Assembly (NCBI RefSeq): GCF_000243155.2
Contig: NC_018017.1
Location: forward strand, 1,674,001-1,738,000
Direction of reading: 5' to 3'
DNA: 64,000 nucleotides
From: Desulfitobacterium dehalogenans ATCC 51507
GTDB lineage: Bacteria > Bacillota > Desulfitobacteriia > Desulfitobacteriales > Desulfitobacteriaceae
Shown here: piece by piece, positions 1-64,000 of the stretch
Layout: each line of letters opens with the position of its first letter
Numbering within the stretch: position 1 is the stretch's first letter
Made by a program: the position numbers and the translations under genes
Notes under the pieces: generated by a model
The model's database searches: none
Told to the model about the DNA's origin: nothing
What the model saw: the letters and a program-made list of their open reading frames with translations, nothing else

Positions 1-1
1 T

Positions 2-349
2 ATCCGGCAGTTGCATCTGCGCTATCGCTTGACCGCAGATGCTGGAAAAACCTATTATGACAACGGATTTTCCGTTGTTTTGCAGGACAACTACTACGGA
101 GAAGAAATATCCCGCATATTGGATATGTTGAAGGACTATCCTGTTCAAATAATAGTACTCTGCCCGAATGTAGAGACTGTAAAAAAGCGTGAAAAAATGC
201 GGGGAAAGATCGGTTATACTGGCTTTACGGTAGAGGCTTTGTATGCGGATTTCATGAAGGAGACTCCAAAAATCGGCTTTTGGCTGGATACCTCGGAACA
301 GTCCCCCGAACAATCAGTCGAGGACATTTTGTTACACTTTGCGGAATAA
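2..349 (+). CDS. P-loop phosphotransferase-like protein, 5' end outside window
   Basis: The reading frame is open from base 2, so the N-terminal part, with the expected P-loop, lies upstream of the window. The visible part contains a YRLTADAGKTYYDNGFSVVL stretch, a VIVLCP-like strand (IIVLCPNVETVKKRE) and a C-terminal TPKIGFWLDTSEQSPEQS segment. I recognise these as typical of small AAA/chloramphenicol-phosphotransferase-like NTP-binding proteins often annotated as AAA family ATPase. The TTG at base 11 is probably internal. The substrate is unknown. The gene stops 45 bases before a decayed acetyltransferase. Confidence 0.6.
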   Translation: MRQLHLRYRLTADAGKTYYDNGFSVVLQDNYYGEEISRILDMLKDYPVQIIVLCPNVETVKKREKMRGKIGYTGFTVEALYADFMKETPKIGFWLDTSEQSPEQSVEDILLHFAE

Positions 350-394
350 TAGAGTTGGAGAGAATTATATGCCTAATAAAATATGAGGTTTATA

Positions 395-846
395 ATGGAT
401 ATAACAACAGATAGACTTAAAATCAGATCCTTTAGAGAAACGGATATTGAAGATCTTTTTGAAATTTATAGCAATAAAAATACCTGTCGGTTTTTATTGC
501 ATGAACCATGGACTTCATCTACCAAAGACGAAGAATTTCAGAAGAAGTTGGTAACTAATCAGCTTACCCAAGACACAGCTATCAGTTTAGCTTGTGAGTT
601 GGATAATAAGGTTATAGGTGATATTTCAATATGGTATACAGAAATGAAAGAAACCGTTGAAATTGGTTTTGCCTTTAATGATGTATATTCAAGAAAAGGT
701 TGCCCCATTAATTTAGAAAAGAGAATTTAGTAAAGTACATTTTAGATAGCATTAAACTAAATAGTCAGTTTTGTGACGGAAATACAACTTTTATGAAAAA
801 ATTACGAGTTTATCAAAGAAAGTATAAAAATTCAAATTTGAACTAG
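395..846 (+). pseudogene. GNAT family N-acetyltransferase, frameshifted
   Basis: The first frame, from ATG 395, gives a normal GNAT N-terminus (ITTDRLKIRSFRETDIEDLF, then a GDISIWY strand and an EIGFAF strand) and stops at 730 just after YSRKG. From about base 724 another frame continues the fold (NLVKYILDSIKLN, then CDGNTTFMKKL) to a stop at 846. That tail matches the expected region after the acetyl-CoA loop (YxxKGxATEA, then the CDxxNxxSxxxMEKLG region). A few bases around the acetyl-CoA loop are lost or shifted, so the gene is probably inactive. Confidence 0.7.
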
Positions 847-900
847 ATGATGTAATTCATAAACTGAGCGAATTGCAAAACAGTAAGTAAGGTATCAGAC

Positions 901-970
901 TCCACCAAGGAACGAGTGGGTCTTCATGACATCATTTTTGTATCCTCAAGGCATATTGGAGACGGTAGTA
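901..970 (+). repeat. Dispersed intergenic repeat, copy A
   Basis: This block reads CCACCAAGGAA, then GTCTTCATGACATCATTTTTGT, then CTCAAGGCAT and TGGAG. The same ordered words recur at about 13371, 20507, 27402, 33411 and 34676, always on the plus strand. It lies just downstream of the broken acetyltransferase. No coding capacity is evident. Confidence 0.6.
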
Positions 971-1095
971 AGGATTGAAAGGAAATAGTTGAAATAGCTG
1001 GATTGAAGGTATCTTAAGAGAATATATAGGTGTGTTTCTGTTCCCTTAGACGATGAGTTTAGGGGGATTTTTGTTAATTTAAAAATCTAAGTTAG

Positions 1096-1340
1096 ATGCA
1101 ACCACTGGAGCCATTTATCAAAAGTGAAGAAAAAAAAGGTAGCAGATGCAGCTTCTTTTGCTGTCGATATTCTTCGCAAAAATATGAAAGTGATAAACTA
1201 TTTCCAATGTTATTTGGAATAACAATCAAGAGATTAATTTTGATGCTAATTTATCCTATGCTAATACCGAAATTATAGAGGATGTATCTGTTAAGTATGA
1301 TTTTGCTAGGAAATTGTTTGAAATAGAACCTAATCAATAG
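1096..1340 (+). pseudogene. Decayed coding remnant, unrecognised
   Basis: Protein-like text appears in short pieces in shifting frames. One is a VADAASFAVDILRKN-like stretch near 1135-1180. Another reads DANLSYANTEIIEDVSVKYD and ends at a TAG near 1340. No frame is open for a full-length protein and no family is recognised. The 980-1095 and 1341-1640 stretches on either side hold nothing convincing on either strand. The minus-strand frame at 1334-1546 has no ribosome site and no recognisable motif. Confidence 0.35.
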
Positions 1341-1642
1341 AGTGTATAAGGGAGTATAAAGGAGTTTATCTTTATATAAAACCCTTTACTTCTGCGTATT
1401 AGTGTCATCACCTGGCCCCAACCCACGTTGAGTGCGATGACGAATAGTGCCATTGAAATATCACAAGGATTAGAAAAAGAACGATATTCTTCCGCAAGAC
1501 GTTGTAATTGAGCATTGGATTTTAACCGGATAATATAATATACCACTATCTTTTCAAAAGAACCGTGAATAATTCAGGTTACATATGAATATTGGAGTTT
1601 AGCGACAACTACGTTGACAAATACCGTTTCCTATAAAAATAA

Positions 1643-1670
1643 AACTGCAGGTCCCAAAGAACCTGCAGTT
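1643..1670 (-). terminator. Intrinsic terminator of the pilus/sortase operon
   Basis: A perfect 10-bp stem (AACTGCAGGT / ACCTGCAGTT) with an 8-base loop. On the minus strand it is followed by a T-rich run (TTATTTTTAT). It lies 135 bases beyond the pilT stop. Confidence 0.75.
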
Positions 1671-1804
1671 GTCGTACTCTGTTTATAAAATTTAACAAGA
1701 GGCAGCGGGAAAAGCGATGTTCCTGGTCTCAACAGTGCGAATGAAATCGGCAGGATACCTGAGCCGGGCGCCAAAATTATGAAAGCAACCAACACGGAGG
1801 CGAT

Positions 1805-2872
1805 CTATAAACCTAACTTTTTCTTCATTGCATCAGGATACAGGCTATGCGTCAAGGCGTTTTCCGCGGTAATCAATCCTTCTTCGTACAGGGTCAGCAA
1901 GCTTGTGTCCATGCTGACCATTCCATAATCTGCCGAGGAGTAGATCGTCGAATCGATCTGATGGGATTTGGAGTCCCGGATCATGGTCCGGATCGCGTTA
2001 TTGCACAGCATAACCTCGAATGCGGGGACAAGGGTGCCCTGCGTAGAAGGGATCAGCTGCTGGGATATGACCGCCTGCAGCACCATGGAAAGCTGGATCC
2101 TCACCTGCCGCTGCTGATTGGCCGGAAATACGTCGACGATACGGTCCACCGTGTTGGCGGCGCCTAAAGTGTGTAAAGTGGAGAATACCAATTGACCGGT
2201 CTCCGCAGCCGACATGGCGATGGAGATGGTCTCAAAATCTCGCATTTCCCCCAGCAGTATCACGTTGGGAGCCTCTCTCAGGGCAGCCCTGAGTCCCCTT
2301 TCGTAACTGGGGGTGTCCATGTAGATCTCACGCTGGCTCACGATGCTTTTATCATGTTTATGGAGAAACTCGAGGGGATCTTCCAAAGTAATAATGTGAG
2401 CCTCCCGAGTCTTGTTGATCTTATCAATGAGGCAGGCCAGAGTCGTGGATTTGCCGCTTCCGGTGGGCCCTGTAACCAAAATAAATCCCTTATTCTTTGC
2501 ATAGAGATCGATAACCTGCTTTGGTATCCTGAGGACCTCGGGATCCGGCAGCTTAAACAGTACCACCTTCAGCACCGCAGCCAGGGAACCTCTTTGCATA
2601 AACGCATTGACCCGGAACCGCCCCACGTTGGCGAGAGAAAAAGAGAAATCATCGTCATGATCTTTTTTCAGAATGTCGATGTCTCTCCCCGCAAAGTCAT
2701 AGATCTGGCAGATCATCGTTTCCGTATCCGGCGGCAGAAGCCTCTCCCCCATGGATATGATTTTTCCGTTTGAGGAATAGGAAATCTCTTTGCCTGCAAT
2801 GATGAAAATATCTGCGGCATGGTCATTTACGGCATCTGCCAGATATTTTTTCAGATCCAAAACAACACCCAC
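1805..2872 (-). CDS. pilT: PilT-type retraction ATPase
   Basis: A 355-residue secretion/pilus ATPase of the normal PilT length. It has a PAS-like N-terminal part, Walker A GPTGSGKS at residues 135-142, the Asp box ITLEDPLE at 161-168, Walker B NVILLGEMRD at 203-212 and the His box STLHT at 231-235. The C-terminal AIRTMIRDSKSHQI segment corresponds to the AIRNLIREGKxHQ motif of PilT rather than PilB. PilT hexamers power pilus retraction at the cytoplasmic face. It is the last gene of the minus-strand operon, 3 bases after the preceding stop. No PilB-type assembly ATPase is present in the window, so the motor here may work alone or with a remote PilB. Confidence 0.9.
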   Translation of the reverse strand: MGVVLDLKKYLADAVNDHAADIFIIAGKEISYSSNGKIISMGERLLPPDTETMICQIYDFAGRDIDILKKDHDDDFSFSLANVGRFRVNAFMQRGSLAAVLKVVLFKLPDPEVLRIPKQVIDLYAKNKGFILVTGPTGSGKSTTLACLIDKINKTREAHIITLEDPLEFLHKHDKSIVSQREIYMDTPSYERGLRAALREAPNVILLGEMRDFETISIAMSAAETGQLVFSTLHTLGAANTVDRIVDVFPANQQRQVRIQLSMVLQAVISQQLIPSTQGTLVPAFEVMLCNNAIRTMIRDSKSHQIDSTIYSSADYGMVSMDTSLLTLYEEGLITAENALTHSLYPDAMKKKLGL

Positions 2873-2875
2873 TTT

Positions 2876-3271
2876 CTATTCCGTAATCGAATCGTCAAAT
2901 TCTGTCTTAAATTGATCATAATCCCATTGTGATGCGGGCATGATCTTACGTGACAGGACCGTATAGCGGGTGCCCTCTGATTTCAGTTCTACCGCCAGAT
3001 TTTGCCGATCCGAAATCGGTATGACAAAGGAATCGTTCTCCAATGGGTGGCCTGCCTTTAAGTCGGCATCTACGGACGCCAGGATTTCTTCTACTTCATT
3101 ATCCGCAGCATAGTACTCGGTTAAAGCGTCAGCAGCTTTTTGAGTCAGCTTCCAGTCTGCGTTGGCAGTCATAAGGGAAAGAGCGCCCAGTGTTGTCAGG
3201 CACAGGGCGACAAAAATCATGATGATGGATGGGCCGCCGATCCCGACACCCATTTTCAGCTTTTTATCCAT
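2876..3271 (-). CDS. Small membrane-anchored pilus-cluster protein
   Basis: The start is set at ATG 3271, one base after the TGA of the upstream gene; an upstream ATG at 3319 would overlap that gene by 47 bases. The 131-residue product has a short basic N-terminus (MDKKLKMG), one hydrophobic segment at about residues 12-35 and an acidic, soluble C-terminal part. The layout resembles minor-pilin or TadE-like anchored proteins, but there is no clear prepilin peptidase site and I do not recognise a named family. Its place between pilT and pilin-like genes suggests a structural or assembly role outside the membrane. Confidence 0.7.
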   Translation of the reverse strand: MDKKLKMGVGIGGPSIIMIFVALCLTTLGALSLMTANADWKLTQKAADALTEYYAADNEVEEILASVDADLKAGHPLENDSFVIPISDRQNLAVELKSEGTRYTVLSRKIMPASQWDYDQFKTEFDDSITE

Positions 3272-3272
3272 T

Positions 3273-3710
3273 TCAGTCCACCTCGCCTGATGAAGCATCG
3301 ATACCCATTTGTTCTGCATAATATTTTTTGGCGGTTAACCGGTAAATGATTTTCTCGTCTGCCATCGCCGTGTAATTGTAAACGACCATTGTTCCGACCT
3401 GCCTTTGCTGGAAAGTGACTTCAGTGGTCACGGTATACATCGCTCCGGAAGGATCAACAGCTTCCCAATCTTCTGTAAAGCCGGTGGTCCTTATTGTTGG
3501 AAGAATATCCGCGAGCTGGGCGGTTTTATCCGTTTCGGCCGCCGTTTGCACTGCCAGAACGGCTCCGTTCAAAGCGACCGTATCATCCGCCAGACGGAAC
3601 GCCTTGGCAAATACCTGGATCGTGACTGCTCCGACGAAAGAGAAGAACAAAACAGCAATAATCAGCTCGATCAAAAAAAGGTGGGCTCTTGACATTCCTT
3701 TGAATTTCAC
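3273..3710 (-). CDS. Type IV prepilin-like protein
   Basis: 145 residues. A short basic leader (MKFKGMSRAH) is followed by a hydrophobic helix, FLIELIIAVLFFSFVGAVTI. It carries a glutamate near its start, as in the Glu5 position of type IV pilins, though a canonical Gly-Phe cleavage site is not obvious. The rest is polar with no cysteines. It overlaps the upstream gene by 4 bases, which implies translational coupling. It is probably a minor pseudopilin of this machine, with the fold inferred from the N-terminal helix only. Confidence 0.65.
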   Translation of the reverse strand: MKFKGMSRAHLFLIELIIAVLFFSFVGAVTIQVFAKAFRLADDTVALNGAVLAVQTAAETDKTAQLADILPTIRTTGFTEDWEAVDPSGAMYTVTTEVTFQQRQVGTMVVYNYTAMADEKIIYRLTAKKYYAEQMGIDASSGEVD

Positions 3711-4213
3711 TGCGATCCTCCTCCCTGGCTCGTTCGGAAGGACAGAGACAGACCGCGGGTTTTTCCATTATGGTCTTTGGTTTTGATATCCAGCAGATTG
3801 CCCTTCAAATCAAATTCAAGTCCGTAGCTGGGAATGATCGCAAGTCCTTCTTCAAGCAGAAATGGCGTACCCTTTTCAATATATACCTCATAAAGAGAAC
3901 CTTGATATTCATAGATCCAGGTTTGGCAGATCTCTCCACCTTCTGGTTGCTCCAGCACGAGAGCATCGACTCCTTCCTTCTCGACGATCCGGATCGAATC
4001 GATAACATCACTTTGCCGTACCTTTGTGCCGATATAGGAAAGGGGCGTTCGGAATTCAAAGTTGGAATCCATATTCTCCTTGATCCCCTTGTAAACATTT
4101 GCTCCGAGAATAACCGCCATCAAAGATCCAAAAGCGAAAACGCAGAGGAGCGCCAGAATAAAAATAAAATCCAGAGATCTATTATGTATGCTCCATTTGA
4201 ATTTGTAGTCCAT
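3707..4213 (-). CDS. Pilus-cluster membrane protein, DUF4860-like
   Basis: 168 residues with one N-terminal membrane segment (about residues 15-38, FIFILALLCVFAFGSLMAV). A soluble region follows containing RTPLSYIGTKVRQSD and a TWIYEYQGSLYEVYIE strand pair. I associate this pattern with DUF4860, a family found in Firmicute pilus clusters; the assignment is from memory of the motif. Together with its neighbours it would form the extracytoplasmic part of the structure. It is coupled to the next gene by a 4-base overlap. Confidence 0.65.
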   Translation of the reverse strand: MDYKFKWSIHNRSLDFIFILALLCVFAFGSLMAVILGANVYKGIKENMDSNFEFRTPLSYIGTKVRQSDVIDSIRIVEKEGVDALVLEQPEGGEICQTWIYEYQGSLYEVYIEKGTPFLLEEGLAIIPSYGLEFDLKGNLLDIKTKDHNGKTRGLSLSFRTSQGGGSQ

Positions 4214-4228
4214 ATTCTACCTCTCCTG

Positions 4229-4570
4229 TCACATCGAGGAATCGATTACGGTAATATCGGGCAGGATGTTTCCTGCAAAGACTTCGTAGTGAACGATAAA
4301 TCGCTCATGGTCATAGATGACCCCGTAGTTGTCTTCTAAATAGTTTATATTCGGAGGATACATTCCTTCAATGGCATAACACTGGACCGTTGCCCTCAAA
4401 ACGGCATTCTGTAGAATCAATCGGCTCTCCTCATCGGATGCTGCAGAGGCGTTGCCGATCCCTGCGTACAGGAAAAGCAAGAGGCAGAGAAAAATCAGAA
4501 CGGGCAATATTAAGCTCTTCCAAAAACTGTCGCCATTTTTATCAAATGTTCTCATTCTACTATTCATCAC
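4229..4570 (-). CDS. Small anchored protein of the pilus cluster
   Basis: 113 residues with one membrane helix (about residues 20-38, LILPVLIFLCLLLFLYAGI). A short soluble domain follows in which AVQCYAIEG-like text (ATVQCYAIEGMYPPNINYLE) resembles the start of a pseudopilin globular domain. In such domains a Tyr-Pro-Pro segment often follows the helix. No named family is recognised. It lies 8 bases after pilC and 15 before the DUF4860-like gene, in the middle of the operon. Confidence 0.65.
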   Translation of the reverse strand: MMNSRMRTFDKNGDSFWKSLILPVLIFLCLLLFLYAGIGNASAASDEESRLILQNAVLRATVQCYAIEGMYPPNINYLEDNYGVIYDHERFIVHYEVFAGNILPDITVIDSSM

Positions 4571-4578
4571 AATTACTC

Positions 4579-5607
4579 CTATCCAATGGTGGAAAGCACA
4601 CCGAGAAGAGGGAACATTACCGATACCAGAATCGAACCGATGAGCACTGAAATGATAATGATCGAAACGGGCTCGATCATAGCGACCTTTCTCATCAAAG
4701 CAGTCTGATATTCCTCTTCATAGATCCCGGCTATGTACTCCATTGCAGAATCCACCGAACCGGCTTGATATCCCATGGAAAGCAGTCCGGTCATCGCATT
4801 GGATAAGAGATCGGATTTTTGAAGCGCTTCGATGAAAGGCAGCGCACCCTCGGCCATCAGTGCCCTGGCGCCCTCTACCTTTTTCCCTACGGTTCGGTCT
4901 GAAATTGCCTGGGAAGAAAGCCGCATGGCAAGCTCCAGATCAAGACCGCTGGACAGCATGAGGGCCATGGAAGAGGTGAAGGTTGCCACAGCAAATTTTT
5001 CCGATGTTTTTTTACCCATCAGAAAACCTGTGAAGGCAGTTCTGCCTGATTCCGTCCTCGTTATGAAAAGTCCTGCGGCTACAAGCAGTAGAAACAGCAA
5101 AACAAGCACCAGCGAATACTGATTGAAGAGAGAGCCGATTTTCATGATATGGGAGGCCCAAGGGGACATCTGTGTTCCCAGGCTTTTAAAAACTTGTTCA
5201 AAGACCGGAAGGACTTTGGCGGCCAGAAAAATTAGAACGATTAACATCATTAAAATCAAAACAAAGGGATACACGACTGCACTTCTGATGTGATCTCTCA
5301 TCGACTGCTGACGGTTGTAGTAGGCGGACAAAGCAGTCAATACCGTGTCCAGTTTGCCTGAGCTTGTACCTATTTCCACCATATGGATCATATATTCGGG
5401 AAAGACAGGAGAGGATCTCAAAGCTACATCCAGCATGTCACCCTTCGCAAGCTGCGTTGAGACATCCTGAAAGATAGCTTTTTTTTGTACGTTTGACGTA
5501 TCATCGGCAATCATCTGCATGCCGGCATGCAGCATGATCCCGGAGCGAATCATCATGGAAATCTGCTCGCAAAAAACGGCAAGATCCCTGAATGAAAGTT
5601 GCTTCAT
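4579..5607 (-). CDS. pilC: PilC/GspF-type inner-membrane platform protein
   Basis: 342 residues of the type II secretion F / PilC family. Two related cytoplasmic domains are separated by hydrophobic segments at about 120-150 and 165-190, with a C-terminal hydrophobic stretch at about 310-340. The N-terminal FCEQISMMIRSGIMLHAGMQ and the later TASFTSSMALMLSSGLDLEL-like repeat (the residues seen are ATFTSSMALMLSSGLDLELA) are the two family signatures. The protein forms the platform that couples the cytoplasmic ATPase to pilin movement. It is slightly shorter than typical PilC (about 400), as in Firmicute Com/Pil homologues. A GGAGG ribosome site precedes it. Confidence 0.85.
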   Translation of the reverse strand: MKQLSFRDLAVFCEQISMMIRSGIMLHAGMQMIADDTSNVQKKAIFQDVSTQLAKGDMLDVALRSSPVFPEYMIHMVEIGTSSGKLDTVLTALSAYYNRQQSMRDHIRSAVVYPFVLILMMLIVLIFLAAKVLPVFEQVFKSLGTQMSPWASHIMKIGSLFNQYSLVLVLLFLLLVAAGLFITRTESGRTAFTGFLMGKKTSEKFAVATFTSSMALMLSSGLDLELAMRLSSQAISDRTVGKKVEGARALMAEGALPFIEALQKSDLLSNAMTGLLSMGYQAGSVDSAMEYIAGIYEEEYQTALMRKVAMIEPVSIIIISVLIGSILVSVMFPLLGVLSTIG

Positions 5608-5637
5608 AGCATTACCTCCATTGTCGATAGGAAAATC

Positions 5638-6261
5638 TTAAGAGATAAGTTTCGCATGTATGATCAGCCTGTGCGTGTCGGATCCCTTGGGAGCGCAAGT
5701 GATCAAGGTAAGAATGGCAGCATCGTCTGTTTGTGCCAATACCGAGGTGTCGTCAGGAAGTACGGTGAGTATTTCATAGGCTTCATAGATGTATTCGGTC
5801 TTATTGTACTCGACGGTGATTCGGTCGCCGATTGCCACCTCTCCCAATCTGCTGAAAAGGGAGCCGAAGGTATGGTTCCTGTGACCGGCAATGGCGGAAT
5901 TTCCGATTTCACCGGGCATCGGCGTTGCAGTAAGATGTCCGGCACCCCAATTAAGGTCCTTGGAAGTAGTGCCCTCCACCAGAAGAAGGTTGATCGATGC
6001 ACTTTGGATTTTGATGCGTCCGATGACTGTGGGATTATAAGCCGGGACCGCCAGCTTCGCAGGTTCTTCGGATAGGGAGGAATCGGAGGGAACAGAAGTA
6101 AAGGCAGTATCCAAATCCTCTATTGAGCTTCTCATTTCCTGAGTGTTCAAATATTCATCGTAAAGTTTGTCCTGCTGATAGCCTGTATACAGAGAACCGG
6201 CGATCGGTATGAGAATGATGATGATTCCTGTTATGATGAGCCAGGTCGAAACTTTTTTCAT
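5638..6261 (-). CDS. Class D-type sortase
   Basis: A membrane-anchored transpeptidase that would attach LPxTG-type proteins to peptidoglycan or to each other. The start is chosen at ATG 6261, which has an AGGA box 7 bases upstream; an ATG 9 bases earlier lacks one. In 210-residue numbering from that earlier ATG there is a membrane helix at 9-29. The sortase barrel follows with His130 in AGHRNH, the catalytic Cys192 in TLITC and Arg201 in THRLII. The short N-terminal anchor and small barrel fit class D. It is the first gene of the pilus operon, 30 bases before pilC, which is an unusual place for a sortase. A matching LPQTG substrate is encoded 3.4 kb away. Confidence 0.88.
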   Translation of the reverse strand: MKKVSTWLIITGIIIILIPIAGSLYTGYQQDKLYDEYLNTQEMRSSIEDLDTAFTSVPSDSSLSEEPAKLAVPAYNPTVIGRIKIQSASINLLLVEGTTSKDLNWGAGHLTATPMPGEIGNSAIAGHRNHTFGSLFSRLGEVAIGDRITVEYNKTEYIYEAYEILTVLPDDTSVLAQTDDAAILTLITCAPKGSDTHRLIIHAKLIS

Positions 6262-6492
6262 ACAGATCATTCCTGTCAGAGTTTCATTTCGTTATTATAG
6301 CATTATAAGGAATTAAGAGAGTATATTCTATTGAATCGGGATACCTTTGCAAATTATATCATATTTTTACCAGGAAATATTGATCTTTAGAAAAAAGTAG
6401 TAGATAATAATAGTTATAAATCTGTTGACCCATTATAATTCATTATATTGACTCGCAATATTTTTTGAAATTATTGAAGGAGAGGCAATTTG

Positions 6493-7734
6493 ATGGAAAA
6501 GACCGGAGGCAAAGTGAATAAGAGGATTCTTGAGATCCGGATGCTCGGTGATTTTTCATTTTGCAGCAACGACCGGATGCTATCCGGAGATAAGGTCAGG
6601 GGAAAGCAGATCTGGAGTCTTCTTGAATATATTATGGTGAACCGCCATAATGAAATTTCAATGGACGGACTGATCCAGGCCCTGTGGAGGGATGATGAAA
6701 TTGAGGATCCCGCCAATGCGCTAAAGAACCTCGCTTACAGGCTGAGAGTAACGCTGAAGAATTCACTCGATCTGGAAGACGAGGTTATCCTTTACAAGCA
6801 CGGCGCTTACGTATGGAATAAGAATGTTCCGTGCATTGTCGATGTGGATGAGTTGGAAGCGGTCTATAAGGAAACCCAGCAGAAAAGTCTGAGCAAAGAT
6901 GAACTTCTCACCAGATATCGAAAAATGATCAATATTTATAAAGGGAATTTTATGCCTCAGTCCTCATTCAAGGAGTGGATCGTTCCCTTTAACGTGTATT
7001 ATCAGCGCATCTATATGGAATCCGTGGCCGCCTGCTGTGAAATCCTGCTGGAAAGAGAAGATTTCAGATCAGTGGAAGAAATCTGCCACAGAGCGATTGT
7101 CATCGATCCATTTGTAGAAACGAACCATGCTAATTTGCTCAAAGCCTTGATCGGATTGAAGAATCACGACAAGGCCGTCGATCATTACAATTATGTGAAT
7201 AAATTGTTTTATGACGAACTGGGAGTCAGGCCTTCCGATCTGGTAACCAAGCTCTATCACGACGCGACCAATAAAAATACGGCCCTGAACCAGGATATCG
7301 CCTTGATCAAGGATAACCTGAAAGAAGTGGCTAAGATCCTTGGCGCTGTTTACTGTAATTATGAACAATTTAAAATGATTTATCAGCTTGAGGCCAGAGC
7401 GGCGCTCCGGTCGGGAAAATCTATTTTTATCGCACTGCTCACCGTTACGGGTAAAAACAAGAAGGAGCTTCCGAGAGAGAGTCTGGACGTGACCTTCGAT
7501 AAGATAAAAAATGCCATCGTTTCCTCCCTGCGCAAGGATGACGTCGTTACAAGATACGGGAGGACGCAGTTTCTTCTCTTGCTTTCCAACCTTACATATG
7601 AAGACGCCAACACGGTATTGAACAGACTTGTGTGGAAGATCAACGAAAGCGGCTTCCATAACAGCATTGAAGTTTTTGGGCAATTTCAGTCACTCGATCC
7701 GATCGAATTGGAGGAGAGAGATGTTTCAATTTGA
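6493..7734 (+). CDS. SARP/BTAD-family transcriptional regulator with degenerate GGDEF-like domain
   Basis: The start is ATG 6493, 7 bases after AAGGAGAGG. The first ~110 residues form an OmpR-like winged helix (LGDFSF..., GKQIWSLLEYIMVN, ALWRDD). Residues about 118-262 are the bacterial transcriptional activator TPR domain, ending in the FYDELGVRPSD signature. The last ~110 residues resemble a diguanylate cyclase domain (DDVVTRYGRTQFLLLLSN), but the GGDEF loop is GRTQF at 356-360, so it cannot be an active cyclase of the usual kind. It may bind a nucleotide or act as a scaffold. It is divergent from the sortase-pilus operon and is the likely regulator of both sides. Confidence 0.85.
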   Translation: MEKTGGKVNKRILEIRMLGDFSFCSNDRMLSGDKVRGKQIWSLLEYIMVNRHNEISMDGLIQALWRDDEIEDPANALKNLAYRLRVTLKNSLDLEDEVILYKHGAYVWNKNVPCIVDVDELEAVYKETQQKSLSKDELLTRYRKMINIYKGNFMPQSSFKEWIVPFNVYYQRIYMESVAACCEILLEREDFRSVEEICHRAIVIDPFVETNHANLLKALIGLKNHDKAVDHYNYVNKLFYDELGVRPSDLVTKLYHDATNKNTALNQDIALIKDNLKEVAKILGAVYCNYEQFKMIYQLEARAALRSGKSIFIALLTVTGKNKKELPRESLDVTFDKIKNAIVSSLRKDDVVTRYGRTQFLLLLSNLTYEDANTVLNRLVWKINESGFHNSIEVFGQFQSLDPIELEERDVSI

Positions 7735-8158
7735 GAAGAGTACTATTTCGAGCAACATCGCGAAATTTAAGGTGATGATTGAGACAACGGAGAATCATGA
7801 TGTTGCGGGGACTCTTTATAACGATTCCTACGCCATCGCCATCGATTTTCAGGGCATAAGACAAATGTTAAGCATTCTGGACGACTTTTTTGATTACGTC
7901 AATTTTCCCCAGGCGACACATGAGAAGAGAAGCTTCAGCGAGTCGCCGTCCAGGAAGGAGAAGCATCCGCCCCGCGGACTCAGAGAAGTTTCTCCGGAAG
8001 AGATGAAAGACAAGCAGCCAGCCTTTCTTCTTCACGTCCAGTTCCGTCAGAACTCGACCTGGCAGGGTACACTATCATGGCTTCCGGAACAGAAAACCAA
8101 GCGGTTCCGCAGTGAATTGGAAATGATAGGCATGATTGCGGAAACCTTAAAGAAATAA
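7721..8158 (+). CDS. Conserved small protein with C-terminal WQG domain
   Basis: Starts at ATG 7721 inside the end of the BTAD gene (14-base overlap) with GGAGGAGAG just upstream, so the two are translationally coupled. 145 residues. The N-terminal half begins MFQFEKSTISSN and includes an AIDFQGIRQML helix. The middle is charged and proline-rich. The C-terminal ~45 residues (HVQFRQNSTWQGTLSW, then FRSELEM) recur in the next gene. No signal peptide or membrane segment is seen. I do not know a function. The coupling suggests a partner or modulator of the regulator. Confidence 0.75.
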   Translation: MFQFEKSTISSNIAKFKVMIETTENHDVAGTLYNDSYAIAIDFQGIRQMLSILDDFFDYVNFPQATHEKRSFSESPSRKEKHPPRGLREVSPEEMKDKQPAFLLHVQFRQNSTWQGTLSWLPEQKTKRFRSELEMIGMIAETLKK

Positions 8159-8291
8159 TCTGCAAAAATAAATATTGTATCTTTTATGATTGAATTGTGA
8201 CTGGGGCATCCCATAATTAAGACGATCGATGAAAAAATATGTTTTTTTTGACCAAGCAGTTAGGTATATAATAGATTAAGGAGGGCTTCTT

Positions 8292-8507
8292 ATGAGTGAG
8301 TCGACAAAAAAGAACGATTGTAAGGCTACGTTTACGATACAAATACAATTTCAGCAGAATGCTACCTGGCAGGGCAGCATTGCATGGGCGGAAGGCGGTA
8401 AGTGCCAAAACTTCAGAAGCGAATTGGAAATGCTGAAATTAATGATGGAAGCAGTGGCCGGCAACAAATCTGATGACGCGGAAGATACTTTGGATACATG
8501 GAAATAA
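8292..8507 (+). CDS. Small WQG-domain protein, paralogue of preceding gene
   Basis: 71 residues, ATG after AAGGAGGGCTTCTT. Almost the whole protein is the domain found at the C-terminus of the upstream gene: QIQFQQNATWQGSIAWAEGG followed by NFRSELEMLKLMMEA. It therefore looks like a stand-alone copy of that domain. It is followed 13 bases later by the transglutaminase gene, in the same direction. Function is unknown; the strict WQG and FRSELEM words suggest a conserved binding surface. Confidence 0.75.
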   Translation: MSESTKKNDCKATFTIQIQFQQNATWQGSIAWAEGGKCQNFRSELEMLKLMMEAVAGNKSDDAEDTLDTWK

Positions 8508-8520
8508 GGAGGCGGAACGC

Positions 8521-9321
8521 ATGAAAAGAAGATTACTGCTTTGCATAGCTGCATTTGTTATATGGATTATGGCCGGGGCTTCCGAAGTATTTGCAGCCGA
8601 TTATTTCAATACGAGCGACATTGGCAAAGGAGTGATCCGTATAACCTATGACGGGGGCGGTAAAACGAAGGTAATGATTCAAAAAGAGGACGAGAAGTAT
8701 ACCTACGATATCAACAGCTCCGGAAAGACAGAAAGTTATCCGCTGCAGTTGGGCGACGGAACGTATAAGATCAGTCTTCTTGCCAATACCTCCGGAAACT
8801 CCTACAAGCTGATTGCATCCAAGAGCGTCGATGTGAAGATAACCAATCCCAATTCCGTGTACCTGACCTCGATTCAGACTATCAACTGGAATGTGGACTC
8901 CAAGGCCGTCGCGAAAGCGGCGGAACTCACCAAGGATATCGACGATCTGGGAAAGAAGGCTACTGTATTATGGGATTACATGGTTAAGAACAACTCCTAT
9001 GATTACAACAAGCTTGCTACGCTGTCCACCGATTATCTTCCGGTAATTGATCAGACCCTTGCCGAGAAAAAGGGGATATGTTACGATTTTTCTTCATTAT
9101 ATGCGGCAATGCTGAGAAGTCAGGGAAAGCCTGCAAAATTAGTTAAGGGATATGCTCCGAAAAATGCCGCCGGCTATCATGCGTGGAATGAGGTATACGA
9201 CGAGAGCAAGGGCCAATGGATCGTAATCGACACGACCTATGATCTTCAGGTAATCGCAAAGAATCCTAAGATTACAATGGTAAAGAACGCTAAGGATTTT
9301 AACAAAGTGTATGAATATTGA
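8521..9321 (+). CDS. Secreted transglutaminase-like protein
   Basis: The start is ATG 8521 after GGAGGCGGAACGC. 266 residues. Residues 1-25 are a signal peptide (basic start, hydrophobic core, cleavage after VFA). A beta-rich region is followed by a transglutaminase-like core with the expected triad: Cys187 in KGICYDFSS, His220 in GYHAWNEVY and Asp237 in IVIDTTYD. These secreted proteins act as cysteine peptidases or cross-linkers on the cell surface. The location between the BTAD regulator pair and the LPQTG protein suggests work on the same surface structure. A strong terminator follows. Confidence 0.85.
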   Translation: MKRRLLLCIAAFVIWIMAGASEVFAADYFNTSDIGKGVIRITYDGGGKTKVMIQKEDEKYTYDINSSGKTESYPLQLGDGTYKISLLANTSGNSYKLIASKSVDVKITNPNSVYLTSIQTINWNVDSKAVAKAAELTKDIDDLGKKATVLWDYMVKNNSYDYNKLATLSTDYLPVIDQTLAEKKGICYDFSSLYAAMLRSQGKPAKLVKGYAPKNAAGYHAWNEVYDESKGQWIVIDTTYDLQVIAKNPKITMVKNAKDFNKVYEY

Positions 9322-9335
9322 AGACAATCCAACTG

Positions 9336-9389
9336 CCACATGTTTCATTCTCCCGAGTCAAACAGGGATGTGAAACATGTGGTTTTTTT
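9336..9389 (+). terminator. Rho-independent terminator after transglutaminase gene
   Basis: A 12-bp stem, CCACATGTTTCA / TGAAACATGTGG, followed by seven Ts. Confidence 0.85.
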
Positions 9390-9602
9390 ATTTGCAGCAA
9401 ATAAGAAAGACCAGATCCGGCATCTGAATACATGCTGGTAATGGTTCATAGATGAAACTCAAAAAAGAGAATAGTTGATTTTCAAAATTATGACTGCTAT
9501 GTGACTGACGAAACAGATAATGATAGCAAGAGTTTTAATTATAGCATTTTTCTGACGAGGAATCATTTTAGGCTTTTAGATTCTTAAAGGGATGCTTTGA
9601 AA

Positions 9603-9632
9603 CGTGTTTCTTATATGGGCACTTGAAACACG
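9603..9632 (+). promoter_or_regulatory. Inverted repeat upstream of LPQTG protein gene
   Basis: CGTGTTTC and GAAACACG form an 8-bp inverted repeat 14 bases apart. It sits directly before the likely ribosome site (CGGAG) of the downstream surface protein. It could be an operator or an RNA hairpin that limits translation. Only the sequence symmetry supports it. The 9390-9602 stretch shows no gene. Confidence 0.35.
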
Positions 9633-9643
9633 CGGAGCAAATA

Positions 9644-11449
9644 GTGCAACCCACCTTTACATTGCAAGCTAATGTAGAGAGGATGAAGGTTTTGTCGAGA
9701 AGATTATCAAATGATTTAACTAGAAAGCAGGCAAACTGGGAACGGAACCAGAGGAAAAAAAGAAAATTGTTGCTTAGACTTACAGCATCAACTGCGGCAT
9801 TTACGATAGCAACATTTGGACCGATCGCACAAACTCCGATGGCCTTTGCTAATACCAATGTTCAACAGGAACAGCCTGGTGATGACTCTGGTCAATTGGA
9901 GAATGGTTTGTTGATCGTTGATGGGGTTGTATACGATATAAATACAGATACCGACGCTGACGCGGATACTAACGTAGATGCTGATGCTGACGCTGGCTCA
10001 GATACTGACGCTGATGCTGATGATTCAGTTTATCAAGATGTTAATTCTGATGATGATTTATCAAATGTCGGCATAAGGTCAGCCTCAAATAATGATGTAT
10101 CTGCTTCAAGTGTGGGTAGTTATACAATAACCTCGAATACCTCTCTCTCCCAATCTGGTGGAGAGACAGTCGGCAATGGATGGGGTAATGTTAAAGTTGA
10201 TTTTGAGGGCGACCACACATCGAATGGTAATGGTGCTTCTTCCGAAATGTACAGAGGCAGCGATGACGCAGAGAACTCTTGGTCATTAAAAATTATTGTT
10301 GATTCAAATAAGGATTGGAAGATTGTTGCCGAAGGAAATATTCCTGAGGGATCGTTTGACATTTATGTACAAGAAGGTAACGGAAAAAATACAGTAATAA
10401 ATAAATATACAATTACCGTTTCGAATTCAGTGAATGGCGAAATACGAGAAATAACGCTTGGTTCTGGAACAGGAAAAGACTCTGTTAATGAAGTAAGATG
10501 GGCTGGTGGGTCTGGGTTTACTCCGAATGACGATGGCGACTCCGATAGTGATTCGGACTCCGACAGCGATTCGGATTCTGACAGCGACGCTGATGCCGAT
10601 GCTGACGCCGATGCCGATGCCGACGCTGATGCCGATGCCGACGCTGATGCCGATGCCGACGCTGATGCCGATGCCGACGCTGATGCCGATGCCGACGCTG
10701 ATGCCGATGCCGACGCTGATGCCGATGCCGACGCTGATGCCGATGCCGACGCTGATGCCGATGCCGACGCTGATGCCGATGCCGACGCTGATGCCGATGC
10801 CGACGCTGATGCCGATGCCGACGCTGATGCCGATGCCGACGCTGATGCCGATGCCGACGCTGATGCCGATGCCGATGCCGATGCCGACGCTGATGCCGAT
10901 GCCGATGCCGATGCCGACGCTGATGCCGATGCCGACGCTGATGCCGATGCCGACGCTGATGCCGATGCCGACGCTGATGCCGATGCCGACGCTGATGCCG
11001 ATGCCGACGCTGATGCCGATGCCGACGCCGATGCCGACGCCGACGCCGACGCTGATGCCGACGCTGATGCCGATGCCGACGCTGATGCCGACGCCGATGC
11101 CGACGCTGACGCTGATGCCGATGCCGACGCTGACGCCGACATAGAGATTTTGGATGAAGAAATACCGGCGGGTCCAGTAGAGGTTTTGGGTGAAGAAGTA
11201 ACGGTGGGTCCAATAGAGATTTTGGATGAAGAAATACCGGCGGGTCCAGTAGAGGTTTTGGATGAAGAAGTAACGGTGGGTCCAATAGAGATTTTAGATG
11301 AAGAAATACCGGCGGGTACAATAGAGATTTTGGATGAAGAAGTACCATTAAGCGCCTTGCCTCAGACTGGTGGTGCCGGAACTGGGCTCTTCTACGGCAT
11401 AGGTACCTTAATGGCCGCCTTAGGATTAAAATTAAGAAAGCATAGATGA
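9644..11449 (+). CDS. LPQTG cell-wall protein with Ser-Asp / Asp-Ala repeat
   Basis: The GTG at 9644, with CGGAG 7 bases upstream, is the preferred start; TTG 9623 and ATG 9683 are alternatives. A long basic signal sequence ([13 protein letters not shown], then a hydrophobic run ending PMAFA) is followed by an acidic region and a non-repeated domain of about 130 residues (near 10090-10510). Then come a short Ser-Asp tract, about 185 residues of alternating Asp-Ala, and two and a half copies of a 24-residue Glu-rich unit ([11 protein letters not shown] / [11 protein letters not shown]). The C-terminus is LPQTG, a hydrophobic stretch and LRKHR, a complete sorting signal. It is probably a substrate of the class D sortase at 5.6-6.3 kb. 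The low-complexity stalk resembles Sdr-type adhesin stalks. Confidence 0.85.
10585..11142 (+). repeat. 18-bp coding tandem repeat (Asp-Ala stalk)
   Basis: The unit GCTGATGCCGATGCCGAC is repeated head to tail for most of this stretch, with variants toward both ends. All six frames stay open, which produces large false reading frames on both strands. Copy number may vary between cells or be mis-assembled. Confidence 0.9.
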
Positions 11450-11476
11450 TGATAGAAATATAACCCAATATAGACT

Positions 11477-11517
11477 GATAAGGCCGTGATTTAATTCCGG
11501 CCTTATCGATTTTTTTA
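11477..11517 (+). terminator. Rho-independent terminator after LPQTG gene
   Basis: The stem GATAAGGCCG / CGGCCTTATC with an 11-base loop, followed shortly by a run of seven Ts. Confidence 0.85.
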
Positions 11518-11600
11518 ACAATATGTGTAGTAAAATGTTTAAGAGAGATGAAAACAATAGGTTTGACTAAGAAAGATGAAAGTTAGAGAGGAAGACTTAA

Positions 11601-13355
11601 GTGAACCGACTTAACAAAATTAAGGACGATTCTGATCTAAAAAAAATGCTTGATGAATTGAAAGATCAAATATTTGCACAAAAAACCGTTGTGTCAGAAA
11701 ATATGGAACTGTTTTTTTCGAACAAGCCAAAGTACGTAGTTTTTTTATCTTTTAGCGACGGAAACTCCAGAGCCTATGTTACGAAAGGAATAGGCAACTC
11801 AGTTGAAGTCAGTTGGAAAAATGCAGTAGACTTAATGAAGAAAAAAATCAAAGAGACAGAGATCAATCCTATTTGGATAAAAGCAGATATCGTCAGAAAA
11901 ATAAAAGCGTATCCATATCAAGAGTTTATAAGATATATTTCTGAAATCAAGATAAACTATTTTAGAGAAGGAATTTCCTTGGACAATATGTTTAATATAT
12001 CTTTTTTAGAGCAGGAAGTGAATTCAAATGTGTTTATATACGATGTAAAAGATTCCTATCAAAAAAAGAAGCATTTAGTATGGAAGAATATCAACTATTA
12101 TCTCAAGAGGAATACAGGAAACAAATATCAGTTTGATGAAAATTCCATTGCTTATATATACACCTTTACCACCCTCGGATTTTTCCATGATGGAATGAAA
12201 TGCTATCCCTTGTGCAGTGAGGGGCATGAAGTTGGGCGCCGGTCAATAGAGAAGGTTGATGAAGCATTACTTAGAGATATTATAAGTAACGCTTCGAATT
12301 TCTTATCCAATCAGATTGATGGAGCTGGAAAATTTTGTTATGGGTATTTCCCTTGCTTTGATAAAATTGTTCCTCATTACAACATATTAAGGCACGCAAG
12401 CACGACTTATTCAATGCTTGAAGCATATGAATTCAATAAGGATCCAAAACTAAAGGACAGCATTAAACGTGCATTGGAATATCTAATGAATGAAGGAATT
12501 GAATTATTCAAAGATGATGATGAGAATAATATCGCCTTTGTAATTGAAAGGTTAGAAAAAGGAGATGCAGAAATTAAGCTGGGGGCCAATGCTGCGGCTA
12601 TACTGGCCTTTGCCAAATATACGAGAGTCTTTCATGATGAAAAATACATTCCAATTATGCAGAATTTAGCAGAGGGAATTAGATTTTGCCAAGATGATCA
12701 AGAAGGGTCGTTTGTCCATATCTTGAACGTCCCCGATCTATCTGTTAAGGAGAAGTACCGCATTATTTACTATGATGGCGAAGCTGCTTTCGCCTTAATG
12801 CGGCTATATGATATAGATAAAAATGAGCGATGGATAAATACAGTTGAGAAGGCCTTTGAACATTTTATTAAAAATGATTATTGGAAACATAGCGACCATT
12901 GGTTAAGCTACTGTTCCTATGAGTTAATGAAATATAAACCGGAACAGCGATATATTGCGTTTAATCTACGAAATGCCAGTGGGATTTTGGATTTTTGTTT
13001 AACCAGGGAAACTACATATCCGACGCTACTTGAATTATTAATGGCAACTTATTGCATGATAGACAAGCTTAAAAGAGAAAATGTTTTTCTTGAGACTCTT
13101 GAATCTTTTGACTACTCCAAGTTTATAGATGCTATCGAACATCGTGTGAAACATCAACTAAACGGGCTTTTTTTTCCGGAGGTAGCCATGTATTTCAAGG
13201 CCCCAGGAAAGATCCTTTGGTCGTTTTTTATACGCCATCATTCTTTTCGGGCAAGAATCGATGATAATGAACATAATATTTCGGGGTATTGCAGTTATTT
13301 GCACAACAGATTAAAGGCAAATGAAATCCCGATTGGCGGCAATAACAGCAATTAA
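11601..13355 (+). CDS. Large soluble protein, probable alpha/alpha-toroid fold
   Basis: 584 residues from GTG 11601 (AGAGGAAG box 8 bases upstream). No signal peptide or membrane segment. The N-terminal ~200 residues are an uncharacterised mixed domain. The rest shows repeated helical hairpins with small and aromatic residues (RHASTTYSMLEAYE, LGANAAAILAFAKY, YYDGEAAFALMRLYD). This pattern is typical of six-hairpin glycosidase or epimerase-like barrels. I do not recognise a specific family and assign no reaction. It is a single gene with a GC-poor composition; a strong terminator and a dispersed repeat follow. Confidence 0.6.
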   Translation: MNRLNKIKDDSDLKKMLDELKDQIFAQKTVVSENMELFFSNKPKYVVFLSFSDGNSRAYVTKGIGNSVEVSWKNAVDLMKKKIKETEINPIWIKADIVRKIKAYPYQEFIRYISEIKINYFREGISLDNMFNISFLEQEVNSNVFIYDVKDSYQKKKHLVWKNINYYLKRNTGNKYQFDENSIAYIYTFTTLGFFHDGMKCYPLCSEGHEVGRRSIEKVDEALLRDIISNASNFLSNQIDGAGKFCYGYFPCFDKIVPHYNILRHASTTYSMLEAYEFNKDPKLKDSIKRALEYLMNEGIELFKDDDENNIAFVIERLEKGDAEIKLGANAAAILAFAKYTRVFHDEKYIPIMQNLAEGIRFCQDDQEGSFVHILNVPDLSVKEKYRIIYYDGEAAFALMRLYDIDKNERWINTVEKAFEHFIKNDYWKHSDHWLSYCSYELMKYKPEQRYIAFNLRNASGILDFCLTRETTYPTLLELLMATYCMIDKLKRENVFLETLESFDYSKFIDAIEHRVKHQLNGLFFPEVAMYFKAPGKILWSFFIRHHSFRARIDDNEHNISGYCSYLHNRLKANEIPIGGNNSN

Positions 13356-13370
13356 ACAGAGGCATACTCT

Positions 13371-13498
13371 CGCCACCAAGGGGAACCAGAGGGGTACGAT
13401 TATACACTCAAGGCATGTGGAGTGCGTAATAATGATGACGTATGTGGTAAGAAGGGTAATAAGGCAGGTCAACCGCTATATGTAGTGGTTTGAAGAAA
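13371..13498 (+). repeat. Dispersed intergenic repeat, copy B
   Basis: Contains CCACCAAGG, CTCAAGGCATGTGGAGTG, TAATAATGATGACGTATG and, 45 bases later, TATATGTAGTGGTTTGAAG running into a hairpin. It is the longest copy and shares the final TAGTGGTTT box with copy D and with 29001-29010. Confidence 0.6.
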
Positions 13499-13544
13499 AA
13501 AATGCCCCAAAAAACGGGGTTGACCCCGTTTTTTGGGGCATTTT
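13499..13544. terminator. Very strong bidirectional hairpin
   Basis: A perfect stem of about 21 bp (AATGCCCCAAAAAACGGGG and its complement) around a TTGA loop. A-runs and T-runs occur on both sides of the stem. Confidence 0.8.
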
Positions 13545-13750
13545 ATAGATGATATTGGAGATTTTGATAATGACAGCGGGTAACATCCACCGAGCGGAGT
13601 AGTTATAAATATAGATAGAAAGTAAATGAGTACAATGATATAGTGTGAATTGTGCATATACGTAAAATATTATGAAGTAAAGATTGTTGATGTAAGATAA
13701 TGATAAACAGGAATTTATTAATATCAATATTTAGTAGATAGGAGAAAAGA

Positions 13751-14581
13751 ATGAAGTCACTTTTACTAATTGGACAATCAAATATGGCAGGTCGTGGATT
13801 TACACATGAAGTGCCTCCGATTTATAATGAAAAAATTATGATGTTGCGAAATGGTAGATGGCAAATGATGACTGAACCAATTCATTTTGATAGACCAGTT
13901 GCGGGCGTAGGACTTGCGGCATCATTTGCGGAGGCTTGGTGTAAGGATAATGAGGGAGAAAAAATTGGTCTCATTCCATGTGCAGAAGGTGGTAGCGCCA
14001 TTGATGAGTGGTCGCTAGATGGAACATTATTTCGTCATGCAATGAATGAAGCTAAATTTGCAATGGAAGATAGCGAATTGGTAGGAATACTATGGCATCA
14101 GGGGGAAAGTGATAGCCAAGATGGAAAATACAAAGAATACTATGAAAAAATATTAAGAATCTTTAATGAAATAAGAAGAGAATTATCGGTACCTAATATT
14201 CCATTTATTATAGGTGGTTTGGGCGATTATTTGGGTAAGGTGGCATTTGGTGCAGGGTGTGTGGAATATCAACTCATTAACGAAGAACTTCAAAAATATG
14301 CACAGGGGAATGAAAATTGCTATTATGTTACTGCTAAAGGACTTACATCTAACCCAGACGGTATCCATATCAATGCTATGTCCCAGAGAATATTTGGCAT
14401 AAGATACTATGAAGCGTATCGTAAAAAAGAACATATATATGAACCGTTAACAAATGAAAAAGAGTTAGTGGATAAATGTCATAATAGGATGAATACTTCA
14501 TCGGAAAAAACATATATAGCACTAGAAAGATTTACCTTGGGGAAGATTTCTTATGAAGAGTTGATGAAGGCTTTTTCGTAG
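13751..14581 (+). CDS. SGNH-type carbohydrate (sialate) O-acetylesterase-like protein
   Basis: 276 residues, ATG after TAGGAGAAAAGA. The N-terminal LLLIGQSNMAG carries the nucleophile Ser10. WHQGESD (about residues 117-123) matches block III of the SASA/DUF303 esterases, and NPDGIHINAMSQ near residue 200 supplies the Asp-His pair. These enzymes remove acetyl groups from sugars; no export signal is present, so it would act inside the cell. The C-terminal 40 residues are an extra helical tail. It is a single gene in an AT-rich stretch with no partner. Confidence 0.8.
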   Translation: MKSLLLIGQSNMAGRGFTHEVPPIYNEKIMMLRNGRWQMMTEPIHFDRPVAGVGLAASFAEAWCKDNEGEKIGLIPCAEGGSAIDEWSLDGTLFRHAMNEAKFAMEDSELVGILWHQGESDSQDGKYKEYYEKILRIFNEIRRELSVPNIPFIIGGLGDYLGKVAFGAGCVEYQLINEELQKYAQGNENCYYVTAKGLTSNPDGIHINAMSQRIFGIRYYEAYRKKEHIYEPLTNEKELVDKCHNRMNTSSEKTYIALERFTLGKISYEELMKAFS

Positions 14582-15442
14582 GGATATGGTAGAAACAAAT
14601 TCCAGTTTGTAGCGTTGTAGCAGCATTATTTTAGAGTCAGTTAAGTCGTATCTTTCTTAAAATGTGAAACTAAAGGCATTGGGATGATAAATGTTGATGC
14701 TTTTGTTTTTATATAACCCCAAAACAATTAAATAAGTGCAGCCATCGGCAGGAGATTCGGGGGACCAAAGAGCCTTAACGATTTCAATGTCAATGGATAC
14801 CTTTTTGTTGCTGATTTTGTTCTAGACCATTGTAGGGGATGGTTAGGATCACCAGAAATATTGATCTGCTTGGGGCTGAATTTTCAGCGAAATTATCGAT
14901 GACATACCGTTTTTTCAAAAATTATTTTAAAGAAATAGGTTAAGTTTAGCCTATAAAAAAGGGTTTGAGCTTAGCCTCTTTTCAGCAAAATAATGGAAAC
15001 ATCCTGATAAAACATGTATAATTAAGGAAAAGTGTTTAGGAGTGTATATATGAACTCTGAAATTGTAATGTATCAGACTGAAGACTTTAGGCTTTGCATT
15101 TAGAGGATCGTATAAGTATTCAAGCAGCAGCTTATACAATGTATGTGCAGTTAACTCCTAATAACAAGAAACCTCTTTCTCAAAGAGAATTCCATAGAGA
15201 GTTTGTGGATAATAGGCAGGCATTTCAATTTTAGAAAGTGAAGAATCAAGCGAAACCTATTGCTTTCCGTTGTGCAGCAGCCGGAACGCGAAATACTTGA
15301 AACTACGGCTGCCCTAAAACAGCAGGGTAATTCCAAGCTGATTTTGACCAGCTTTCCGGGCAACTTTTCCGGTGGGCGTTGTATTTGATTGCAGAATACC
15401 AGCCGGATGAAACAAGAACTCATATGAAAAGCGGGTGTTCTG
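14582..15442. other. Gene-poor stretch with coding debris
   Basis: No intact gene on either strand. Near 15050 there is a remnant of a RhuM-like start (listed separately). Around 15270-15390 the plus strand reads PEREILETTAALKQQG and continues to a stop, perhaps the tail of a lost gene. The 14640-14940 part shows no coding signal. The stretch looks like an eroded junction between acquired segments. Confidence 0.4.
15050..15103 (+). pseudogene. RhuM-family N-terminal remnant
   Basis: ATG after AGGAGTGTATAT. It encodes MNSEIVMYQTEDFRLCI and then stops. MxxEIxMYQTEDG is the characteristic start of RhuM family (DNA-binding, virulence RhuM-like) proteins, normally over 300 residues. Only the start survives. 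Confidence 0.5.
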
Positions 15443-15765
15443 ATGCGTAAACCGTTGTCGGAAATGACGCTTCAGGAACTGTGGGAACTGTTCCCTATTC
15501 AGCTGACGGAGCACAAGGAATACCGGAAGGACTGGTATCGTGAAGAACAGGGTTTTTTGTTCTCATTTCTTCCGAAGACCGTTCGAATTTATCACATTGG
15601 AAGTCGGCCATCAAAGAAATCTGGGCAAAACCGATTGTTGACATTTTAGCAAGGGCCCCGTTCAAGGATGATCGGGACGGATACGCAGAGCGGAAAACCA
15701 AATTTGTACGGAAGTATACACAGAATGCAATCGAGCAGTACGGAAAGGGAAAATATAATGAGTGA
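15443..15765 (+). pseudogene. GrpB-family (UPF0157) protein with internal deletion
   Basis: The start, MRKPLSEMTLQELWELFPI...HKEYRKDWY, is the GrpB/UPF0157 N-terminus, and the ISHIGS-like strand (IYHIGS) is reached before a frameshift near 15610. The next frame reads IKEIWAKPIVDILA and then jumps directly to what should be the C-terminal end (DRDGYAERKTKFVRKY). The middle of the ~175-residue nucleotidyltransferase-fold protein is missing. The last bases overlap the MBL gene start. Inactive. Confidence 0.7.
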
Positions 15766-16519
15766 TTGGTTTACCATAGACCGCGTTGACGCGGATACAT
15801 ATATCATCAGCGAATACAGGCATTGGGAAGAGACGCACTGTTACCTTTTGAACGGAAGCAAACAAAGCTTACTCATTGATACCGGGCTTGGCATTTGCGA
15901 CATATCCGAAGAAGTGAAAAAGCTGACGGATAAACCCATAACCGCCATAGCTACACATATTCATTGGGACCATATCGGAGGGCACAAATATTATCCTGAT
16001 TTTTACACCCATGAGGTGGAGCTGGACTGGCTTTCGGGAGGGTTCCCTCTTACAATGGATACGATTCGTAATATGGTGGTTGATCGTTGTGATTTACCAA
16101 ATGGATACGATGTCAACACCTATGAGTTTTTTCAAGGTACACCCACACGGGTCTTGCACGACGGCGATGTGATTGACATCGGCGGTCGAGTCATTGAAAT
16201 ACTGCATACGCCTGGACACTCCCCGGGGCATATGTGCTTTTGGGAAAAAGAGCGCGGCTATCTTTTTACCGGCGATCTTGTTTATAAGGACACCTTGTTT
16301 GCATACTATCCTTCCACAGACCCGGCGGCTTATCTGGAATCTTTGGAGAAGATTTGCGTTTTGCCAGTGGAGCGGGTATTCCCGGCACACCACAGCCTGG
16401 ACATTAAACCGGAAATTTTAACCCTAATGCGAGATGCTTTTCGGCAGCTCAAACAGGAGGGGAAACTTCATCACGGAAGCGGGACGTTCCATTATGGAGA
16501 CTGGGCAGTATGGTTGTAA
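15758..16519 (+). CDS. MBL-fold metallo-hydrolase
   Basis: The start is ATG 15758, which overlaps the grpB remnant. GGAAAGGGAAAAT upstream supplies the ribosome site. 253 residues. The metallo-beta-lactamase motif is HIHWDHIGGH (about residues 69-78). It is followed by HTPGHSPGH with a further ligand, GDLVYKD with the bridging Asp, and the late His in PAHHS. Family members hydrolyse thioesters, lactones or similar bonds in the cytoplasm. The substrate is not evident. It appears complete. Confidence 0.8.
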   Translation: MSDWFTIDRVDADTYIISEYRHWEETHCYLLNGSKQSLLIDTGLGICDISEEVKKLTDKPITAIATHIHWDHIGGHKYYPDFYTHEVELDWLSGGFPLTMDTIRNMVVDRCDLPNGYDVNTYEFFQGTPTRVLHDGDVIDIGGRVIEILHTPGHSPGHMCFWEKERGYLFTGDLVYKDTLFAYYPSTDPAAYLESLEKICVLPVERVFPAHHSLDIKPEILTLMRDAFRQLKQEGKLHHGSGTFHYGDWAVWL

Positions 16520-17205
16520 ATGGAATAATTCAATAACCAAAAAGTGTAAGACACCCTATGTTATAATTTCGTTAAGTGCCTTGTTGCATTTTCAGGATTA
16601 TAATTCCACATTCACCGTCACGCCGGACTTGCGGCGGCTGAATAGCTTTGCCCAAATAGTATAACGTAGCCTAACGGCGGTTTTGAAACAAAGGTCAAAC
16701 TCGCCGTTATCTATTTTCGGAGGGTGTATTCAAGTCGCCCTTTTTTAGGGACACAGCGGTATCCAGGTATCGCTATGTCCTTTATTCTTTATAATCCACC
16801 CCCATTAGGTAAACTGTCAAAAAAGTTTGCACCTTGCAGTGGTATACCCTGCCCCTCAATGTACCTTGGATATGAGAAAATCCACTAATTTAACAAATGA
16901 CTTGAAAGCAAAAAAGATGGTTAAATTTTATGCTAGGTCACAACGATTTCAAAATATGCAACAAATATAGTAATATTGGAGGGATTAAGTGGACTTATGT
17001 AAAACACATGAAACGAGATGGTGTGGCCCTAATTTTAGTCGAAATAATTGCTAACAAGTGGTTTATTTTGCTTAAATAACTCTTCTTCTATGATACTATT
17101 AATAATAATATTAGACTGACATTGTTTGATAGTATTTACTTGGGAAAATATCGAATGTTCTCTTTTTAATGTTTTATTAAAGACTAATACGAAAGGTGTG
17201 ATACT
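16520..17205. other. Intergenic stretch with two hairpins
   Basis: No gene is seen. TAACGGCG...CGCCGTTA (about 16671-16709) and GGGACACAGCG...CGCTATGTCC (about 16748-16782) are inverted repeats. The second is followed by TTTATTCTTTAT and may terminate transcription of the MBL gene. The rest is AT-rich without recognisable signals. Confidence 0.4.
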
Positions 17206-18021
17206 GTGAAAATATATATTTCAGCAGATATTGAAGGAATAAGCGGAATTGTTGCTGTTAATCAGGTATTACCTGGGGAGCGAGATTATCAGAGATCAAG
17301 AGAACTTATGACCCAAGAGGTGAATGCAGCCATCGAAGGAGCTGTTGCGGTTGGTGCAACAGAAATCGTTGTTAATGATCTTCATGGTGCTGGAACTAAT
17401 ATACTTATAGAATCTTTAAACAATAAAGCTCAATTGATTACTGGCTCATCCCATAAGGGTGCAATGATGGAAGGATTAGATTCATCGTTTGATGCAGTAA
17501 TATTTATAGGCTATCATTCCAGAATGAATGTAAGCGGGGTTTTGAGTCACTCTTTTCATGGAGGTGTGATTTCAAACATAAATATAAATGGTAAAGATGT
17601 TGGAGAGTTTTATATGAATGCATGTGTCGCAGGTCATTTTAATGTTCCAGTTGTTTTGGTATCAGGTGACAACATTCTGGAGGAGGAAGTAAAAGACGTG
17701 AATGCCGCAATTGAAACAGTTGTAGTTAAAACGTCATATGGAAGGTATGCAGCAAAATGTTTAACACCATCTGTAGTATTTGAAAAAATAATAGAAAAAA
17801 GTAAAGTTGACTTAATCAATGCAAGGAATATTGATCCTATAAAAGTACAAGAGCCACATGAAATGAGAATTACTTTCTTTAACAGCGGTCAAGCTGAATC
17901 TGCATCAATAATGCCTGGAGCAGAACTTGTTGGACCCAATAGTGTATCGTATAGTGGAAAAACAATTATGGATAGTTATAGAGCATTAACAGCCATGATA
18001 AAAATCGCAAAGAGTAATTAA
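17206..18021 (+). CDS. M55 family D-aminopeptidase (DppA-like)
   Basis: 271 residues from GTG 17206 (AAGGTGTG box). The start MKIYISADIEGISG carries the zinc ligands Asp8 and Glu10 of peptidase family M55. VNDLHGAG, GYHS (about residue 104) and ISNININGKDVGEFY with the late Glu complete the site. DppA is a decameric, two-zinc D-amino acid aminopeptidase of the cytoplasm that processes D-Ala-containing peptides. No dipeptide transporter is adjacent, so here it may act alone on peptidoglycan-derived peptides. AT-rich and apparently complete. Confidence 0.85.
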   Translation: MKIYISADIEGISGIVAVNQVLPGERDYQRSRELMTQEVNAAIEGAVAVGATEIVVNDLHGAGTNILIESLNNKAQLITGSSHKGAMMEGLDSSFDAVIFIGYHSRMNVSGVLSHSFHGGVISNININGKDVGEFYMNACVAGHFNVPVVLVSGDNILEEEVKDVNAAIETVVVKTSYGRYAAKCLTPSVVFEKIIEKSKVDLINARNIDPIKVQEPHEMRITFFNSGQAESASIMPGAELVGPNSVSYSGKTIMDSYRALTAMIKIAKSN

Positions 18022-18108
18022 TATATTTATCTATTAACAACATATTATATTGCACATAAGTGGCATACTCTTGATACCGTGATAATCAGAGAAGGAGACT
18101 TTTTCATA

Positions 18109-19014
18109 ATGGCACAAATCGTGGTTAGCAAGAAAAGTAAAATGATAGCTGATACAGTATTCGTTGTAACAGAATGCAGTGGTTTGTTCGATTTTTTAAC
18201 ACTTAAGTTAACCAATCAATCAAGAAATAACATAAAGTCTTTGCTTAAACACAGACAGGTTACTGTGGATGGGCGTGCCATTACCCAGCACGACTTTCTC
18301 CTAAAAGAAGGACAGACAGTCCGGATAGTCCGTTCTGTAATTCGGGGGCAAAAAGAGAAAGATGTACTGCAAATTTTATATGAGGATGCTGATTTGATCG
18401 TAATCAATAAGCCGGCTGGCTTGTTGACTATAACCGATAATAAAAATAGTGTTTCCGCTTATCATTTGCTGACAGACTATGTGCGCCGGACTAACCCGAA
18501 AGCCCGTATCTTTATTGTTCACCGTCTGGACCGGGACACCTCAGGGGTGCTGATGTTTGCCAAAAACGAAAAGCTTAAACTAGCGTTGCAAGATAATTGG
18601 GGCGGCCTTGTAACACAACGGGGTTATGTGGCAATCGTGGAGGGACGGCTTAAAGAAAAAAGCGGCAGAATTCGCTCCTGGCTCAAGGAAACAAAGACGC
18701 TGCTTGTGTATTCCAGCCCCAAGGTGGGGGACGGTTTGGAGGCCATCACGAATTATCAGGTGATCAATGAAACCCCGGACTATTCTCTATTGAATATTCA
18801 ATTGGAAACAGGCCGTAAGAATCAAATCCGCGTGCACATGAAGGAATTAGGGCATTCTGTCGTGGGTGATACCAAATATGGTGCTAAAACCAATCCTTTG
18901 AAGCGATTAGGGTTGCATGCGTACAAACTGGAACTCAGGCATCCTTTTTCTAATCAATGGTTATGCTTTGAAACAGAAGTGCCAGAGAATTTTAAAGCGT
19001 TATTAAAGTTATGA
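18109..19014 (+). CDS. RluA-family RNA pseudouridine synthase
   Basis: The start is ATG 18109, 11 bases after GAAGGAG, rather than GTG 18079. About 301 residues. An S4-like N-terminal region (SRNNIKSLLKHRQVTVDGRA) is followed by the catalytic domain. The signature HRLDRDTSG at about residue 138 contains the catalytic aspartate. KLETGRKNQIRVHM (seen as LETGRKNQIRVH) and the GDTKYG motif are also present. It isomerises specific uridines in rRNA or tRNA. The next gene is a DEAD-box helicase in the same direction, a plausible RNA-maturation pair. Confidence 0.9.
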   Translation: MAQIVVSKKSKMIADTVFVVTECSGLFDFLTLKLTNQSRNNIKSLLKHRQVTVDGRAITQHDFLLKEGQTVRIVRSVIRGQKEKDVLQILYEDADLIVINKPAGLLTITDNKNSVSAYHLLTDYVRRTNPKARIFIVHRLDRDTSGVLMFAKNEKLKLALQDNWGGLVTQRGYVAIVEGRLKEKSGRIRSWLKETKTLLVYSSPKVGDGLEAITNYQVINETPDYSLLNIQLETGRKNQIRVHMKELGHSVVGDTKYGAKTNPLKRLGLHAYKLELRHPFSNQWLCFETEVPENFKALLKL

Positions 19015-19036
19015 ATAGGTTAAGTCTATTCATAAC
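19010..19036 (+). terminator. Hairpin overlapping the rluA-type stop codon
   Basis: A perfect 10-bp stem TTATGAATAG / CTATTCATAA. No T-run follows, so it may be an RNA-stabilising or attenuating hairpin rather than a full terminator. Confidence 0.45.
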
Positions 19037-19065
19037 TGTTTAAAATAAAAACATTCCTACTGGCT

Positions 19066-20397
19066 ATGGAAATAGGTCATGACGGAAAAGCGACCAATTT
19101 TATTAATATTAAAGGATTAAAGGTGAAACAGGTGTTATTAAACGAACTGAAGATAATCAATCCGATTCAGAAGGCTCTGACAGCGCAAGGATATTCAGAG
19201 GCAACCCCTATCCAGGCTGAGGCGATTCCGCCCTTGCTTGCGGGCCGGGATTTGTTGGGATGTGCCCAAACAGGCACAGGCAAGACCGCCACACTTGCGA
19301 TTCCGATCTTGCAAAGCCTTGCCATGGGGCAGGGTTTGCTAAAAGGTAAAAAACAGATCAGAGCCTTAGTTCTCGCGCCGACCCGGGAACTGGCGACTCA
19401 AATCGCAGAGTCCTTCACCGCCTACGGGGTCAACTTGCCCCTAAGGACGCTGGTCATTTTTGGCGGCGTAGGGCAGGTCCCGCAAACAAGGAAACTGGAA
19501 AAGGGGATTGATATCCTGGTGGCAACCCCGGGCAGACTGCTTGATTTAATCAACCAAGGATTTATCGATTTAAGCCATGTGGAACATTTTGTGCTTGATG
19601 AGACCGATCAAATGCTGGATATGGGTATGCTTCACGACGTAAAAAGGATCATCACTTACCTTCCCAGGGAAAGGCAGAATATGTTGTTTTCAGCAACCAT
19701 GCCGGTTGAAATAGAAAAGCTCGCGGATACTATCTTAAAAGAACCTGTGAAGATTGCAATAACGCCGGAACGTTCTCCGCTTGATATCATTGAACAGGAA
19801 GTCTATTTTGTTGATAAGGCAAACAAGACGGCCCTGTTGACTTATTTGCTGAAAAACAGCGAATATGATTCTGTTCTCGTGTTTTCGCGGACAAAACATG
19901 GTGCAGATAAAATAGTAAAAGAACTGAATAAAAAGGGATTTGCAGCAGTAGCGATTCACGGAAACAAATCTCAAGCCAACAGGGAGCAGGCTTTGAATGC
20001 TTTTAAAAAACGGAAAACAAGAATTCTTGTTGCAACGGATATTGCTGCCCGCGGGCTTGATATCCAAGAACTTTCCCATGTCATCAATTACAACCTGCCT
20101 GAGGTGCCTGAAACCTATATTCACAGGATTGGCCGTACAGGCAGAGCCGGTCTTGGTGGAAAGGCAATCACGTTTTGTGACTTTGAAGAAAAGCCCTTAT
20201 TGCGCGACATTCAAAAACGAATCGGTAAAACATTACCCGAAGTGAAGGAGCATCCCTATCCATTAGTCAACATCGTTATCGAGCCAAAAACAAAGACATC
20301 TCAGCGAGCAGCTTCGTCAAGGCCTCAAAAGCCCGCCACAGCTAGAACAGCAGCCTATTCCAAACAAGGTGCATATAAATCGAAGCCAACTACCTGA
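19066..20397 (+). CDS. DEAD-box ATP-dependent RNA helicase
   Basis: 443 residues as drawn. The first ~20 residues are atypical and no good ribosome site precedes the first ATG; a GTG near 19123 after AAAGG is an alternative start. All superfamily 2 motifs are present: Q motif (TPIQAEAI), Walker A AQTGTGKT, PTRELA, TPGR, SAT, ARGLDI and HRIGRTGRAG. Motif II reads DETD instead of DEAD, which keeps the catalytic Asp-Glu pair. The C-terminal tail is basic and low in complexity (ASSRPQKPATARTAAYSKQG), as in RhlE-like proteins that unwind structured RNA in ribosome assembly. Confidence 0.9.
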   Translation: MEIGHDGKATNFINIKGLKVKQVLLNELKIINPIQKALTAQGYSEATPIQAEAIPPLLAGRDLLGCAQTGTGKTATLAIPILQSLAMGQGLLKGKKQIRALVLAPTRELATQIAESFTAYGVNLPLRTLVIFGGVGQVPQTRKLEKGIDILVATPGRLLDLINQGFIDLSHVEHFVLDETDQMLDMGMLHDVKRIITYLPRERQNMLFSATMPVEIEKLADTILKEPVKIAITPERSPLDIIEQEVYFVDKANKTALLTYLLKNSEYDSVLVFSRTKHGADKIVKELNKKGFAAVAIHGNKSQANREQALNAFKKRKTRILVATDIAARGLDIQELSHVINYNLPEVPETYIHRIGRTGRAGLGGKAITFCDFEEKPLLRDIQKRIGKTLPEVKEHPYPLVNIVIEPKTKTSQRAASSRPQKPATARTAAYSKQGAYKSKPTT

Positions 20398-20506
20398 CCA
20401 AAGTAATATACATAAACACCGACCTTTGCGCATGGGTACCTAAAAAACTCTACCTGGAATCTGAACGCCAAAATACTGAAACTCGGGTTTGAAACTTACT
20501 CGAAGT

Positions 20507-20580
20507 GGACGACGAAGGAATATACATCTTTTTAGTACACTCAAGGCATACAGAAAGCGTATGACTGCTTGACCGTATTT
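20507..20580 (+). repeat. Dispersed intergenic repeat, copy C
   Basis: A weaker copy: ACGAAGGAA, ACATCTTTTTAGTAC, ACTCAAGGCATACAG. It lies in the 320-base gap after the helicase gene, and no gene is seen in that gap. Confidence 0.5.
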
Positions 20581-20719
20581 CGTAAAAAGAGGGCTTTCGT
20601 TGCTAATTATGTTAGAGAGGTATAAAATGTAAAAGACGACCGTAAAAGGGAAGTGGATGAATTATAACTTTTTTAATTTGTTTAGGATCATTCTGAAAAA
20701 TATCTAAAGGAGTGATATT

Positions 20720-21679
20720 ATGCCTTTAGTTCCAGCTATTTGTAGTCAGTGTGGTGCGAAGATTGAAGTTGATGATAACCATGAGGCAGGGATATGTTCC
20801 TATTGTGGGATGGCCTTCATCACAGAGAAGGTTATAAATAACCATCTAACCAGTATAGACAACATGAATATCCAAAATGCCACAATTAATGTTAATGGTC
20901 CAAGTGTGGAAAATTTAATTTTACGTGCTGAGCAATTTAAGACATCAAAGAATATTGAAAAAGCAAAAGAATATTATAATAAAGCTTTAGATATTGATGC
21001 AACAAATGTCAAGGCATTAGAAGGACTTAAGAATGTGGAATATGTAGGTGTTTTGGCAGGAACAACAATTACCTTTAATATGATTGATAGAATTGAAGAA
21101 TTACTAACGTCTAACCAAAAGATTCAAGCCATAAAATATGTAAATCAATCAACTGGTATTGGACTGAAAGGCGCGAAGAATTTCGTGGATGAGTATGAAG
21201 TAAGCCATGATTTCAACGCTGCTTCAAAAAAAATATCTGCCACAGATATTAGCAAGCGAAAGAAGTCCGGATGCTATGTGGCAACAGCCGTATATGGCTC
21301 ATATAATTGTCCGGAAGTATGGATATTAAGAAGATGGCGGGATGAAAAATTAGCGATCACATGGTATGGAAGGGCTTTCATTCATATGTATTATGCTATA
21401 AGTCCTGCCATAGTCAGAATATTCGGCGAAACTTCATGGTTTCGGAAATTATGGAAATCTAGATTAGATACCTTGGTTTATGAACTTAAGGGCATAGGGT
21501 ATCAAGATACCCCATATGAAGATAAGGTTTGGGCGATTCCAAATTCTTTGAGTAAGCGAAATAAGGCTATTTTCGAGGGATACAAGAACGGTATATCTGT
21601 TGAGCAGTTGGCAACCGAATATTATTTATCACCAAAAACGGTGTATAAGATATTATCCAAAACGGAAAATGATAGATGA
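20720..21679 (+). CDS. Multi-domain Zn-ribbon / TPR / L12-like / CFI-box / HTH protein
   Basis: 319 residues, ATG after AAAGGAGTGATATT. Residues 8-29 form a four-cysteine zinc ribbon (CSQC...CSYC). About 70-105 is a TPR-like helical pair. About 130-162 (KIQAIKYVNQSTGIGLKGAK) resembles the C-terminal domain of ribosomal protein bL12. About 189-240 contains CYVATAVYGSYNCPEV and LRRWRDE, the CFI-box motif found in small uncharacterised Firmicute proteins. The last 40 residues look like a helix-turn-helix (SVEQLATEYYLSPKTVYKIL). The mixture suggests an adaptor or regulator, but no function is established. Confidence 0.7.
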   Translation: MPLVPAICSQCGAKIEVDDNHEAGICSYCGMAFITEKVINNHLTSIDNMNIQNATINVNGPSVENLILRAEQFKTSKNIEKAKEYYNKALDIDATNVKALEGLKNVEYVGVLAGTTITFNMIDRIEELLTSNQKIQAIKYVNQSTGIGLKGAKNFVDEYEVSHDFNAASKKISATDISKRKKSGCYVATAVYGSYNCPEVWILRRWRDEKLAITWYGRAFIHMYYAISPAIVRIFGETSWFRKLWKSRLDTLVYELKGIGYQDTPYEDKVWAIPNSLSKRNKAIFEGYKNGISVEQLATEYYLSPKTVYKILSKTENDR

Positions 21680-21687
21680 CACTTAAA

Positions 21688-21727
21688 GGCGACATGGCGT
21701 AACGAATAGGCCATGTCGCTTTTTTGT
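21688..21727 (+). terminator. Rho-independent terminator
   Basis: The stem GGCGACATGGC / GCCATGTCGC followed by six Ts, just after the multi-domain gene. Confidence 0.85.
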
Positions 21728-21824
21728 TTCTGTATCGTTTAGTAGGGAGTCTTTATAAAAGAAGTAGGGTATAATTGGATTATGATTAAGAGATATAAGG
21801 CGAAAATTAGAAAGGAAGAATACC

Positions 21825-22550
21825 ATGTATCCATTTACAGACCAGTTTATGTCCAATGATAAAAATGTTGAGTTCCTAAAAGCCACAATGATGGGACCAA
21901 ACGCCATGCGGTTATCAGAGGAATTGTCGTCACACCTGAACATCAATGAGAATATGCGAATCCTTGACCTCGGCTGCGGGTGTGGTCTTTCTACGCTGTT
22001 GTTGGCGAAAAAATATGGCGCGTCCGTTTTCGCCGCCGACCTTTGGATTTCGCCAACTGAAAACTATGAGCGTTTTCAATCTATCGGGATTGATGATAAG
22101 GCCGTTCCGATTTTCGTAGACGCGACCAAGGGGCTGCCTTTCGCAAACGGATATTTTGACTTGTTGTTCACCGTGGATGCTTACCATTATTTTGGTGATA
22201 CGGAGGAAATGCTCCCGTCGCTTATTCCTTTTGTGAAAAAGGGCGGCTATATTGCCGTGGCTATCCCCGGCCTAAAATACGATTTTGGGGGAAATGTTCC
22301 TGATGAAATGCAGCCGTTTTGGAATGATGAGATAGCAAGGACGATACGCTCGATTGACTGGTGGAAAGATTTGTGGAAGAAAGCAGAGGGCATAGAAATT
22401 GTGGACATTCGTGAAATGGCCTGTTGCGGCCAGGCGTGGAGTGAATGGCTGACCGCCTACCATCCCGTTGTCGCTGAGGACATCAAAATGATGGAGGCTG
22501 AGGGTGGAAAGTATTTTAATCTTGTTCAGTTAATTGCTAAAGTAATCTAA
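21825..22550 (+). CDS. Class I SAM-dependent methyltransferase
   Basis: 241 residues, ATG after GGAAGAATACC. Motif I ILDLGCGCGLSTLLLA (about residues 45-60) binds S-adenosylmethionine. VFAADLW supplies the acidic end of strand 2, and GLPFANGYFDLLFTVDAYHYF is motif II and post-II. The fold is complete, with a C-terminal cap including a CCGQAWSEWL segment. The methyl acceptor, probably a small molecule, cannot be told. Transcribed alone. Confidence 0.85.
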   Translation: MYPFTDQFMSNDKNVEFLKATMMGPNAMRLSEELSSHLNINENMRILDLGCGCGLSTLLLAKKYGASVFAADLWISPTENYERFQSIGIDDKAVPIFVDATKGLPFANGYFDLLFTVDAYHYFGDTEEMLPSLIPFVKKGGYIAVAIPGLKYDFGGNVPDEMQPFWNDEIARTIRSIDWWKDLWKKAEGIEIVDIREMACCGQAWSEWLTAYHPVVAEDIKMMEAEGGKYFNLVQLIAKVI

Positions 22551-22586
22551 CCTTAATCACCAAGACGCAGAAAATAAGATGAAGTA

Positions 22587-22611
22587 ACATCGGGCCAAAT
22601 TGGCCTGATGT
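22587..22611 (+). terminator. Hairpin after methyltransferase gene
   Basis: ACATCGGGCCAA / TTGGCCTGATGT, a 12-bp stem with one G-T pair. The T-run is poor. It could also affect the resistance gene that starts 27 bases later. Confidence 0.5.
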
Positions 22612-22638
22612 GTATAGTAGATAAGAAGGAGAGTCTAA

Positions 22639-23427
22639 TTGAGTATAGATTTGAATAACAAAAAAATACCGAAAGAAGCAATTCAAGCATTAAAAATTAT
22701 AGAAGAGCTGCTTGATAGTATATTAGTTGGCGTATATTTATACGGTTCTGCTGTAATGGAAGGTTTACGCATTAATAGCGATGTAGATATTTTGGTGGTA
22801 ACAAATCATAGTTTATCTGAAAGAACTCGAATAGATCTTACAAATAGGCTAATGCTTATATCTGGGAAAATAGGAAACACAAATGCTATAAGACCACTTG
22901 AAGTTACAGTCATAAATCAAAAAGATGCTGTTCCTTGGCATTTTCCTCCCAAATATGATTTTATGTATGGTGAGTGGCTAAGAGAGCAGTTTGAAAAGGG
23001 AGAAATTCCTCAACCAACTTATGACCCAGATTTAGCAATTCTATTAGCTCAAGTAAGAAAAAATAGCATTAATCTTTCTGGACCAAAAGCAACAGAAATA
23101 CTTGAACATGTACCTATGACAGATATTCGAAGAGCCATTAAAGAATCTTTGCCTGGGTTGATAGCGGATATTAAAGGTGACGAACGCAATGTGATTTTAA
23201 CTTTAGCCAGAATGTGGCTGACAGCCTCTACCGGTGAAATTAGCTCAAAAGATCTGGCAGCAGAATGGGCAATACCTCAATTACCCACTGAGCCTGCATC
23301 TTTACTCGATTTAGCTAGAAAAGCCTATCGAGGAGAGTATGTTGATAAGTGGGAAAGACTGGAGTCCGAGGTGGCTTCACTCGTTAATTATATGAAAAAG
23401 TCCATAGAGTCTTGTCTTAATATCTAA
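22639..23427 (+). CDS. ANT(9)/AadA-type aminoglycoside (spectinomycin) adenylyltransferase
   Basis: 262 residues from TTG 22639, with GAAGGAG 7 bases upstream. The nucleotidyltransferase motif is VYLYGSAVMEGLRINSDVDI, with the two metal-binding aspartates in the last residues. It is followed by RPLEVTVIN with the third acidic residue. The length and the C-terminal helical domain fit the ANT(9)/ANT(3'') family, which adenylylates spectinomycin (and streptomycin for AadA). The window has no integron or plasmid marker next to it, so it may be an intrinsic chromosomal homologue. The drug spectrum is inferred. Confidence 0.8.
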   Translation: MSIDLNNKKIPKEAIQALKIIEELLDSILVGVYLYGSAVMEGLRINSDVDILVVTNHSLSERTRIDLTNRLMLISGKIGNTNAIRPLEVTVINQKDAVPWHFPPKYDFMYGEWLREQFEKGEIPQPTYDPDLAILLAQVRKNSINLSGPKATEILEHVPMTDIRRAIKESLPGLIADIKGDERNVILTLARMWLTASTGEISSKDLAAEWAIPQLPTEPASLLDLARKAYRGEYVDKWERLESEVASLVNYMKKSIESCLNI

Positions 23428-23582
23428 TCAGTTATCAATATTTAGAATTGGTTAAAAAAACATCTGACTCAAAGGGGATATTAGGCTTAAGCGGATAAAG
23501 TCCAATGCCATTTGAGATGAATTATTTATATGATGCACATCAGTAGTATATTGCGTATTAAATATAAAATAGGAGGATTTCC

Positions 23583-23912
23583 ATGGCTACTTTTGAAGAT
23601 TTTATGAAATTAGATATTAGAGTTGGAGAAATTACTGAAGTTGAATTTTTTGAAAAAGCGAAAAAACCGGCTTATAAATTATGGGTTGATTTCGGTAATG
23701 AAATTGGTATAAAGAAGTCAAGTGCTCAAATTACGGAATGCTATAAAAAGGATGAGCTTATAGGTAAGCAAGTTTTAGGAGTGGTAAATTTTCCTCCAAG
23801 ACAAATTGCAGATTTCATGTCAGAAGTATTAGTATTAGGAGTTTATTCATCACAAGGAGTGGTATTAATTAAACCTGAGCAACCTGTTAAAAAAGGTGAT
23901 AGATTAGGTTAA
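23583..23912 (+). CDS. csaA: CsaA-type tRNA-binding domain protein
   Basis: 109 residues, ATG after AGGAGGATTTCC. A single OB-fold tRNA-binding domain: FMKLDIRVGEI at the start, the IGIKKSSAQIT core, LGVVNFPPRQI and GVVLIKPEQPVKKGDRLG at the end. The length is exactly that of CsaA, a dimeric protein reported to have chaperone-like and tRNA-binding activity. It is monocistronic. Confidence 0.88.
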   Translation: MATFEDFMKLDIRVGEITEVEFFEKAKKPAYKLWVDFGNEIGIKKSSAQITECYKKDELIGKQVLGVVNFPPRQIADFMSEVLVLGVYSSQGVVLIKPEQPVKKGDRLG

Positions 23913-24036
23913 TACATAGTCTTCTTTAAATGTGGATTAGTGAATATGAGCAATACGGAGAAAGTGCGTTTCATGGAACCGCACTTTATAATTGCCCAAG
24001 TGACACATAAATACTGAATATAAAAGGTATTAGACA

Positions 24037-24583
24037 ATGATTTTATGGACAATCCAACATTATCCTGCTTATCAAAAGCTGCTTGAAAATGGAATACTTA
24101 CCGCAAATGAAAGTCATTTGTTTTGTCAATGACTTTCGTTACGCTTATGACTGGATGACGCGTAAAATGATCGAAGCGGATATTTATCCGGCTGGAGATA
24201 GCATTCGTTACCCTGTATGGGCATGGTATCAATGGGAGGGTAAACGAAAAAGACGGGATATGAGAAAAGGGGGCCATGCAAAGCGCGGTGAGAAGATCGT
24301 CCAATTAACGATTGACATTGACGATAAGGATGTCCTTCTTTCAGACTTTGACTTGTTTCATTATCCCTTAAATTACTGGTACTTACCTTCCGACGAAGAG
24401 GATGATGCTGATTTTGAAAGTACTTATACAAATGCGGGATTTACATGGCATGATCTATCGGATTTTCAAATACAGAGCAACGAAATGCTCTTGCTCAGGG
24501 ATAGAATCGTTAAAAGTTGGGATCAAATTTTTAATTTGAGTAAAGAAGATGAAGGGTGGGCTATACGGAAAGTTGAAAACTAA
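24037..24583 (+). pseudogene. DUF3841 protein split by a frameshift
   Basis: A frame from ATG 24037 reads MILWTIQHYPAYQKLLENGI and stops at 24132. The next frame, from about 24123, continues CFVNDFRYAYDWMTRKMIEA to the stop at 24583. The two parts join to a normal DUF3841 protein of about 180 residues (WxWYQWEG, LTIDIDDKDVLLSDFDLFH). One base of difference near 24122-24132 explains the break, so it is either a recent frameshift or a sequencing error. The family's function is unknown. Confidence 0.75.
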
Positions 24584-25121
24584 GTCGATTCAAGCAACCT
24601 TATGGCAAGTAAGGCTTGAGTAGGTTGTTAAAGCCGAGGTATTCATTGCTAAATAATGGGGTGTTACAGGCTAGAAAGGCCAAAAACTATCCTACCAAAA
24701 AGCATACATTGACTTTCAGGAATTCATATGTTATTTTTTGATTATAGTACTTGAATGGAGGGGTTACGTGTGTTGATTTTTTCCCGATAAAGAGAACATT
24801 GCAATTCAATGCAGTCTTCTTTTAAATCTGCCTATAGCAGATAATCGGGATAAGTCTGTCCATACGTGACACCTTATTTATTATATTTGTCATAACAAAT
24901 GAAGCCTCTCCTATTGTAAGGAACGGTTGATTTTGTGTTGATATTTATGAATAATATGGCATACTTTTCCCGATTATATCAGCACAGGCAGTAAATAGCC
25001 TGTGCTTTTTATTTTCCTTGAAAGGGAGTTTTCAAAATACGCTAGATAAGAGTGGATTGACAATGCATAATTCCAATATTGAACAATTATTAATGAAGTT
25101 AAATAGTAAAGGAGAATATCT
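24584..25121. other. Intergenic stretch with hairpins
   Basis: No gene is seen. TCAAG...CCTTA / TAAGG-CTTGA (24589-24620) is a bulged hairpin right after the DUF3841 stop. GCACAGGC / GCCTGTGC with TTTTTATTTT (24983-25016) is a good Rho-independent terminator. The part between is AT-rich and featureless. Confidence 0.55.
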
Positions 25122-26000
25122 ATGACATATAAAATTGAAAATAAACGAGTATGGTTCATTACTGGAGCAAGTAAGGGACTTGGTTATGCTTTCACATGTG
25201 CTGCCTTGAAGGCCGGAGATAAAGTTGTAGCAGTTGCTAGAACTATTGATAAATTGGAAAAGCTAAAAGATTCATATCAAGAGACCTTGCTGCCATTAAG
25301 CCTCGATGTTACAGATAGGAAGGCTGTTTTTTCTACGGTTGAAGCAGCAATTGAACATTTTGGCAGGCTTGATATTGTTGTTAACAATGCGGGCATCATG
25401 ACTTTAGGTATGATTGAGGAACTAAGCGAATCCGATGCTCGAAAACTGATGGACACAAACTTTTTTGGAGCTCTTTGGGTCTGCCAGGCGGTGATGCCCT
25501 ATTTGAGGTCACAGCGTTCTGGACATATCATACAGATTACTAGTATTGGTGCCATTATTTCAGGTCCGATGTCTGGCATTTACAGTGCAAGTAAATTTGC
25601 TTTGGAAGGAATGAGTGAAGCTTTAGCAAAAGAAGCTGAACATTTTGGAGTGAAACTTACCATGGTAGAACCAGGAGGGTACTGGACAGATTTGTACATT
25701 GCGATGAATTACAGCAATCCATTGGATTCATACGGGACACTTCGCGAAGAACTGGCCAAACAGTATTCCGAGGATTCAGTAGATAGTGATCCCTCCCTGG
25801 CAGCGGAAGCCCTTATGAAATTAGTAGCCAGTAATAATCCTCCTTTGAGGCTTATCCTTGGCAGCGTGGTTTACGATTTAGCGATGGACACATTAAAGGC
25901 ACGGATAGCTACTTGGGAGGAATGGGAGGCAGTTAGCCGTGCCTCTGAAAAAGCTATTCCTGCACCTGAGGGATATGGAGTATCTGAGGAGAAAAACTGA
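25122..26000 (+). CDS. Short-chain dehydrogenase/reductase (SDR)
   Basis: 292 residues, ATG after AAAGGAGAATATCT. Classical SDR features: ITGASKGLGYA binds the dinucleotide near residue 15, LDVTDR (about 62) marks the adenine pocket, NNAGIM is at about 90, Ser is in TSIGA near 142, and YSASK at about 155 holds the catalytic Tyr-Lys. The Arg after the first strand (AVART) suggests a preference for NADP(H). The longer C-terminus (PSLAAEALMKLVASNNPPLRLILG) is typical of the group often annotated as oxidoreductases of unknown substrate. It converges with an HxlR regulator. Confidence 0.85.
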   Translation: MTYKIENKRVWFITGASKGLGYAFTCAALKAGDKVVAVARTIDKLEKLKDSYQETLLPLSLDVTDRKAVFSTVEAAIEHFGRLDIVVNNAGIMTLGMIEELSESDARKLMDTNFFGALWVCQAVMPYLRSQRSGHIIQITSIGAIISGPMSGIYSASKFALEGMSEALAKEAEHFGVKLTMVEPGGYWTDLYIAMNYSNPLDSYGTLREELAKQYSEDSVDSDPSLAAEALMKLVASNNPPLRLILGSVVYDLAMDTLKARIATWEEWEAVSRASEKAIPAPEGYGVSEEKN

Positions 26001-26071
26001 TAAACTTTTAACTATCTTCTAGGGTAGGACTGTATCGCTGCTATAGGAACTATCTAAACGCTTTTGTTAAA

Positions 26072-26108
26072 AATGAGAGTCTTAACTAAATTTGTTAAGA
26101 CTCTCATT
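26072..26108. terminator. Bidirectional terminator between convergent genes
   Basis: A 15-bp perfect stem AATGAGAGTCTTAAC / GTTAAGACTCTCATT. It serves the SDR gene on the plus strand (ATTATTTT follows) and the HxlR gene on the minus strand. Confidence 0.85.
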
Positions 26109-26111
26109 ATT

Positions 26112-26441
26112 TTACTGATCCTGATTACTGTGTTTTAGATGCTCTATTCCCCAACTATTCATTGCATCCAAAACCGGTTTTAAAGATTTTCCCAGCACCG
26201 TAAGAGAGTATTCGACCTTTGGTGGTACCTCCGGATAAACTTTTCTATAGATTATCCCATCGGCCTCCATCTGCCGAAGCTGTTGTGTCAGCATCTTCTG
26301 GCTTATTCTGTTGATACCTTTACTGAGGTCACTGAACCTTTGTGTACCATTATTGAATAGATTTCTTAGAATAAGCACCTTCCATTTGTGCCCGATCAAG
26401 TTGACTGTATGCTCAATAGGGCATGATTTATCACATGGCAT
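26112..26441 (-). CDS. HxlR-family transcriptional regulator
   Basis: 109 residues from ATG 26441, which has GGAG 8 bases upstream; an ATG 18 bases earlier lacks one. The N-terminal CDKSCPIEHTVNLIGHKWKV is the HxlR signature, with cysteines that can act as redox or electrophile sensors. The winged helix continues through RFSDLSKGINRISQKMLTQQL and ends with the PPKVEYSLT wing. It is divergent from the cupin and VOC genes and is their likely regulator. Confidence 0.88.
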   Translation of the reverse strand: MPCDKSCPIEHTVNLIGHKWKVLILRNLFNNGTQRFSDLSKGINRISQKMLTQQLRQMEADGIIYRKVYPEVPPKVEYSLTVLGKSLKPVLDAMNSWGIEHLKHSNQDQ

Positions 26442-26470
26442 TATTATCACTCCAGTCAATTATTACTCAA

Positions 26471-26530
26471 TACTTACTATTTGGTTAGTATAGTACAAAA
26501 TAGTGCCTTCTTGCAAATGGTTAGTAACAC
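26471..26530. promoter_or_regulatory. Probable HxlR operator region
   Basis: The imperfect palindrome TACTTACTATTTGGTTAGTA (26471-26490) and a second GGTTAGTA word 36 bases downstream (about 26519-26526) lie between hxlR and the cupin gene. HxlR-type regulators usually bind short AT-rich palindromes in such divergent regions. Confidence 0.45.
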
Positions 26531-26638
26531 TATTATAGTGAGCATACAACAGTAACTTTTAAGCTTGATTTGGATTTAAATTGCTAATGATAGCTGAAGA
26601 TTAACTTTTAATTTCAAAAAGAATGGGAGTAATAAGTA

Positions 26639-26965
26639 ATGGATAAAATTAATATTGGCGATATTCTTGATTTTTCAACTGAAAAAAGCGCTCGTAAGGG
26701 AATATTCAAGGAAGGCAGGCTGGATACAGGACTTTTGCTTTATACCCCTGGGCAAACAACACCTGATCATAAGCATTCTGATATCGATGAAGTCTTTTAT
26801 GTAATTTCTGGTGAAGGTACAATCACAATAAACAATGAAGAAATGCTTCTGAAAGAAAAGGATATAATTTTCTCGCCTAATGGTGAGACACATGGATTCA
26901 ATAATACCAGTTCTTCCAATTGGGTTGTGTTGCAAATTAAAATCAACACTTCCCAAAAGGATTAA
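26639..26965 (+). CDS. Cupin-domain protein
   Basis: 108 residues, ATG after GGGAGTAATAAGTA. A single small beta-barrel with cupin motif 1 (HKHSDIDEVFYVISGEG) and motif 2 (IIFSPNGETHGFNN), including the His-His-Glu-His set that binds a metal. Such stand-alone cupins bind or convert small molecules; the ligand is not evident. It lies 46 bases before a VOC-fold gene and opposite HxlR, suggesting a small quinone or electrophile stress unit. Confidence 0.8.
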   Translation: MDKINIGDILDFSTEKSARKGIFKEGRLDTGLLLYTPGQTTPDHKHSDIDEVFYVISGEGTITINNEEMLLKEKDIIFSPNGETHGFNNTSSSNWVVLQIKINTSQKD

Positions 26966-27010
26966 ACCCTATTTATAAGAATTCGATTGAGTACAGGAGG
27001 TAGTTGATTA

Positions 27011-27391
27011 ATGTTTACACGAATAGACCATGTTGCTCTTTCTGTAAAAGACAGACAAAAGTCGATTGACTTTTATGAAAAGAACTTTGGGTTTAAAAAG
27101 TATTTTGAACACGATGTTCCCGGGGTACCGAACCTTGAAAAGGTTGTTTATCTTCAGTTGGGCGATACCGTGTTAGAGTTTGAACATTGGACACATGAAA
27201 GGGAGAATAGGGGGTATCATTTCTGTCTCATTAGCGATGATTTTGATTCGGATTATCAAAAGCTTAAAAACGCAGGGATCCCGGTCGTAACTGAACCACA
27301 TATTCCCGAGCCCAGAACACCTCAGGAAACAGGTTGGAAAAGAGTTGTTTTTCAAGGCCCTGACGGTGAATTAATTGAGTTCAGAGGATAA
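27011..27391 (+). CDS. VOC-family (glyoxalase/dioxygenase-fold) protein
   Basis: 126 residues, ATG after GGAGGTAGTTGATTA. Two beta-alpha-beta-beta-beta units: RIDHVALSVKDRQKSIDFYE starts the first with a metal-binding His, HFCLISDDFDSDYQKLKNAG starts the second, and FQGPDGELIEF ends it with the metal-binding Glu. Family members are glyoxalases, extradiol dioxygenases or resistance proteins. Its partnership with the cupin and HxlR genes suggests detoxification. Confidence 0.82.
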   Translation: MFTRIDHVALSVKDRQKSIDFYEKNFGFKKYFEHDVPGVPNLEKVVYLQLGDTVLEFEHWTHERENRGYHFCLISDDFDSDYQKLKNAGIPVVTEPHIPEPRTPQETGWKRVVFQGPDGELIEFRG

Positions 27392-27401
27392 AAAATGTAG
27401 A

Positions 27402-27500
27402 GATACCGCCAAGAAACCACTGAGTCTTGATGGCATCTTTTTTACCTCCTCAAGGCACGTTGAGAGTGTAATAATGATGCCGTATAGTGGTTTTTGAGCA
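27402..27500 (+). repeat. Dispersed intergenic repeat, copy D
   Basis: Contains CCGCCAAGAAAC, GTCTTGATGGCATCTTTTTT, CTCAAGGCACGTTGAGAGTG, TAATAATGATGCCGTATAGTGG and TTTTTGAGC, running into a terminator hairpin. With copy B it defines the full length of the repeat. Confidence 0.6.
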
Positions 27501-27511
27501 AAAAATGAACA

Positions 27512-27543
27512 AAAACAGGCTGAAAAATGCAGCCTGTTTTTTT
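27512..27543. terminator. Hairpin terminator at the end of repeat copy D
   Basis: The stem AAAACAGGCTG / CAGCCTGTTTT followed by Ts; A-rich on the other side, so it may serve both strands. Confidence 0.75.
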
Positions 27544-27640
27544 GGGCGGGGTCAACGTCTTGCAGGTTTATTAGTTACCCTCAATATACCGTTTGAATGT
27601 AATATGATGATAAATGGCAAAATGGCCTTGCACAGTGCCG

Positions 27641-28819
27641 TTAAGCACTCCCGCCACCATGATTACTTTGTCTCAGTCTTACTAAAACTTGGACAGCGGT
27701 TTCTTTTTCATCATCAATCATTATGGTTTGGCCAGGTCCAGTTAAGTTCTTTATTCGTGATACTAAACTATCGTCTAAAAAATCCTGACTCAATGCATTG
27801 ACTGCCTTATAATCTTCTTTTGAAGTAATACGGTGTATTATACGAATTCCACATTGAGTAAGAACCTCTGAGTCTATGGCGGATGGTTGCTGACTGGCAA
27901 CAACCAATGATAATCCAGGTTGTCTACCTTCTTTAGCCCAGCGAATAATAATTTCCTTAGACAAGGTACTCTTACCACTTGGACAGAAGTTATGAGCCTC
28001 ATCAATAAATAACCAAACTTTCCTCATGTCTGTAGCCAATCCTAACTCTTCCCGTCTTCTAGCAATAGTCCTCTTTTCAAATATAAAGTTGGCCAATACG
28101 GCGACAACCAAATTACGTAAACCGTAACGTCCTTGAGCGATTACACTAAGATCAAGGATATTAATGGCATTGGGCTGGAGGATTTCCCAAATTTCTCTGT
28201 ACTGGTGTTCCTCGAATATTTGCCAGTCTTCGGCCATTTCTAACTTGCGAAGGAGAGCTTCTTTGGTCTTATCTAATCCGTCAAGCTTGATAATTTGATC
28301 AGCAATGTTCGGAATCAGGAAGTTATTTTTTAATTTCTTTTTACACAACCTAACCGCCTTGAAAAGCATAATTCCTTGTAACTCATTAATATCAAGATTA
28401 AATAAATCACACCACATTTCAGGGGATAGATCTGATGGGTTTAGTCTAAGACCTTGAACAAATAATCCGCGTCGTGCCAGCTCTGAAATAATATCTGACG
28501 AACCGTAGCGTTCTAACGGGTCACCCGGTACTAGTAAGTTAACACGAAAACCTTTTGGCAAGAGATTATATTCTTGCAGCTTATCGGTAGCCTCTGTTAC
28601 TTGGTTTGGTTCAGCCATAGTCCAAAAGATTCCTTGTGGGTCTACGGCTAGAACTATATCTTCGCCAAAATTCGAGAGTTCTTCAATTAGAACTCCTAGG
28701 GTATAAGATTTCCCTGTTCCGGTTTTTCCACATACTAAAATCCTTTGTGATTTGTCACAAGATATCGTGATTTTTCCTACTGGCTCAATTGATTTACCGA
28801 TAATTGCGGACTTTTCCAT
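27641..28819 (-). CDS. HerA-like hexameric ATPase (DUF87/FtsK-related)
   Basis: About 392 residues from ATG 28819 (AAGGGTG 6 bases upstream). Walker A is CGKTGTGKSYT near residue 32. LAVDPQG is an early acidic motif, Walker B is VWLFIDEAHNFCP near 270, and SLVVASQQPS and GIRIIHR follow, the latter with the arginine-finger region. HerA-type pumps translocate DNA, usually with NurA nuclease or as part of defence systems. No NurA, SIR2 or other effector gene is adjacent, so the partner is unknown. The 28820-29010 leader region shows no gene. Confidence 0.78.
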   Translation of the reverse strand: MEKSAIIGKSIEPVGKITISCDKSQRILVCGKTGTGKSYTLGVLIEELSNFGEDIVLAVDPQGIFWTMAEPNQVTEATDKLQEYNLLPKGFRVNLLVPGDPLERYGSSDIISELARRGLFVQGLRLNPSDLSPEMWCDLFNLDINELQGIMLFKAVRLCKKKLKNNFLIPNIADQIIKLDGLDKTKEALLRKLEMAEDWQIFEEHQYREIWEILQPNAINILDLSVIAQGRYGLRNLVVAVLANFIFEKRTIARRREELGLATDMRKVWLFIDEAHNFCPSGKSTLSKEIIIRWAKEGRQPGLSLVVASQQPSAIDSEVLTQCGIRIIHRITSKEDYKAVNALSQDFLDDSLVSRIKNLTGPGQTIMIDDEKETAVQVLVRLRQSNHGGGSA

Positions 28820-28991
28820 TCTTGTCACCCTTCGTGAGTTTTAATAATATTTTAGTATTCCAGAAGTAAGGAAAAGTTATGAGTAGCCTTTCAGGTTATT
28901 CTTGGCCCTATATTTTTGTGAAGCTCATGGAGGAAAAGTTCACGTTTTCAGCCAGCCGGGTCAAGGAAGTAACGGCAAATAAGACGGTTTC

Positions 28992-29070
28992 ACCACTATA
29001 TATAGTGGTTTTAAGCCCAAAAAAGGGGGAAAACAGGGTCGAAAAAGTGTGCTTTTCGGTCCTGTTTTTT
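28992..29070. other. Perfect 18-bp palindrome followed by hairpin, repeat-like
   Basis: ACCACTATATATAGTGGT is a perfect palindrome (28992-29009). It runs into TTTAAGCCCAAAAAAGG and a hairpin built from AACAGG...CCTGTT with CGAAAA / TTTTCG inside (about 29033-29068). Copies B and D of the dispersed repeat end with the same order: TAGTGGTTT box, A-run, hairpin. The hairpin truncates the response-regulator gene. Confidence 0.5.
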
Positions 29071-29295
29071 AGGTGTTTTTATGTCGGCGTTCTTTTCTCG
29101 AATTCTCCGCAGAACCTCCAACCCGTCCTTCTTCGGCAAATTCAAATCCAGTACAATAAGGTCGTATTCATTTACTTCATATTCAAACAACACTTCCTCG
29201 CCGTCATAAACCGCGTCCACTGCGTAGCCGTTTTTTAGTCCCTTGGCGATATAGCCGGACAGCCCCTTTTCATCTTCAACTAGCAATATTCTCAA
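29011..29295 (-). pseudogene. OmpR-type response regulator, truncated after the receiver domain
   Basis: Starts at TTG 29295 with GGAGG 8 bases upstream. RILLVEDEKGLSGYIAKGL, YDLIVLDLNLPKKDGLEVL (phosphorylated Asp) and RRIREKNADIK form most of a receiver domain. After about 29082 the frame enters the hairpin element and encodes unrelated residues. The rest of the receiver domain, the DNA-binding domain and any histidine kinase are missing. The gene was probably broken by arrival of the repeat element or by deletion. Confidence 0.75.
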
Positions 29296-29493
29296 GGCCG
29301 TTGCCTCCTTTGCTTTTAGATTTAATCTTAGCAAAAGCCATGTTAGATTTTTGTTAGATCGAGTTTTCTTACTATACAGTGTTTGCGGTCACAAATGAAC
29401 AAAGCTGATATCAACTATAAAATGAAATACAAAGGGTAGGAGGGTGATATAATATGGCGAAAGCACTAATAAGTCTAAGAACCGGAGGTTATT

Positions 29494-30305
29494 ATGAATG
29501 AATTGTTTACAATAGGAGAAATTTCTAAGCTTTTTAATATAGATGTCCGTCTCCTTCGTCATTACGATAAGATATCTTTGCTAAAGCCCGAATTCGTCAA
29601 TAAAGAAAATGGATACCGTTATTATTCCACACGTCAATTTGAGTGCCTGAACACAATTCATTATCTCCGATCTTTAAACATGCCTTTGCCCAAAATCCGT
29701 GAGTTTTTTGAAAATCGTGATGATAAAAAGATGCTTAAAATTCTCGAGGAGCAAAAACGGCAAGTAGAAGAAGAACGCAAACAGCTGGATCGAATCGAAA
29801 GGAAACTTGAAAACAGGTTACTGCAAATTGAAGATGCATTTCAAACTGAATTTGATAAAATAGAAGAGCGTACCCTAAAGGACAGAGTAATAGCTGTACT
29901 AAAAAAAGAGCTCTCCATTTCGGACGACCTGGAACAACCGATCCGTGAATGGCAAAGCGCAATTCTCTCCATGCAGTGATGTTTCTCGGAAAAGTAGGCG
30001 TTTCCATTTCAAGCCCTGATCTTCAGGGAGGTAAATTTAATAAGTTTTCTGCTGTTTTTGTCGTCATTGAACCGGAGGACAACCGCGGCGAAAACTTGTC
30101 CTGCCTGCCGGGAGGCAATTATTTGACTTTGCGCTTTCGAGGTACGCATAAAGACGCGAAGGCTTCATATATCAAAATGCTTCAATATATGAAAGAAAGA
30201 GGGTATGTGATCGCAGGAGATTCCCTTGAATTTGCATTGATTGATTACGGCCTTACCAACGATCCCTCGAAATTCATCACCGAGATACAAATTCCATATA
30301 AATAA
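29494..30305 (+). pseudogene. MerR-GyrI transcriptional regulator with one frameshift
   Basis: ATG 29494 after GGAGGTTATT. The N-terminal part is a MerR winged helix (FTIGEISKLFNIDVRLLRHYD, one segment; GYRYYS) and a coiled coil, ending at 29979. From about 29949 another frame reads RNSLHAVMFLGKVGVSIS and continues as a GyrI-like effector-binding domain (YLTLRFRGTHKDA, DYGLTND) to 30305. A single-base change near 29940-29955 separates the two. Joined, it would be a normal multidrug-sensing MerR activator of about 270 residues. Confidence 0.75.
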
Positions 30306-30311
30306 ACCTTG

Positions 30312-30336
30312 ACCCTCCAATTATTGGAGGGTTTAT
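30312..30336 (+). terminator. Short terminator between MerR-GyrI and DUF554
   Basis: ACCCTCCAA / TTGGAGGGT followed by TTATTG; the loop is only three bases. Confidence 0.6.
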
Positions 30337-30361
30337 TGTTTGTGATGAAGGAGGTTTTATT

Positions 30362-31045
30362 GTGATAGGTACTATTGTAAATACGCTTGCTATTCTGATC
30401 GGAAGTATGATTGGAGGCGGCATTAAAAAAGGCATCGGGGAAAAATATCAAAACGCATTGTATAACGCGATGGGACTTGCCGCATGCGGCCTTGGCATAA
30501 ACGCAATCGTCCAGAACATGCCTAAAAGCACTTTTCCCGTATTGTTTATCATCAGTTTTGCAATCGGCAGTTTAGCTGGCACTGTTTTAAATTTGTATGA
30601 CAGATTTGAAAGGCTCACAAAACGTTTCTCCAAAGGGAACTTGGGTCAAGGACTCTCTACCGCCATAGTGTTGTTTTGTATCGGAACGTTATCTATCTTA
30701 GGGCCTATGGAAAGCGCGCTTCATGGCAACCACACTTATTTGTATACAAATGCGACGCTGGATTTCATTACGTCACTGGTTTTAGCGTCTGCGTATGGTA
30801 TCGGGATCGCTTTTTCTGCGGCAGTGTTATTTTTATGGCAAGGCAGTATCTATCTTTTTGCAGGATACCTATCATCTTTTCTAACCGCAGACTTACTCAC
30901 TGAAATCTCACTGATCGGCGGATTTCTGATTTTGAGCTCAGGGCTTTCCATTTTGAAAATCAAGGATTGCAATGCGCTGAATATGCTGCCCGCATTAGTT
31001 GTACCGGTTGCGTGGTTTATCATAAAAGCAATATTATCATTTTAA
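30362..31045 (+). CDS. DUF554 integral membrane protein
   Basis: 227 residues from GTG 30362 with GAAGGAGG 9 bases upstream. The start IGTIVNTLAILIGSMIGGGI and the GLSTAIVLFCIGTLSILGPMES-like motif (read as FCIGTLSILGPMESAL) are DUF554 hallmarks. About six to seven membrane segments. The function is not established; some relatives sit with transporters. It may be the target of the preceding MerR-type regulator, but the break in that gene would uncouple them. Confidence 0.85.
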   Translation: MIGTIVNTLAILIGSMIGGGIKKGIGEKYQNALYNAMGLAACGLGINAIVQNMPKSTFPVLFIISFAIGSLAGTVLNLYDRFERLTKRFSKGNLGQGLSTAIVLFCIGTLSILGPMESALHGNHTYLYTNATLDFITSLVLASAYGIGIAFSAAVLFLWQGSIYLFAGYLSSFLTADLLTEISLIGGFLILSSGLSILKIKDCNALNMLPALVVPVAWFIIKAILSF

Positions 31046-31048
31046 ACG

Positions 31049-31085
31049 GCAAAGGCAGACAGTTTAATCTTCTGTCTGCCTTTGC
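31049..31085. terminator. Hairpin between convergent DUF554 and lipoprotein genes
   Basis: A perfect 14-bp stem GCAAAGGCAGACAG / CTGTCTGCCTTTGC. The T-run is weak on both sides, though its position between convergent genes supports a terminator role. Confidence 0.6.
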
Positions 31086-31096
31086 AAAAAAAACTC

Positions 31097-32230
31097 TTAA
31101 AACGAATCATCCAATATTTCAGGATAAGTCAGAATCATTCGGACGACCTTATTATCCGGTTTAATATCTGCCAGGGATTGCTCTTCCTTCAGATCGAATT
31201 GAAAATACAAAGCTGCTGCACCTTCGACCTTAAACATTCCATAAATTTTGCCTCCATGGATGCTCACAGGCTCGATATATTTGGGGCGGTAAACCTCGAA
31301 TACTTTGGTTGACGTATCTCCCATTTTTATTCCCAAATTGGTCGCAGCCTCTGGCGATTCAACCGTGATTTCTAATACTTCTCCCGATTCAGCACCAATG
31401 AAAACCTTATAGCCGTCATAATCCCATCGGTAGACTTGCTCCGGGAAATGTCCTGTCTCTCCGCTGGGAGCAGTCTCTTTATACCCCTTACCCAAGGCCG
31501 CTTCCACCTGAGCTTTGGTATCTCCAAGGTGTACACCCGAGATATCCGGCCGGATATTTTTAGTGGTTTTTTTGGTTTCCTTCCCCTGCGGATCTACTTC
31601 TGTGTAGTCAATATCGCCTTCTTGATTCCAGGACTCTACTTTGTACAGGTAATCAATAGCTTTCCAGATATATTCGCTCTTCGGATTCCCCAAAGTATAT
31701 ACTTCCAAGGAACCCCACCTGGGACCATGTTCATGGGTTTCATTACCATAAGCCAGAGAGTGGCTGTCTGGGCTCCAGACCGGAATGCCCATGCTCTTCA
31801 TCTTATAGGATTCTTCATGCAAGGTATCCACGATAATGATGCTGCTCTCGACCCCTTCTCCCAGCTTCTCACTGATGAGGACATGTTTGCTGTCAGGTGC
31901 CCAGGAAAAACCAAGGGTCGTCGGCTTAACATCACGGACTAATTTGGCCTCCTCTTCTCCGACCTTCCAAAGATAGGCCTCATCGGCCCCGTTCTTGTCT
32001 GGCTTCCCTGCCTGGATATAAGCTACCATTTTTTCATCGGGAGACCAGGTTGTTTTCTGGACATCCGTTAGAGACGAGAGTGCCGTCGTAATCTGCTCTT
32101 TCGATAAACCTTTTTGTTCTCCAGGTTTATCTCCATTCTGGTTGGATTTCGGTGTGCAGCCTATTAAAGAAGCTATTAAGACAATCACCAGTACCCCTGT
32201 TAATAACTTTGTTACTGATTTATAAGACAT
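31097..32230 (-). CDS. Lipoprotein with TolB/WD40-like propeller repeats
   Basis: The start is ATG 32230, with AAAGGAG 8 bases upstream. 377 residues. Signal peptide with lipobox IASLIGC at about residue 25, so it is anchored outside the membrane. The middle carries TTWSPDEKMVAYI, FSWAPDSKHVLIS and PVWSPDSHSLAYG, three propeller blades with the WSPDxxxxAY motif. The C-terminal ~150 residues include a GDTKAQVEAALGKGY segment, resembling the helix-strand motif of DUF4309-like domains. No partner gene is intact nearby; the function is unknown. Confidence 0.78.
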   Translation of the reverse strand: MSYKSVTKLLTGVLVIVLIASLIGCTPKSNQNGDKPGEQKGLSKEQITTALSSLTDVQKTTWSPDEKMVAYIQAGKPDKNGADEAYLWKVGEEEAKLVRDVKPTTLGFSWAPDSKHVLISEKLGEGVESSIIIVDTLHEESYKMKSMGIPVWSPDSHSLAYGNETHEHGPRWGSLEVYTLGNPKSEYIWKAIDYLYKVESWNQEGDIDYTEVDPQGKETKKTTKNIRPDISGVHLGDTKAQVEAALGKGYKETAPSGETGHFPEQVYRWDYDGYKVFIGAESGEVLEITVESPEAATNLGIKMGDTSTKVFEVYRPKYIEPVSIHGGKIYGMFKVEGAAALYFQFDLKEEQSLADIKPDNKVVRMILTYPEILDDSF

Positions 32231-32397
32231 TTTTTTACTCCTTTTTTGCATTTTATTTCTCGGCAACCACCATAAGATGATAAGGGTTTTGTTCAAAATT
32301 ATTGACGGTCAAAGTTCCGTCGGTCTGACGAATTGCATTTTTCCTCTTTCGCCCAAATTTGATAATATTATTTAATTGCAGATTGCTTACAATTTCT

Positions 32398-32676
32398 TCA
32401 AGTTGTTAAGTAAATGCAGGTACCATCGTTAAAAAGAGGCCAATAGCAGTGACCGTTTTTGAAATATTCCCTACCGCCAAGAGTGGCTTTTATATTGTTT
32501 ATCCGTTCGCGGCGGGACTTAGTAGCTTCTGGATCCACGGCCACTGAGGTGAAGATAACATCACCCTCTTTGACCCCAGTAGGCAGGAGTAAGCGGGGGA
32601 GGTTAAAGATTTGGCGATCATCAGTTTCTACTACAGCAAAATCTTCTTCGAAACCGATCTATGATGTATATAATGC
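32398..32676 (-). pseudogene. DUF3006 protein, frameshifted
   Basis: On the minus strand the sequence reads IDRF, then after an extra base EEDFAVVETDDRQIFNLPRL, LLPTGVKEGDV and DPEATKSRRERI, ending at a stop at 32398. This matches the DUF3006 family (IDRFEgdyAVvE...LPxgxkEGDV...T..RRxRI), which is about 70-90 residues long. No ATG precedes IDRF and a one-base shift lies near 32657, so it appears inactive. The neighbouring 32231-32397 and 32677-33089 stretches hold only hairpins: GAAGGAATC / GATTTCCTTC near 32692, and ACCGTTG / CAACGGT near 32761 with a T-run on the minus strand. Confidence 0.65.
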
Positions 32677-33089
32677 CTCCTTTATAGTATGAAGGAATCT
32701 TCATCGTCGGCTGGCGATTTCCTTCTTTTCGATAAAAGGTTATGTTTTATGTAAAGAAAAAACCGTTGGCATTGTCTACCTGTTGTCAACGGTGAAGGAG
32801 TTTTCATGGTAAAAGCTAATAACCATGTAAAGAGAAATAGATGTTTTGAGCGAAGTAATTTGCCAGAACGGAGATTATGATGAAGAAATAGTCAGGAATG
32901 AAGTTGACGAAATTCAGATTTTTGGCATTTCGTTTTGATTTTCCGTAAGAATGGTTTACAGGAGAAAAGGTTGCTCAAGAATGACTGATGAATATGCAGA
33001 ATTTTCTACGAAATCCCTTTTATTATGGTATATTTATTATAATATCAAGGGTTGGCAAAATACTATTTTATAGATAGGGAGTAATCATT

Positions 33090-33275
33090 ATGGAAAAGCA
33101 AAAAAGCAATGTTTGGGATGTTAGGTTTGAAAAAATAAATGAATTGGGAGAAGTCGGAAACGCCAGAGTTTTTTATGTTAGCGATAAAAAAGTGGACAAG
33201 AATTTGCTTTAAAATATCTATAAAAGTGAAGAAAAGAAATATAGATTTATTGATGAAATATATCCAAGAAAAGTA
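33090..33275 (+). pseudogene. Protein-kinase N-lobe remnant
   Basis: ATG 33090 after GGGAGTAATCATT. It reads VWDVRFEKINELGEVGNARV, a glycine-rich-loop-like start. A frameshift near 33200 is followed by GQEFALKYL, with the lysine expected to bind ATP, and then SEEKKYRFIDEI. This is the pattern of bacterial Ser/Thr kinases (GEGGNGKVY...FALKxL...RFxxEI). Nothing of the catalytic lobe remains. Confidence 0.55.
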
Positions 33276-33410
33276 TGATATTTGAAAATGGAAAATACCC
33301 CGAAAGTCTAAGAGATCGAATCGTTACAATTTACTTTAATTGAAAGAAAAGGCAGATGCCAAATCGATGAAAAAATAGCCTGCCTAGGCGACTGTTTCTG
33401 AAATGTATTC

Positions 33411-33482
33411 TGTCGCTAAGGGGCACCGGAGAGAAGCAACATCCTTTTTGTATCTTCAAGTCATATAGAGCGCTGCTTAACA
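33411..33482 (+). repeat. Dispersed intergenic repeat, copy E
   Basis: Contains GCTAAGGGGCACC, ACATCCTTTTTGTATCTTCAAG and CATATAGAGCG. It lies 40 bases before the TPR-protein gene; copy F lies just after that gene. Confidence 0.5.
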
Positions 33483-33523
33483 CATTGTAGATAATAGTAA
33501 TACATTGATTGGAGTAATCTTTG

Positions 33524-34621
33524 ATGAATAAAATTAAGAGTAAATCCAAAAAGAAAACTAAGAGCAGTATGAGTGATTCTATTTCAGGCAGTAAATATTA
33601 CAAATGGCGCTGCTCATTGTCTATTAAACATCCAACTTTTCTTATAGTCGGCGATTTAATATTTTTAATTACTCTATTTGCAACAATGCTTACGATAAAA
33701 GATTCATATATTAATTGGCATCAGCGACAGTATGAATCTGATCAAGCAGCATTAGAATATTATCGTATCGGAGAAAAGTATTATTCCGATAAAAATTATA
33801 AGGATGCACTTAGTAATTTTGAAAAAGTTTACGATATAAATAAAAGTTTATTTGATACTAAATATTATTACACTATGTCTATGCTTGGAGTAAACCAATC
33901 TAAGAATTCAATACTTGCAAGAAAAGTCTTATATGAAAATAGTGAATATCTTAATGATAATGAAAAAGCATTATATGCTATGTTAGAATGTAATCAAGGA
34001 AATTATTTCAACAGCTCAAATATACTCGCTGAAATAAAAGAACCTTTTAGTTTAAGAAGTGATATTTTTAATCAATACATAGTGACATCTTCAATTACAA
34101 ATTTTAACCTAAGTTTTAAAGAAGGACAAAATAAGGTGTTTGATAATAAATTATTAATTGATAGGAAGATAAATTCTCTTGGACTCCTATCTGATATCGA
34201 TATAAAAAAATTTGATGATGTTACAGTTAATCTTGATATACAGACTCTATTTAGAGATGAATCTTACAAATTAAAAGAAAGTGCTATGGAAATGTTTATT
34301 TTCTATTTAAATGAATGTATGGAAAAAGAAGAGTATGGTAGGATACTTCCTGTTATGGAAATGGCCTCAAGTTATTTTGAAATTTTTAGCACTAAAGAAA
34401 ATGTAGCAAAAGACTATCTTAACCATTTTTATGATTATATGAATATGTTTTCTGGATACAATCAAGTACATTTAAAAAGCATAGATATAATAACTAAAAA
34501 TGTAATTTGCAAACTGGAAAATGGCAATAAAGATATATGGACAAATGATTTGATACGATGCAAACAAATTTATAATAAAATTATTGATGATTATAATACG
34601 GATTGGACTCCGTATAATTGA
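33524..34621 (+). CDS. TPR-containing single-pass membrane protein, unrecognised
   Basis: 365 residues from ATG 33524, with GGAG about 8 bases upstream. The N-terminal 40 residues are very basic (KIKSKSKKKTKSS). One membrane helix at about 43-63 (FLIVGDLIFLITLFATML) is followed by a TPR pair (YRIGEKYYSDKNYKDALSNF) and about 270 residues of AT-rich helical sequence with no recognisable motif. The base composition is clearly more AT-rich than the respiratory genes. Two copies of the dispersed repeat flank it, which suggests acquisition as a unit. Function is unknown. Confidence 0.65.
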   Translation: MNKIKSKSKKKTKSSMSDSISGSKYYKWRCSLSIKHPTFLIVGDLIFLITLFATMLTIKDSYINWHQRQYESDQAALEYYRIGEKYYSDKNYKDALSNFEKVYDINKSLFDTKYYYTMSMLGVNQSKNSILARKVLYENSEYLNDNEKALYAMLECNQGNYFNSSNILAEIKEPFSLRSDIFNQYIVTSSITNFNLSFKEGQNKVFDNKLLIDRKINSLGLLSDIDIKKFDDVTVNLDIQTLFRDESYKLKESAMEMFIFYLNECMEKEEYGRILPVMEMASSYFEIFSTKENVAKDYLNHFYDYMNMFSGYNQVHLKSIDIITKNVICKLENGNKDIWTNDLIRCKQIYNKIIDDYNTDWTPYN

Positions 34622-34675
34622 TATGGCGATAAAAAATCAATGCTATATTGATTAGTTTTGAACTTAATGATCATT

Positions 34676-34745
34676 TCCACCAAGGAATCATCTGCTCTAT
34701 ATGACATCTTTTTTGTACCCAAGGCATGTGGAGTGTGTCGTGTTG
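34676..34745 (+). repeat. Dispersed intergenic repeat, copy F
   Basis: CCACCAAGGAATC, ATGACATCTTTTTTGTACC, CAAGGCATGTGGAGTGTG: the copy closest to copy A in its first half and to B in its second half. It lies 41 bases before the IS256-family element. Confidence 0.65.
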
Positions 34746-35093
34746 ATAGAACGAAAGTAGGTAATACGGCTGTATCCCGGGTTTTAGGGTACTGTCAATA
34801 GTTTTTCGCAAATTGATTTCCGCTTGATATGATCATCAGTATAATGGCCGTGACCCTAGCTAAGGACTTGATATGGGGATGGCGGATGCTACTCTTTAGG
34901 ATAAAACATTCAGTTCTAATGTTGTCCAAGGCCTGGCCTTTACCATCATTGAGATCGTTTATAATTGTGTTAAAGTGGTTAGGATCATGAAAAGTGAACC
35001 ACTTCTGCTCATATAAAACTGAGCCATTGTGCTCAATTAATGGAGCCAAGTTTAGTTTCCAACCTCTGTTTCAATCTATAGGAGTCAGCGTTC

Positions 35094-35180
35094 ATGTCCA
35101 ATATGTATACGTTCATCAAAGACACTCTTGCTCAAATTTTGCAGAGTGTCTTATTTTTGTGCTATCCTTACGCTTGGTAA
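35094..35180 (+). CDS. Short open frame / hairpin inside the IS element
   Basis: ATG 35094 after TAGGAGTCAGCGTTC would encode a 28-residue peptide (MSNMYTFIKDTLAQILQSVL, then FLCYPYAW). It also contains AGACACTCT...AGAGTGTCT, a 9-bp inverted repeat (about 35118-35151). About 40 bases of it recur exactly at 62524-62563, next to other element debris. It may be a remnant of a longer frame or a structural element of the IS. A coding role is doubtful. Confidence 0.35.
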   Translation: MSNMYTFIKDTLAQILQSVLFLCYPYAW

Positions 35181-35228
35181 GGAATTCTTAGATCGTACAT
35201 AGGCGGTTTTATAGCATCACTGTATAAG

Positions 35229-36317
35229 TTGCAACAGCCAGAGAGAACCGTTATGCGATAGTACGAGCGTTCAGAAGACCGTAAGGGATATCGGTCTGGT
35301 CATTATCAAAGGAACCTGGTCACTACTTCCGGAGAGGTTAAACTTAAAGTACCGAAGCTAAAAGGGGTAGCCTTTGAAACAGCCATCATTGAACGATATC
35401 GGCGGCGGGAAAGCTCCGTAGAAGAAGCACTGATTGAAATGTATTTAGCGGGTGTCCTCTGTTCGCCGAGTGGAGGATATCACTGAGGCATTATGGGGGA
35501 CCAAAGTATCCGACGGGACCGTCAGCCAACTCAACAAGAAAGTTTACGGGCACATTGACACTTGGCGTAACCGCCCTCTGCAAGGAAAGTATCCTTACGT
35601 TTACTTGGACGGAATTTATCTTAAGCGTAACTGGGGTGGAGAATATGAGAACGTCGCCATCCTGATTGCGATGCAGTCAACGAAGACGGATACCGAGAAG
35701 TGATCGGAGCCAGCGAAGGAATGAAGGAAGACAAAGCCAGCTGGCAAGAATTCATAAAAAGCTTAAAGGAACGGGGCCTCTCTGGAACCCAGTTATTTAT
35801 CGGAGATAAATGCTTAGGGCTCTTAGAAGCTGTCCATGAAGTCTTTCCTGATGCAAAATTTCAGCGCTGCAACGTTCACTTTTACCGTAATGTATTTTCG
35901 GTAACACCGCGTTCAAAAATGAAAGAAGTGGCGGCCATGCTAAAAGCCATTCATGCTCAAGAAGACAAAGCTGCGGCAAAAGAAAAGGCAACGGCGGTCG
36001 TCAATAAACTGCGGGATATGAAGCTGAAAGAAGCTGCTAAAAAGGTCGAAGATAGCATTCTGGAGACTCTGACCTACATGGATTTTCCACAAGCTCACTG
36101 GTCAAAGCTTAGGAGTAATAACGTCATTGAGAGATTAAACCGGGAAATTCGTCGCAGAACACGGGTTGTCGGTACCTTTCCGGACGGTAATTCAGCTCTC
36201 ATGCTGGTTTGTGCTCGACTACGACATGTAGCCAGCAAAGCCTGGGGAACAAAACAATACATGAGCATGAAACATTTGGAAGAGATGAATAAAGAAAACC
36301 AACTTGATGCTGGTTAA
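35229..36317 (+). pseudogene. IS256-family transposase, multiple frameshifts
   Basis: Recognisable transposase text in three frames: YERSEDRKGYRSGHYQRNL near 35262, preceded in frame by a TAG. A shift occurs at about 35452 (extra C) before VRRVEDITEALWG, then comes VYLDGIYLKRNW with the first catalytic Asp, and another shift near 35675. The last frame reads EVIGASEGMKEDKASW and continues LFIGDKCLGLLEA (second Asp) and NVIERLNREIRRRTRVVGTF (Glu region) to 36317. The first ~90 residues are missing. Inactive. Confidence 0.85.
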
Positions 36318-36584
36318 TCACCAATCAACTCTGGGGAAGACTTGACATGGGACCCCGTGCCGGATGCTCCAATGGGTCGTGGAATGGGGCTCAAAAGGTG
36401 GATTCCTTTTGGGTAAGCCCCATCCCCGTTCTTAAGGGTAGCATCCGTCACCCCCATATCAAGTCTTGCCCTGGGGTTATATATAAACCTACTGCCAAGC
36501 AGAAAATCAAATTTGCGAAAGATTATTGACAGTACCCGATAGTGTTGCGTTGTATTGACGGCCGTAAAATAATTACCCATGTCC

Positions 36585-37068
36585 CTAATTAATGATCAGC
36601 CGGGGAGTTAGATAAGGTATCCCAGGTATTGCACCGGGTACCCACCATGGTTGTTTTTCCTTCAGCTTGAGCGGAACAGCAAAGACTACCTCTCCTGCGA
36701 AAAGGATGGACTTCGGTCCGTATTTAGACCGGGTGCTGTCCAGAGTGTTGGCCACCAGGTCTAAGGCTTCTTTACATGAAACTCGCTCCCATTGCCCCTG
36801 AACCCCCTTCGCCGGCTCGCTTCATCGAGTATTTCAGGCTGTCGGGATGATAGGTCCACTGGAGGCGGGATACTCCCCGCAGACATGGACGCAAATAGAA
36901 GTTTGGATCAGGAGTGATGTGAACAATTCTTTCCTTAGCAGCTCGAGCTGCTTTTATCTTGTTGGTGCGGCATAAACCATGAATAACTGGTGCCTCTAAA
37001 GTTATGGCTCCACCTAAAGTAAGTGTTCCGTCAAGGCATTTTCGGCGAGATAAATTTAATAAAGTCAC
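36585..37068 (-). pseudogene. Molybdopterin oxidoreductase N-terminal fragment
   Basis: On the minus strand, RIVHITPDPNFYLRPCLRGV, LQWTYHPDSLKYSMKRAGE and, after a one-base shift near 36785, QWERVSCKEALDLVANTLDS and KYGPKSILFAGEV are read. This is the region after the [4Fe-4S] cluster of DMSO-reductase-family catalytic subunits, up to the first Mo-cofactor motif; it then ends at 36585. The Fe-S cysteines are mostly lost. It lies next to three intact members and looks like the debris of a fourth. Confidence 0.7.
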
Positions 37069-37121
37069 TTCCTGAAGTCTGTGTAATGTTACTCTTTGGG
37101 TGAATCAACGGTCTATGTCGG

Positions 37122-37174
37122 AATAAATAAGGGAAGGAGGTTTTCGGTGTGAAAATCTCCTTCCCTTATTTATT
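37122..37174 (-). terminator. Terminator of the minus-strand molybdoenzyme operon
   Basis: A 17-bp perfect stem, AATAAATAAGGGAAGGA and its complement, around a 19-base loop, directly after the regulator stop at 37183. Confidence 0.8.
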
Positions 37175-37182
37175 TGTTCTAT

Positions 37183-38424
37183 TTAATCATCTTTGCCCAA
37201 GTTCAATACTTGTAAGGCAATATAAACATTGACCATATGATCAACTCGGCGCAGGTCGAAGCCTGTTACTTGTTCGATTTTTTTGATGCGGTTACGCAGG
37301 GTGTTTTCATGAACATAGAGTGCTTTAGCGCATTCGGCAATCTGACATTTATACTCGATAAAGACCCTGAGACTGTCCAGCAATCCTGTATTCTCAGCTT
37401 GGTCGTATTCAATCAGAGGACCTAGAACCCGTTGGCTGAATTCCTCCAGTTCCCTGGCCGGCTGAGTAAAGATAAATTTAAGAAACCCCATCTCTTCAAA
37501 GTAGCAAACGCTTTTATGATCAAAGACTTTTCCTAATTCCCAGGCAACCTTGGCTTCCTGATAGCTTTTATATAAATCTGTGACAGAAGGGACTCCTGAG
37601 CCTATTCCCACACCGATTGAGGAACGTTTTTTTCCGTGGTCAGCGAGCCGGTCGAGAAAGCTGTTAATAAAATTAGCCAAGGAAGTTTTAAGCTTTGCCT
37701 TCTTTAATCCGTTAATATTGAGAATAACCACCAATTGAAGGTTGATATAAGCACTGATCGGTGAGGAGTGGTTAAATAAGCGGGGCAGTATTTCCCGGGC
37801 CGTTTTAAAATCTTTATCTGGGAGGTCAATAACTAAGGCAAGCAAGGATCCCTGTAAATTCCACCCCCAGGATTTCACCTTTTCGTGGATAGTCGCTTTT
37901 GAGTCATAATTGTTGTAAAGGATATCGCGAATGAAATCGTCCCGGTATTGTTCTTGTCTTAAGCTGTCTTCACAGCTGCTTTTCAGTGAGAGAAGCAAGG
38001 GCATAGACGCATCTAAGATAGTTTGCTTGTCTTCTGCAGACAGAGGTTTTAGCTTTAGTGCATTGGTAACGGGGGTGGTGTCCAGGACAATACAATAGCC
38101 CAAGCAATAATCTCCGGTCAGCAAGGGCAAATAGACAAAGGGAAAGATCTGATTATTTAAAGTGAATTGAGCATGATGCAGAATGTGCTCAGAGCGGTTT
38201 AGAAAATCAGCTTCATTGATTTTTACATCGGGAACATATAAGAACTCATCTAAGTTAAGATTGAGGTTCAAGGGATCATGGCAAGCCAAAATACGGTGGA
38301 CTGAATTGGTAAGCAGCACCGGCCGATTAAGGATTTGAGATAAGCGCCAGATTAAGTGAGGTATACCTTTACCTTGGGCAAGATCTTGAATGAGCTGATA
38401 GAATAGGCCACCGGGATTAGTCAT
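37183..38424 (-). CDS. PucR/CdaR-type transcriptional regulator
   Basis: 413 residues from ATG 38424, with GGAAGG 9 bases upstream; GTG 38433 is possible. A GAF-like N-terminal sensor region (about 20-170) is followed by a GGDEF-like middle domain (SSIGVGIGSGVPSVTDLYKS, EAKVAWELGK). The C-terminal PucR helix-turn-helix is AECAKALYVHENTLRNRIKK, near residue 375. Such regulators respond to a small ligand. It overlaps the upstream FeS-subunit gene by 8 bases and so is cotranscribed with the molybdoenzyme it probably controls. Confidence 0.85.
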   Translation of the reverse strand: MTNPGGLFYQLIQDLAQGKGIPHLIWRLSQILNRPVLLTNSVHRILACHDPLNLNLNLDEFLYVPDVKINEADFLNRSEHILHHAQFTLNNQIFPFVYLPLLTGDYCLGYCIVLDTTPVTNALKLKPLSAEDKQTILDASMPLLLSLKSSCEDSLRQEQYRDDFIRDILYNNYDSKATIHEKVKSWGWNLQGSLLALVIDLPDKDFKTAREILPRLFNHSSPISAYINLQLVVILNINGLKKAKLKTSLANFINSFLDRLADHGKKRSSIGVGIGSGVPSVTDLYKSYQEAKVAWELGKVFDHKSVCYFEEMGFLKFIFTQPARELEEFSQRVLGPLIEYDQAENTGLLDSLRVFIEYKCQIAECAKALYVHENTLRNRIKKIEQVTGFDLRRVDHMVNVYIALQVLNLGKDD

Positions 38425-39016
38425 TACGGTCACCTTCCTTCATGATAGTATGGTTCGGGAGATGTAAGCCAACCTGTTTCCCTATTTTAAGTGGGTGATA
38501 GCGGGCTGCCGGCCGAGTAACCTGAATTCGGGGGATTCCAGGGAGGGTCTTAAGCAAAAGGTGCTCGTGATGTTTCAAGGGATCAAAGAGTTGCAAAGCT
38601 TCGACAGGACAGGCCGCTATACAGAAAGGTTCCTCACCTTCTTCCAATTTATCGAAGCATAAATCGCATTTGATGACTTTTCCGGTATCGGGGAGAAGTA
38701 CAGGAGCTTCGAAAGGACAGCTGCGTATACAGGTGCCGCAACCCTTGCATTTTCCTTCGTCGAAAACGACAATACCGTCTCTCCGTTTACGGTAGGCGTG
38801 ATTAGGACATAAACGAAAACATTCAGGATTGAGACAATGATTACAGGATGAAGAAAGATAGTATTTCAGGAGACGCCCTTCCATTGCCAATTCAATGGCA
38901 GTTACTTTGCGCAGAGTAATACCTGGCGGCAAGTTATGGTTGACAGAGCATGCCGTCTGGCAAGAACGGCAGCCAAGACAACGGTTTGGATTAAAAACAA
39001 AACCTTTTTGATTCAT
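38417..39016 (-). CDS. Four-cluster ferredoxin subunit (DmsB/NrfC-like)
   Basis: The start is ATG 39016, which lies 4 bases after the stop of the catalytic gene; upstream starts would be inside that gene. 199 residues. Four cysteine groups are present: CLGCRSCQTAC near residue 13, CNHCLNPECFRLCP near 58, CKGCGTCIRSCP near 89, and CDLCFDKL with CIAACP near 117-136. They bind four [4Fe-4S] clusters. It would pass electrons to or from the catalytic subunit. No membrane-anchor gene lies in this operon, which suggests a soluble two-subunit enzyme. Confidence 0.88.
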   Translation of the reverse strand: MNQKGFVFNPNRCLGCRSCQTACSVNHNLPPGITLRKVTAIELAMEGRLLKYYLSSSCNHCLNPECFRLCPNHAYRKRRDGIVVFDEGKCKGCGTCIRSCPFEAPVLLPDTGKVIKCDLCFDKLEEGEEPFCIAACPVEALQLFDPLKHHEHLLLKTLPGIPRIQVTRPAARYHPLKIGKQVGLHLPNHTIMKEGDRND

Positions 39017-39020
39017 TTTG

Positions 39021-41087
39021 CTACCCCATCTTAACCAAATTAACGAAGCAATTATTATAAGCAATACCAGGGCTTCCAGAAAAGATTTGTCCTAAATCTG
39101 TACTCTCAAAACTAAGCAGGGTATTGATTAGTTTGTTGTTCATATCCTCCATCCCCATATAAGTGATGACGATATCAGGTGGGAGGCTGAGGGAGAAGGA
39201 AACGGGCAATTCCAGTTCACCCATTTCATTATATACTTTCGCCAGATCCCCTTCTGCCAGGTTTTTTTGCCGGCCGGTGTCAGGATGCATGAGGAGTAAA
39301 GGGGCGTTTTCTAAACGACGTAATAGATCGATAGTATAAAACTGAGAGTTTAGAGTAATAGGTGAGCGGACAACCATTAAGCGAAAAGGATAGGAATATG
39401 ATGATACAGGCTGGTCAACAGGAATAGGCAAGGGAGGGGCCCGATGGAGGGCAGCTGTATGGGAGAAAAATTCATAGCGCCCAGAGGCTGTAGGAAACTG
39501 ACGATCCTGCCAGGGGACAGCCGGCAGGTTCACCCGGGCGGGGTGATGGGCCAGTTCGCGGTAGTCAGTGATACCCAGAGAATCATTGAGGGAAGCAAAT
39601 TCTTGAGTCAGCCATGCCCGGGCATCCCCGTGTAGGGGAAAAGAGCTTAAACCTGGTTTGAGCTGATGAAGCACAGAAGCCAGCCCGTGCATTATTTCAA
39701 AGTCCGACTTGCTTTCTCCTAAGGGGGGAATAGCTTGTTGGTTAATCGCCGCACCATAATGCCATAATGAAATAACGACATCTTCAAATTCAAAAGGAGA
39801 AGAAACAGGCAGCACATAATCAGCCATCTGAGCGGTGGCAGAGAGAGTTTGATCAGCGACAACCACTGTATCAATAGTTTTCATGGCCTGGATAATTTGT
39901 GCCGAGTCGGGGTCCTGGGCCACCGGGTTTCGTCCGGCAACCCACAGGAACTTTATAGGCGGATCAAGGGTATCCAAATGAGTATACCAATCGGTCCCCA
40001 GAATTCGATTGTCAGTATTATTTTCTGATAAACGCTGTCTTACTCCGTAGGGCAAACGGAGTTTGCCGTACTTACCGGCATGTTGTAACTGTTCATAGGA
40101 AGTATAATGCACATTACCGCCAGAAATGCCGATGTTACCGGTTAATGCGGCAAGGCTGTCAATTATTCTGGCGTTTTGTCCGCCGGAGGGACCTCGTTGA
40201 ATTCCAGGTCCCAACCTGATCGTTGCGGGTTTGATGGTACCATACAAGCGTGCTAACTCGTACAGTTCGGTGATGGGAATACCGGTAGAAGATGAAACAT
40301 GGTTGAGATCGACGGTTTCTATATAATTACGGTATTCAGGCCAGCCAAAGGTGAAATTATTTAAAAACTCATGGTCGACCAGATGTTCCTCAACTAAGAT
40401 TTTGGCAAGCCCCAGAGCCAGGTCACCATCTGTTCCCGGGCGTATCCGATAATAAATATCACTGCGGGCAGCTGTTGAGGTGAAGATGGGATCAATCACC
40501 ACAATCATTGCCCCTTCATCCTGAGCTCCAAAAATATAACGCATCTGGTGTATGGTCGTCCAAGCCGGATTCGCACCCCAAATGAGAATGAGGCGAGAGT
40601 TCTTCATGTCTTCAGGAAGGGGCTTTTTAAGTGCACCATAATTTAGAATGAAAGCATCAGTTCCAGCAGATACACAGGGGTTGCCTAAAAGCGTGGTAAT
40701 CGGTCCCAAGGAGCCAAAAAGGCCTTCTACGCTTTGGCTTAAAAGGCCTGTAGTTCCCAAAAATTTATTCATGCTGACAGGTAATAGGCTGCCATACTCT
40801 TGATCGATTTCAACCAGCTTGTTCCCGATTTCCGTGAAAGCCTGTTTCCAGGAAATCCTTTGCCAATTTCCGCTCCCTTTCCTTTGCTGTTTAAGAGGAT
40901 AAAGAACCCGGTAGGGAGAGTAGACCAGTTCTTTCAGCGCATAACCCTTGGCGCAGATTTTTCCCTGGGTATAAGGATCGCGGGGATCTCCTTTTATGTT
41001 GATAATTCGGCCGTCGACGACATCGGTTAGGAGGCGGCATGATGCGGGACAATCGGCTGTACAGACATTACAGTAGGTCTGAGACAT
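39021..41087 (-). CDS. Molybdopterin oxidoreductase, cytoplasmic (no Tat signal)
   Basis: 688 residues from ATG 41087 (GGAGG 10 bases upstream). DMSO-reductase superfamily: [4Fe-4S] cysteines C6, C9, C13 and C45, RISWKQAFTEIG, LIWGANPAWT, VVIDPIFTSTAARSD and a C-terminal MGD-binding domain (SPITLNSQFYT, HPDTGRQKNLAEGD). The usual Mo-ligand site has Cys138 (LLGNPCVSAG), so sulfur ligation is likely. There is no twin-arginine signal and no membrane subunit, in contrast with the two plus-strand operons. The substrate is unknown. It is the first gene of a three-gene operon ending in a PucR-type regulator. Confidence 0.88.
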   Translation of the reverse strand: MSQTYCNVCTADCPASCRLLTDVVDGRIINIKGDPRDPYTQGKICAKGYALKELVYSPYRVLYPLKQQRKGSGNWQRISWKQAFTEIGNKLVEIDQEYGSLLPVSMNKFLGTTGLLSQSVEGLFGSLGPITTLLGNPCVSAGTDAFILNYGALKKPLPEDMKNSRLILIWGANPAWTTIHQMRYIFGAQDEGAMIVVIDPIFTSTAARSDIYYRIRPGTDGDLALGLAKILVEEHLVDHEFLNNFTFGWPEYRNYIETVDLNHVSSSTGIPITELYELARLYGTIKPATIRLGPGIQRGPSGGQNARIIDSLAALTGNIGISGGNVHYTSYEQLQHAGKYGKLRLPYGVRQRLSENNTDNRILGTDWYTHLDTLDPPIKFLWVAGRNPVAQDPDSAQIIQAMKTIDTVVVADQTLSATAQMADYVLPVSSPFEFEDVVISLWHYGAAINQQAIPPLGESKSDFEIMHGLASVLHQLKPGLSSFPLHGDARAWLTQEFASLNDSLGITDYRELAHHPARVNLPAVPWQDRQFPTASGRYEFFSHTAALHRAPPLPIPVDQPVSSYSYPFRLMVVRSPITLNSQFYTIDLLRRLENAPLLLMHPDTGRQKNLAEGDLAKVYNEMGELELPVSFSLSLPPDIVITYMGMEDMNNKLINTLLSFESTDLGQIFSGSPGIAYNNCFVNLVKMG

Positions 41088-41183
41088 CTTATGGATACCT
41101 CCATTTATTTGGGGAAGATATTAAAAATTCATCTTATTTTATCAGAATCTGCTGGCGAATTCACCCTTTCAGGAGCCAAGAAA

Positions 41184-41203
41184 GTGATAATGTGGTTTAT
41201 CAC
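41184..41203. promoter_or_regulatory. CRP/FNR-like operator upstream of molybdoenzyme operon 1
   Basis: GTGATAATGTGGTTTATCAC: 7-bp arms GTGATAA / TTATCAC with a 6-base spacer. It is 191 bases before the first ATG of the plus-strand operon and about 97 bases upstream of the divergent minus-strand operon, so it could serve both. A close relative (16 of 20 bases) lies at 46447-46466. The remainder of 41088-41394 has no gene. Confidence 0.6.
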
Positions 41204-41394
41204 AATGCGGACACCTTTAAAATGTCCATTTCCACACAGGTTGTAACGAGGGGGGAATTAACAAGGGAGCCACTGTGCTTTTTACAAATAAAAGAGACAA
41301 TTCATGGATTTTCCTACAGAAGAGAAAGAAAGTATAAAAACGAAATAGCTTTAGCGAAAGTTTTAATACTTAATACCGAAAAGAAAGGAAAATC

Positions 41395-43767
41395 ATGATG
41401 AACATTTCGAGACGTAACTTCATTAAGGGTGGTGTGGCTGGAACAGCAACACTGGGATTGTCCGGCAGCTTGCTCTTTGCCGACAAATGGTTGCGCCCCG
41501 CCACCGCGGCAAGCGATTCAGGAGAAAGGATAGCCTATACGTACCACCCCCCGGGCTGTGGTGGCCGATGTGCGTATCAATGCACAGTGCGGGACGGCAA
41601 GCTGGTAAAGATTGAACCGAATGATTGGCCGGATCACCGGTATTCCGTGCTCTGCACACGTGGGCTGAGCGAACTGCAGCGGGTGTATAGCCCTGACCGT
41701 CTCCAAACTCCTTTGAAAAGAGTAGGGGAAAGGGGCGAAGGCAAATTTGTTCCGATCTCTTGGGATGAGGCTATTACAACGGTTGCGGACAAATTTAAAG
41801 AATTGCACAGCCAATATGGCGGCAAATCCATTTTGAAAATGATTTCGGCAAATCAGGAATATGCAATGCCGCTTTTATCATCATTGTTAGGAATGCCAAT
41901 TGCCCTCGAAACTTCGATTGATACCGGAATGGCTAGTGGATATGAGGAAGTAACAGGCACAGCGCCTTTTGGTTATTCTCATCATGAGATTACAGACCTG
42001 GTCAATTCTAAGACGATCATCATGATAGGCGTTAATATTTTTGAAACGACGGTAGCTGATTCCCAATTCGTTTTTGAAGCGAAGGAAGCAGGTGCCAAAC
42101 TTATTGTCGTAGACCCCAATTACAGTACTACAGCGTCAAAAGCCGATCAATGGATTCCGATCAAGCCAGGTTCCGATCCGGCTCTGCTCCTGGGTATGAT
42201 TAACATTATCCTTGCCAATGGCTGGTATCAAGCCGACTTCCTGCAGAAGAATACATCCGCGCCCTTTTTAATCAGAGCGGATAATCAGCACTTGCTCCGG
42301 CAAAACGACTCTGCCGACGGGCCTGATGAGAATCCGTTCATGGTGTGGGATGAGGTTAGCGATTCGCTGCAGCCTTATAACGCCGCTGGAATTCAACCTA
42401 AATTAGAGGGAGAATTCACTGTCGGCGGGATGCAGGTCAAAACTGTATTCTCTGCATTAAAGGAACAAACAAAGCAATATACACCAGCCTGGGCTGCTGA
42501 GACTACAGAAATACCGGAACAGACCATCATAGACTTAACCCGGCAATATGCTACAGGCGGTCCGGCACGTCTGGCCTGGGGCTTTGGCGGCGCAGAGAAG
42601 ATTTCCAATAGCGATATTTTCGGGCATGCCGGGGCTATCCTCGGGGCTCTGACCGGTAATTTCGGGCGAACAGGCGGCGGTGTAGGCAATTGCCTGTTCC
42701 ATAGAATCAGCTGGGCATATGTTACACCGCTTGCCCCATGGCCGTTGCCGCCTCAGTTCAAGACCGGTGTAATGGAAATGCCTACTGCCCTCATGCGTTC
42801 TCGACCGAATTCTGTAAAAGCCGTTCTCAACCTTGGGAACAGCTTCCAGCAGCATTTTCCTAATTTCCATCAAGCCGAAAAATGGTTCAAAGAACAATTA
42901 GAATTTATAGTTACGGTCGATGTATGGGACAATCTCAGCGTAGCTTACTCCGATATTGTACTGCCTATCGGCAGCTGTTTTGAGAGCAACTATGATATCA
43001 CTCGATTCCAATTGAACAGAAATCATGCTCTTCTTTCCGAAAAAGTAATCGAACCCCTCTTTGAAAGCAAGAGCGATTTTGAGATCGAACAGTTATTGGC
43101 TGCCAGATTAGGATTTGAAGAATACATGCCCAAAACCCCGGAAGATTATATAAGAGCCCAGCTGAGTTCTCCCCATCCTTTCCTGGAAGGAATCACGGTG
43201 GAAACGCTTAAAGCAAATAATTTCATTATGCGTTTGAATTGCCCGACAGAACCTTATATAGCTTCCAAGGATCAGATATATAAAACGCCATCTACTAAAC
43301 TGGAGATCTACAATGAAAAAATGATAGAATTCGACCAAGCTTTACCGGCATATGAAGAACCCGCGGAAATGAACTCTGAGTTAAGGCAAAAGTATCCGCT
43401 GCAATTTGCTCAGTATCGTTCCCGGTTCCATGTTCATTCCCAGTTCATGAGAGTCTCCTGGATTAGGCAGTTTTGCCCTGAGCCAAGGCTGGAACTCAAC
43501 CCCTTTGACGCCAAGAGTAGGGGATTGGCAAATGGAGACCTCGTTGAGGTGTTCAATGACCGGGGTGAATTTAAAGCCCGCTGCAAGATTATGAATGATC
43601 TGCGGTCAGGGGCAGTCAGGATGGAAGAAGGCTGGTGGTCTAAAGATATGCCTGAAGGAGATATGAATAATGTAATCAATGATGCCTTTAATCCCCGTGG
43701 ATTTAAGCGGAAATACGGACCGATCTTTCCTTTTTATGATACTTTGGTTGAAGTGAAGAAAGCTTAG
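41395..43767 (+). CDS. Tat-exported molybdopterin oxidoreductase catalytic subunit (operon 1)
   Basis: 790 residues, ATG after GAAAGGAAAATC (a second ATG follows directly). The Tat signal SRRNFIKGG at residues 5-13 with a hydrophobic region to about 30 sends the folded enzyme across the membrane. Fe-S cysteines are C55, C59, C63 and C87. ISWDEAITTVADKF, MIGVNIFETT and VVDPNYSTTASKAD are MGD-binding motifs, and the C-terminal domain ends in KYGPIFPFYDTLVEVKKA. No cysteine occurs in the expected Mo-ligand stretch (PIALETSIDTGMASGYEEVTG, one segment split around T), so Ser or Asp may coordinate Mo. The substrate is unknown. Confidence 0.9.
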   Translation: MMNISRRNFIKGGVAGTATLGLSGSLLFADKWLRPATAASDSGERIAYTYHPPGCGGRCAYQCTVRDGKLVKIEPNDWPDHRYSVLCTRGLSELQRVYSPDRLQTPLKRVGERGEGKFVPISWDEAITTVADKFKELHSQYGGKSILKMISANQEYAMPLLSSLLGMPIALETSIDTGMASGYEEVTGTAPFGYSHHEITDLVNSKTIIMIGVNIFETTVADSQFVFEAKEAGAKLIVVDPNYSTTASKADQWIPIKPGSDPALLLGMINIILANGWYQADFLQKNTSAPFLIRADNQHLLRQNDSADGPDENPFMVWDEVSDSLQPYNAAGIQPKLEGEFTVGGMQVKTVFSALKEQTKQYTPAWAAETTEIPEQTIIDLTRQYATGGPARLAWGFGGAEKISNSDIFGHAGAILGALTGNFGRTGGGVGNCLFHRISWAYVTPLAPWPLPPQFKTGVMEMPTALMRSRPNSVKAVLNLGNSFQQHFPNFHQAEKWFKEQLEFIVTVDVWDNLSVAYSDIVLPIGSCFESNYDITRFQLNRNHALLSEKVIEPLFESKSDFEIEQLLAARLGFEEYMPKTPEDYIRAQLSSPHPFLEGITVETLKANNFIMRLNCPTEPYIASKDQIYKTPSTKLEIYNEKMIEFDQALPAYEEPAEMNSELRQKYPLQFAQYRSRFHVHSQFMRVSWIRQFCPEPRLELNPFDAKSRGLANGDLVEVFNDRGEFKARCKIMNDLRSGAVRMEEGWWSKDMPEGDMNNVINDAFNPRGFKRKYGPIFPFYDTLVEVKKA

Positions 43768-43780
43768 GGGGTGAAGAAAG

Positions 43781-44401
43781 ATGGCAAAAAAATTAGGCAT
43801 GGTGATTGATTTAAAACGCTGCACGGGATGCACAACATGTGCAAACGCGTGCAAGATGCAGAATAATGTTCCCATGGGTATGTTATGGAACCGTGTGCTC
43901 ACAGAAGGCGGGGAAGAGTATGATACTAGCGCAGGAGTATACCCGAATTTGCAAAAGAGCTTCCTCCCGATTGCCTGCCAGCATTGCGAAAATGCAGCGT
44001 GTGTTAAGGTTTGTCCGGTAGGTGCTACTTACAAAGATGAGCTGGGCAGGGTAGTGATTAATTACGACAGATGCATTGGCTGCCGTTTCTGCATGGCTGC
44101 CTGCCCCTATAATGCCCGGGTATTTAACTGGGAGGCACCGGTGCGTGACCCTGGCTTTAATTATGGAGATAAAGACGTGCCGATTCGTAAAGTAGGTGTA
44201 ATGGAAAAATGCTCATTGTGCAAGGAACGTACCGACACAGGATTAGAACCCATGTGTGTAAAGTGTTGCCCGACTAGAGCTCGGAAATTCGGTGATTTGA
44301 ATGATCCGGAAAGTGAAGTTTCCCGTTTAATTCGGGAGAGGAATGGGCAGCAACTTTTATCGGAAAAAGGGACGAAGCCGCAAGTATATTATTTGGGCTA
44401 G
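43781..44401 (+). CDS. Four-cluster ferredoxin subunit (operon 1)
   Basis: 206 residues, 13 bases after the catalytic gene with AGGGGGTGAAGAAAG upstream. Cysteine groups CTGCTTCANAC, CQHCENAACVKVCP, CIGCRFCMAACP and CSLCKERTDTG...CVKCCP bind four [4Fe-4S] clusters, as in NrfC/PsrB/DmsB. No signal of its own; it is presumably exported as a complex with the Tat-bearing partner. It links the molybdenum subunit to the quinone-reactive membrane protein encoded next. Confidence 0.92.
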   Translation: MAKKLGMVIDLKRCTGCTTCANACKMQNNVPMGMLWNRVLTEGGEEYDTSAGVYPNLQKSFLPIACQHCENAACVKVCPVGATYKDELGRVVINYDRCIGCRFCMAACPYNARVFNWEAPVRDPGFNYGDKDVPIRKVGVMEKCSLCKERTDTGLEPMCVKCCPTRARKFGDLNDPESEVSRLIRERNGQQLLSEKGTKPQVYYLG

Positions 44402-44418
44402 AAGGAAGGTGTAATTAG

Positions 44419-45624
44419 ATGGATAAAAAGGGAAACCTAACTATCGGAATGGTTGTCTTGGGGCTATTAACTCTTATGGGGTTAGGAGCTTGGGCTTTCC
44501 AGCTGGTCAATGGACTTGGCGTAACAGGAATGAATAATGTTGTTTCCTGGGGATCCTATATCGCGATGTTCATGCTCTTTGTTGGTCTTTCCGCCGGGGG
44601 TCTGATTGTGTCTTCTTCGGCAACGGTATTCAATATTCCGTCTTTTAAAGTTGTAGCGAAACCGGCAGTCATTCTTTCTACGGTCTGCATTATTATCGCT
44701 GGGATATTCATTATTGTGGATATTGGCAGTCCGTGGCGGATTTACAATTTAATCCTGCATCCTCAATTTCGTTCTCCTTTGATGTGGGATGTGGTGGTCA
44801 TCACCTTGTACCTAGCGCTGAATCTGGTCTACCTCTATTTCATGAGCCGATCTGAGCCCGATGAAAGGAAGTTAAAGATTATTTCCAGAATCGCCCTGCC
44901 GACGGCAGTGCTGGTCCACTCCGTCACAGCTTGGATTTTTGGTTTGCAGATAGCCCGCGCAGGCTGGCACAGTGCTCTGATGGCACCTCTATTCGTTGCT
45001 TCGGCCTTGGATTCAGGACTGGCCTTATTGATTATCGCCTTGTTGGCCTTGAACAGATTGAAACTATTTGCAGTGGAGAAAAAACTGATTGGGACTTTAG
45101 CCGGCCTTCTCGTTACCTGTGTTGCCGTTGATGCTTTTTTCGTCTTCTCGGAGGTTCTGACGATGCTTTATCCGGGAGGAGACTCGACCATGGCTGTATT
45201 AAGGGAAATGACCAGCGGGTTTGCTGCTCCGTTTTTCTGGGGGGAAATCATCCTTGGCTTTATCCTGCCCTTTATGATTCTGGTATTTAAGAAGAACAGA
45301 GAGAATACGAATTATGTTATTTTTGCTTCGGCAATCGTGATTTTAGGAGTATTTTGCAAACGCTTCTGGTTGCTGTTTTCCTCGTTTATCCATCCTAATG
45401 TTCAAGGGGCTCCCGGTGTTACCTATGGAAAATTTACTGAAACTATTGGGGATATGTGGTCCCTTCATGGCAGTTATGCGCCAACCTGGGTTGAATTGGC
45501 CATCATCATCGGCATGCTGTCCATGGGTGCCTTGCTCTTCTCTTACCTCAGCAGCCGGTTCCTTTTAGGAAGAGCCGACTTCATACCAACGGTGAAGCAA
45601 GGACAAGCAGCGGAGAACAAATAA
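44419..45624 (+). CDS. nrfD: NrfD/PsrC-type membrane anchor (operon 1)
   Basis: 401 residues, ATG after GAAGGAAGGTGTAATTAG. About ten hydrophobic segments, with SWGSYIAMFMLFVGLSAGGL in the second and AWIFGLQIARAGWHSALMAP in the middle. These are the NrfD/PsrC hallmarks, and the long form (two four-helix bundles plus extra helices) is PsrC-like. It exchanges electrons with the menaquinone pool. The C-terminus is cytoplasmic and polar. It completes a CISM-type (catalytic, FeS, membrane) complex with the two upstream genes. Confidence 0.9.
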   Translation: MDKKGNLTIGMVVLGLLTLMGLGAWAFQLVNGLGVTGMNNVVSWGSYIAMFMLFVGLSAGGLIVSSSATVFNIPSFKVVAKPAVILSTVCIIIAGIFIIVDIGSPWRIYNLILHPQFRSPLMWDVVVITLYLALNLVYLYFMSRSEPDERKLKIISRIALPTAVLVHSVTAWIFGLQIARAGWHSALMAPLFVASALDSGLALLIIALLALNRLKLFAVEKKLIGTLAGLLVTCVAVDAFFVFSEVLTMLYPGGDSTMAVLREMTSGFAAPFFWGEIILGFILPFMILVFKKNRENTNYVIFASAIVILGVFCKRFWLLFSSFIHPNVQGAPGVTYGKFTETIGDMWSLHGSYAPTWVELAIIIGMLSMGALLFSYLSSRFLLGRADFIPTVKQGQAAENK

Positions 45625-45675
45625 CATACTGAAGAGAATGAACGGCAAAATGGTTAGAAAGGAGGGAGGTTGGTC

Positions 45676-46341
45676 ATGATCTATTCCTGGACTGAGGTTT
45701 GGAAGTTGCGAACCGAGTTGTATAAGTTTTTTGGCAATTGCCTGTTGGAGCCAACCTCAGAAGCAGCGACAACACCCTTAAATGGAGGGCTGTGGGGAAG
45801 TTTTCCTTTAGAGCCGGCTAATCGGCAGATGGAGTCCGGGCTGGAGCAACTAAGAAAATGTACGGCAGACCTTAAAAATATGCTGCAAAATGAGGCTCGA
45901 CAAGAAGTTTTGGCGGAGTACACCAGCCTCTTTTTGGGACCTGGCCGGCCCAAAGCCCCGCCGTGGGAATCCGTGTATCGGACTGAAGAGCAACTGCTAT
46001 TTTCAAGAACAACGTATGAAGTGAGGAAAATCCTTGCGGACAACGGGTTGGAAATAGCAGAGAAAAACCACCAGCCTGAAGATCACATGGGTATTGAATT
46101 GCTTGCTTTAGCCATGATGAGTGAGAATTTGCTTGTTGTGCAGGATCTGGCGGAGCAAAAGACAAGGATTGCTCAACAGGCAGCCTTTATTGATGAGCAC
46201 TTGCTTTCCTGGATTCCCGAGCTTTACAGGGATGCCAAACAAAATGGCAGTGTAGGCTACTATGGAGGATTAATCGAGCTGATTTGGGGGGTTCTCATCT
46301 GGGATCGTGAACTTTTGCATGAGTTTTTGACTCAGGACTAG
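45676..46341 (+). CDS. TorD/DmsD-family molybdoenzyme chaperone (operon 1)
   Basis: 221 residues from ATG 45676 with GGAGGG about 10 bases upstream. All-helical TorD-like protein. The core signature is FLGPGRPKAPPWESVYRTEE (about residues 91-110), followed by EPDHMGIEL-like text (QPEDHMGIELLALAMM) at about 134. Such chaperones bind the Tat signal and hold the catalytic subunit until the Mo cofactor is inserted. It is the last gene of operon 1; a hairpin follows. Confidence 0.9.
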   Translation: MIYSWTEVWKLRTELYKFFGNCLLEPTSEAATTPLNGGLWGSFPLEPANRQMESGLEQLRKCTADLKNMLQNEARQEVLAEYTSLFLGPGRPKAPPWESVYRTEEQLLFSRTTYEVRKILADNGLEIAEKNHQPEDHMGIELLALAMMSENLLVVQDLAEQKTRIAQQAAFIDEHLLSWIPELYRDAKQNGSVGYYGGLIELIWGVLIWDRELLHEFLTQD

Positions 46342-46380
46342 AGGACTTAGCTAATAGCTTATATAGGCGTCTGAAGTAAT

Positions 46381-46418
46381 GCGGCATATAGCGAATCGAT
46401 TGCTTCGCTATATGCCGC
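46381..46418 (+). terminator. Hairpin after operon 1
   Basis: A 15-bp perfect stem GCGGCATATAGCGAA / TTCGCTATATGCCGC followed by TATTTAT. The T-run is weak. Confidence 0.65.
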
Positions 46419-46446
46419 TATTTATAGGAACTCAAGACATGAGAAA

Positions 46447-46466
46447 GCGATAATGTGCATTTTCAC
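46447..46466. promoter_or_regulatory. CRP/FNR-like operator upstream of molybdoenzyme operon 2
   Basis: GCGATAATGTGCATTTTCAC, 16 of 20 bases identical to the site at 41184-41203, with shared flanks (AAAG before, AA after). It is less symmetric than the first. It lies 112 bases before the operon 2 start. Confidence 0.5.
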
Positions 46467-46577
46467 AACGGAACCCCCCTTTATTTGGAGTTAATGACAT
46501 AGGTCATTGTTGGCGAATTAACGAATAATTAGTCGAATAACAATTGAAGTTATTTTGTTAAAAGAGGAGGTACTTAA

Positions 46578-48782
46578 ATGACTGATTCAAAAGGTGGCAA
46601 AGGATTTAGTCGGCGCAGTTTCTTAAAAGGTTCAACAGCTTTGGGCTTAAGTATGGGTCTATTTGGCCTGACTGCATGTACGAACAAAAATTCGGGCAGC
46701 AAGAGTACAATGGGTGTCCAGACCGGAGAAAAAACCTTGACCACGCTTACCTGTCCCCGCAACTGCTATGATTCCTGTTCTTTGATTGGGGAGAAAATCG
46801 ATGGGCGGATCGTCAGGATTGTCGGCGATCCTAAGAATCCCATAACGGCAGGTACACCTTGTGTCAAGGGGCAAACCCACATTAATGTGCTTTACCATCC
46901 TGACCGTATTTTACATCCGCTTAAGCGTGCCGGTAAAAAAGGGGAAGGAAAATGGGAAAAAATTACCTGGGATGAAGCCTATGATACGATTACCCAAAAA
47001 CTTAATGAAGCAATCGCCCAATACGGTTCGGAATCGATCATGCCCTATAATTTTTCGGGGACGATCGGGTTTATCCATCAGCATGGTGTTCCCTGGCGGT
47101 TTTTCAATAAGATCGGAGCGACGAATATCACCAGAACGGTATGCAATACCGGTGGTAAGGCGGCGTTGCCCTATACCTATGGCGATTTCTCATCGATTGA
47201 TCCGGAAAGCTTTGCCAAAACTAAGTGCTATGTTACCTGGGGAACCAATGAATCCTATACCAACGTCCATTCCGTGAAATTCATTCAACAAGCGCGGGAT
47301 AATGGTGCCAAACTCATTGTGGTTAATCCCCATCGCCATCCCCTGGCCTCACAAGCTGACTTATTTATTCAGCTTAAACCGGGAACAGATGCCGCTTTTG
47401 CCTTGGGCGTACAACATATCATTATCAATGAGAATCTTTATGACAAGGACTTTGTAGAAAACTACACGATGGGTTTCGAGGAGCTTAAACAACAAGTCCA
47501 GAACTATCCGCCGAGCAAGGTGGCTCAGATATGTGAAGTTACTGAAGAAGAAATAAGGGCGTTTGTGAAGATGTATACCCAGGCTAAGCCCTCGATTATT
47601 AGAATGGGCTTTGGCTTTGAAAGAAGGACTCATGGCGGGGCTATGGTCAGAGCTATTTCGTTTCTCCCTGCCCTGATGGGAGTTGTCGGCGTAGAGGGTG
47701 GGGGATTCAGCTATGTTAACTACAGCCATTATCCCTTTGACAACAATTACACGAAGCGACCTGATTTGGCTCCTCGCAAAACGCGAACCATTAACATGAA
47801 TGAATTAGGAAAGGCGATTGCGGGAGAGCTTCCGACCACTAAGGAGATTCCGGTTAAAGTATTGATCTGCTTCAGCGGGAATCCGATTCCTTCGGCACCC
47901 AATGTGAACATGATCAAGAAAGGATTGGAGAGAGAAGATTTATTCACAGTAGTCCACGAAGTGTTTATGACGGATACCGCAGATTATGCTGATATTATAC
48001 TCCCCGCTGCTCATTTCACAGAATTTGAGGATGTCGTTGCCGATTACCTTGGGTGGTATGTCCGGTACAGCGAACAAGCGCTAGAGCCCATGGGAGAATC
48101 CAAATCCAACGTGCAGCTGTTTAATGAGCTGGCCAAACGAATGGGCTTCACTGATGAATGTTTCAATGAAACATCGGCCGATATCATCAAGAAAGGGATT
48201 TTGAATAAGCCCATCTTTAAAGAGATCACTTATGAGAACCTGAGGAAAAATCACTGGATTAAGGTAGATTTCGGGAACGTCTTTAGTGACCACAAATTTA
48301 ATACTCCATCGGGGAAAATTGAATTCTATTCTGAGAGTATCAAAAAAGCAGGGTTGCATCCTGTGGCAGAATATCTACCGGAAGAGGAGAGTCAGGAAGG
48401 TTCTCCAGCGTTATTTGCTCAATACCCCATTAACCTCTTGACCCCGGCTTCACCGCAATTGTTAAGCTCACAATGGCATAATGTCCCCTATATCAAAGAA
48501 AACCTGGGTGAGCCTTTTGTCACGGTCAATGCCAAGGACGCAGAAGACAGGGGAATTAAAGATGGAGATTATTGTGTGATTCAAAATGACAGGGGACAGG
48601 TCAAGCTGAAAGCGAAGGTCAGCAATACTGCAGTTAAAGCAGGCGTTGCAGTGAGTTTCAAGAGCTATTGGAATAAGTATACAGATGGAAATACGATCAA
48701 TTGCTTAGCTCCCGATGGGATTGGTGATTTGGATGGAATCTCCACCTATAACACAAATTTAGTTCAAATCACGAAAGCTTGA
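46578..48782 (+). CDS. Tat-lipoprotein-like molybdopterin oxidoreductase catalytic subunit (operon 2)
   Basis: 734 residues, ATG after AGAGGAGGTACTTAA. The twin-arginine motif SRRSFLKG at residues 11-18 is followed by a hydrophobic run ending in a lipobox, FGLTAC (Cys34). It may therefore be lipid-anchored after Tat export. Fe-S cysteines are C59, C63, C67 and C95. ITWDEAYDTITQKL and TWGTNESYTNVHS are cofactor-binding motifs. The Mo-ligand site has Cys189 (TRTVCNTGG), a residue typical of sulfur-ligated members. NVHSVKFIQQARDNGAKLIV and the C-terminal MGD domain (LLTPASPQLLSSQWHNVPYI) are complete. The substrate is unknown. Confidence 0.9.
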   Translation: MTDSKGGKGFSRRSFLKGSTALGLSMGLFGLTACTNKNSGSKSTMGVQTGEKTLTTLTCPRNCYDSCSLIGEKIDGRIVRIVGDPKNPITAGTPCVKGQTHINVLYHPDRILHPLKRAGKKGEGKWEKITWDEAYDTITQKLNEAIAQYGSESIMPYNFSGTIGFIHQHGVPWRFFNKIGATNITRTVCNTGGKAALPYTYGDFSSIDPESFAKTKCYVTWGTNESYTNVHSVKFIQQARDNGAKLIVVNPHRHPLASQADLFIQLKPGTDAAFALGVQHIIINENLYDKDFVENYTMGFEELKQQVQNYPPSKVAQICEVTEEEIRAFVKMYTQAKPSIIRMGFGFERRTHGGAMVRAISFLPALMGVVGVEGGGFSYVNYSHYPFDNNYTKRPDLAPRKTRTINMNELGKAIAGELPTTKEIPVKVLICFSGNPIPSAPNVNMIKKGLEREDLFTVVHEVFMTDTADYADIILPAAHFTEFEDVVADYLGWYVRYSEQALEPMGESKSNVQLFNELAKRMGFTDECFNETSADIIKKGILNKPIFKEITYENLRKNHWIKVDFGNVFSDHKFNTPSGKIEFYSESIKKAGLHPVAEYLPEEESQEGSPALFAQYPINLLTPASPQLLSSQWHNVPYIKENLGEPFVTVNAKDAEDRGIKDGDYCVIQNDRGQVKLKAKVSNTAVKAGVAVSFKSYWNKYTDGNTINCLAPDGIGDLDGISTYNTNLVQITKA

Positions 48783-48806
48783 TTGATGTGAAAGGAGTCG
48801 TGAACT

Positions 48807-49343
48807 ATGGCTGGTCAGAAAGCATTTTTTTATAATCAAAATTATTGTGTAGGGTGCCATTCCTGTGAAACGGCATGTATGGTCAAGAACCAAGTCGATG
48901 TGGGGGTAAGCTGGAGGACATTGGATAGCTTTGAGGTTGAGATGAACGGAAGAATGGTGGAACGTTATCTTTCTCATTCCTGTATGCATTGTGCGGAACC
49001 TCAATGCGCTTCAGTATGTCCTACCAAAGCCTATACCAAACGCGAAGATGGACTGGTGATTCAGGACCACGATAAATGCGTGGGGTGCGGATATTGCATC
49101 TATGCTTGCCCGTATCAGGCGCCAAAGATGAATCCCAATACTAAAAAAACAGAAAAATGCACGGGCTGTTATGATTTGATTGACGCAGGGGAACAACCCA
49201 TGTGTGTCCGGGGGTGTCCGGTTCAGGTCTTAAAAATAGAGGATATCGATAAGCTTGATGCTGAGGGAGCGGTTAAGGAAGCAATCGGTTTCCAGGCCTT
49301 TGCCACCAATCCATCCATGCGTTTTGTGAAGATGAAGCAGTAG
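48807..49343 (+). CDS. Four-cluster ferredoxin subunit (operon 2)
   Basis: 178 residues, ATG after AAAGGAGTCGTGAACT. DmsB-like arrangement: CVGCHSCETACMVKN, CMHCAEPQCASVCP, CVGCGYCIYACPYQAP and CTGCYDLIDAG...CVRGCP. The text is closer to the minus-strand FeS subunit (both have YLSxSCxHC) than to that of operon 1, so these two operons probably share ancestry. Electron link between the catalytic subunit and the membrane anchors downstream. Confidence 0.92.
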   Translation: MAGQKAFFYNQNYCVGCHSCETACMVKNQVDVGVSWRTLDSFEVEMNGRMVERYLSHSCMHCAEPQCASVCPTKAYTKREDGLVIQDHDKCVGCGYCIYACPYQAPKMNPNTKKTEKCTGCYDLIDAGEQPMCVRGCPVQVLKIEDIDKLDAEGAVKEAIGFQAFATNPSMRFVKMKQ

Positions 49344-49381
49344 AGTGCTCTTAAGATTTAGACGCGAAGGGATGGGACGTT

Positions 49382-50077
49382 TTGAGTAGTCTGGGTAATA
49401 ACGAAATGCAGGAAATATTGGCTTATCGATGTGTTGTGTTCGATCTATTGCGAAGTCTATTTATATGGGAATGCCCGGAAGAGCTTTTCGCAGACATGAT
49501 CTCCTGGTCAGAGTTGGAACGTGATGAAGCAATGGCCGCAGACTGTGCAGAAGCTCGACTCAGAAAAGGTCTGTCATCCATATCCTCTGCAGAGCTGCAA
49601 AAGGTCTATCATGAAGCAACGATAGAGTTTACCAGACTCTTTGTGGGACCTTATCACTTGGAAGCTCCTCCTTATGAATCGGTATACCGCAACTCCAACC
49701 GGCTCATGATGCAGGATGTTACCATGAATGTCAAAAGGTTTTACAGAGAGAACGGTTATGAAAGAAGCGAGGTCTATAAGGAACCTGATGATCAGATCGG
49801 GGTAGAACTGGAGTTTATGTATGCCCTGAGTGAAGAGGCTTTGCAAGCTTTTCGGGAGGGGAATTTCGAGAGTTTAAAGAGGATTTTATCTGCTCAGGAA
49901 CAATTCATGGATCTTCACCTGCTAAAGTGGTTACCCCAATTCTGTCAGGATATCCTGAAATCGTCTCAGAACGAATTCTGGAGAAGTTTTGCTGTCTTTA
50001 CTGAGAACTACATTGAAGAAGACAAGGAACAGATCCAGCGGATTCAACGGGAACTCAATTTATATTGCCAGAGCTAA
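49382..50077 (+). CDS. TorD/DmsD-family molybdoenzyme chaperone (operon 2)
   Basis: 231 residues from TTG 49382; the ribosome site is weak (GGGATGGG), so another start is possible. FVGPYHLEAPPYESVYRNSN (about residues 85-105) and EPDDQIGVELEFMYAL (about 140) are the TorD signatures. It should guide export and cofactor loading of the operon 2 catalytic subunit. It sits before the anchor genes, unlike in operon 1 where it is last. Confidence 0.9.
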   Translation: MSSLGNNEMQEILAYRCVVFDLLRSLFIWECPEELFADMISWSELERDEAMAADCAEARLRKGLSSISSAELQKVYHEATIEFTRLFVGPYHLEAPPYESVYRNSNRLMMQDVTMNVKRFYRENGYERSEVYKEPDDQIGVELEFMYALSEEALQAFREGNFESLKRILSAQEQFMDLHLLKWLPQFCQDILKSSQNEFWRSFAVFTENYIEEDKEQIQRIQRELNLYCQS

Positions 50078-50103
50078 GCGGCGGAATGGAGGATAAGGAT
50101 TAT

Positions 50104-50982
50104 ATGTATCATTGGGGCTGGAAAATTATCATTTACTTGTTTTTAGGCGGATTAGGAGCAGGGGCTTATTTAACGTCTTTTGCAGCTCAAAAAGGCTGGT
50201 TGGGGGAGAACAGCAAACTGGACAGAGCGGGCTACTTTTTGTCCGGGCCTTGTATCGTCATAGGAAGTTTGTTGTTGTTTCTGGATCTTGGTATAGCTTT
50301 CTCTGATCCTCTCGGTGTTTTAAGAATGTTCGCCAACATTCATTCTGTAATGACCTGGGGAATTTATATATTATCGCTGTTCATTCTTGTTGGATTTCTA
50401 TCTGCTTATTACACATGGAAGAACAGAAAAGTACCTTCAATGTTATCTCTCCTTGGAGCAATTCTTGCTTTAGGAACCGGAGCCTATACCGGGGTTTTAC
50501 TGGCAGTGGTTACGTCTGTACCCTTCTGGAACACATTTCTTCTTCCTATATTATTTGTCGTTTCTGCTTTATCGACAGGTCTCGCTGCTACCGCATTGTG
50601 CGCGCATTTCCTGGAAAAGAAAGCGGAGCAAGCAGGGGATCGGCAAAGTGAAGCAAAGACGAACAAGATTCATCAAGTTTTACTTGGCTTAGAAGCGATT
50701 CTAATCATGATGCTTCTGGCATTTGCTTTAACAGGCGCAAAAGGGACGGATGCTGCTGCTTCTGCACAAATGCTTACCAGTGGTTCCTTAGCGTTGCCAT
50801 TCTGGCTGTTGGTTGTGGCAATCGGCTTAGTTTTCCCCTTGGCCTATTATATTGTCTCAGCTAAAGAACAGAAAAGAAGGCTTGCATCATTCTTTAATGT
50901 TATATCAACTGACTTTGCGGTGCTCATCGGAGGGCTGACACTGAGGGCAACCATAGTGTTATGTGCTGTGAGGGTTTTTTAG
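50104..50982 (+). CDS. DmsC/NrfD-type membrane anchor, first copy (operon 2)
   Basis: About 292 residues from ATG 50104 (AAGGA 4 bases upstream; ATG 50086 is possible). Eight or so membrane segments. YLFLGGLGAGAYLTSFAAQK in helix 1, RAGYFLSGPCIVIGSLLLF, SVMTWGIYIL and LRATIVLCAVRVF at the end are NrfD-like features. This short form resembles DmsC. The next gene encodes a paralogue with the same landmarks. The pair may form two quinone modules or a heterodimer. Confidence 0.88.
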   Translation: MYHWGWKIIIYLFLGGLGAGAYLTSFAAQKGWLGENSKLDRAGYFLSGPCIVIGSLLLFLDLGIAFSDPLGVLRMFANIHSVMTWGIYILSLFILVGFLSAYYTWKNRKVPSMLSLLGAILALGTGAYTGVLLAVVTSVPFWNTFLLPILFVVSALSTGLAATALCAHFLEKKAEQAGDRQSEAKTNKIHQVLLGLEAILIMMLLAFALTGAKGTDAAASAQMLTSGSLALPFWLLVVAIGLVFPLAYYIVSAKEQKRRLASFFNVISTDFAVLIGGLTLRATIVLCAVRVF

Positions 50983-50997
50983 ATAGGAGGGTAATCA

Positions 50998-51855
50998 TTG
51001 GGAAACTGGGGCTGGCTTATCATCGGCTTCCTATTCTTTGGAGGTCTTGGTTCAGGTGCTTATCTGGCATCTTTTGCAGCAGAAAAAGGCCTATTTGGAA
51101 AAGAAAACAATTTAGAGCGGGCTGGTTATTTTATCTCAGGTCCTTGCCTAGCTGTTGGACTGTTCCTTTTTTCCATGAACCTGGGTGTTAGCATCACTGG
51201 AATGTTAACCATGATCGGTAATCCTACTTCGGTGATGACTTGGGGGGTATATCTCTTATTCATTTTTATGGTCCTGGCATTTTTGAGTGCCTATCATAAA
51301 CGTGAAAACAAGAAAGTTCCTGCAATTATCTCAGGAGCAGGGGCATTACTGGCAGTGATAACAGCACTATACACCGGGGGACAGCTTTCTGTTCTTTTTG
51401 CTCAACCCTTCTGGAACACTATCCTTGTACCGGGATTATTTGTAGTGTCTGCCCTGATGATGGGATTGGCCTCTTCATCCCTGCTTGCCCGCATCATCGA
51501 AAAACCCGTTCAGCATGAGGGTGTTGTGGTAAATAGGGTAAACATCATCCTACTCTTTGTGGAATTAGTTCTTTTATTGGCTTTGCTTCTGATCTCTTTT
51601 TCAGGGGCTAAAGGTCCAGTGGCGGCTGATTCTGCCCGAATAGTTGTCGCTGGAAGACTTGCCTCCTATTTTTGGATTCTGTTAATTGCTGTCGGATTGG
51701 TTTTTCCACTTCTAAATAACTTCTACCCAAAGAAAAAGCGAGCTGAAAAGAGTGGTAGGATCTTAGGTTTGTTAAGTGAGATGGCTACACTCATCGGAGG
51801 GGCAACGCTGCGAGCCATTATAGTATTATCGGCATTACCTATCTGGACTATATAA
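50998..51855 (+). CDS. DmsC/NrfD-type membrane anchor, second copy (operon 2)
   Basis: 285 residues from TTG 50998, 8 bases after ATAGGAGGG. It parallels the preceding protein along its whole length: FLFFGGLGSGAYLASFAAEK, RAGYFISGPCLAVGLFLFSM, SVMTWGVYLL, PFWNTILVPGLFVVSALMMG and LRAIIVLSALPIWTI. About eight membrane segments. The tandem duplication is old, because the two differ at many positions, yet both keep the same length and motifs, so both are probably functional. Confidence 0.88.
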   Translation: MGNWGWLIIGFLFFGGLGSGAYLASFAAEKGLFGKENNLERAGYFISGPCLAVGLFLFSMNLGVSITGMLTMIGNPTSVMTWGVYLLFIFMVLAFLSAYHKRENKKVPAIISGAGALLAVITALYTGGQLSVLFAQPFWNTILVPGLFVVSALMMGLASSSLLARIIEKPVQHEGVVVNRVNIILLFVELVLLLALLLISFSGAKGPVAADSARIVVAGRLASYFWILLIAVGLVFPLLNNFYPKKKRAEKSGRILGLLSEMATLIGGATLRAIIVLSALPIWTI

Positions 51856-51870
51856 TCGATCCAGCCGGGA

Positions 51871-53100
51871 GTGACTACTAAGGGTATGAAAATAGAGATG
51901 AAAAAAGCGCTTATCATGACTTTATCTTTAATACTGGCAGTTTTTATAGGCTTAAGCTGGGTTAGGCCGGGAAATGATGTGCTGTTGCAAGCTAAAGAGG
52001 TCCTACCCGAGGCGCAGTCTTTTAAGAAGATTGCGTCTTCACCCCTTACTTTAGAAGGGATAAGTCAGGACTCCAGTGGAGAAAAAGAGATCAAAGGCTA
52101 TGTTGTCATTGCAAAGGCAAGTTCATATGGTGGACCAATTACCATCGCAACAGGAATTAACCCATATGGAGTTATTCTTGGTACCGCACTTATTGAACAC
52201 AAGGATACACCTTCATTTATTAGAGTTGTTATGAAACATGATTATCTCAAGCAATTCGAAGATAAAAAAATAACCGACCCCCTATCGATCAAACAGGATA
52301 TTAATGCGATATCGGGAGCAACTTATAGCTCCCGAGGCATTGCCGAAGCGATTTCAATAGGTAGTCATGAAGTAGCCAGAAATCAGTTTGGGCTGGAGGT
52401 TGAAGATGAAGAGGCAGCATTCGTTTTTGGAGTGAGGGAAGGTTCTGTTATTGTCTTAGTCATCCTGATGCTTGTTGGGATAGCACTAAAAAATGATAGA
52501 ATCCGCTGGATAACCATGGCAGGAAGTCTGGTGTTGATTGGTTTCCAATACAACACACCCATCTCACTTTCAAATCTTGCCTCCTTTTTAATGGGATATC
52601 TTCCTTCAATTCGGCAGAACTTGGTTTGGTATATATTTTTAACTGTTATTCCGATATTAACTTTTCTGATTGGAAAAAACCTATACTGCTTCTGGCTTTG
52701 TCCCTTTGGAGCCCTGCAAGAGTTATTGGCCAAAGTATTTGTAAGTAAAGAGGTCATTTGCTGTAGCCGAGCGGTAGAACAAAAGGTTGCCCTGGTCAGG
52801 TATGTTTTATTATATATTGCCTTATTGGGCGCTGTAATCTATCAGTCGCCGGGATTGGCGGGTTATGAACCTTTTGCCACCCTATTCGGAATGCAAGGAG
52901 ATATCGTCGAGTGGCTGATTTTAATGGTTGTCTTATTATCCGCATTATTTATTCGGAGATTCTGGTGCCGCTTTTTTTGTCCGGGAATGATTTTCAATAG
53001 AATTATTTTGAGATTAAGACATCATTGGATTGATTTTAAAAGGAAATTTGGAGCAAAATTAAACCAAGGGTGTCCCGCACAAAACTCGGTGGATCAATGA
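51871..53100 (+). CDS. NosR/PceC-like FMN-binding, FeS-type membrane protein
   Basis: Up to 409 residues; the start is uncertain (GTG 51871 or ATG 51886). One N-terminal membrane helix (about 12-30). Then comes an extracytoplasmic FMN_bind domain with SGATYSS at 148-154, where Thr151 would carry covalent FMN. Five or so helices follow, containing CFWLCPFGAL and CRFFCPGM, the two NosR-type cysteine motifs on the cytoplasmic side. The C-terminal ferredoxin part of NosR is absent, as in PceC of organohalide respirers. It probably conducts electrons across the membrane to or from the exported molybdoenzyme. Confidence 0.85.
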   Translation: MTTKGMKIEMKKALIMTLSLILAVFIGLSWVRPGNDVLLQAKEVLPEAQSFKKIASSPLTLEGISQDSSGEKEIKGYVVIAKASSYGGPITIATGINPYGVILGTALIEHKDTPSFIRVVMKHDYLKQFEDKKITDPLSIKQDINAISGATYSSRGIAEAISIGSHEVARNQFGLEVEDEEAAFVFGVREGSVIVLVILMLVGIALKNDRIRWITMAGSLVLIGFQYNTPISLSNLASFLMGYLPSIRQNLVWYIFLTVIPILTFLIGKNLYCFWLCPFGALQELLAKVFVSKEVICCSRAVEQKVALVRYVLLYIALLGAVIYQSPGLAGYEPFATLFGMQGDIVEWLILMVVLLSALFIRRFWCRFFCPGMIFNRIILRLRHHWIDFKRKFGAKLNQGCPAQNSVDQ

Positions 53101-53109
53101 GGTGCGACG

Positions 53110-53208
53110 ATGAATTTCAGCGAAAATAAACATGATAGTCTATTTCTATTCCTCGTAGGTTTAACTGTTTTGTTGATTTGTATCAACTTTTTGACCCGTT
53201 TTATTTAG
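53110..53208 (+). CDS. Small single-pass membrane protein, 32 residues
   Basis: ATG 53110 begins 9 bases after the NosR-like stop, with GAGGTGCGACG as ribosome site. The peptide starts MNFSENKHDS, then has one hydrophobic helix (LFLFLVGLTVLLICINFL) and a short TRFI end. Size, position and coupling are typical of small subunits of respiratory membrane complexes. No homologue comes to mind. It could stabilise the two DmsC-like anchors or the NosR-like protein. Confidence 0.6.
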   Translation: MNFSENKHDSLFLFLVGLTVLLICINFLTRFI

Positions 53209-53252
53209 GGAAAGGTAAGATCATCTTGAATACCGTTGCAGAAGGGAGGGAA

Positions 53253-53873
53253 ATGAAAAAGTTGAAAAAGCTTGGAAGGGAATTTTATGACAGGGATTCG
53301 ACGATTGTAGCAAAAGAACTCTTGGGAAAGCTGCTCGTGCATAAAGTAAATGGGCAGAAAATATCGGCAAGAATCGTTGAGACAGAGGCCTATATGGGTG
53401 TTAATGACAAAGCAGCTCACTCCTACGGTGGCAAAAGGACGCCCAGGGTTGAGGTTATGTATGGTGGACCCGGTTATTCCTATGTGTTTACGATTTATGG
53501 AATACACTGTTGCTTTAATACTGTCACCAGGGAGGAAGGAAATCCTCAAGCGGTTTTAATCAGGGCGGCAGAGCCGGTGGAAGGAATTGAGTGGATGGCC
53601 CAAAAAAGATATGGGAAACCCTATGAGCAACTCACTAAAAGTCAGAAGAGGGGTCTAACTAACGGGCCTGGAAAACTATGTGCAGCCTTAGGCATCGACA
53701 GCCTTGCCAATGGAGTGGATTTATGCGGTGATGAAATCTATGTTGAAGATGACGCAGAACAGGACATCCGTATCGTTTCGACGAAGCGCGTGGGAATTGA
53801 TTACGCAGAAGAAGCAAAAGATTATCCCTGGAGATTCTATGTGGAAGGCAATGAGTATGTATCAATAAAGTGA
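53253..53873 (+). CDS. DNA-3-methyladenine glycosylase (AAG/MPG family)
   Basis: 206 residues from ATG 53253 after GGGAGGGAA; earlier in-frame starts lie inside the preceding peptide. REFYDRDSTIVAKELLGKLL is the family start. ARIVETEAYMGVNDKAAHSY contains the catalytic Glu of the ETEAY motif. YVFTIYGIHCCFNTV and NGPGKLCAALGI complete the site. The enzyme removes alkylated purines from DNA, starting base-excision repair. It may be transcribed from operon 2 readthrough, as no terminator separates them. Confidence 0.92.
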   Translation: MKKLKKLGREFYDRDSTIVAKELLGKLLVHKVNGQKISARIVETEAYMGVNDKAAHSYGGKRTPRVEVMYGGPGYSYVFTIYGIHCCFNTVTREEGNPQAVLIRAAEPVEGIEWMAQKRYGKPYEQLTKSQKRGLTNGPGKLCAALGIDSLANGVDLCGDEIYVEDDAEQDIRIVSTKRVGIDYAEEAKDYPWRFYVEGNEYVSIK

Positions 53874-54015
53874 ATTTTAAATTATCCTGAGACGGTGGTG
53901 ATTTTATGATTAGAAAATATTAAATTAAAGAGCCATGTCAAGCAACCGCTAAAAGCCCCTAGTAAGATCAGTTCGGATGTATTGTGTAGTTAGGGAATGG
54001 AGAGGAGTAATTATT

Positions 54016-54219
54016 ATGCCATATGTAAATATTAGAATCACGAATGAAAACGTCACTCCGGAAAAGAAAGCATTGCTTATCAAAGGAGCTACTCAGTTAC
54101 TTGTGGATGTGTTGGGCAAAAACCCCAATACAACGGTCGTGGTGATCGATGAGGTCAATACTGATAATTGGGGTATTGCCGGGGAAACTATAACAGCTCG
54201 TAGAAAAGACGGCCGCTAA
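54016..54219 (+). CDS. 4-Oxalocrotonate tautomerase-family protein
   Basis: 67 residues from ATG 54016, after GGAGAGGAGTAATTATT. MPYVNIRITNENVTPEKKAL begins with the catalytic Pro2 exposed after Met removal. Arg-containing IR and the beta-hairpin VVVIDEVNTDNWGIAGE follow. Normal size for the small 4-OT subunit, which acts as a hexamer. The substrate is unknown; no aromatic-degradation genes are nearby. Confidence 0.88.
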   Translation: MPYVNIRITNENVTPEKKALLIKGATQLLVDVLGKNPNTTVVVIDEVNTDNWGIAGETITARRKDGR

Positions 54220-54339
54220 TAATAGTGGAGAATTATGAAAACAGGACTATTCGGTATACATGGGTTATCAAAATAGAGATCGAGCGATTAACAGGTAAGA
54301 TCGCCAGGTACTAAATAGGATATTTGGTTATTTGAAAGG

Positions 54340-54375
54340 AATCCGGGTTTTATTGGATAAATAGAACCCGGATTA
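54340..54375 (+). terminator. Hairpin after tautomerase gene
   Basis: AATCCGGGTT / AACCCGGATT, a 10-bp stem with a 15-base loop, followed by ATTGTG. The T-run is poor. Confidence 0.55.
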
Positions 54376-54387
54376 TTGTGAATAAGT

Positions 54388-55209
54388 GTGGAAAAATTAT
54401 TGTTTGGCATTTCCGGTTTGCCACTATACGATGGGATAAAACGATTTAATTATGCAACCGGTATTCACTATTTGAAGTCTATTGGGCTGGATGCCATGGA
54501 ACTACTGTTTGTTCGAAGTGTCAATGTGACGGATAACAACAAGGGCGCTATCCTGGAAGCAAAGCAAAAGGAAGACTTTTACCTTTCGGCCCACGCATCT
54601 CATTATATCAACCTGAATTCAGATGATGCTGCTATACAAATTCAATCAATCAAAAGAATAATTGATGCTGCAAAAGGGTTAGCTAAGGTCGGAGGAAGGA
54701 GTCTGGTACTTCATCCGGGATTCTACATGAATGACTCCAAGGAAGTTGCTTACGCTACAATTAAAAGTAATTTAATGAGGCTTTCGAGTTATGGCGTAGA
54801 TTACAGGCTTGAGACAACTGGAAAGGGGTCTCAGTTTGGAACGCTGGAAGAGCTGGTTTCCCTTTGTCAAGAGGTTCCCTCATGTAAGCTCTGCGCTGAT
54901 TTTTCTCATATTCACGCGAGATCAAACGGCGGTCTTAAGAATTATGACGATTTTGCTGGTGTTCTTAAGCACGTCCTTGATAATTTAGGCAGAACTGCCC
55001 TGGAGGATTTACACATTCATATGGGGGGAATAAAGTACACAGCGAAAGGCGAAAGAAGTCATGTTCCATTACTGGAAAGCGACTTTAATTATAAGGAATG
55101 TCTAAGGGCTATAAAAGATTATGATGTCCGAGGATGTATCATAGCTGAAGGGCCTCTTTTAGAGAGAGATGCTTTACTTCTAAAAGAAACTTATGAAAAA
55201 TTGGTCTAA
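54388..55209 (+). CDS. Endonuclease IV-like TIM-barrel protein (AP endonuclease family 2)
   Basis: 273 residues from GTG 54388; no strong ribosome site is seen. LLFGISGLPLY opens the barrel. LSAHASHYINLNS is the first His metal site, LVLHPGFYM the second. RLETTGKGSQFGTLEEL has the Glu, CADFSHIHARSNGG has Asp-His-His, and DLHIHMGG and IIAEGPLLERDA have the last ligands. These are the metal-binding positions of endonuclease IV / sugar-phosphate isomerase-like barrels, and the HxSxxxNL and DFxHxxAR patterns favour a deoxyribonuclease IV role at abasic sites. It is near the Mpg glycosylase, which makes such sites. Confidence 0.75.
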   Translation: MEKLLFGISGLPLYDGIKRFNYATGIHYLKSIGLDAMELLFVRSVNVTDNNKGAILEAKQKEDFYLSAHASHYINLNSDDAAIQIQSIKRIIDAAKGLAKVGGRSLVLHPGFYMNDSKEVAYATIKSNLMRLSSYGVDYRLETTGKGSQFGTLEELVSLCQEVPSCKLCADFSHIHARSNGGLKNYDDFAGVLKHVLDNLGRTALEDLHIHMGGIKYTAKGERSHVPLLESDFNYKECLRAIKDYDVRGCIIAEGPLLERDALLLKETYEKLV

Positions 55210-55310
55210 AGGCAGTGGCGCAAAGTCGCAGGGTCTAAGGCGCTCAGAAAGCGCTAGGATAGCTTGGTTGCTAAAATGTTGCAAAGCCTGTCTTTTTAGG
55301 ACGGGCTTTC
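55195..55310 (+). promoter_or_regulatory. c-di-GMP-I (GEMM)-like riboswitch, apparently incomplete, with hairpin
   Basis: GGCGCAAAGTCGCAGGGTCTAAGG-type text (55217-55240), a CGCTCAGAAAGCGC stem-loop (55241-55254) and TAGGATAGCTTGGTTGC (55255-55271) match the second half of c-di-GMP-I riboswitches (GACGCAAAGC, AGGGxCTAAGG, AGCCxGGTTGCC). The first helix with its GAAA loop is not recognisable between GGCA (55211) and GGCGC. The element overlaps the preceding stop codon. A hairpin, AAAGCCTGTC / GACGGGCTTT, follows at 55283-55309. It may be degenerate or a divergent subtype controlling the AAA+ gene 410 bases downstream. The 55311-55721 rest has only a small hairpin near 55353. Confidence 0.45.
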
Positions 55311-55721
55311 GTTATATAAGTTCCGCAACTTTGTACGTTAGGGTCAAAAAAATGCTATGCGGTAAAGCCGCATGACATTAGTATTTTTCGAGAGTAATGG
55401 CCCCGATTTCCATACTTCAAAAGCCCACTATTTTAATTGAGTCAGAAGACATGTAAAACTAGAAAGAATGGAAATTGGAGAGGGAATGAAGAAAAGATGT
55501 GGAATATTAGAAGAATTGCGAAATATGCTCTTTAATAGTGATAGGGAAATGGTGGTTTCTATATAAAGTTTTGATATGAGTTGTGAAGATGATCAAGTTT
55601 GGCTAAAAACTGAGTTCGCTAGCAAGCCCTAATGTAAAAAGCCCTCCAGATTGCTAAAGAGCGAGTCCCGTTATTTATGTGAAAAACAGTTGAAGAAAAG
55701 GAAAGAAAAGAGGTTGTTGTG

Positions 55722-57584
55722 ATGTGGAGTTCACTTAAAAAGATATTATATGGGGATAACAAATCAACATCACCAAACGATGCTGTTTTTGAGTGCAGAC
55801 TTTGCCAGGCCACATTCAATATCGATGCCAGACCTTCTGAAGAGTATCAACTCTGTTATGCATGTTTTAAAGCAACAAGTGATCATGTGGCATCACTGAT
55901 AGAAAATATCGGAGTGTTAAAAGAAAAAGCAAATAACGCAGGACAAGCGGGGAATTCTTATGTGCAAATGCACTATTTAAAGGAAATTTTGGATAGGCTA
56001 ACCGAATACAAAGAATCCTATTACGATAAGGGTGTCGACATTATTAATGAGGATATCAATAAGTTAATTGGAGAGGTCCGGGAAGTACATGATGAAGCGG
56101 CCAAAGAAGTCAGGGAAAGCAGACGGCGCAGAGTTAAAATGGATGTATCCGCAATGGAACTTTGGACTAGAGAGCAGTGGAATGGTATTCGTGCCGATCA
56201 GCAAAGAGTTCTGAAAGATTATTTAAGTTTATACGACACTATAGATAGAGCGGGATATGGACTAAAGGATGGCAGATCCCTGGCAAATGAATTATTCCAA
56301 ACCGCAGTACACTTCTTGACTTATATAGCCTTAGCGGATGGCGACTTAACTGAGATTGAAAGCCAAATCATCAAGGATTATCTAAATATAGGCGGAGCTT
56401 ATGCCATAGATGTGGAAGCCTCGAAAAAATATATACTAGAGAATCCCCAGTTTGCAGAGGGGATCCCATCTTTTCTGGATATCATTAGAGAGCTTGATCA
56501 ACATCTTAGTGAAACAGGTACACGCTCAAAGAAAGCCGTGGAGACAATGACCGGGATTGTCATGTTTTTTGGATATCTGGGTAAGTATTTCTTGTATGAA
56601 AGCTGCAATGACATTGATATTAACAAATCGACGGCGTTATACGAGTATTTATTGCATCTCAATGAGTACTTGGAAGATAACGGATATGAAACAACAGACC
56701 TGCACGAATTCCAAGAGATAGATCCGGAGGACGTGGATAGAGCCGGCAGCTCTGATGGCACAGGTGCTGATAAAAATCTGGAGCAATTGCTTCAGGAATT
56801 GAATGAACTGATCGGATTAGCTCGGGTTAAAAAGGATCTGAATAGTCTGGTCAATCTGATTAAAGTGCAAAAGATACGTGAGGAACGGGGCTTTAGTCAG
56901 CCGGCCATGTCCTTGCATTTGGTGTTTTCGGGGAACCCCGGAACAGGAAAAACAACGGTGGCCAGATTGCTGGCTGAAATATATAAAGCATTGGGATTGG
57001 TTTCCAAGGGCCAGCTCTTTGAAACTGACCGCTCAGGACTTGTTGCCGGGTATGTGGGACAAACCGCTCTAAAAACCCAGGAAGTGATCAGCAAAGCGAA
57101 GGGCGGTATCTTATTTATTGATGAAGCCTATTCTCTTACAGAAAACCGGGGAGAATCGGATTTTGGCACTGAAGCCATCGATACCCTTGTCAAAGCCATG
57201 GAAGATCACCGGGCAGATTTAGTCGTAATAGTAGCTGGATATCCTGAACCAATGGAGCGTTTTTTGGATTCCAATCCGGGTCTGCGGTCACGGTTTAATA
57301 AATTTATTGTCTTTGATGACTACAGCGCGGAGGAATTGATATTAATTTTACAATCCATGTGTAAAAAGGCGAATCTCAGACTGGCAAGTCAAGCAGAAGA
57401 CTCCGCCTATTCATTCTTCCAAAAACAATGCGATTCGGATACATTTGCCAACGCAAGAGATGTAAGAAACTTTTTTGAAAAAGCTCTTGTTAACCAGGCC
57501 AATAGATTAGCCCAAATTGAAGATTTAAGTGATGAAATGTTGTTTGCAATAGAATATGAAGATATAAAGGATAGTACTTGTTAA
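55722..57584 (+). CDS. Zn-finger / TerB-like / CbbX-type AAA+ ATPase
   Basis: 620 residues from ATG 55722 (GTG 55719 also possible; AAGAGG upstream). Cys25-Cys28 and Cys45-Cys48 make a zinc finger. Residues about 60-150 are charged and helical, probably coiled coil. About 185-330 resembles a TerB-like helical domain (FLTYIALADGDLTEIESQII). A CbbX/SpoVK-type AAA+ domain follows with Walker A GNPGTGKT at 404-411 and Walker B GILFIDEAY at about 462-470. LVAGYVGQT is the pore-loop region, and SRFNKFIVFDDYS and ANARDVRNFFEKA hold sensor elements. CbbX-like ATPases remodel proteins. No substrate is known here. Confidence 0.8.
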   Translation: MWSSLKKILYGDNKSTSPNDAVFECRLCQATFNIDARPSEEYQLCYACFKATSDHVASLIENIGVLKEKANNAGQAGNSYVQMHYLKEILDRLTEYKESYYDKGVDIINEDINKLIGEVREVHDEAAKEVRESRRRRVKMDVSAMELWTREQWNGIRADQQRVLKDYLSLYDTIDRAGYGLKDGRSLANELFQTAVHFLTYIALADGDLTEIESQIIKDYLNIGGAYAIDVEASKKYILENPQFAEGIPSFLDIIRELDQHLSETGTRSKKAVETMTGIVMFFGYLGKYFLYESCNDIDINKSTALYEYLLHLNEYLEDNGYETTDLHEFQEIDPEDVDRAGSSDGTGADKNLEQLLQELNELIGLARVKKDLNSLVNLIKVQKIREERGFSQPAMSLHLVFSGNPGTGKTTVARLLAEIYKALGLVSKGQLFETDRSGLVAGYVGQTALKTQEVISKAKGGILFIDEAYSLTENRGESDFGTEAIDTLVKAMEDHRADLVVIVAGYPEPMERFLDSNPGLRSRFNKFIVFDDYSAEELILILQSMCKKANLRLASQAEDSAYSFFQKQCDSDTFANARDVRNFFEKALVNQANRLAQIEDLSDEMLFAIEYEDIKDSTC

Positions 57585-58313
57585 ACTGTCGAATTTTGCA
57601 GATGATGAAGCGGAAGGCTTGGTCAAGCACGAGGAATGGGGTAAGTGGCAGGAAGAGTCGGTGAGCTATTCCTGTCGAACTGCTCTGTTCATCCTCCTGC
57701 TGAGTTTACCCGACTCCAAAAAATGCTTGACCAAAGCGTTAGATGCCTTCATACTTAGGTTAACTTAACTATCTTTTAATGTTTTACCAGAGGAAAAAGG
57801 ATATGATAGTGATGATATGAAGTGTGGGACTTTTCCCGAAGATATATTGAGATATCTTGTTAAAAATAACATCTTTTTAGATTTTGATAGTTTTAAACAA
57901 CAAGTAGAAGAAACAATTATCACATTATTGTCTGACTAAACATTATAAAATGGGAAGCAAATAAAGCGATTATGCTTACAGATCGGCATCCATATTCTTT
58001 TGTGACGATAGGATTGAAGAGTGGAATGAAAAATACGAAGGTACTTGGATAACGGCTTACAGTTTGTGCTGGCGTTTTTTGAGGTAGTAGGTGCTTCACA
58101 GAAATAAAACCGTGGCGACTTGTCACGGTTTTATTATTTCTAGGATTAATTTAAAGCGGAGAATCTACAGTCAGGAGCTTTGTTCAAAAAGAAAAGAAGA
58201 AACATGTTGAGATGCCAGAATTATTAAAAAAGGTTAAGAATTGAAAAAGGAATTATCAACCTGCTTGTTTAATAGCTATAGTAATGAAAATCCCTAACGA
58301 CAAGGAGGGTAAG
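57585..58313. other. Gene-poor stretch with coding remnants and a terminator
   Basis: No intact gene. Near 57590-57770 the text ADDEAEGLVKHEEWGKWQEE can be read before frames break. At 57781-57939 an open stretch ends TFPEDILRYLVKNNIFLDFD...TLLSD, with an internal ATG at 57817 but no ribosome site. Both look like ends of lost genes. AATAAAACCGTG / CACGGTTTTATT (58103-58135), flanked by A and T runs, is a likely bidirectional terminator. Confidence 0.45.
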
Positions 58314-59303
58314 ATGTATATGCTAACAAAGCGTCAAAATTTATTGGAAACCATAAAGGGCGGAAATCCGGACCGGTATGTAAAGCAGTATGAGTTTATG
58401 AATCTCATCATGGAGGCCAGCGTAACTATGGCTGGTTTTCCTGCCCCGGGGCAGACCTCCAAAGGAGCCTGGGGAATAACCTGGATGTGGCCGGAGGGGC
58501 AGATAGGGCCGTTTCCTGTACATGATGAAGAACATAAGGTTTTAAAAGATATCACGGAGTGGAGAAAATACGTCAAAGCACCTGAGATTCCCATAGATGA
58601 TGAAACCTGGGCCCCGGCTATCGCTCATGCCCAGGCTGTCGACCGGAATGAGGAATTTGTGACGGCGATGGCTGCACCGGGAGTATTTGAAATGACTCAT
58701 CACCTGATGAGTATGGAAGACGCGTTAATGGCCTTATATGAAGAACCGGAAGCCATGCACGAACTGATCGACTACATTACCGAATTCGAATTAGCTTATG
58801 CAAAAATCGTCATTGAAAAAATCCATCCGGACGCTCTTTTCCATCATGACGATTGGGGCAGCCAGATCAACTCTTTCATTTCTCCGGAAATGTTTAAAAA
58901 GTTTTTCCTCCCCGCCTATAAAAAAATCTATGGCTACTATAAAGCGAATGGTGTGGAAGTGATTGTCCATCACAGTGATTCCTATGCTGCTAATCTGGTT
59001 CCCTTTATGATCGAAATGGGAGTTGATATCTGGCAAGGTGTCATGACCACCAACAACGCACCTGAATTAATCGAGAAATATGGTGGAAAAATTACTTTCA
59101 TGGGAGATATAGACAGCGGGTATCTTGATCTTCCAGACTGGAAGCCTGAACGATGCGCAGAGGCAGTTGAGAGAGCTTGTCGGAGATGCGGCAAGAAATA
59201 TTTTATTCCCTGTCTGACCATGGGCGGGCCGGATAGTATTTATCCCGGTGTATATGCCCAGGTCAATCAAGAAATTGACAGAATGAGCCGAGAAATGTTC
59301 TAA
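58314..59303 (+). CDS. URO-D-family protein, probable corrinoid/methyl-transfer enzyme
   Basis: 329 residues from ATG 58314, 6 bases after AAGGAGGG. TIM-barrel of the uroporphyrinogen decarboxylase superfamily: KRQNLLETIKGGNPDRYVKQ start, LFHHDDWGSQINSFISPEMF, and VIVHHSDSYAANLVPFMIEMG with a zinc-ligand-like His. FMGDIDSGYL and YFIPCLTMGGPDSIYPGVY supply a late Cys. The His and Cys positions suggest a MtaA/CmuA-like zinc methyltransferase rather than the haem enzyme. Anaerobes with many such genes use them to demethylate O- or N-methyl compounds. No corrinoid protein gene is adjacent. Confidence 0.78.
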   Translation: MYMLTKRQNLLETIKGGNPDRYVKQYEFMNLIMEASVTMAGFPAPGQTSKGAWGITWMWPEGQIGPFPVHDEEHKVLKDITEWRKYVKAPEIPIDDETWAPAIAHAQAVDRNEEFVTAMAAPGVFEMTHHLMSMEDALMALYEEPEAMHELIDYITEFELAYAKIVIEKIHPDALFHHDDWGSQINSFISPEMFKKFFLPAYKKIYGYYKANGVEVIVHHSDSYAANLVPFMIEMGVDIWQGVMTTNNAPELIEKYGGKITFMGDIDSGYLDLPDWKPERCAEAVERACRRCGKKYFIPCLTMGGPDSIYPGVYAQVNQEIDRMSREMF

Positions 59304-59351
59304 TCCGGCTGATCAAGGAATGGCAGAGAACAAAATGCAGTGGGCATAGCT

Positions 59352-59394
59352 AATACTCCGGAATCCCTGGCAAGGAGGGTTCCGGGGTATTTTT
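59352..59394 (+). terminator. Rho-independent terminator after URO-D-family gene
   Basis: AATACTCCGGAATCC / GGTTCCGGGGTATT, a long stem with a few mismatches, followed by TTTTTAT. Confidence 0.85.
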
Positions 59395-59490
59395 ATCTAT
59401 GGAAAGGAGATTTATTCCATGATAGAGAAGTCAATAGAGGATCAGCGAAACAGATTCCCTAATTCAAGATACGAAAGCAGGTAAAAAACC

Positions 59491-59889
59491 ATGGACAGAT
59501 ATACAAGTGAAGAATCAGAAAGGGCTCTAAAAGTCGTTTTATCAGTTATCAGTAGATGTGAAAAAGCACAGCCAAAATTTGTGGAGGGTACCTCTCAGCA
59601 CACACTCCTTAAGAACAGAATAAGGGCAATGTATATTTCATCGTCATTGCTAAAAGATGAAAATATTACGGAGAAATATACAAAAGAAGAATTGATAGCA
59701 GCGCTACCGCCCGTATCCTCAATTATCAGCAAATGTGAAAAAGCCCAGCTAAAATTGGCAGAGGGTACTGCTCAGCACGCCCGCCTCAGGGATATGATAC
59801 AAGCTATGAATATATCAAAAACATTAATAGAAGATGAAATTAGCAAAAGGGTCCTCTCTTTTACAGATCCAGTATTAAGAGGTAATTAG
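59491..59889 (+). CDS. Small protein with two tandem ~55-residue repeats
   Basis: 132 residues from ATG 59491; the ribosome site (AGGT) is weak. The two halves align: YTSEESERALKVVLSVISRCEKAQ and QHTLLKNRIRAMYIS in the first; YTKEELIAALPPVSSIISKCEKAQ (each longer piece read in two parts) and QHARLRDMIQAMNIS in the second. Each unit is helical with one cysteine in (S/K)RCEKAQ / SKCEKAQ. No signal or membrane segment. I recall similar short proteins in clostridia without a known function. Confidence 0.7.
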   Translation: MDRYTSEESERALKVVLSVISRCEKAQPKFVEGTSQHTLLKNRIRAMYISSSLLKDENITEKYTKEELIAALPPVSSIISKCEKAQLKLAEGTAQHARLRDMIQAMNISKTLIEDEISKRVLSFTDPVLRGN

Positions 59890-59927
59890 GCAGGGGATGA
59901 CTTATAGTTAATTAGGAAGGTGATGAC

Positions 59928-60782
59928 ATGGAATGGCTTGAAAACCTCAATAAGGCGATAAACTACATCGAAGAACATTTGACAGATGAGATAGACCTAC
60001 ATGAATTGGGCAAAGTCGCAGGTTGTTCAGGTTTTCATTTTCAACGAATGTTCTCGTATATGGCTGAAACCCCGCTTTCTGAGTATATCCGCAGAAGAAA
60101 AATGTCTTTAGCGGCGGTAGCATTGCAAAATGGCGAAAAGGTTTTGGATGTAGCATTAAAATACGGGTATGATTCCCCGACCGCTTTTAACCGCGCGTTC
60201 CAAAGCGTACATGGCTTTCCTCCGTCAAATGCAAAATCCGTAGGAGTTACTCTGAAAGCCTTTCCTCCCATCAGCTTCAAAATAACGATTAAAGGAGAGG
60301 CTGAAATGAATTACAAAATAGAAAAAAAGGAAGCGTTTCGCATCGTTGGCGTAAAAGAACATTACCCGATGAACCTCGAAGAAAGCTTTGAGAAAGTACC
60401 TCAGTTTTGGCAGAAAACAACTATGGAGGGAGCAATACCGAGAATACTTGCGCTTATGGATCAACAACCTGTCGGATTGCTCGGCATTTCTACATGTATG
60501 GACGGTAATAGCTTTGACTATTATATTGCTGTTTCTTCAGATCGAACTGTACCGGAGGGAATGAGTGAATATACCGTACCGGAGTGTACTTGGGCAATAT
60601 TTGAGTGTGTAGGCCCAATGCCACATGCGATTCAAAGCCTGCAAAAGCGGATTGTGACCGAATGGCTGCCGACATCCGGCTATGAATATGCGAACGCGCC
60701 GGACATTGAGGTTTATTTTGAGGGAGATCAATCTTCGGATGATTACAAATGTGAAGTATGGCTTCCCGTAATAAAAAAATAA
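59928..60782 (+). CDS. AraC-family regulator with GyrI-like effector domain
   Basis: 284 residues, ATG after GGAAGGTGATGAC. The N-terminal double helix-turn-helix is AINYIEEHLTDEIDLHELGK, CSGFHFQRMFSYMAETPLSEYI-type text and VALKYGYDSPTAFNRAFQ (residues about 8-105). A GyrI-like (SOUL/BmrR C-terminal) ligand-binding domain follows from about 127 (FRIVGVKEHYPM) to EVWLPVIKK. Proteins of this arrangement activate transport or resistance genes in response to small hydrophobic molecules. No target gene is obvious beside it. Confidence 0.88.
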   Translation: MEWLENLNKAINYIEEHLTDEIDLHELGKVAGCSGFHFQRMFSYMAETPLSEYIRRRKMSLAAVALQNGEKVLDVALKYGYDSPTAFNRAFQSVHGFPPSNAKSVGVTLKAFPPISFKITIKGEAEMNYKIEKKEAFRIVGVKEHYPMNLEESFEKVPQFWQKTTMEGAIPRILALMDQQPVGLLGISTCMDGNSFDYYIAVSSDRTVPEGMSEYTVPECTWAIFECVGPMPHAIQSLQKRIVTEWLPTSGYEYANAPDIEVYFEGDQSSDDYKCEVWLPVIKK

Positions 60783-60815
60783 GGATTTACCTCAAGATCC
60801 CTGAAATAGCTATAA

Positions 60816-60850
60816 TAAATCGCCTCATGCAGTGAGCATGAGGCGATTTA
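60816..60850. terminator. Terminator after AraC-GyrI gene
   Basis: A 15-bp stem TAAATCGCCTCATGC / GCATGAGGCGATTTA with a 5-base loop, followed by TATTGTT. Confidence 0.8.
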
Positions 60851-60920
60851 TATTGTTGCGCACCCATGGCGATTAACGAGGCGGTGAAAGTCCGTTATGG
60901 TGTAAAAAAGTTTGCGTGAC

Positions 60921-60969
60921 TTGACAAAGCGACAAGCGTGTCGTAAGATCAGAAACGACACGCGTGTCG
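60921..60969 (+). promoter_or_regulatory. tetR promoter with two palindromic operators
   Basis: -35 TTGACA (60921-60926), a 17-base spacer and -10 TAAGAT (60944-60949). The spacer is filled by CGACAAGCGTGTCG (60930-60943), and a perfect palindrome CGACACGCGTGTCG lies at 60956-60969, centres 26 bases apart. Binding of the downstream TetR protein to these would block RNA polymerase directly. A ribosome site, AAGGAG, follows before the gene. Confidence 0.8.
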
Positions 60970-60994
60970 CGTTCTATGGAAAGGAGACTTTATA

Positions 60995-61564
60995 ATGTCA
61001 AATAAAAGCAATACTACTAAAAAAAAGATTATAGATTCATCCGTGCAATTGTTTGCTGATAAAGGTTATCAAGTTATTACTATGAAAGATATTTGTGATT
61101 CCTGTGGTATGAGCAGAGGGGGAGTGTATCGCTATTTTTCTTCCACGAAAGAGATATTTATAGCTATGCTTGACAGAGATATAGACGATGATATAAAGGC
61201 CGTGAAACAAGCAATAGAGAAAAAAGTACCCGCAAAAGTAATATTTGATAATTATTTAGATCATGAGAAAAATGCAATATTTAGTGACAATAGAGGGTTG
61301 TTTTTTGCTACTCATGAATTTGCTTTCGCCGAACCTGAACAGCGTGCCTATTTTGATAAAAGGATAGAGTTGTCAGTTGATTTACTTGGCGATCTATTCA
61401 GATATGGTCAAGAAACTGGAGAATTCAAAGATTTTGATATTTCTGCTGTAGCAACACATATCATCTATTTTTTTGATGGATTGAAGACCTCTTCATCTGT
61501 TCTTACAGTCACCGAAGAAATGGTTGATCAGCAGCTAAAAATAATAAAGGAGATGGTACTATGA
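60995..61564 (+). CDS. TetR-family transcriptional repressor
   Basis: 189 residues, ATG after AAAGGAGACTTTATA. The N-terminal helix-turn-helix is [20 protein letters not shown] then [20 protein letters not shown] (residues about 10-50). The rest is a helical ligand-binding domain. It overlaps the following flavoprotein gene by 4 bases (ATGA), so the pair is co-regulated, most likely by this protein acting on the two palindromes upstream. Confidence 0.9.
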
Positions 61565-62235
61565 AGATTACTGCTTTTAACGGAAGTCCTAGAGGTATTA
61601 ATAGTAATACAAATGTGATAGTGGAAGCCTTTTTGGTTGGTGCACGGAAAGCTGGTGCGGAAACTGAAAATATTTTTTTGATTGATAAAAATATTAAGCA
61701 CTGTACAGGGTGTTTTTCTTGTTGGTTTAAGACTCCAGGAAAATGTATTCATCAAGATGATATGAATGAATTGCTTGAGCTATATAAAAGTTCAGATAGT
61801 GTATGTTTTGCTACTCCCGTTTACCTTTGGAATATGACAGCATGCCTTAAAAACTTTGCAGATAGATTAATCCCGCTAAAAAATCCCACTGTAGTGGAAA
61901 GTGACGGTAATTTTGATATGAAGAATAGTTTAGCATTGCCCGATATTGTAGTGATATCAAACTCCGGTTTTCCGGGAGAAAACAATTTTCACACTATGCA
62001 TGAAGTCATGAAATCCTCAAATCCCATACTGGAAATATACAGAAATAACGGCATGCTACTTCGGATGAATAGAGCAGATATACAAGAAAAAGTACAAGAA
62101 TATCTTTCGTTTGTAAAGCAAGCCGGATTTCAAGTTGCCTCAAAAGTTAAATTATCAGATGAAGTAGTATCTGGACTCAATTCAGAATTGTTAACTGTTG
62201 ATGAATATATAAATGTCATTTCAGGTGGTAAGTAA
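61561..62235 (+). CDS. Iron-sulfur flavoprotein / NADPH-dependent FMN reductase family
   Basis: 224 residues. [15 protein letters not shown] is the FMN-phosphate loop of the flavodoxin-like fold. [15 protein letters not shown] (about residues 48-62) is the compact cysteine motif of iron-sulfur flavoproteins, able to bind a [4Fe-4S] cluster. [20 protein letters not shown] is the second FMN region. Such proteins reduce oxygen species, quinones or other small acceptors in anaerobes. The upstream TetR gene overlaps it and is its likely repressor. Confidence 0.85.
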
Positions 62236-62289
62236 TGACGAGTGTCTCCTTCTTCTTCATCACGGCGCACGGCACCCTTACAGGTGTAA

Positions 62290-62580
62290 AGGATATAAGG
62301 TCATTGACACAACGGCCAATGACCTTATGATCCCCCGCAAGTGTAAACGGGCAGTGCCAGTTTAAATGATGAAGAGAGGAGGCAGGCCGTAAGAAAGCAG
62401 GATTTGCCGGCAGCCTGGCCCCGGTCTCATCGTTTTCCCTGCACACTGTTAATACTATGATATGATAACTTTCCGCTGTTTGATCTTCTTTTTGGCTCCT
62501 GGTGGAAAAGAAAATTATCAATCCAAGACACTCTTGCTCAAATTTTGCAGAGTGTCTTATTTTTTTGTTCTATCCTTGAA
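62290..62580. other. Insertion-sequence debris
   Basis: Contains TAAGGTCATTG / CAATGACCTTA (about 62297-62328), an inverted repeat. About 40 bases (AAGACACTCTTGCTCAAATT and onward, 62524-62563) are identical to a segment inside the IS256-family element at 35.1 kb. A minus-strand open frame (62216-62521) has no recognisable family. It is probably the remains of one or two mobile elements inserted between the flavoprotein and the glycosylase genes. Confidence 0.45.
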
Positions 62581-62696
62581 CTGGAAAGAGAATATCGATA
62601 TCCGCATTTGATCGATGTTAGCACCGGTATAAGAAAGTTATTTATGTTTAAGCTATGAATGGTTTCAACAATCCCAGTAAGCTTAGGAGAGTTAAT

Positions 62697-63272
62697 ATGG
62701 ATTCATGCTTTGAACCGGCGATTTGGCCGGAAGACAAATTGCCAAAAGAAGGCGCCGGTTATAAAGAATGTGAAATATGCACGGAAAAATCGCGCATCAT
62801 TTGGGGGGAAGGGAATCCCAACGCGCCTGTTGTTATAATCTTAGATAATCCAGGCGCCCGCGAAGACAAAGATGGCAATGAATATGTCTGCGGAACGAGG
62901 CAAACCCTGCAGACAGCTTTGCATCAAGTCAATTTGGCGCCAGGTGATATCTATTTAACTTATCTTTTAAAATGCAGGCCCCTTCGCCGATATAACAAAG
63001 AAGAAGTCAGAGCTTTCAGTAAACCATTTCTTATTCAACAAATAAAAACGATACAGCCGAAATTCATTGTTTGTCTGGGAGATACCGTGGTCCAGGCGAT
63101 GTTTGATGATAAGGAGGCCCATGTAAAGAATCTGAGAGGGTTATGGCATGTTGTACTGGGATATTCCTGCATTGTCTCCTATCATCCGCTGGCTGTAAGG
63201 AGACGGCCAAATCTGACACGTCAGTTTATGGAGGATTGGGACATGCTGGCGCAGCGGTTATTTAAGGGTTAA
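62697..63272 (+). CDS. Family 4-like uracil-DNA glycosylase
   Basis: 191 residues from ATG 62697 (TTAGGAGAG 9 bases upstream). YKECEICTEKSRIIWGEGNP holds the first cysteine pair. VVIILDNPGAREDKDGNEY is the catalytic motif I region (usually GExPGxxED), with NPGARED here. IYLTYLLKCRP and the Cys in PKFIVCLGDT are further cluster ligands, and SYHPLAVRRRPNLTR is motif III. Family 4/5 enzymes carry a [4Fe-4S] cluster and remove uracil from DNA. The deviation in motif I (LDNPGA) may alter substrate range. Confidence 0.8.
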   Translation: MDSCFEPAIWPEDKLPKEGAGYKECEICTEKSRIIWGEGNPNAPVVIILDNPGAREDKDGNEYVCGTRQTLQTALHQVNLAPGDIYLTYLLKCRPLRRYNKEEVRAFSKPFLIQQIKTIQPKFIVCLGDTVVQAMFDDKEAHVKNLRGLWHVVLGYSCIVSYHPLAVRRRPNLTRQFMEDWDMLAQRLFKG

Positions 63273-63280
63273 GCCATGTA

Positions 63281-63833
63281 ACCATTTGATGTCGAACAAA
63301 AATCTCGACCGTGCAATCGGAAACAAGCACTATTACAATTTCTTTCTTTTTATTTTTACAATAATTACCCATCCAGTGTTGAAAATAACGATGTTACACC
63401 TATTCCAGCAGCCGGAAGTGTCGTCTACTATATTACTGACATTGTAGTCAGCGGCGAACATCTGGGCAGTTCGACTTTTTTTAAAATCATAGTAACTTCG
63501 GACGGTGAAATCAGTAAAAGCAACCCTAATTATTGGCGCATGGAAGAAGCATATAAAAAAGTAGTTCAAACCGCATGGAAACATCGAAATATTCATAAGG
63601 TCATATCATTTGGGAAAACAAAATGTCAAGCTATTGTAGTACCTTCAACAATAACTAATGGGGAATATAATATTTTCTTTATGGATGTCACGTCATCACA
63701 AGAACTTCTGAAAGATTTATTGATTGTTTCTACAGAGCTGACAAAGCAAGAGAAAATGAAATGGCAGCTATGGCTTAGGATTAGCAATAGCCAAAAGTAT
63801 ATCGGAGAACCTTGGTGCGGAGCTTACAGCTAG
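63281..63833 (+). CDS. Unrecognised protein, start unclear
   Basis: The frame is open from about 63281 but the first ATG is at 63540, without a good ribosome site. Protein-like sequence is already present before it: VVYYITDIVVSGEHLGSSTF and KIIVTSDGEISKSNPNYWRM. The gene may have lost its start or use an unusual codon. The visible part alternates strands and helices and ends GEPWCGAYS. No family is recognised. Confidence 0.45.
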
Positions 63834-64000
63834 CAGTGCTCCAAATCAAAATACAACCTTTTCATTTCGTATAAAGGCAATAATTAATCAGATTAATAAT
63901 AAATGTGATAAAATTCCGTTAGAAAAGTGCCTGTAATTCCGTCTAAATATCTAAGTCAGAGTTAACTTTAGGCTCCGAAATCTAATAAAAGGAGAATCTT
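63834..64000 (+). other. Window end: leader of the next gene
   Basis: No gene is seen; the last bases read AAAGGAGAATCTT, a good ribosome site, so a plus-strand gene probably begins just beyond the window. Confidence 0.5.

Follow-up and report, generated by a model that had tools for sequence, protein, structure and literature searches.

We analysed a window of 64,000 nucleotides from the genome of Desulfitobacterium dehalogenans ATCC 51507 (NC_018017.1, positions 1,674,001 to 1,738,000), in which seven plus-strand genes follow one another in the order moA-moB-torD-nrfD1-nrfD2-rdhC-like-pep32 (46578-53208; Table 1), separated by gaps of 10-38 nt. The four open reading frames that a preliminary description had placed in tandem are all present and belong to a single block with moA, moB and torD upstream. 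A terminator-like hairpin precedes moA and sets it apart from another Mo operon upstream; the sister species has a similar palindrome. No dehalobox (TTAAT-N4-ATTAA) was found in the region upstream of moA.

Table 1. Features of the operon and its flanks (positions within the window)
Feature	Position	Strand	Description	Evidence
Hairpin	46381..46418	+	Predicted intrinsic-terminator-like hairpin, 15-pair stem	Pattern scan
moA	46578..48782	+	Catalytic subunit of 734 aa with Mo-bisPGD and [4Fe-4S], exported by Tat	Pfam Molybdopterin, E 5e-50
moB	48807..49343	+	DmsB/NrfC-type relay subunit with 16 Cys and four [4Fe-4S] clusters	Pfam Fer4_11
torD	49382..50077	+	TorD/DmsD-type chaperone for exported Mo subunit	Pfam PF02613, E 4e-34
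nrfD1	50104..50982	+	First NrfD-type anchor; Asp61 (50284-50286), Ser81, Tyr128 and Arg281 kept	PF03916; mapped to E. coli NrfD
nrfD2	50998..51855	+	Second anchor of NrfD type; Asn (51178-51180) in place of Asp61, gate Arg272 retained	PF03916
rdhC-like	51886..53100	+	FMN protein, 404 aa	Pfam FMN_bind, Fer4_5
pep32	53110..53208	+	32 aa; own ribosome-binding sequence GAGGTG	Matches seventh TM helix of RdhC-type protein
MPG	53253..53873	+	3-methyladenine DNA glycosylase, outside operon	PF02245

The block is kept in a second Desulfitobacterium species, with identities of 93% for moA, 90% for nrfD1, 85% for nrfD2 and 85% for the FMN protein; pep32 matches its sister copy at 26 of 32 residues. The dN/dS values between the two species (moA 0.07, moB 0.04, nrfD1 0.13, nrfD2 0.22, FMN gene 0.26) point to purifying selection on the large genes. 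Because the block is conserved and these ratios lie at 0.04-0.26, the gene order is more than chance. Synteny with the sister species ends exactly at the stop codon of pep32; the MPG gene is absent there, and this break rules it out as an operon member. A moA-guided scan of 84,980 species returned relatives only, at no more than 38% identity, and none of the returned loci, within the view allowed by contig ends, carried an FMN protein or two anchors. Tandem NrfD genes were not seen among 83 genomes of the class (E 1e-40) or 398 of the phylum (E 1e-45), the phylum scans scoring few candidates per genome, so that rare tandems could escape. A pair of NrfD genes in genome G056 was rejected as a tandem, as the genes lie 10 kb apart.

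The molybdoenzyme and its two anchors

MoA carries a twin-arginine pair at residues 12-13, a possible lipobox cysteine (Cys34) and the cluster cysteines 59, 63, 67 and 95. Its Cys189 aligns with the Mo-ligand cysteine of the best-matching solved relatives, acetylene hydratase, PsrA and formate dehydrogenase. Against the NCBIfam model of the DMSO reductase DmsA it scores 328 bits, below the cut-off of 777.7, and this score together with Cys189 at the ligand place excludes a serine-type DMSO reductase. The NCBIfam match of MoB is DmsB-like and also falls under its cut-off.

Both anchors, previously called DmsC-like, are instead members of Pfam NrfD (PF03916), with E values of 1e-35 for NrfD1 and 3e-26 for NrfD2 (123.9 and 93.2 bits against a cut-off of 25.8), and neither matched DmsC (PF04976) at E 1e-3. 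Searching solved structures by sequence, whether with the anchors or with their profile, gave no matches; comparison of folds did, and the NrfD2 model matched ActC (Z 25), PsrC (Z 22) and ActF (Z 20). On the tree the two anchors are sister duplicates (support 97/95), NrfD2 sitting on a long branch (1.89 versus 0.67). The acidic quinone residue of the second transmembrane helix, Asp61, is present in NrfD1 and in 16 of 16 single NrfD proteins compared (E. coli: His); in contrast, NrfD2 has Asn at this place in both species. Substitution at the equivalent place abolishes quinol oxidation in PsrC and DmsC (PMC8076601), and NrfD2 is apparently quinone-blind. Because it retains Ser78 and Tyr125 of the quinone site, weak quinone binding is nevertheless possible, and the Asn might still form a hydrogen bond.

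It had also been assumed that known complexes of this type have one anchor. This does not hold in general: alternative complex III contains two NrfD-like subunits (PMC8076601), and tandem DmsC pairs occur in all four Desulfitobacterium genomes checked. The genomes of the two species with the NrfD operon also hold an unrelated DmsC-DmsC-FMN operon whose second DmsC has lost three quinone residues, Ser62, His65 and Glu87. These are kept in 44 of 44 other DmsC proteins, among them the two DmsC of a tandem pair that lacks an FMN protein. The pattern of quinone-site loss comprises two independent events.

The flavoprotein and its detached helix

The FMN protein consists of an N-terminal helix, an outside FMN_bind domain and a membrane core with two CX3CP motifs, CFWLCP and CRFFCP (52687-52704 and 52966-52983). 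Its start is the ATG at 51886, since an alternative GTG start at 51871 is closed by a stop codon in the sister species; the predicted flavin-bearing threonine, earlier numbered 151, therefore becomes Thr146 (52321-52323). RdhC/PceC proteins are defined by the FMN motif [S/T]G[A/S]TX[S/T] and two CX3CP motifs (PMC5928378), and here we find SGATYS, with Thr146, and both CX3CP motifs intact. Thr146 would carry covalent FMN; ApbE flavin transferase genes are present in both genomes, unlinked to the operon. As the preliminary description had noted, the ferredoxin part of NosR is lacking: the protein stops about 38 residues past the second CX3CP, has no C-terminal ferredoxin-type 4Fe-4S domain and scores 64.8 bits with the NosR model, far from its cut-off of 1000.

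The protein is nested in the RdhC/PceC clade (support 100/97; 12 rows, 10 of them rdh-linked), and by this placement is a dehalogenase-operon protein by descent that now ends a Mo operon. Because neither rdhA nor rdhB adjoins it, in this operon or in the sister-species orthologue, we file it as RdhC-like by descent and not as a dehalogenase-cluster subunit. The reported pairing of a PceC-like protein with a molybdoenzyme stands, as it recurs in two species under purifying selection, but it is not unique: two further operons of the same genome combine a Mo enzyme with a PceC/RdhC-type FMN protein. A second group of Mo operons gained NosR/PceC-type FMN proteins independently, and such pairings arose at least twice.

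Pep32, the tiny membrane protein of the preliminary description, is not an extra subunit of unknown kind and instead matches the detached C-terminal helix of RdhC-type proteins, which is common in rdh operons, and aligns with the micro-ORFs found there. This helix 7 is fused in 17 of 60 relatives of the FMN protein and encoded by a separate micro-ORF in 26 of the remaining 43, compared with 30 of 492 controls (p=9e-18). Locus L185 is cut off by a contig end, and the tree count therefore disregards its missing helix 7. In the model of the fused protein of L071 the helix is predicted at 421-447, the structural matches spanning the FMN domain (RnfG) only and not the packing of helix 7. A 690-aa open reading frame in L048 matches reductive dehalogenase models. 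Pep32 appears to be the seventh and last transmembrane helix of the flavoprotein, encoded as its own gene.

Possible roles of the flavin module

In our preferred reading, to which we give a probability of about 0.5, a menaquinone-linked molybdoenzyme combines a single quinone anchor with a second anchor that resembles ActF and is blind to quinone, and with a flavin module of RdhC type. The base unit would be an outward-facing, menaquinone-linked complex iron-sulfur molybdoenzyme, MoA-MoB-NrfD1. To this, duplication of the anchor gene has added NrfD2, which lost the acidic quinone residue and kept the fold and central Arg. Its most likely function is that of ActF in alternative complex III, to conduct ions or provide docking without a quinone. 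The second addition would be the RdhC module, that is, the six-helix FMN protein and its detached helix 7, captured from a reductive-dehalogenase operon. Through a covalent FMN on Thr146, this module most likely swaps electrons with the Fe-S/Mo subunits on the outer side of the membrane, where it would give electrons another point of entry or bring about reductive activation. The order and families of the genes, the anchor duplication, the exchange of Asp61 for Asn, the RdhC ancestry, the helix-7 nature of pep32 and the selection all follow from sequence; what we infer is assembly into one complex, the quinone-blind state of NrfD2, flavinylation, and the direction and substrate of the reaction.

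The RdhC module might alternatively be a NosR-like, sub-stoichiometric helper in the reductive activation or the repair of the exported Mo/Fe-S subunits, with the steady route running from quinol through NrfD1 and MoB to MoA. PceC, at roughly one-fiftieth of the abundance of PceA, is not part of the solved PceA2B2 complex, so that the main flow of electrons may bypass RdhC proteins; the authors of that work propose a helper role (PMC8905343, PMC10624902). For the same reasons, a transient activation role appears as compatible with known facts as a route from quinol through the flavin to the Mo subunit. NosR, too, is tied to NosZ activation (PMC5928378), and the quinone site of NrfD1 is normal. 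However, the quinone residue is lost only in second anchors that adjoin FMN genes, which suggests a structural partnership more than a loose helper, and we consider this reading less likely than the preferred one.

We consider it improbable that the FMN protein and pep32 are bystanders, an rdhC that outlived its rdhAB, came to lie by chance behind the Mo operon and serves other dehalogenases or nothing. Descent from RdhC proteins located beside rdhAB and the position at the end of the operon would fit, as would the rdhA genes of genome G000 at 0.83 and 4.18 Mb, near which no rdhC was detected. Yet the FMN gene is under purifying selection in two species, no rdhAB remnant adjoins it, and another Mo-operon group carries such proteins independently; moreover, just two rdhA genes of the sister genome pass the family cut-off, and both lie in a locus that has its own rdhC, which leaves no obvious client. 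Still more remote is an enzyme working in the oxidative direction, in which MoA would oxidise its substrate, NrfD1 reduce menaquinone and the flavin module remove electrons at another potential. The Cys-ligated relatives do include formate dehydrogenases and acetylene hydratase, so that MoA need not be a reductase, and NapH-like proteins have also been reported with an ethanol oxidase (PMC8238504), but the operon holds no matching acceptor gene and those NosR/RdhC partners that have been characterised are reductases (PMC5928378).

Returning to the preferred reading, a menaquinone-linked enzyme with an added flavin module, a wider generalization is speculative. The architecture may have been reached twice from unrelated anchor families, the duplicated second anchor yielding its quinone site once an RdhC/NosR-type flavoprotein joins and replaces quinone as redox partner there. 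Such a complex would use the quinone pool as well as a membrane flavin, leaving the second anchor free for ion movement, and RdhC proteins would generally use a seventh helix, often an overlooked micro-ORF.

The part that PceC/RdhC plays in organohalide respiration could be probed here away from dehalogenases, since an RdhC-clade protein is under selection beside a molybdoenzyme, even where the genome has no matching dehalogenase. The helix-7 micro-ORF deserves inclusion whenever RdhC is expressed or quantified. With the quinone site of the second anchor lost repeatedly, the pairing of a quinone anchor with an ion/docking anchor becomes a design that can be tested beyond alternative complex III.

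Comparison with known systems

With PsrABC and the related enzymes PhsABC, TtrABC and DmsABC, this system shares the exported Mo subunit, the four-cluster Fe-S subunit, the NrfD-type eight-helix anchor and the TorD chaperone; the cysteine at the MoA ligand place is as in Psr. What sets it apart from them is a second NrfD anchor that lacks the acidic quinone residue, and an RdhC flavoprotein with a detached helix within one operon. The RdhC/PceC proteins of pceABCT and cpr clusters share SGATYS, the two CX3CP motifs, the place in the tree and the downstream micro-ORF helix, whereas here the setting is a molybdoenzyme operon. NosR likewise joins an FMN domain on the outside to a membrane core with CX3CP motifs, but adds the C-terminal ferredoxin domain; NapH shares the CX3CP core and a supposed quinol-oxidising role and lacks the FMN domain. 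In the NapH-like flavinylation clusters of Meheust et al. (2021, PMC8238504), an FMN-NapH-like protein is modularly paired with varied extracytoplasmic oxidoreductases; the partners named are nirS, exaA, nosZ and pce, and a word search of the main text for molybdopterin or NrfD gave nothing. Alternative complex III likewise has two NrfD-like subunits, ActC and ActF, one with a quinone site and one without. Unlike that complex, the operon encodes no c-type haem subunit (a Pfam scan of its proteins gave no cytochrome c, and the sole CXXCH falls inside the first cluster motif of moB), and its anchors have 8 helices instead of 10 and are sister duplicates.

Operon anatomy and conservation

The two membrane anchors, FMN protein and short peptide of the preliminary description are real and lie in tandem, within a longer unit of seven genes from moA through pep32. 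Intergenic gaps measure 10–38 nt and a ribosome-binding sequence is visible before most starts; the stretch upstream of moA showed no dehalobox. The source genome is one contig of 4,321,753 bases (window G000:C1:1674001-1738000). Two further Mo operons stand beside the unit, spanning 37183-46341. The sister species carries a similar, non-identical palindrome at the place equivalent to that preceding moA.

The block recurs at locus L043 of this sister species (G002), another member of the genus, with identities of 93% (moA), 98% (moB), 94% (torD), 90% (nrfD1), 85% (nrfD2) and 85% (FMN protein). The corresponding dN/dS values (0.07, 0.04, 0.25, 0.13, 0.22 and 0.26) indicate purifying selection on all six genes, while pep32, with 4 synonymous and 6 nonsynonymous changes, offers too few sites for such a reading. 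Similarity stops directly 3' of the pep32 stop codon, where a tautomerase gene follows in the sister species, whereas an MPG DNA glycosylase gene intervenes in the window. MPG is thus foreign to the unit, and its membership of the operon was ruled out.

MoA scores 328 bits against the DmsA model, far under the cut-off of 777.7 bits. Among enzymes of solved structure, acetylene hydratase, PsrA and formate dehydrogenase are its best relatives; they use a cysteine ligand, and MoA Cys189 aligns at or beside this residue. Both features lead us to read MoA as a Cys-type Mo enzyme rather than a Ser-type DMSO reductase. A twin-arginine signal is present in the protein, along with a possible lipobox (LTAC, Cys34).

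Features of the window and of compared loci (L-numbers)
Feature	Location	Remark
moA	46578-48782	Mo catalytic subunit
moB	48807-49343	Fe-S subunit
torD	49382-50077	chaperone
nrfD1	50104-50982	anchor
nrfD2	50998-51855	anchor
FMN protein	51886-53100	
pep32	53110-53208	membrane peptide
Terminator-like hairpin/long palindrome	46381-46418	between moA operon and another Mo operon upstream
MPG DNA glycosylase gene	53253-53873	between pep32 and tautomerase gene
Tautomerase gene	53977-54219	
Partial Mutator-family transposase ORF	35700-36317	upstream of Mo operon cluster
Divergent MoA/FeS Mo operon, PucR-type regulator	37183-41087	one of two Mo operons beside the moA-pep32 operon
MoA-FeS-NrfD-TorD Mo operon	41395-46341	adjoins moA-pep32 operon
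MoA-FeS-DmsC-DmsC-FMN protein-FeS-TorD	L045 5025-12830 (G000 about 1.90 Mb), L051	two species; separate Mo-linked FMN clade
MoA-FeS-NrfD-TorD-ferredoxin-FMN	L047 (6656-14529), L052, L053, L055, L059, L063, L086, L185	several genera; separate Mo-linked FMN clade
MoA-FeS-DmsC-DmsC-about 168 aa	L247, L248, L249, L250	no FMN gene
Micro-ORFs (25-60 residues) directly 3' of rdhC	L073, L074, L075, L076, L077, L078, L084, L180, L046, L057, L060, L061, L087 and others	reductive dehalogenase operons
690-aa ORF	L048 4353-6425	two reductive-dehalogenase-like Fe-S segments; RDH model matched twice

Ancestry of the FMN protein and its peptide

In the sister species a TAG interrupts the GTG-start reading of the FMN gene, so that ATG 51886 is the start codon, which makes the flavin threonine Thr146 instead of the Thr151 first proposed. 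The suggested likeness to PceC was borne out: phylogenetic analysis of 61 related proteins places the FMN protein and its orthologue in a 12-row clade (100/97) whose other 10 members adjoin rdhA/rdhB. The protein has both elements of the published RdhC sequence definition, an FMN motif and a pair of CX3CP motifs (PMC5928378); no rdhA linkage of its gene was found. It shares only 29–32% identity with the other RdhC-type proteins encoded in its own genome. Judged by this phylogeny, it is a transplanted RdhC. Such a protein might instead be kept for a dehalogenase encoded elsewhere; the sister genome's 2 rdhA genes above the family cut-off, both in one locus with its own rdhC, speak against this. 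ApbE-type flavin transferase genes occur in both genomes, unlinked to the operon.

The tree holds a separate clade of FMN proteins tied to Mo operons. Constraining all Mo-linked FMN proteins into a single clade was rejected (p 6.6e-53), and the pairing with a Mo enzyme therefore arose at least twice. The ferredoxin-containing arrangement makes up a third type of Mo operon; it is widespread, and its FMN protein has helix 7 fused. The 690-aa ORF, which adjoins an rdhA-rdhB-cprK cluster, is possibly a duplicated, fused RdhA-like protein.

RdhC has been described with six helices (PMC5928378). Some FMN proteins of this family have one more transmembrane helix beyond the second CX3CP motif and others do not. 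This helix is fused at the C-terminus in 17/60 FMN proteins, including every intact member of the other Mo-linked clade, and a separate hydrophobic ORF (25–60 residues, starting -23 to +72 nt from the stop codon) follows 26 of the 43 FMN genes without it, against 30/492 control genes in the same loci (Fisher p 8.8e-18, optimistic since relatives are not independent). Clearest is the comparison of two close relatives: L077 has a separate 34-aa ORF whose sequence is nearly the same as one fused in frame in L071, with a very similar junction. Four or more switches between the fused and split states fall on the tree, and pep32 aligns with the rdh-operon micro-ORFs. Given these observations, the best reading of pep32 is that it represents helix 7 of the RdhC-type protein, detached as its own ORF. 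The micro-ORFs downstream of rdhC were probably overlooked by annotation; for D. hafniense, a short locus flanked by rdhC5 and rdhD5 was reported 'without any evidence that it codes for a protein' (PMC9888536). In the papers searched, a set covering few subscription journals, no description of the helix-7 micro-ORF was found.

Quinone-site residues in second anchors

Both anchors, previously taken as DmsC-type, match Pfam NrfD and neither matches DmsC. They are sisters (support 97/95; branch 1.89 for nrfD2 vs 0.67 for nrfD1) and are placed among NrfD proteins whose genes elsewhere form NrfC-NrfD pairs with no Mo subunit. No tandem NrfD pair was detected at the thresholds used in other genomes (83 of the class, 398 of the phylum). 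In NrfD-like proteins, protonation of the quinone is attributed to a helix-2 residue (Asp/Glu/His/Ser), and PsrC and DmsC no longer oxidise quinol once it is replaced. The exception comes from alternative complex III, whose second NrfD-like subunit, ActF, binds no quinone (PMC8076601). NrfD1 keeps Asp61, as do 16/16 single NrfDs compared, and NrfD2 has Asn61 in both species, with Ser78, Tyr125 and the central Arg272 retained. The NrfD2 structure prediction (pLDDT 83) shows the fold of NrfD, its best matches including ActC (Z 25.3, 2.6 A, 275 aligned), PsrC (Z 22.4, 3.0 A, 236 aligned) and ActF (Z 20.4, 3.4 A, 265 aligned).

A DmsC-DmsC-FMN neighbourhood, as the preliminary description envisaged, does exist (L045, L051), but it is unrelated to the window operon. 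It served as an unplanned control. In E. coli numbering, Ser62, His65 and Glu87 are all retained by its first DmsC, as they are by 44/44 other distinct DmsC sequences, whereas Phe, Tyr and Ala/Val replace them in the second DmsC of both species, which retains Ser82 and Arg271. The 44 include both anchors of the tandem pair lacking an FMN gene (four genomes of the genus), and the helix-2 Asp is kept in single-anchor Mo operons that have such a gene. Together with NrfD2 Asn61, these changes mean that, at the sequence level, a quinone residue is lost in the second anchor, next to an FMN gene, in two unrelated anchor families, although two events are few and the correlation emerged during the analysis instead of being set beforehand. 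This repeated loss is likewise undescribed in the papers searched, a set covering few subscription journals.

Proposed electron route and known systems

Operon anatomy, ancestry, selection and the residue changes are shown here; beyond these, we infer that MoA and MoB would lie outside the membrane and that NrfD1 would oxidise (or reduce) menaquinone and pass electrons on to MoB. NrfD2, free of quinone, may be an ion or docking subunit, and contact with the complex at the outer face would come from the RdhC module and its putative covalent FMN. The flavin may carry the main current or a second one, or may serve reductive activation only; PceC, the characterised relative of this module, occurs in sub-stoichiometric amounts (PMC8905343) and does not appear in the PceA2B2 structure (PMC10624902). 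Flavinylated NapH-like proteins are modular partners of several outside enzymes, and the main text describing them names no molybdopterin or NrfD partner (PMC8238504). The moA-pep32 operon extends the complex iron-sulfur molybdoenzymes as a variant of their kind, and is no new kind.
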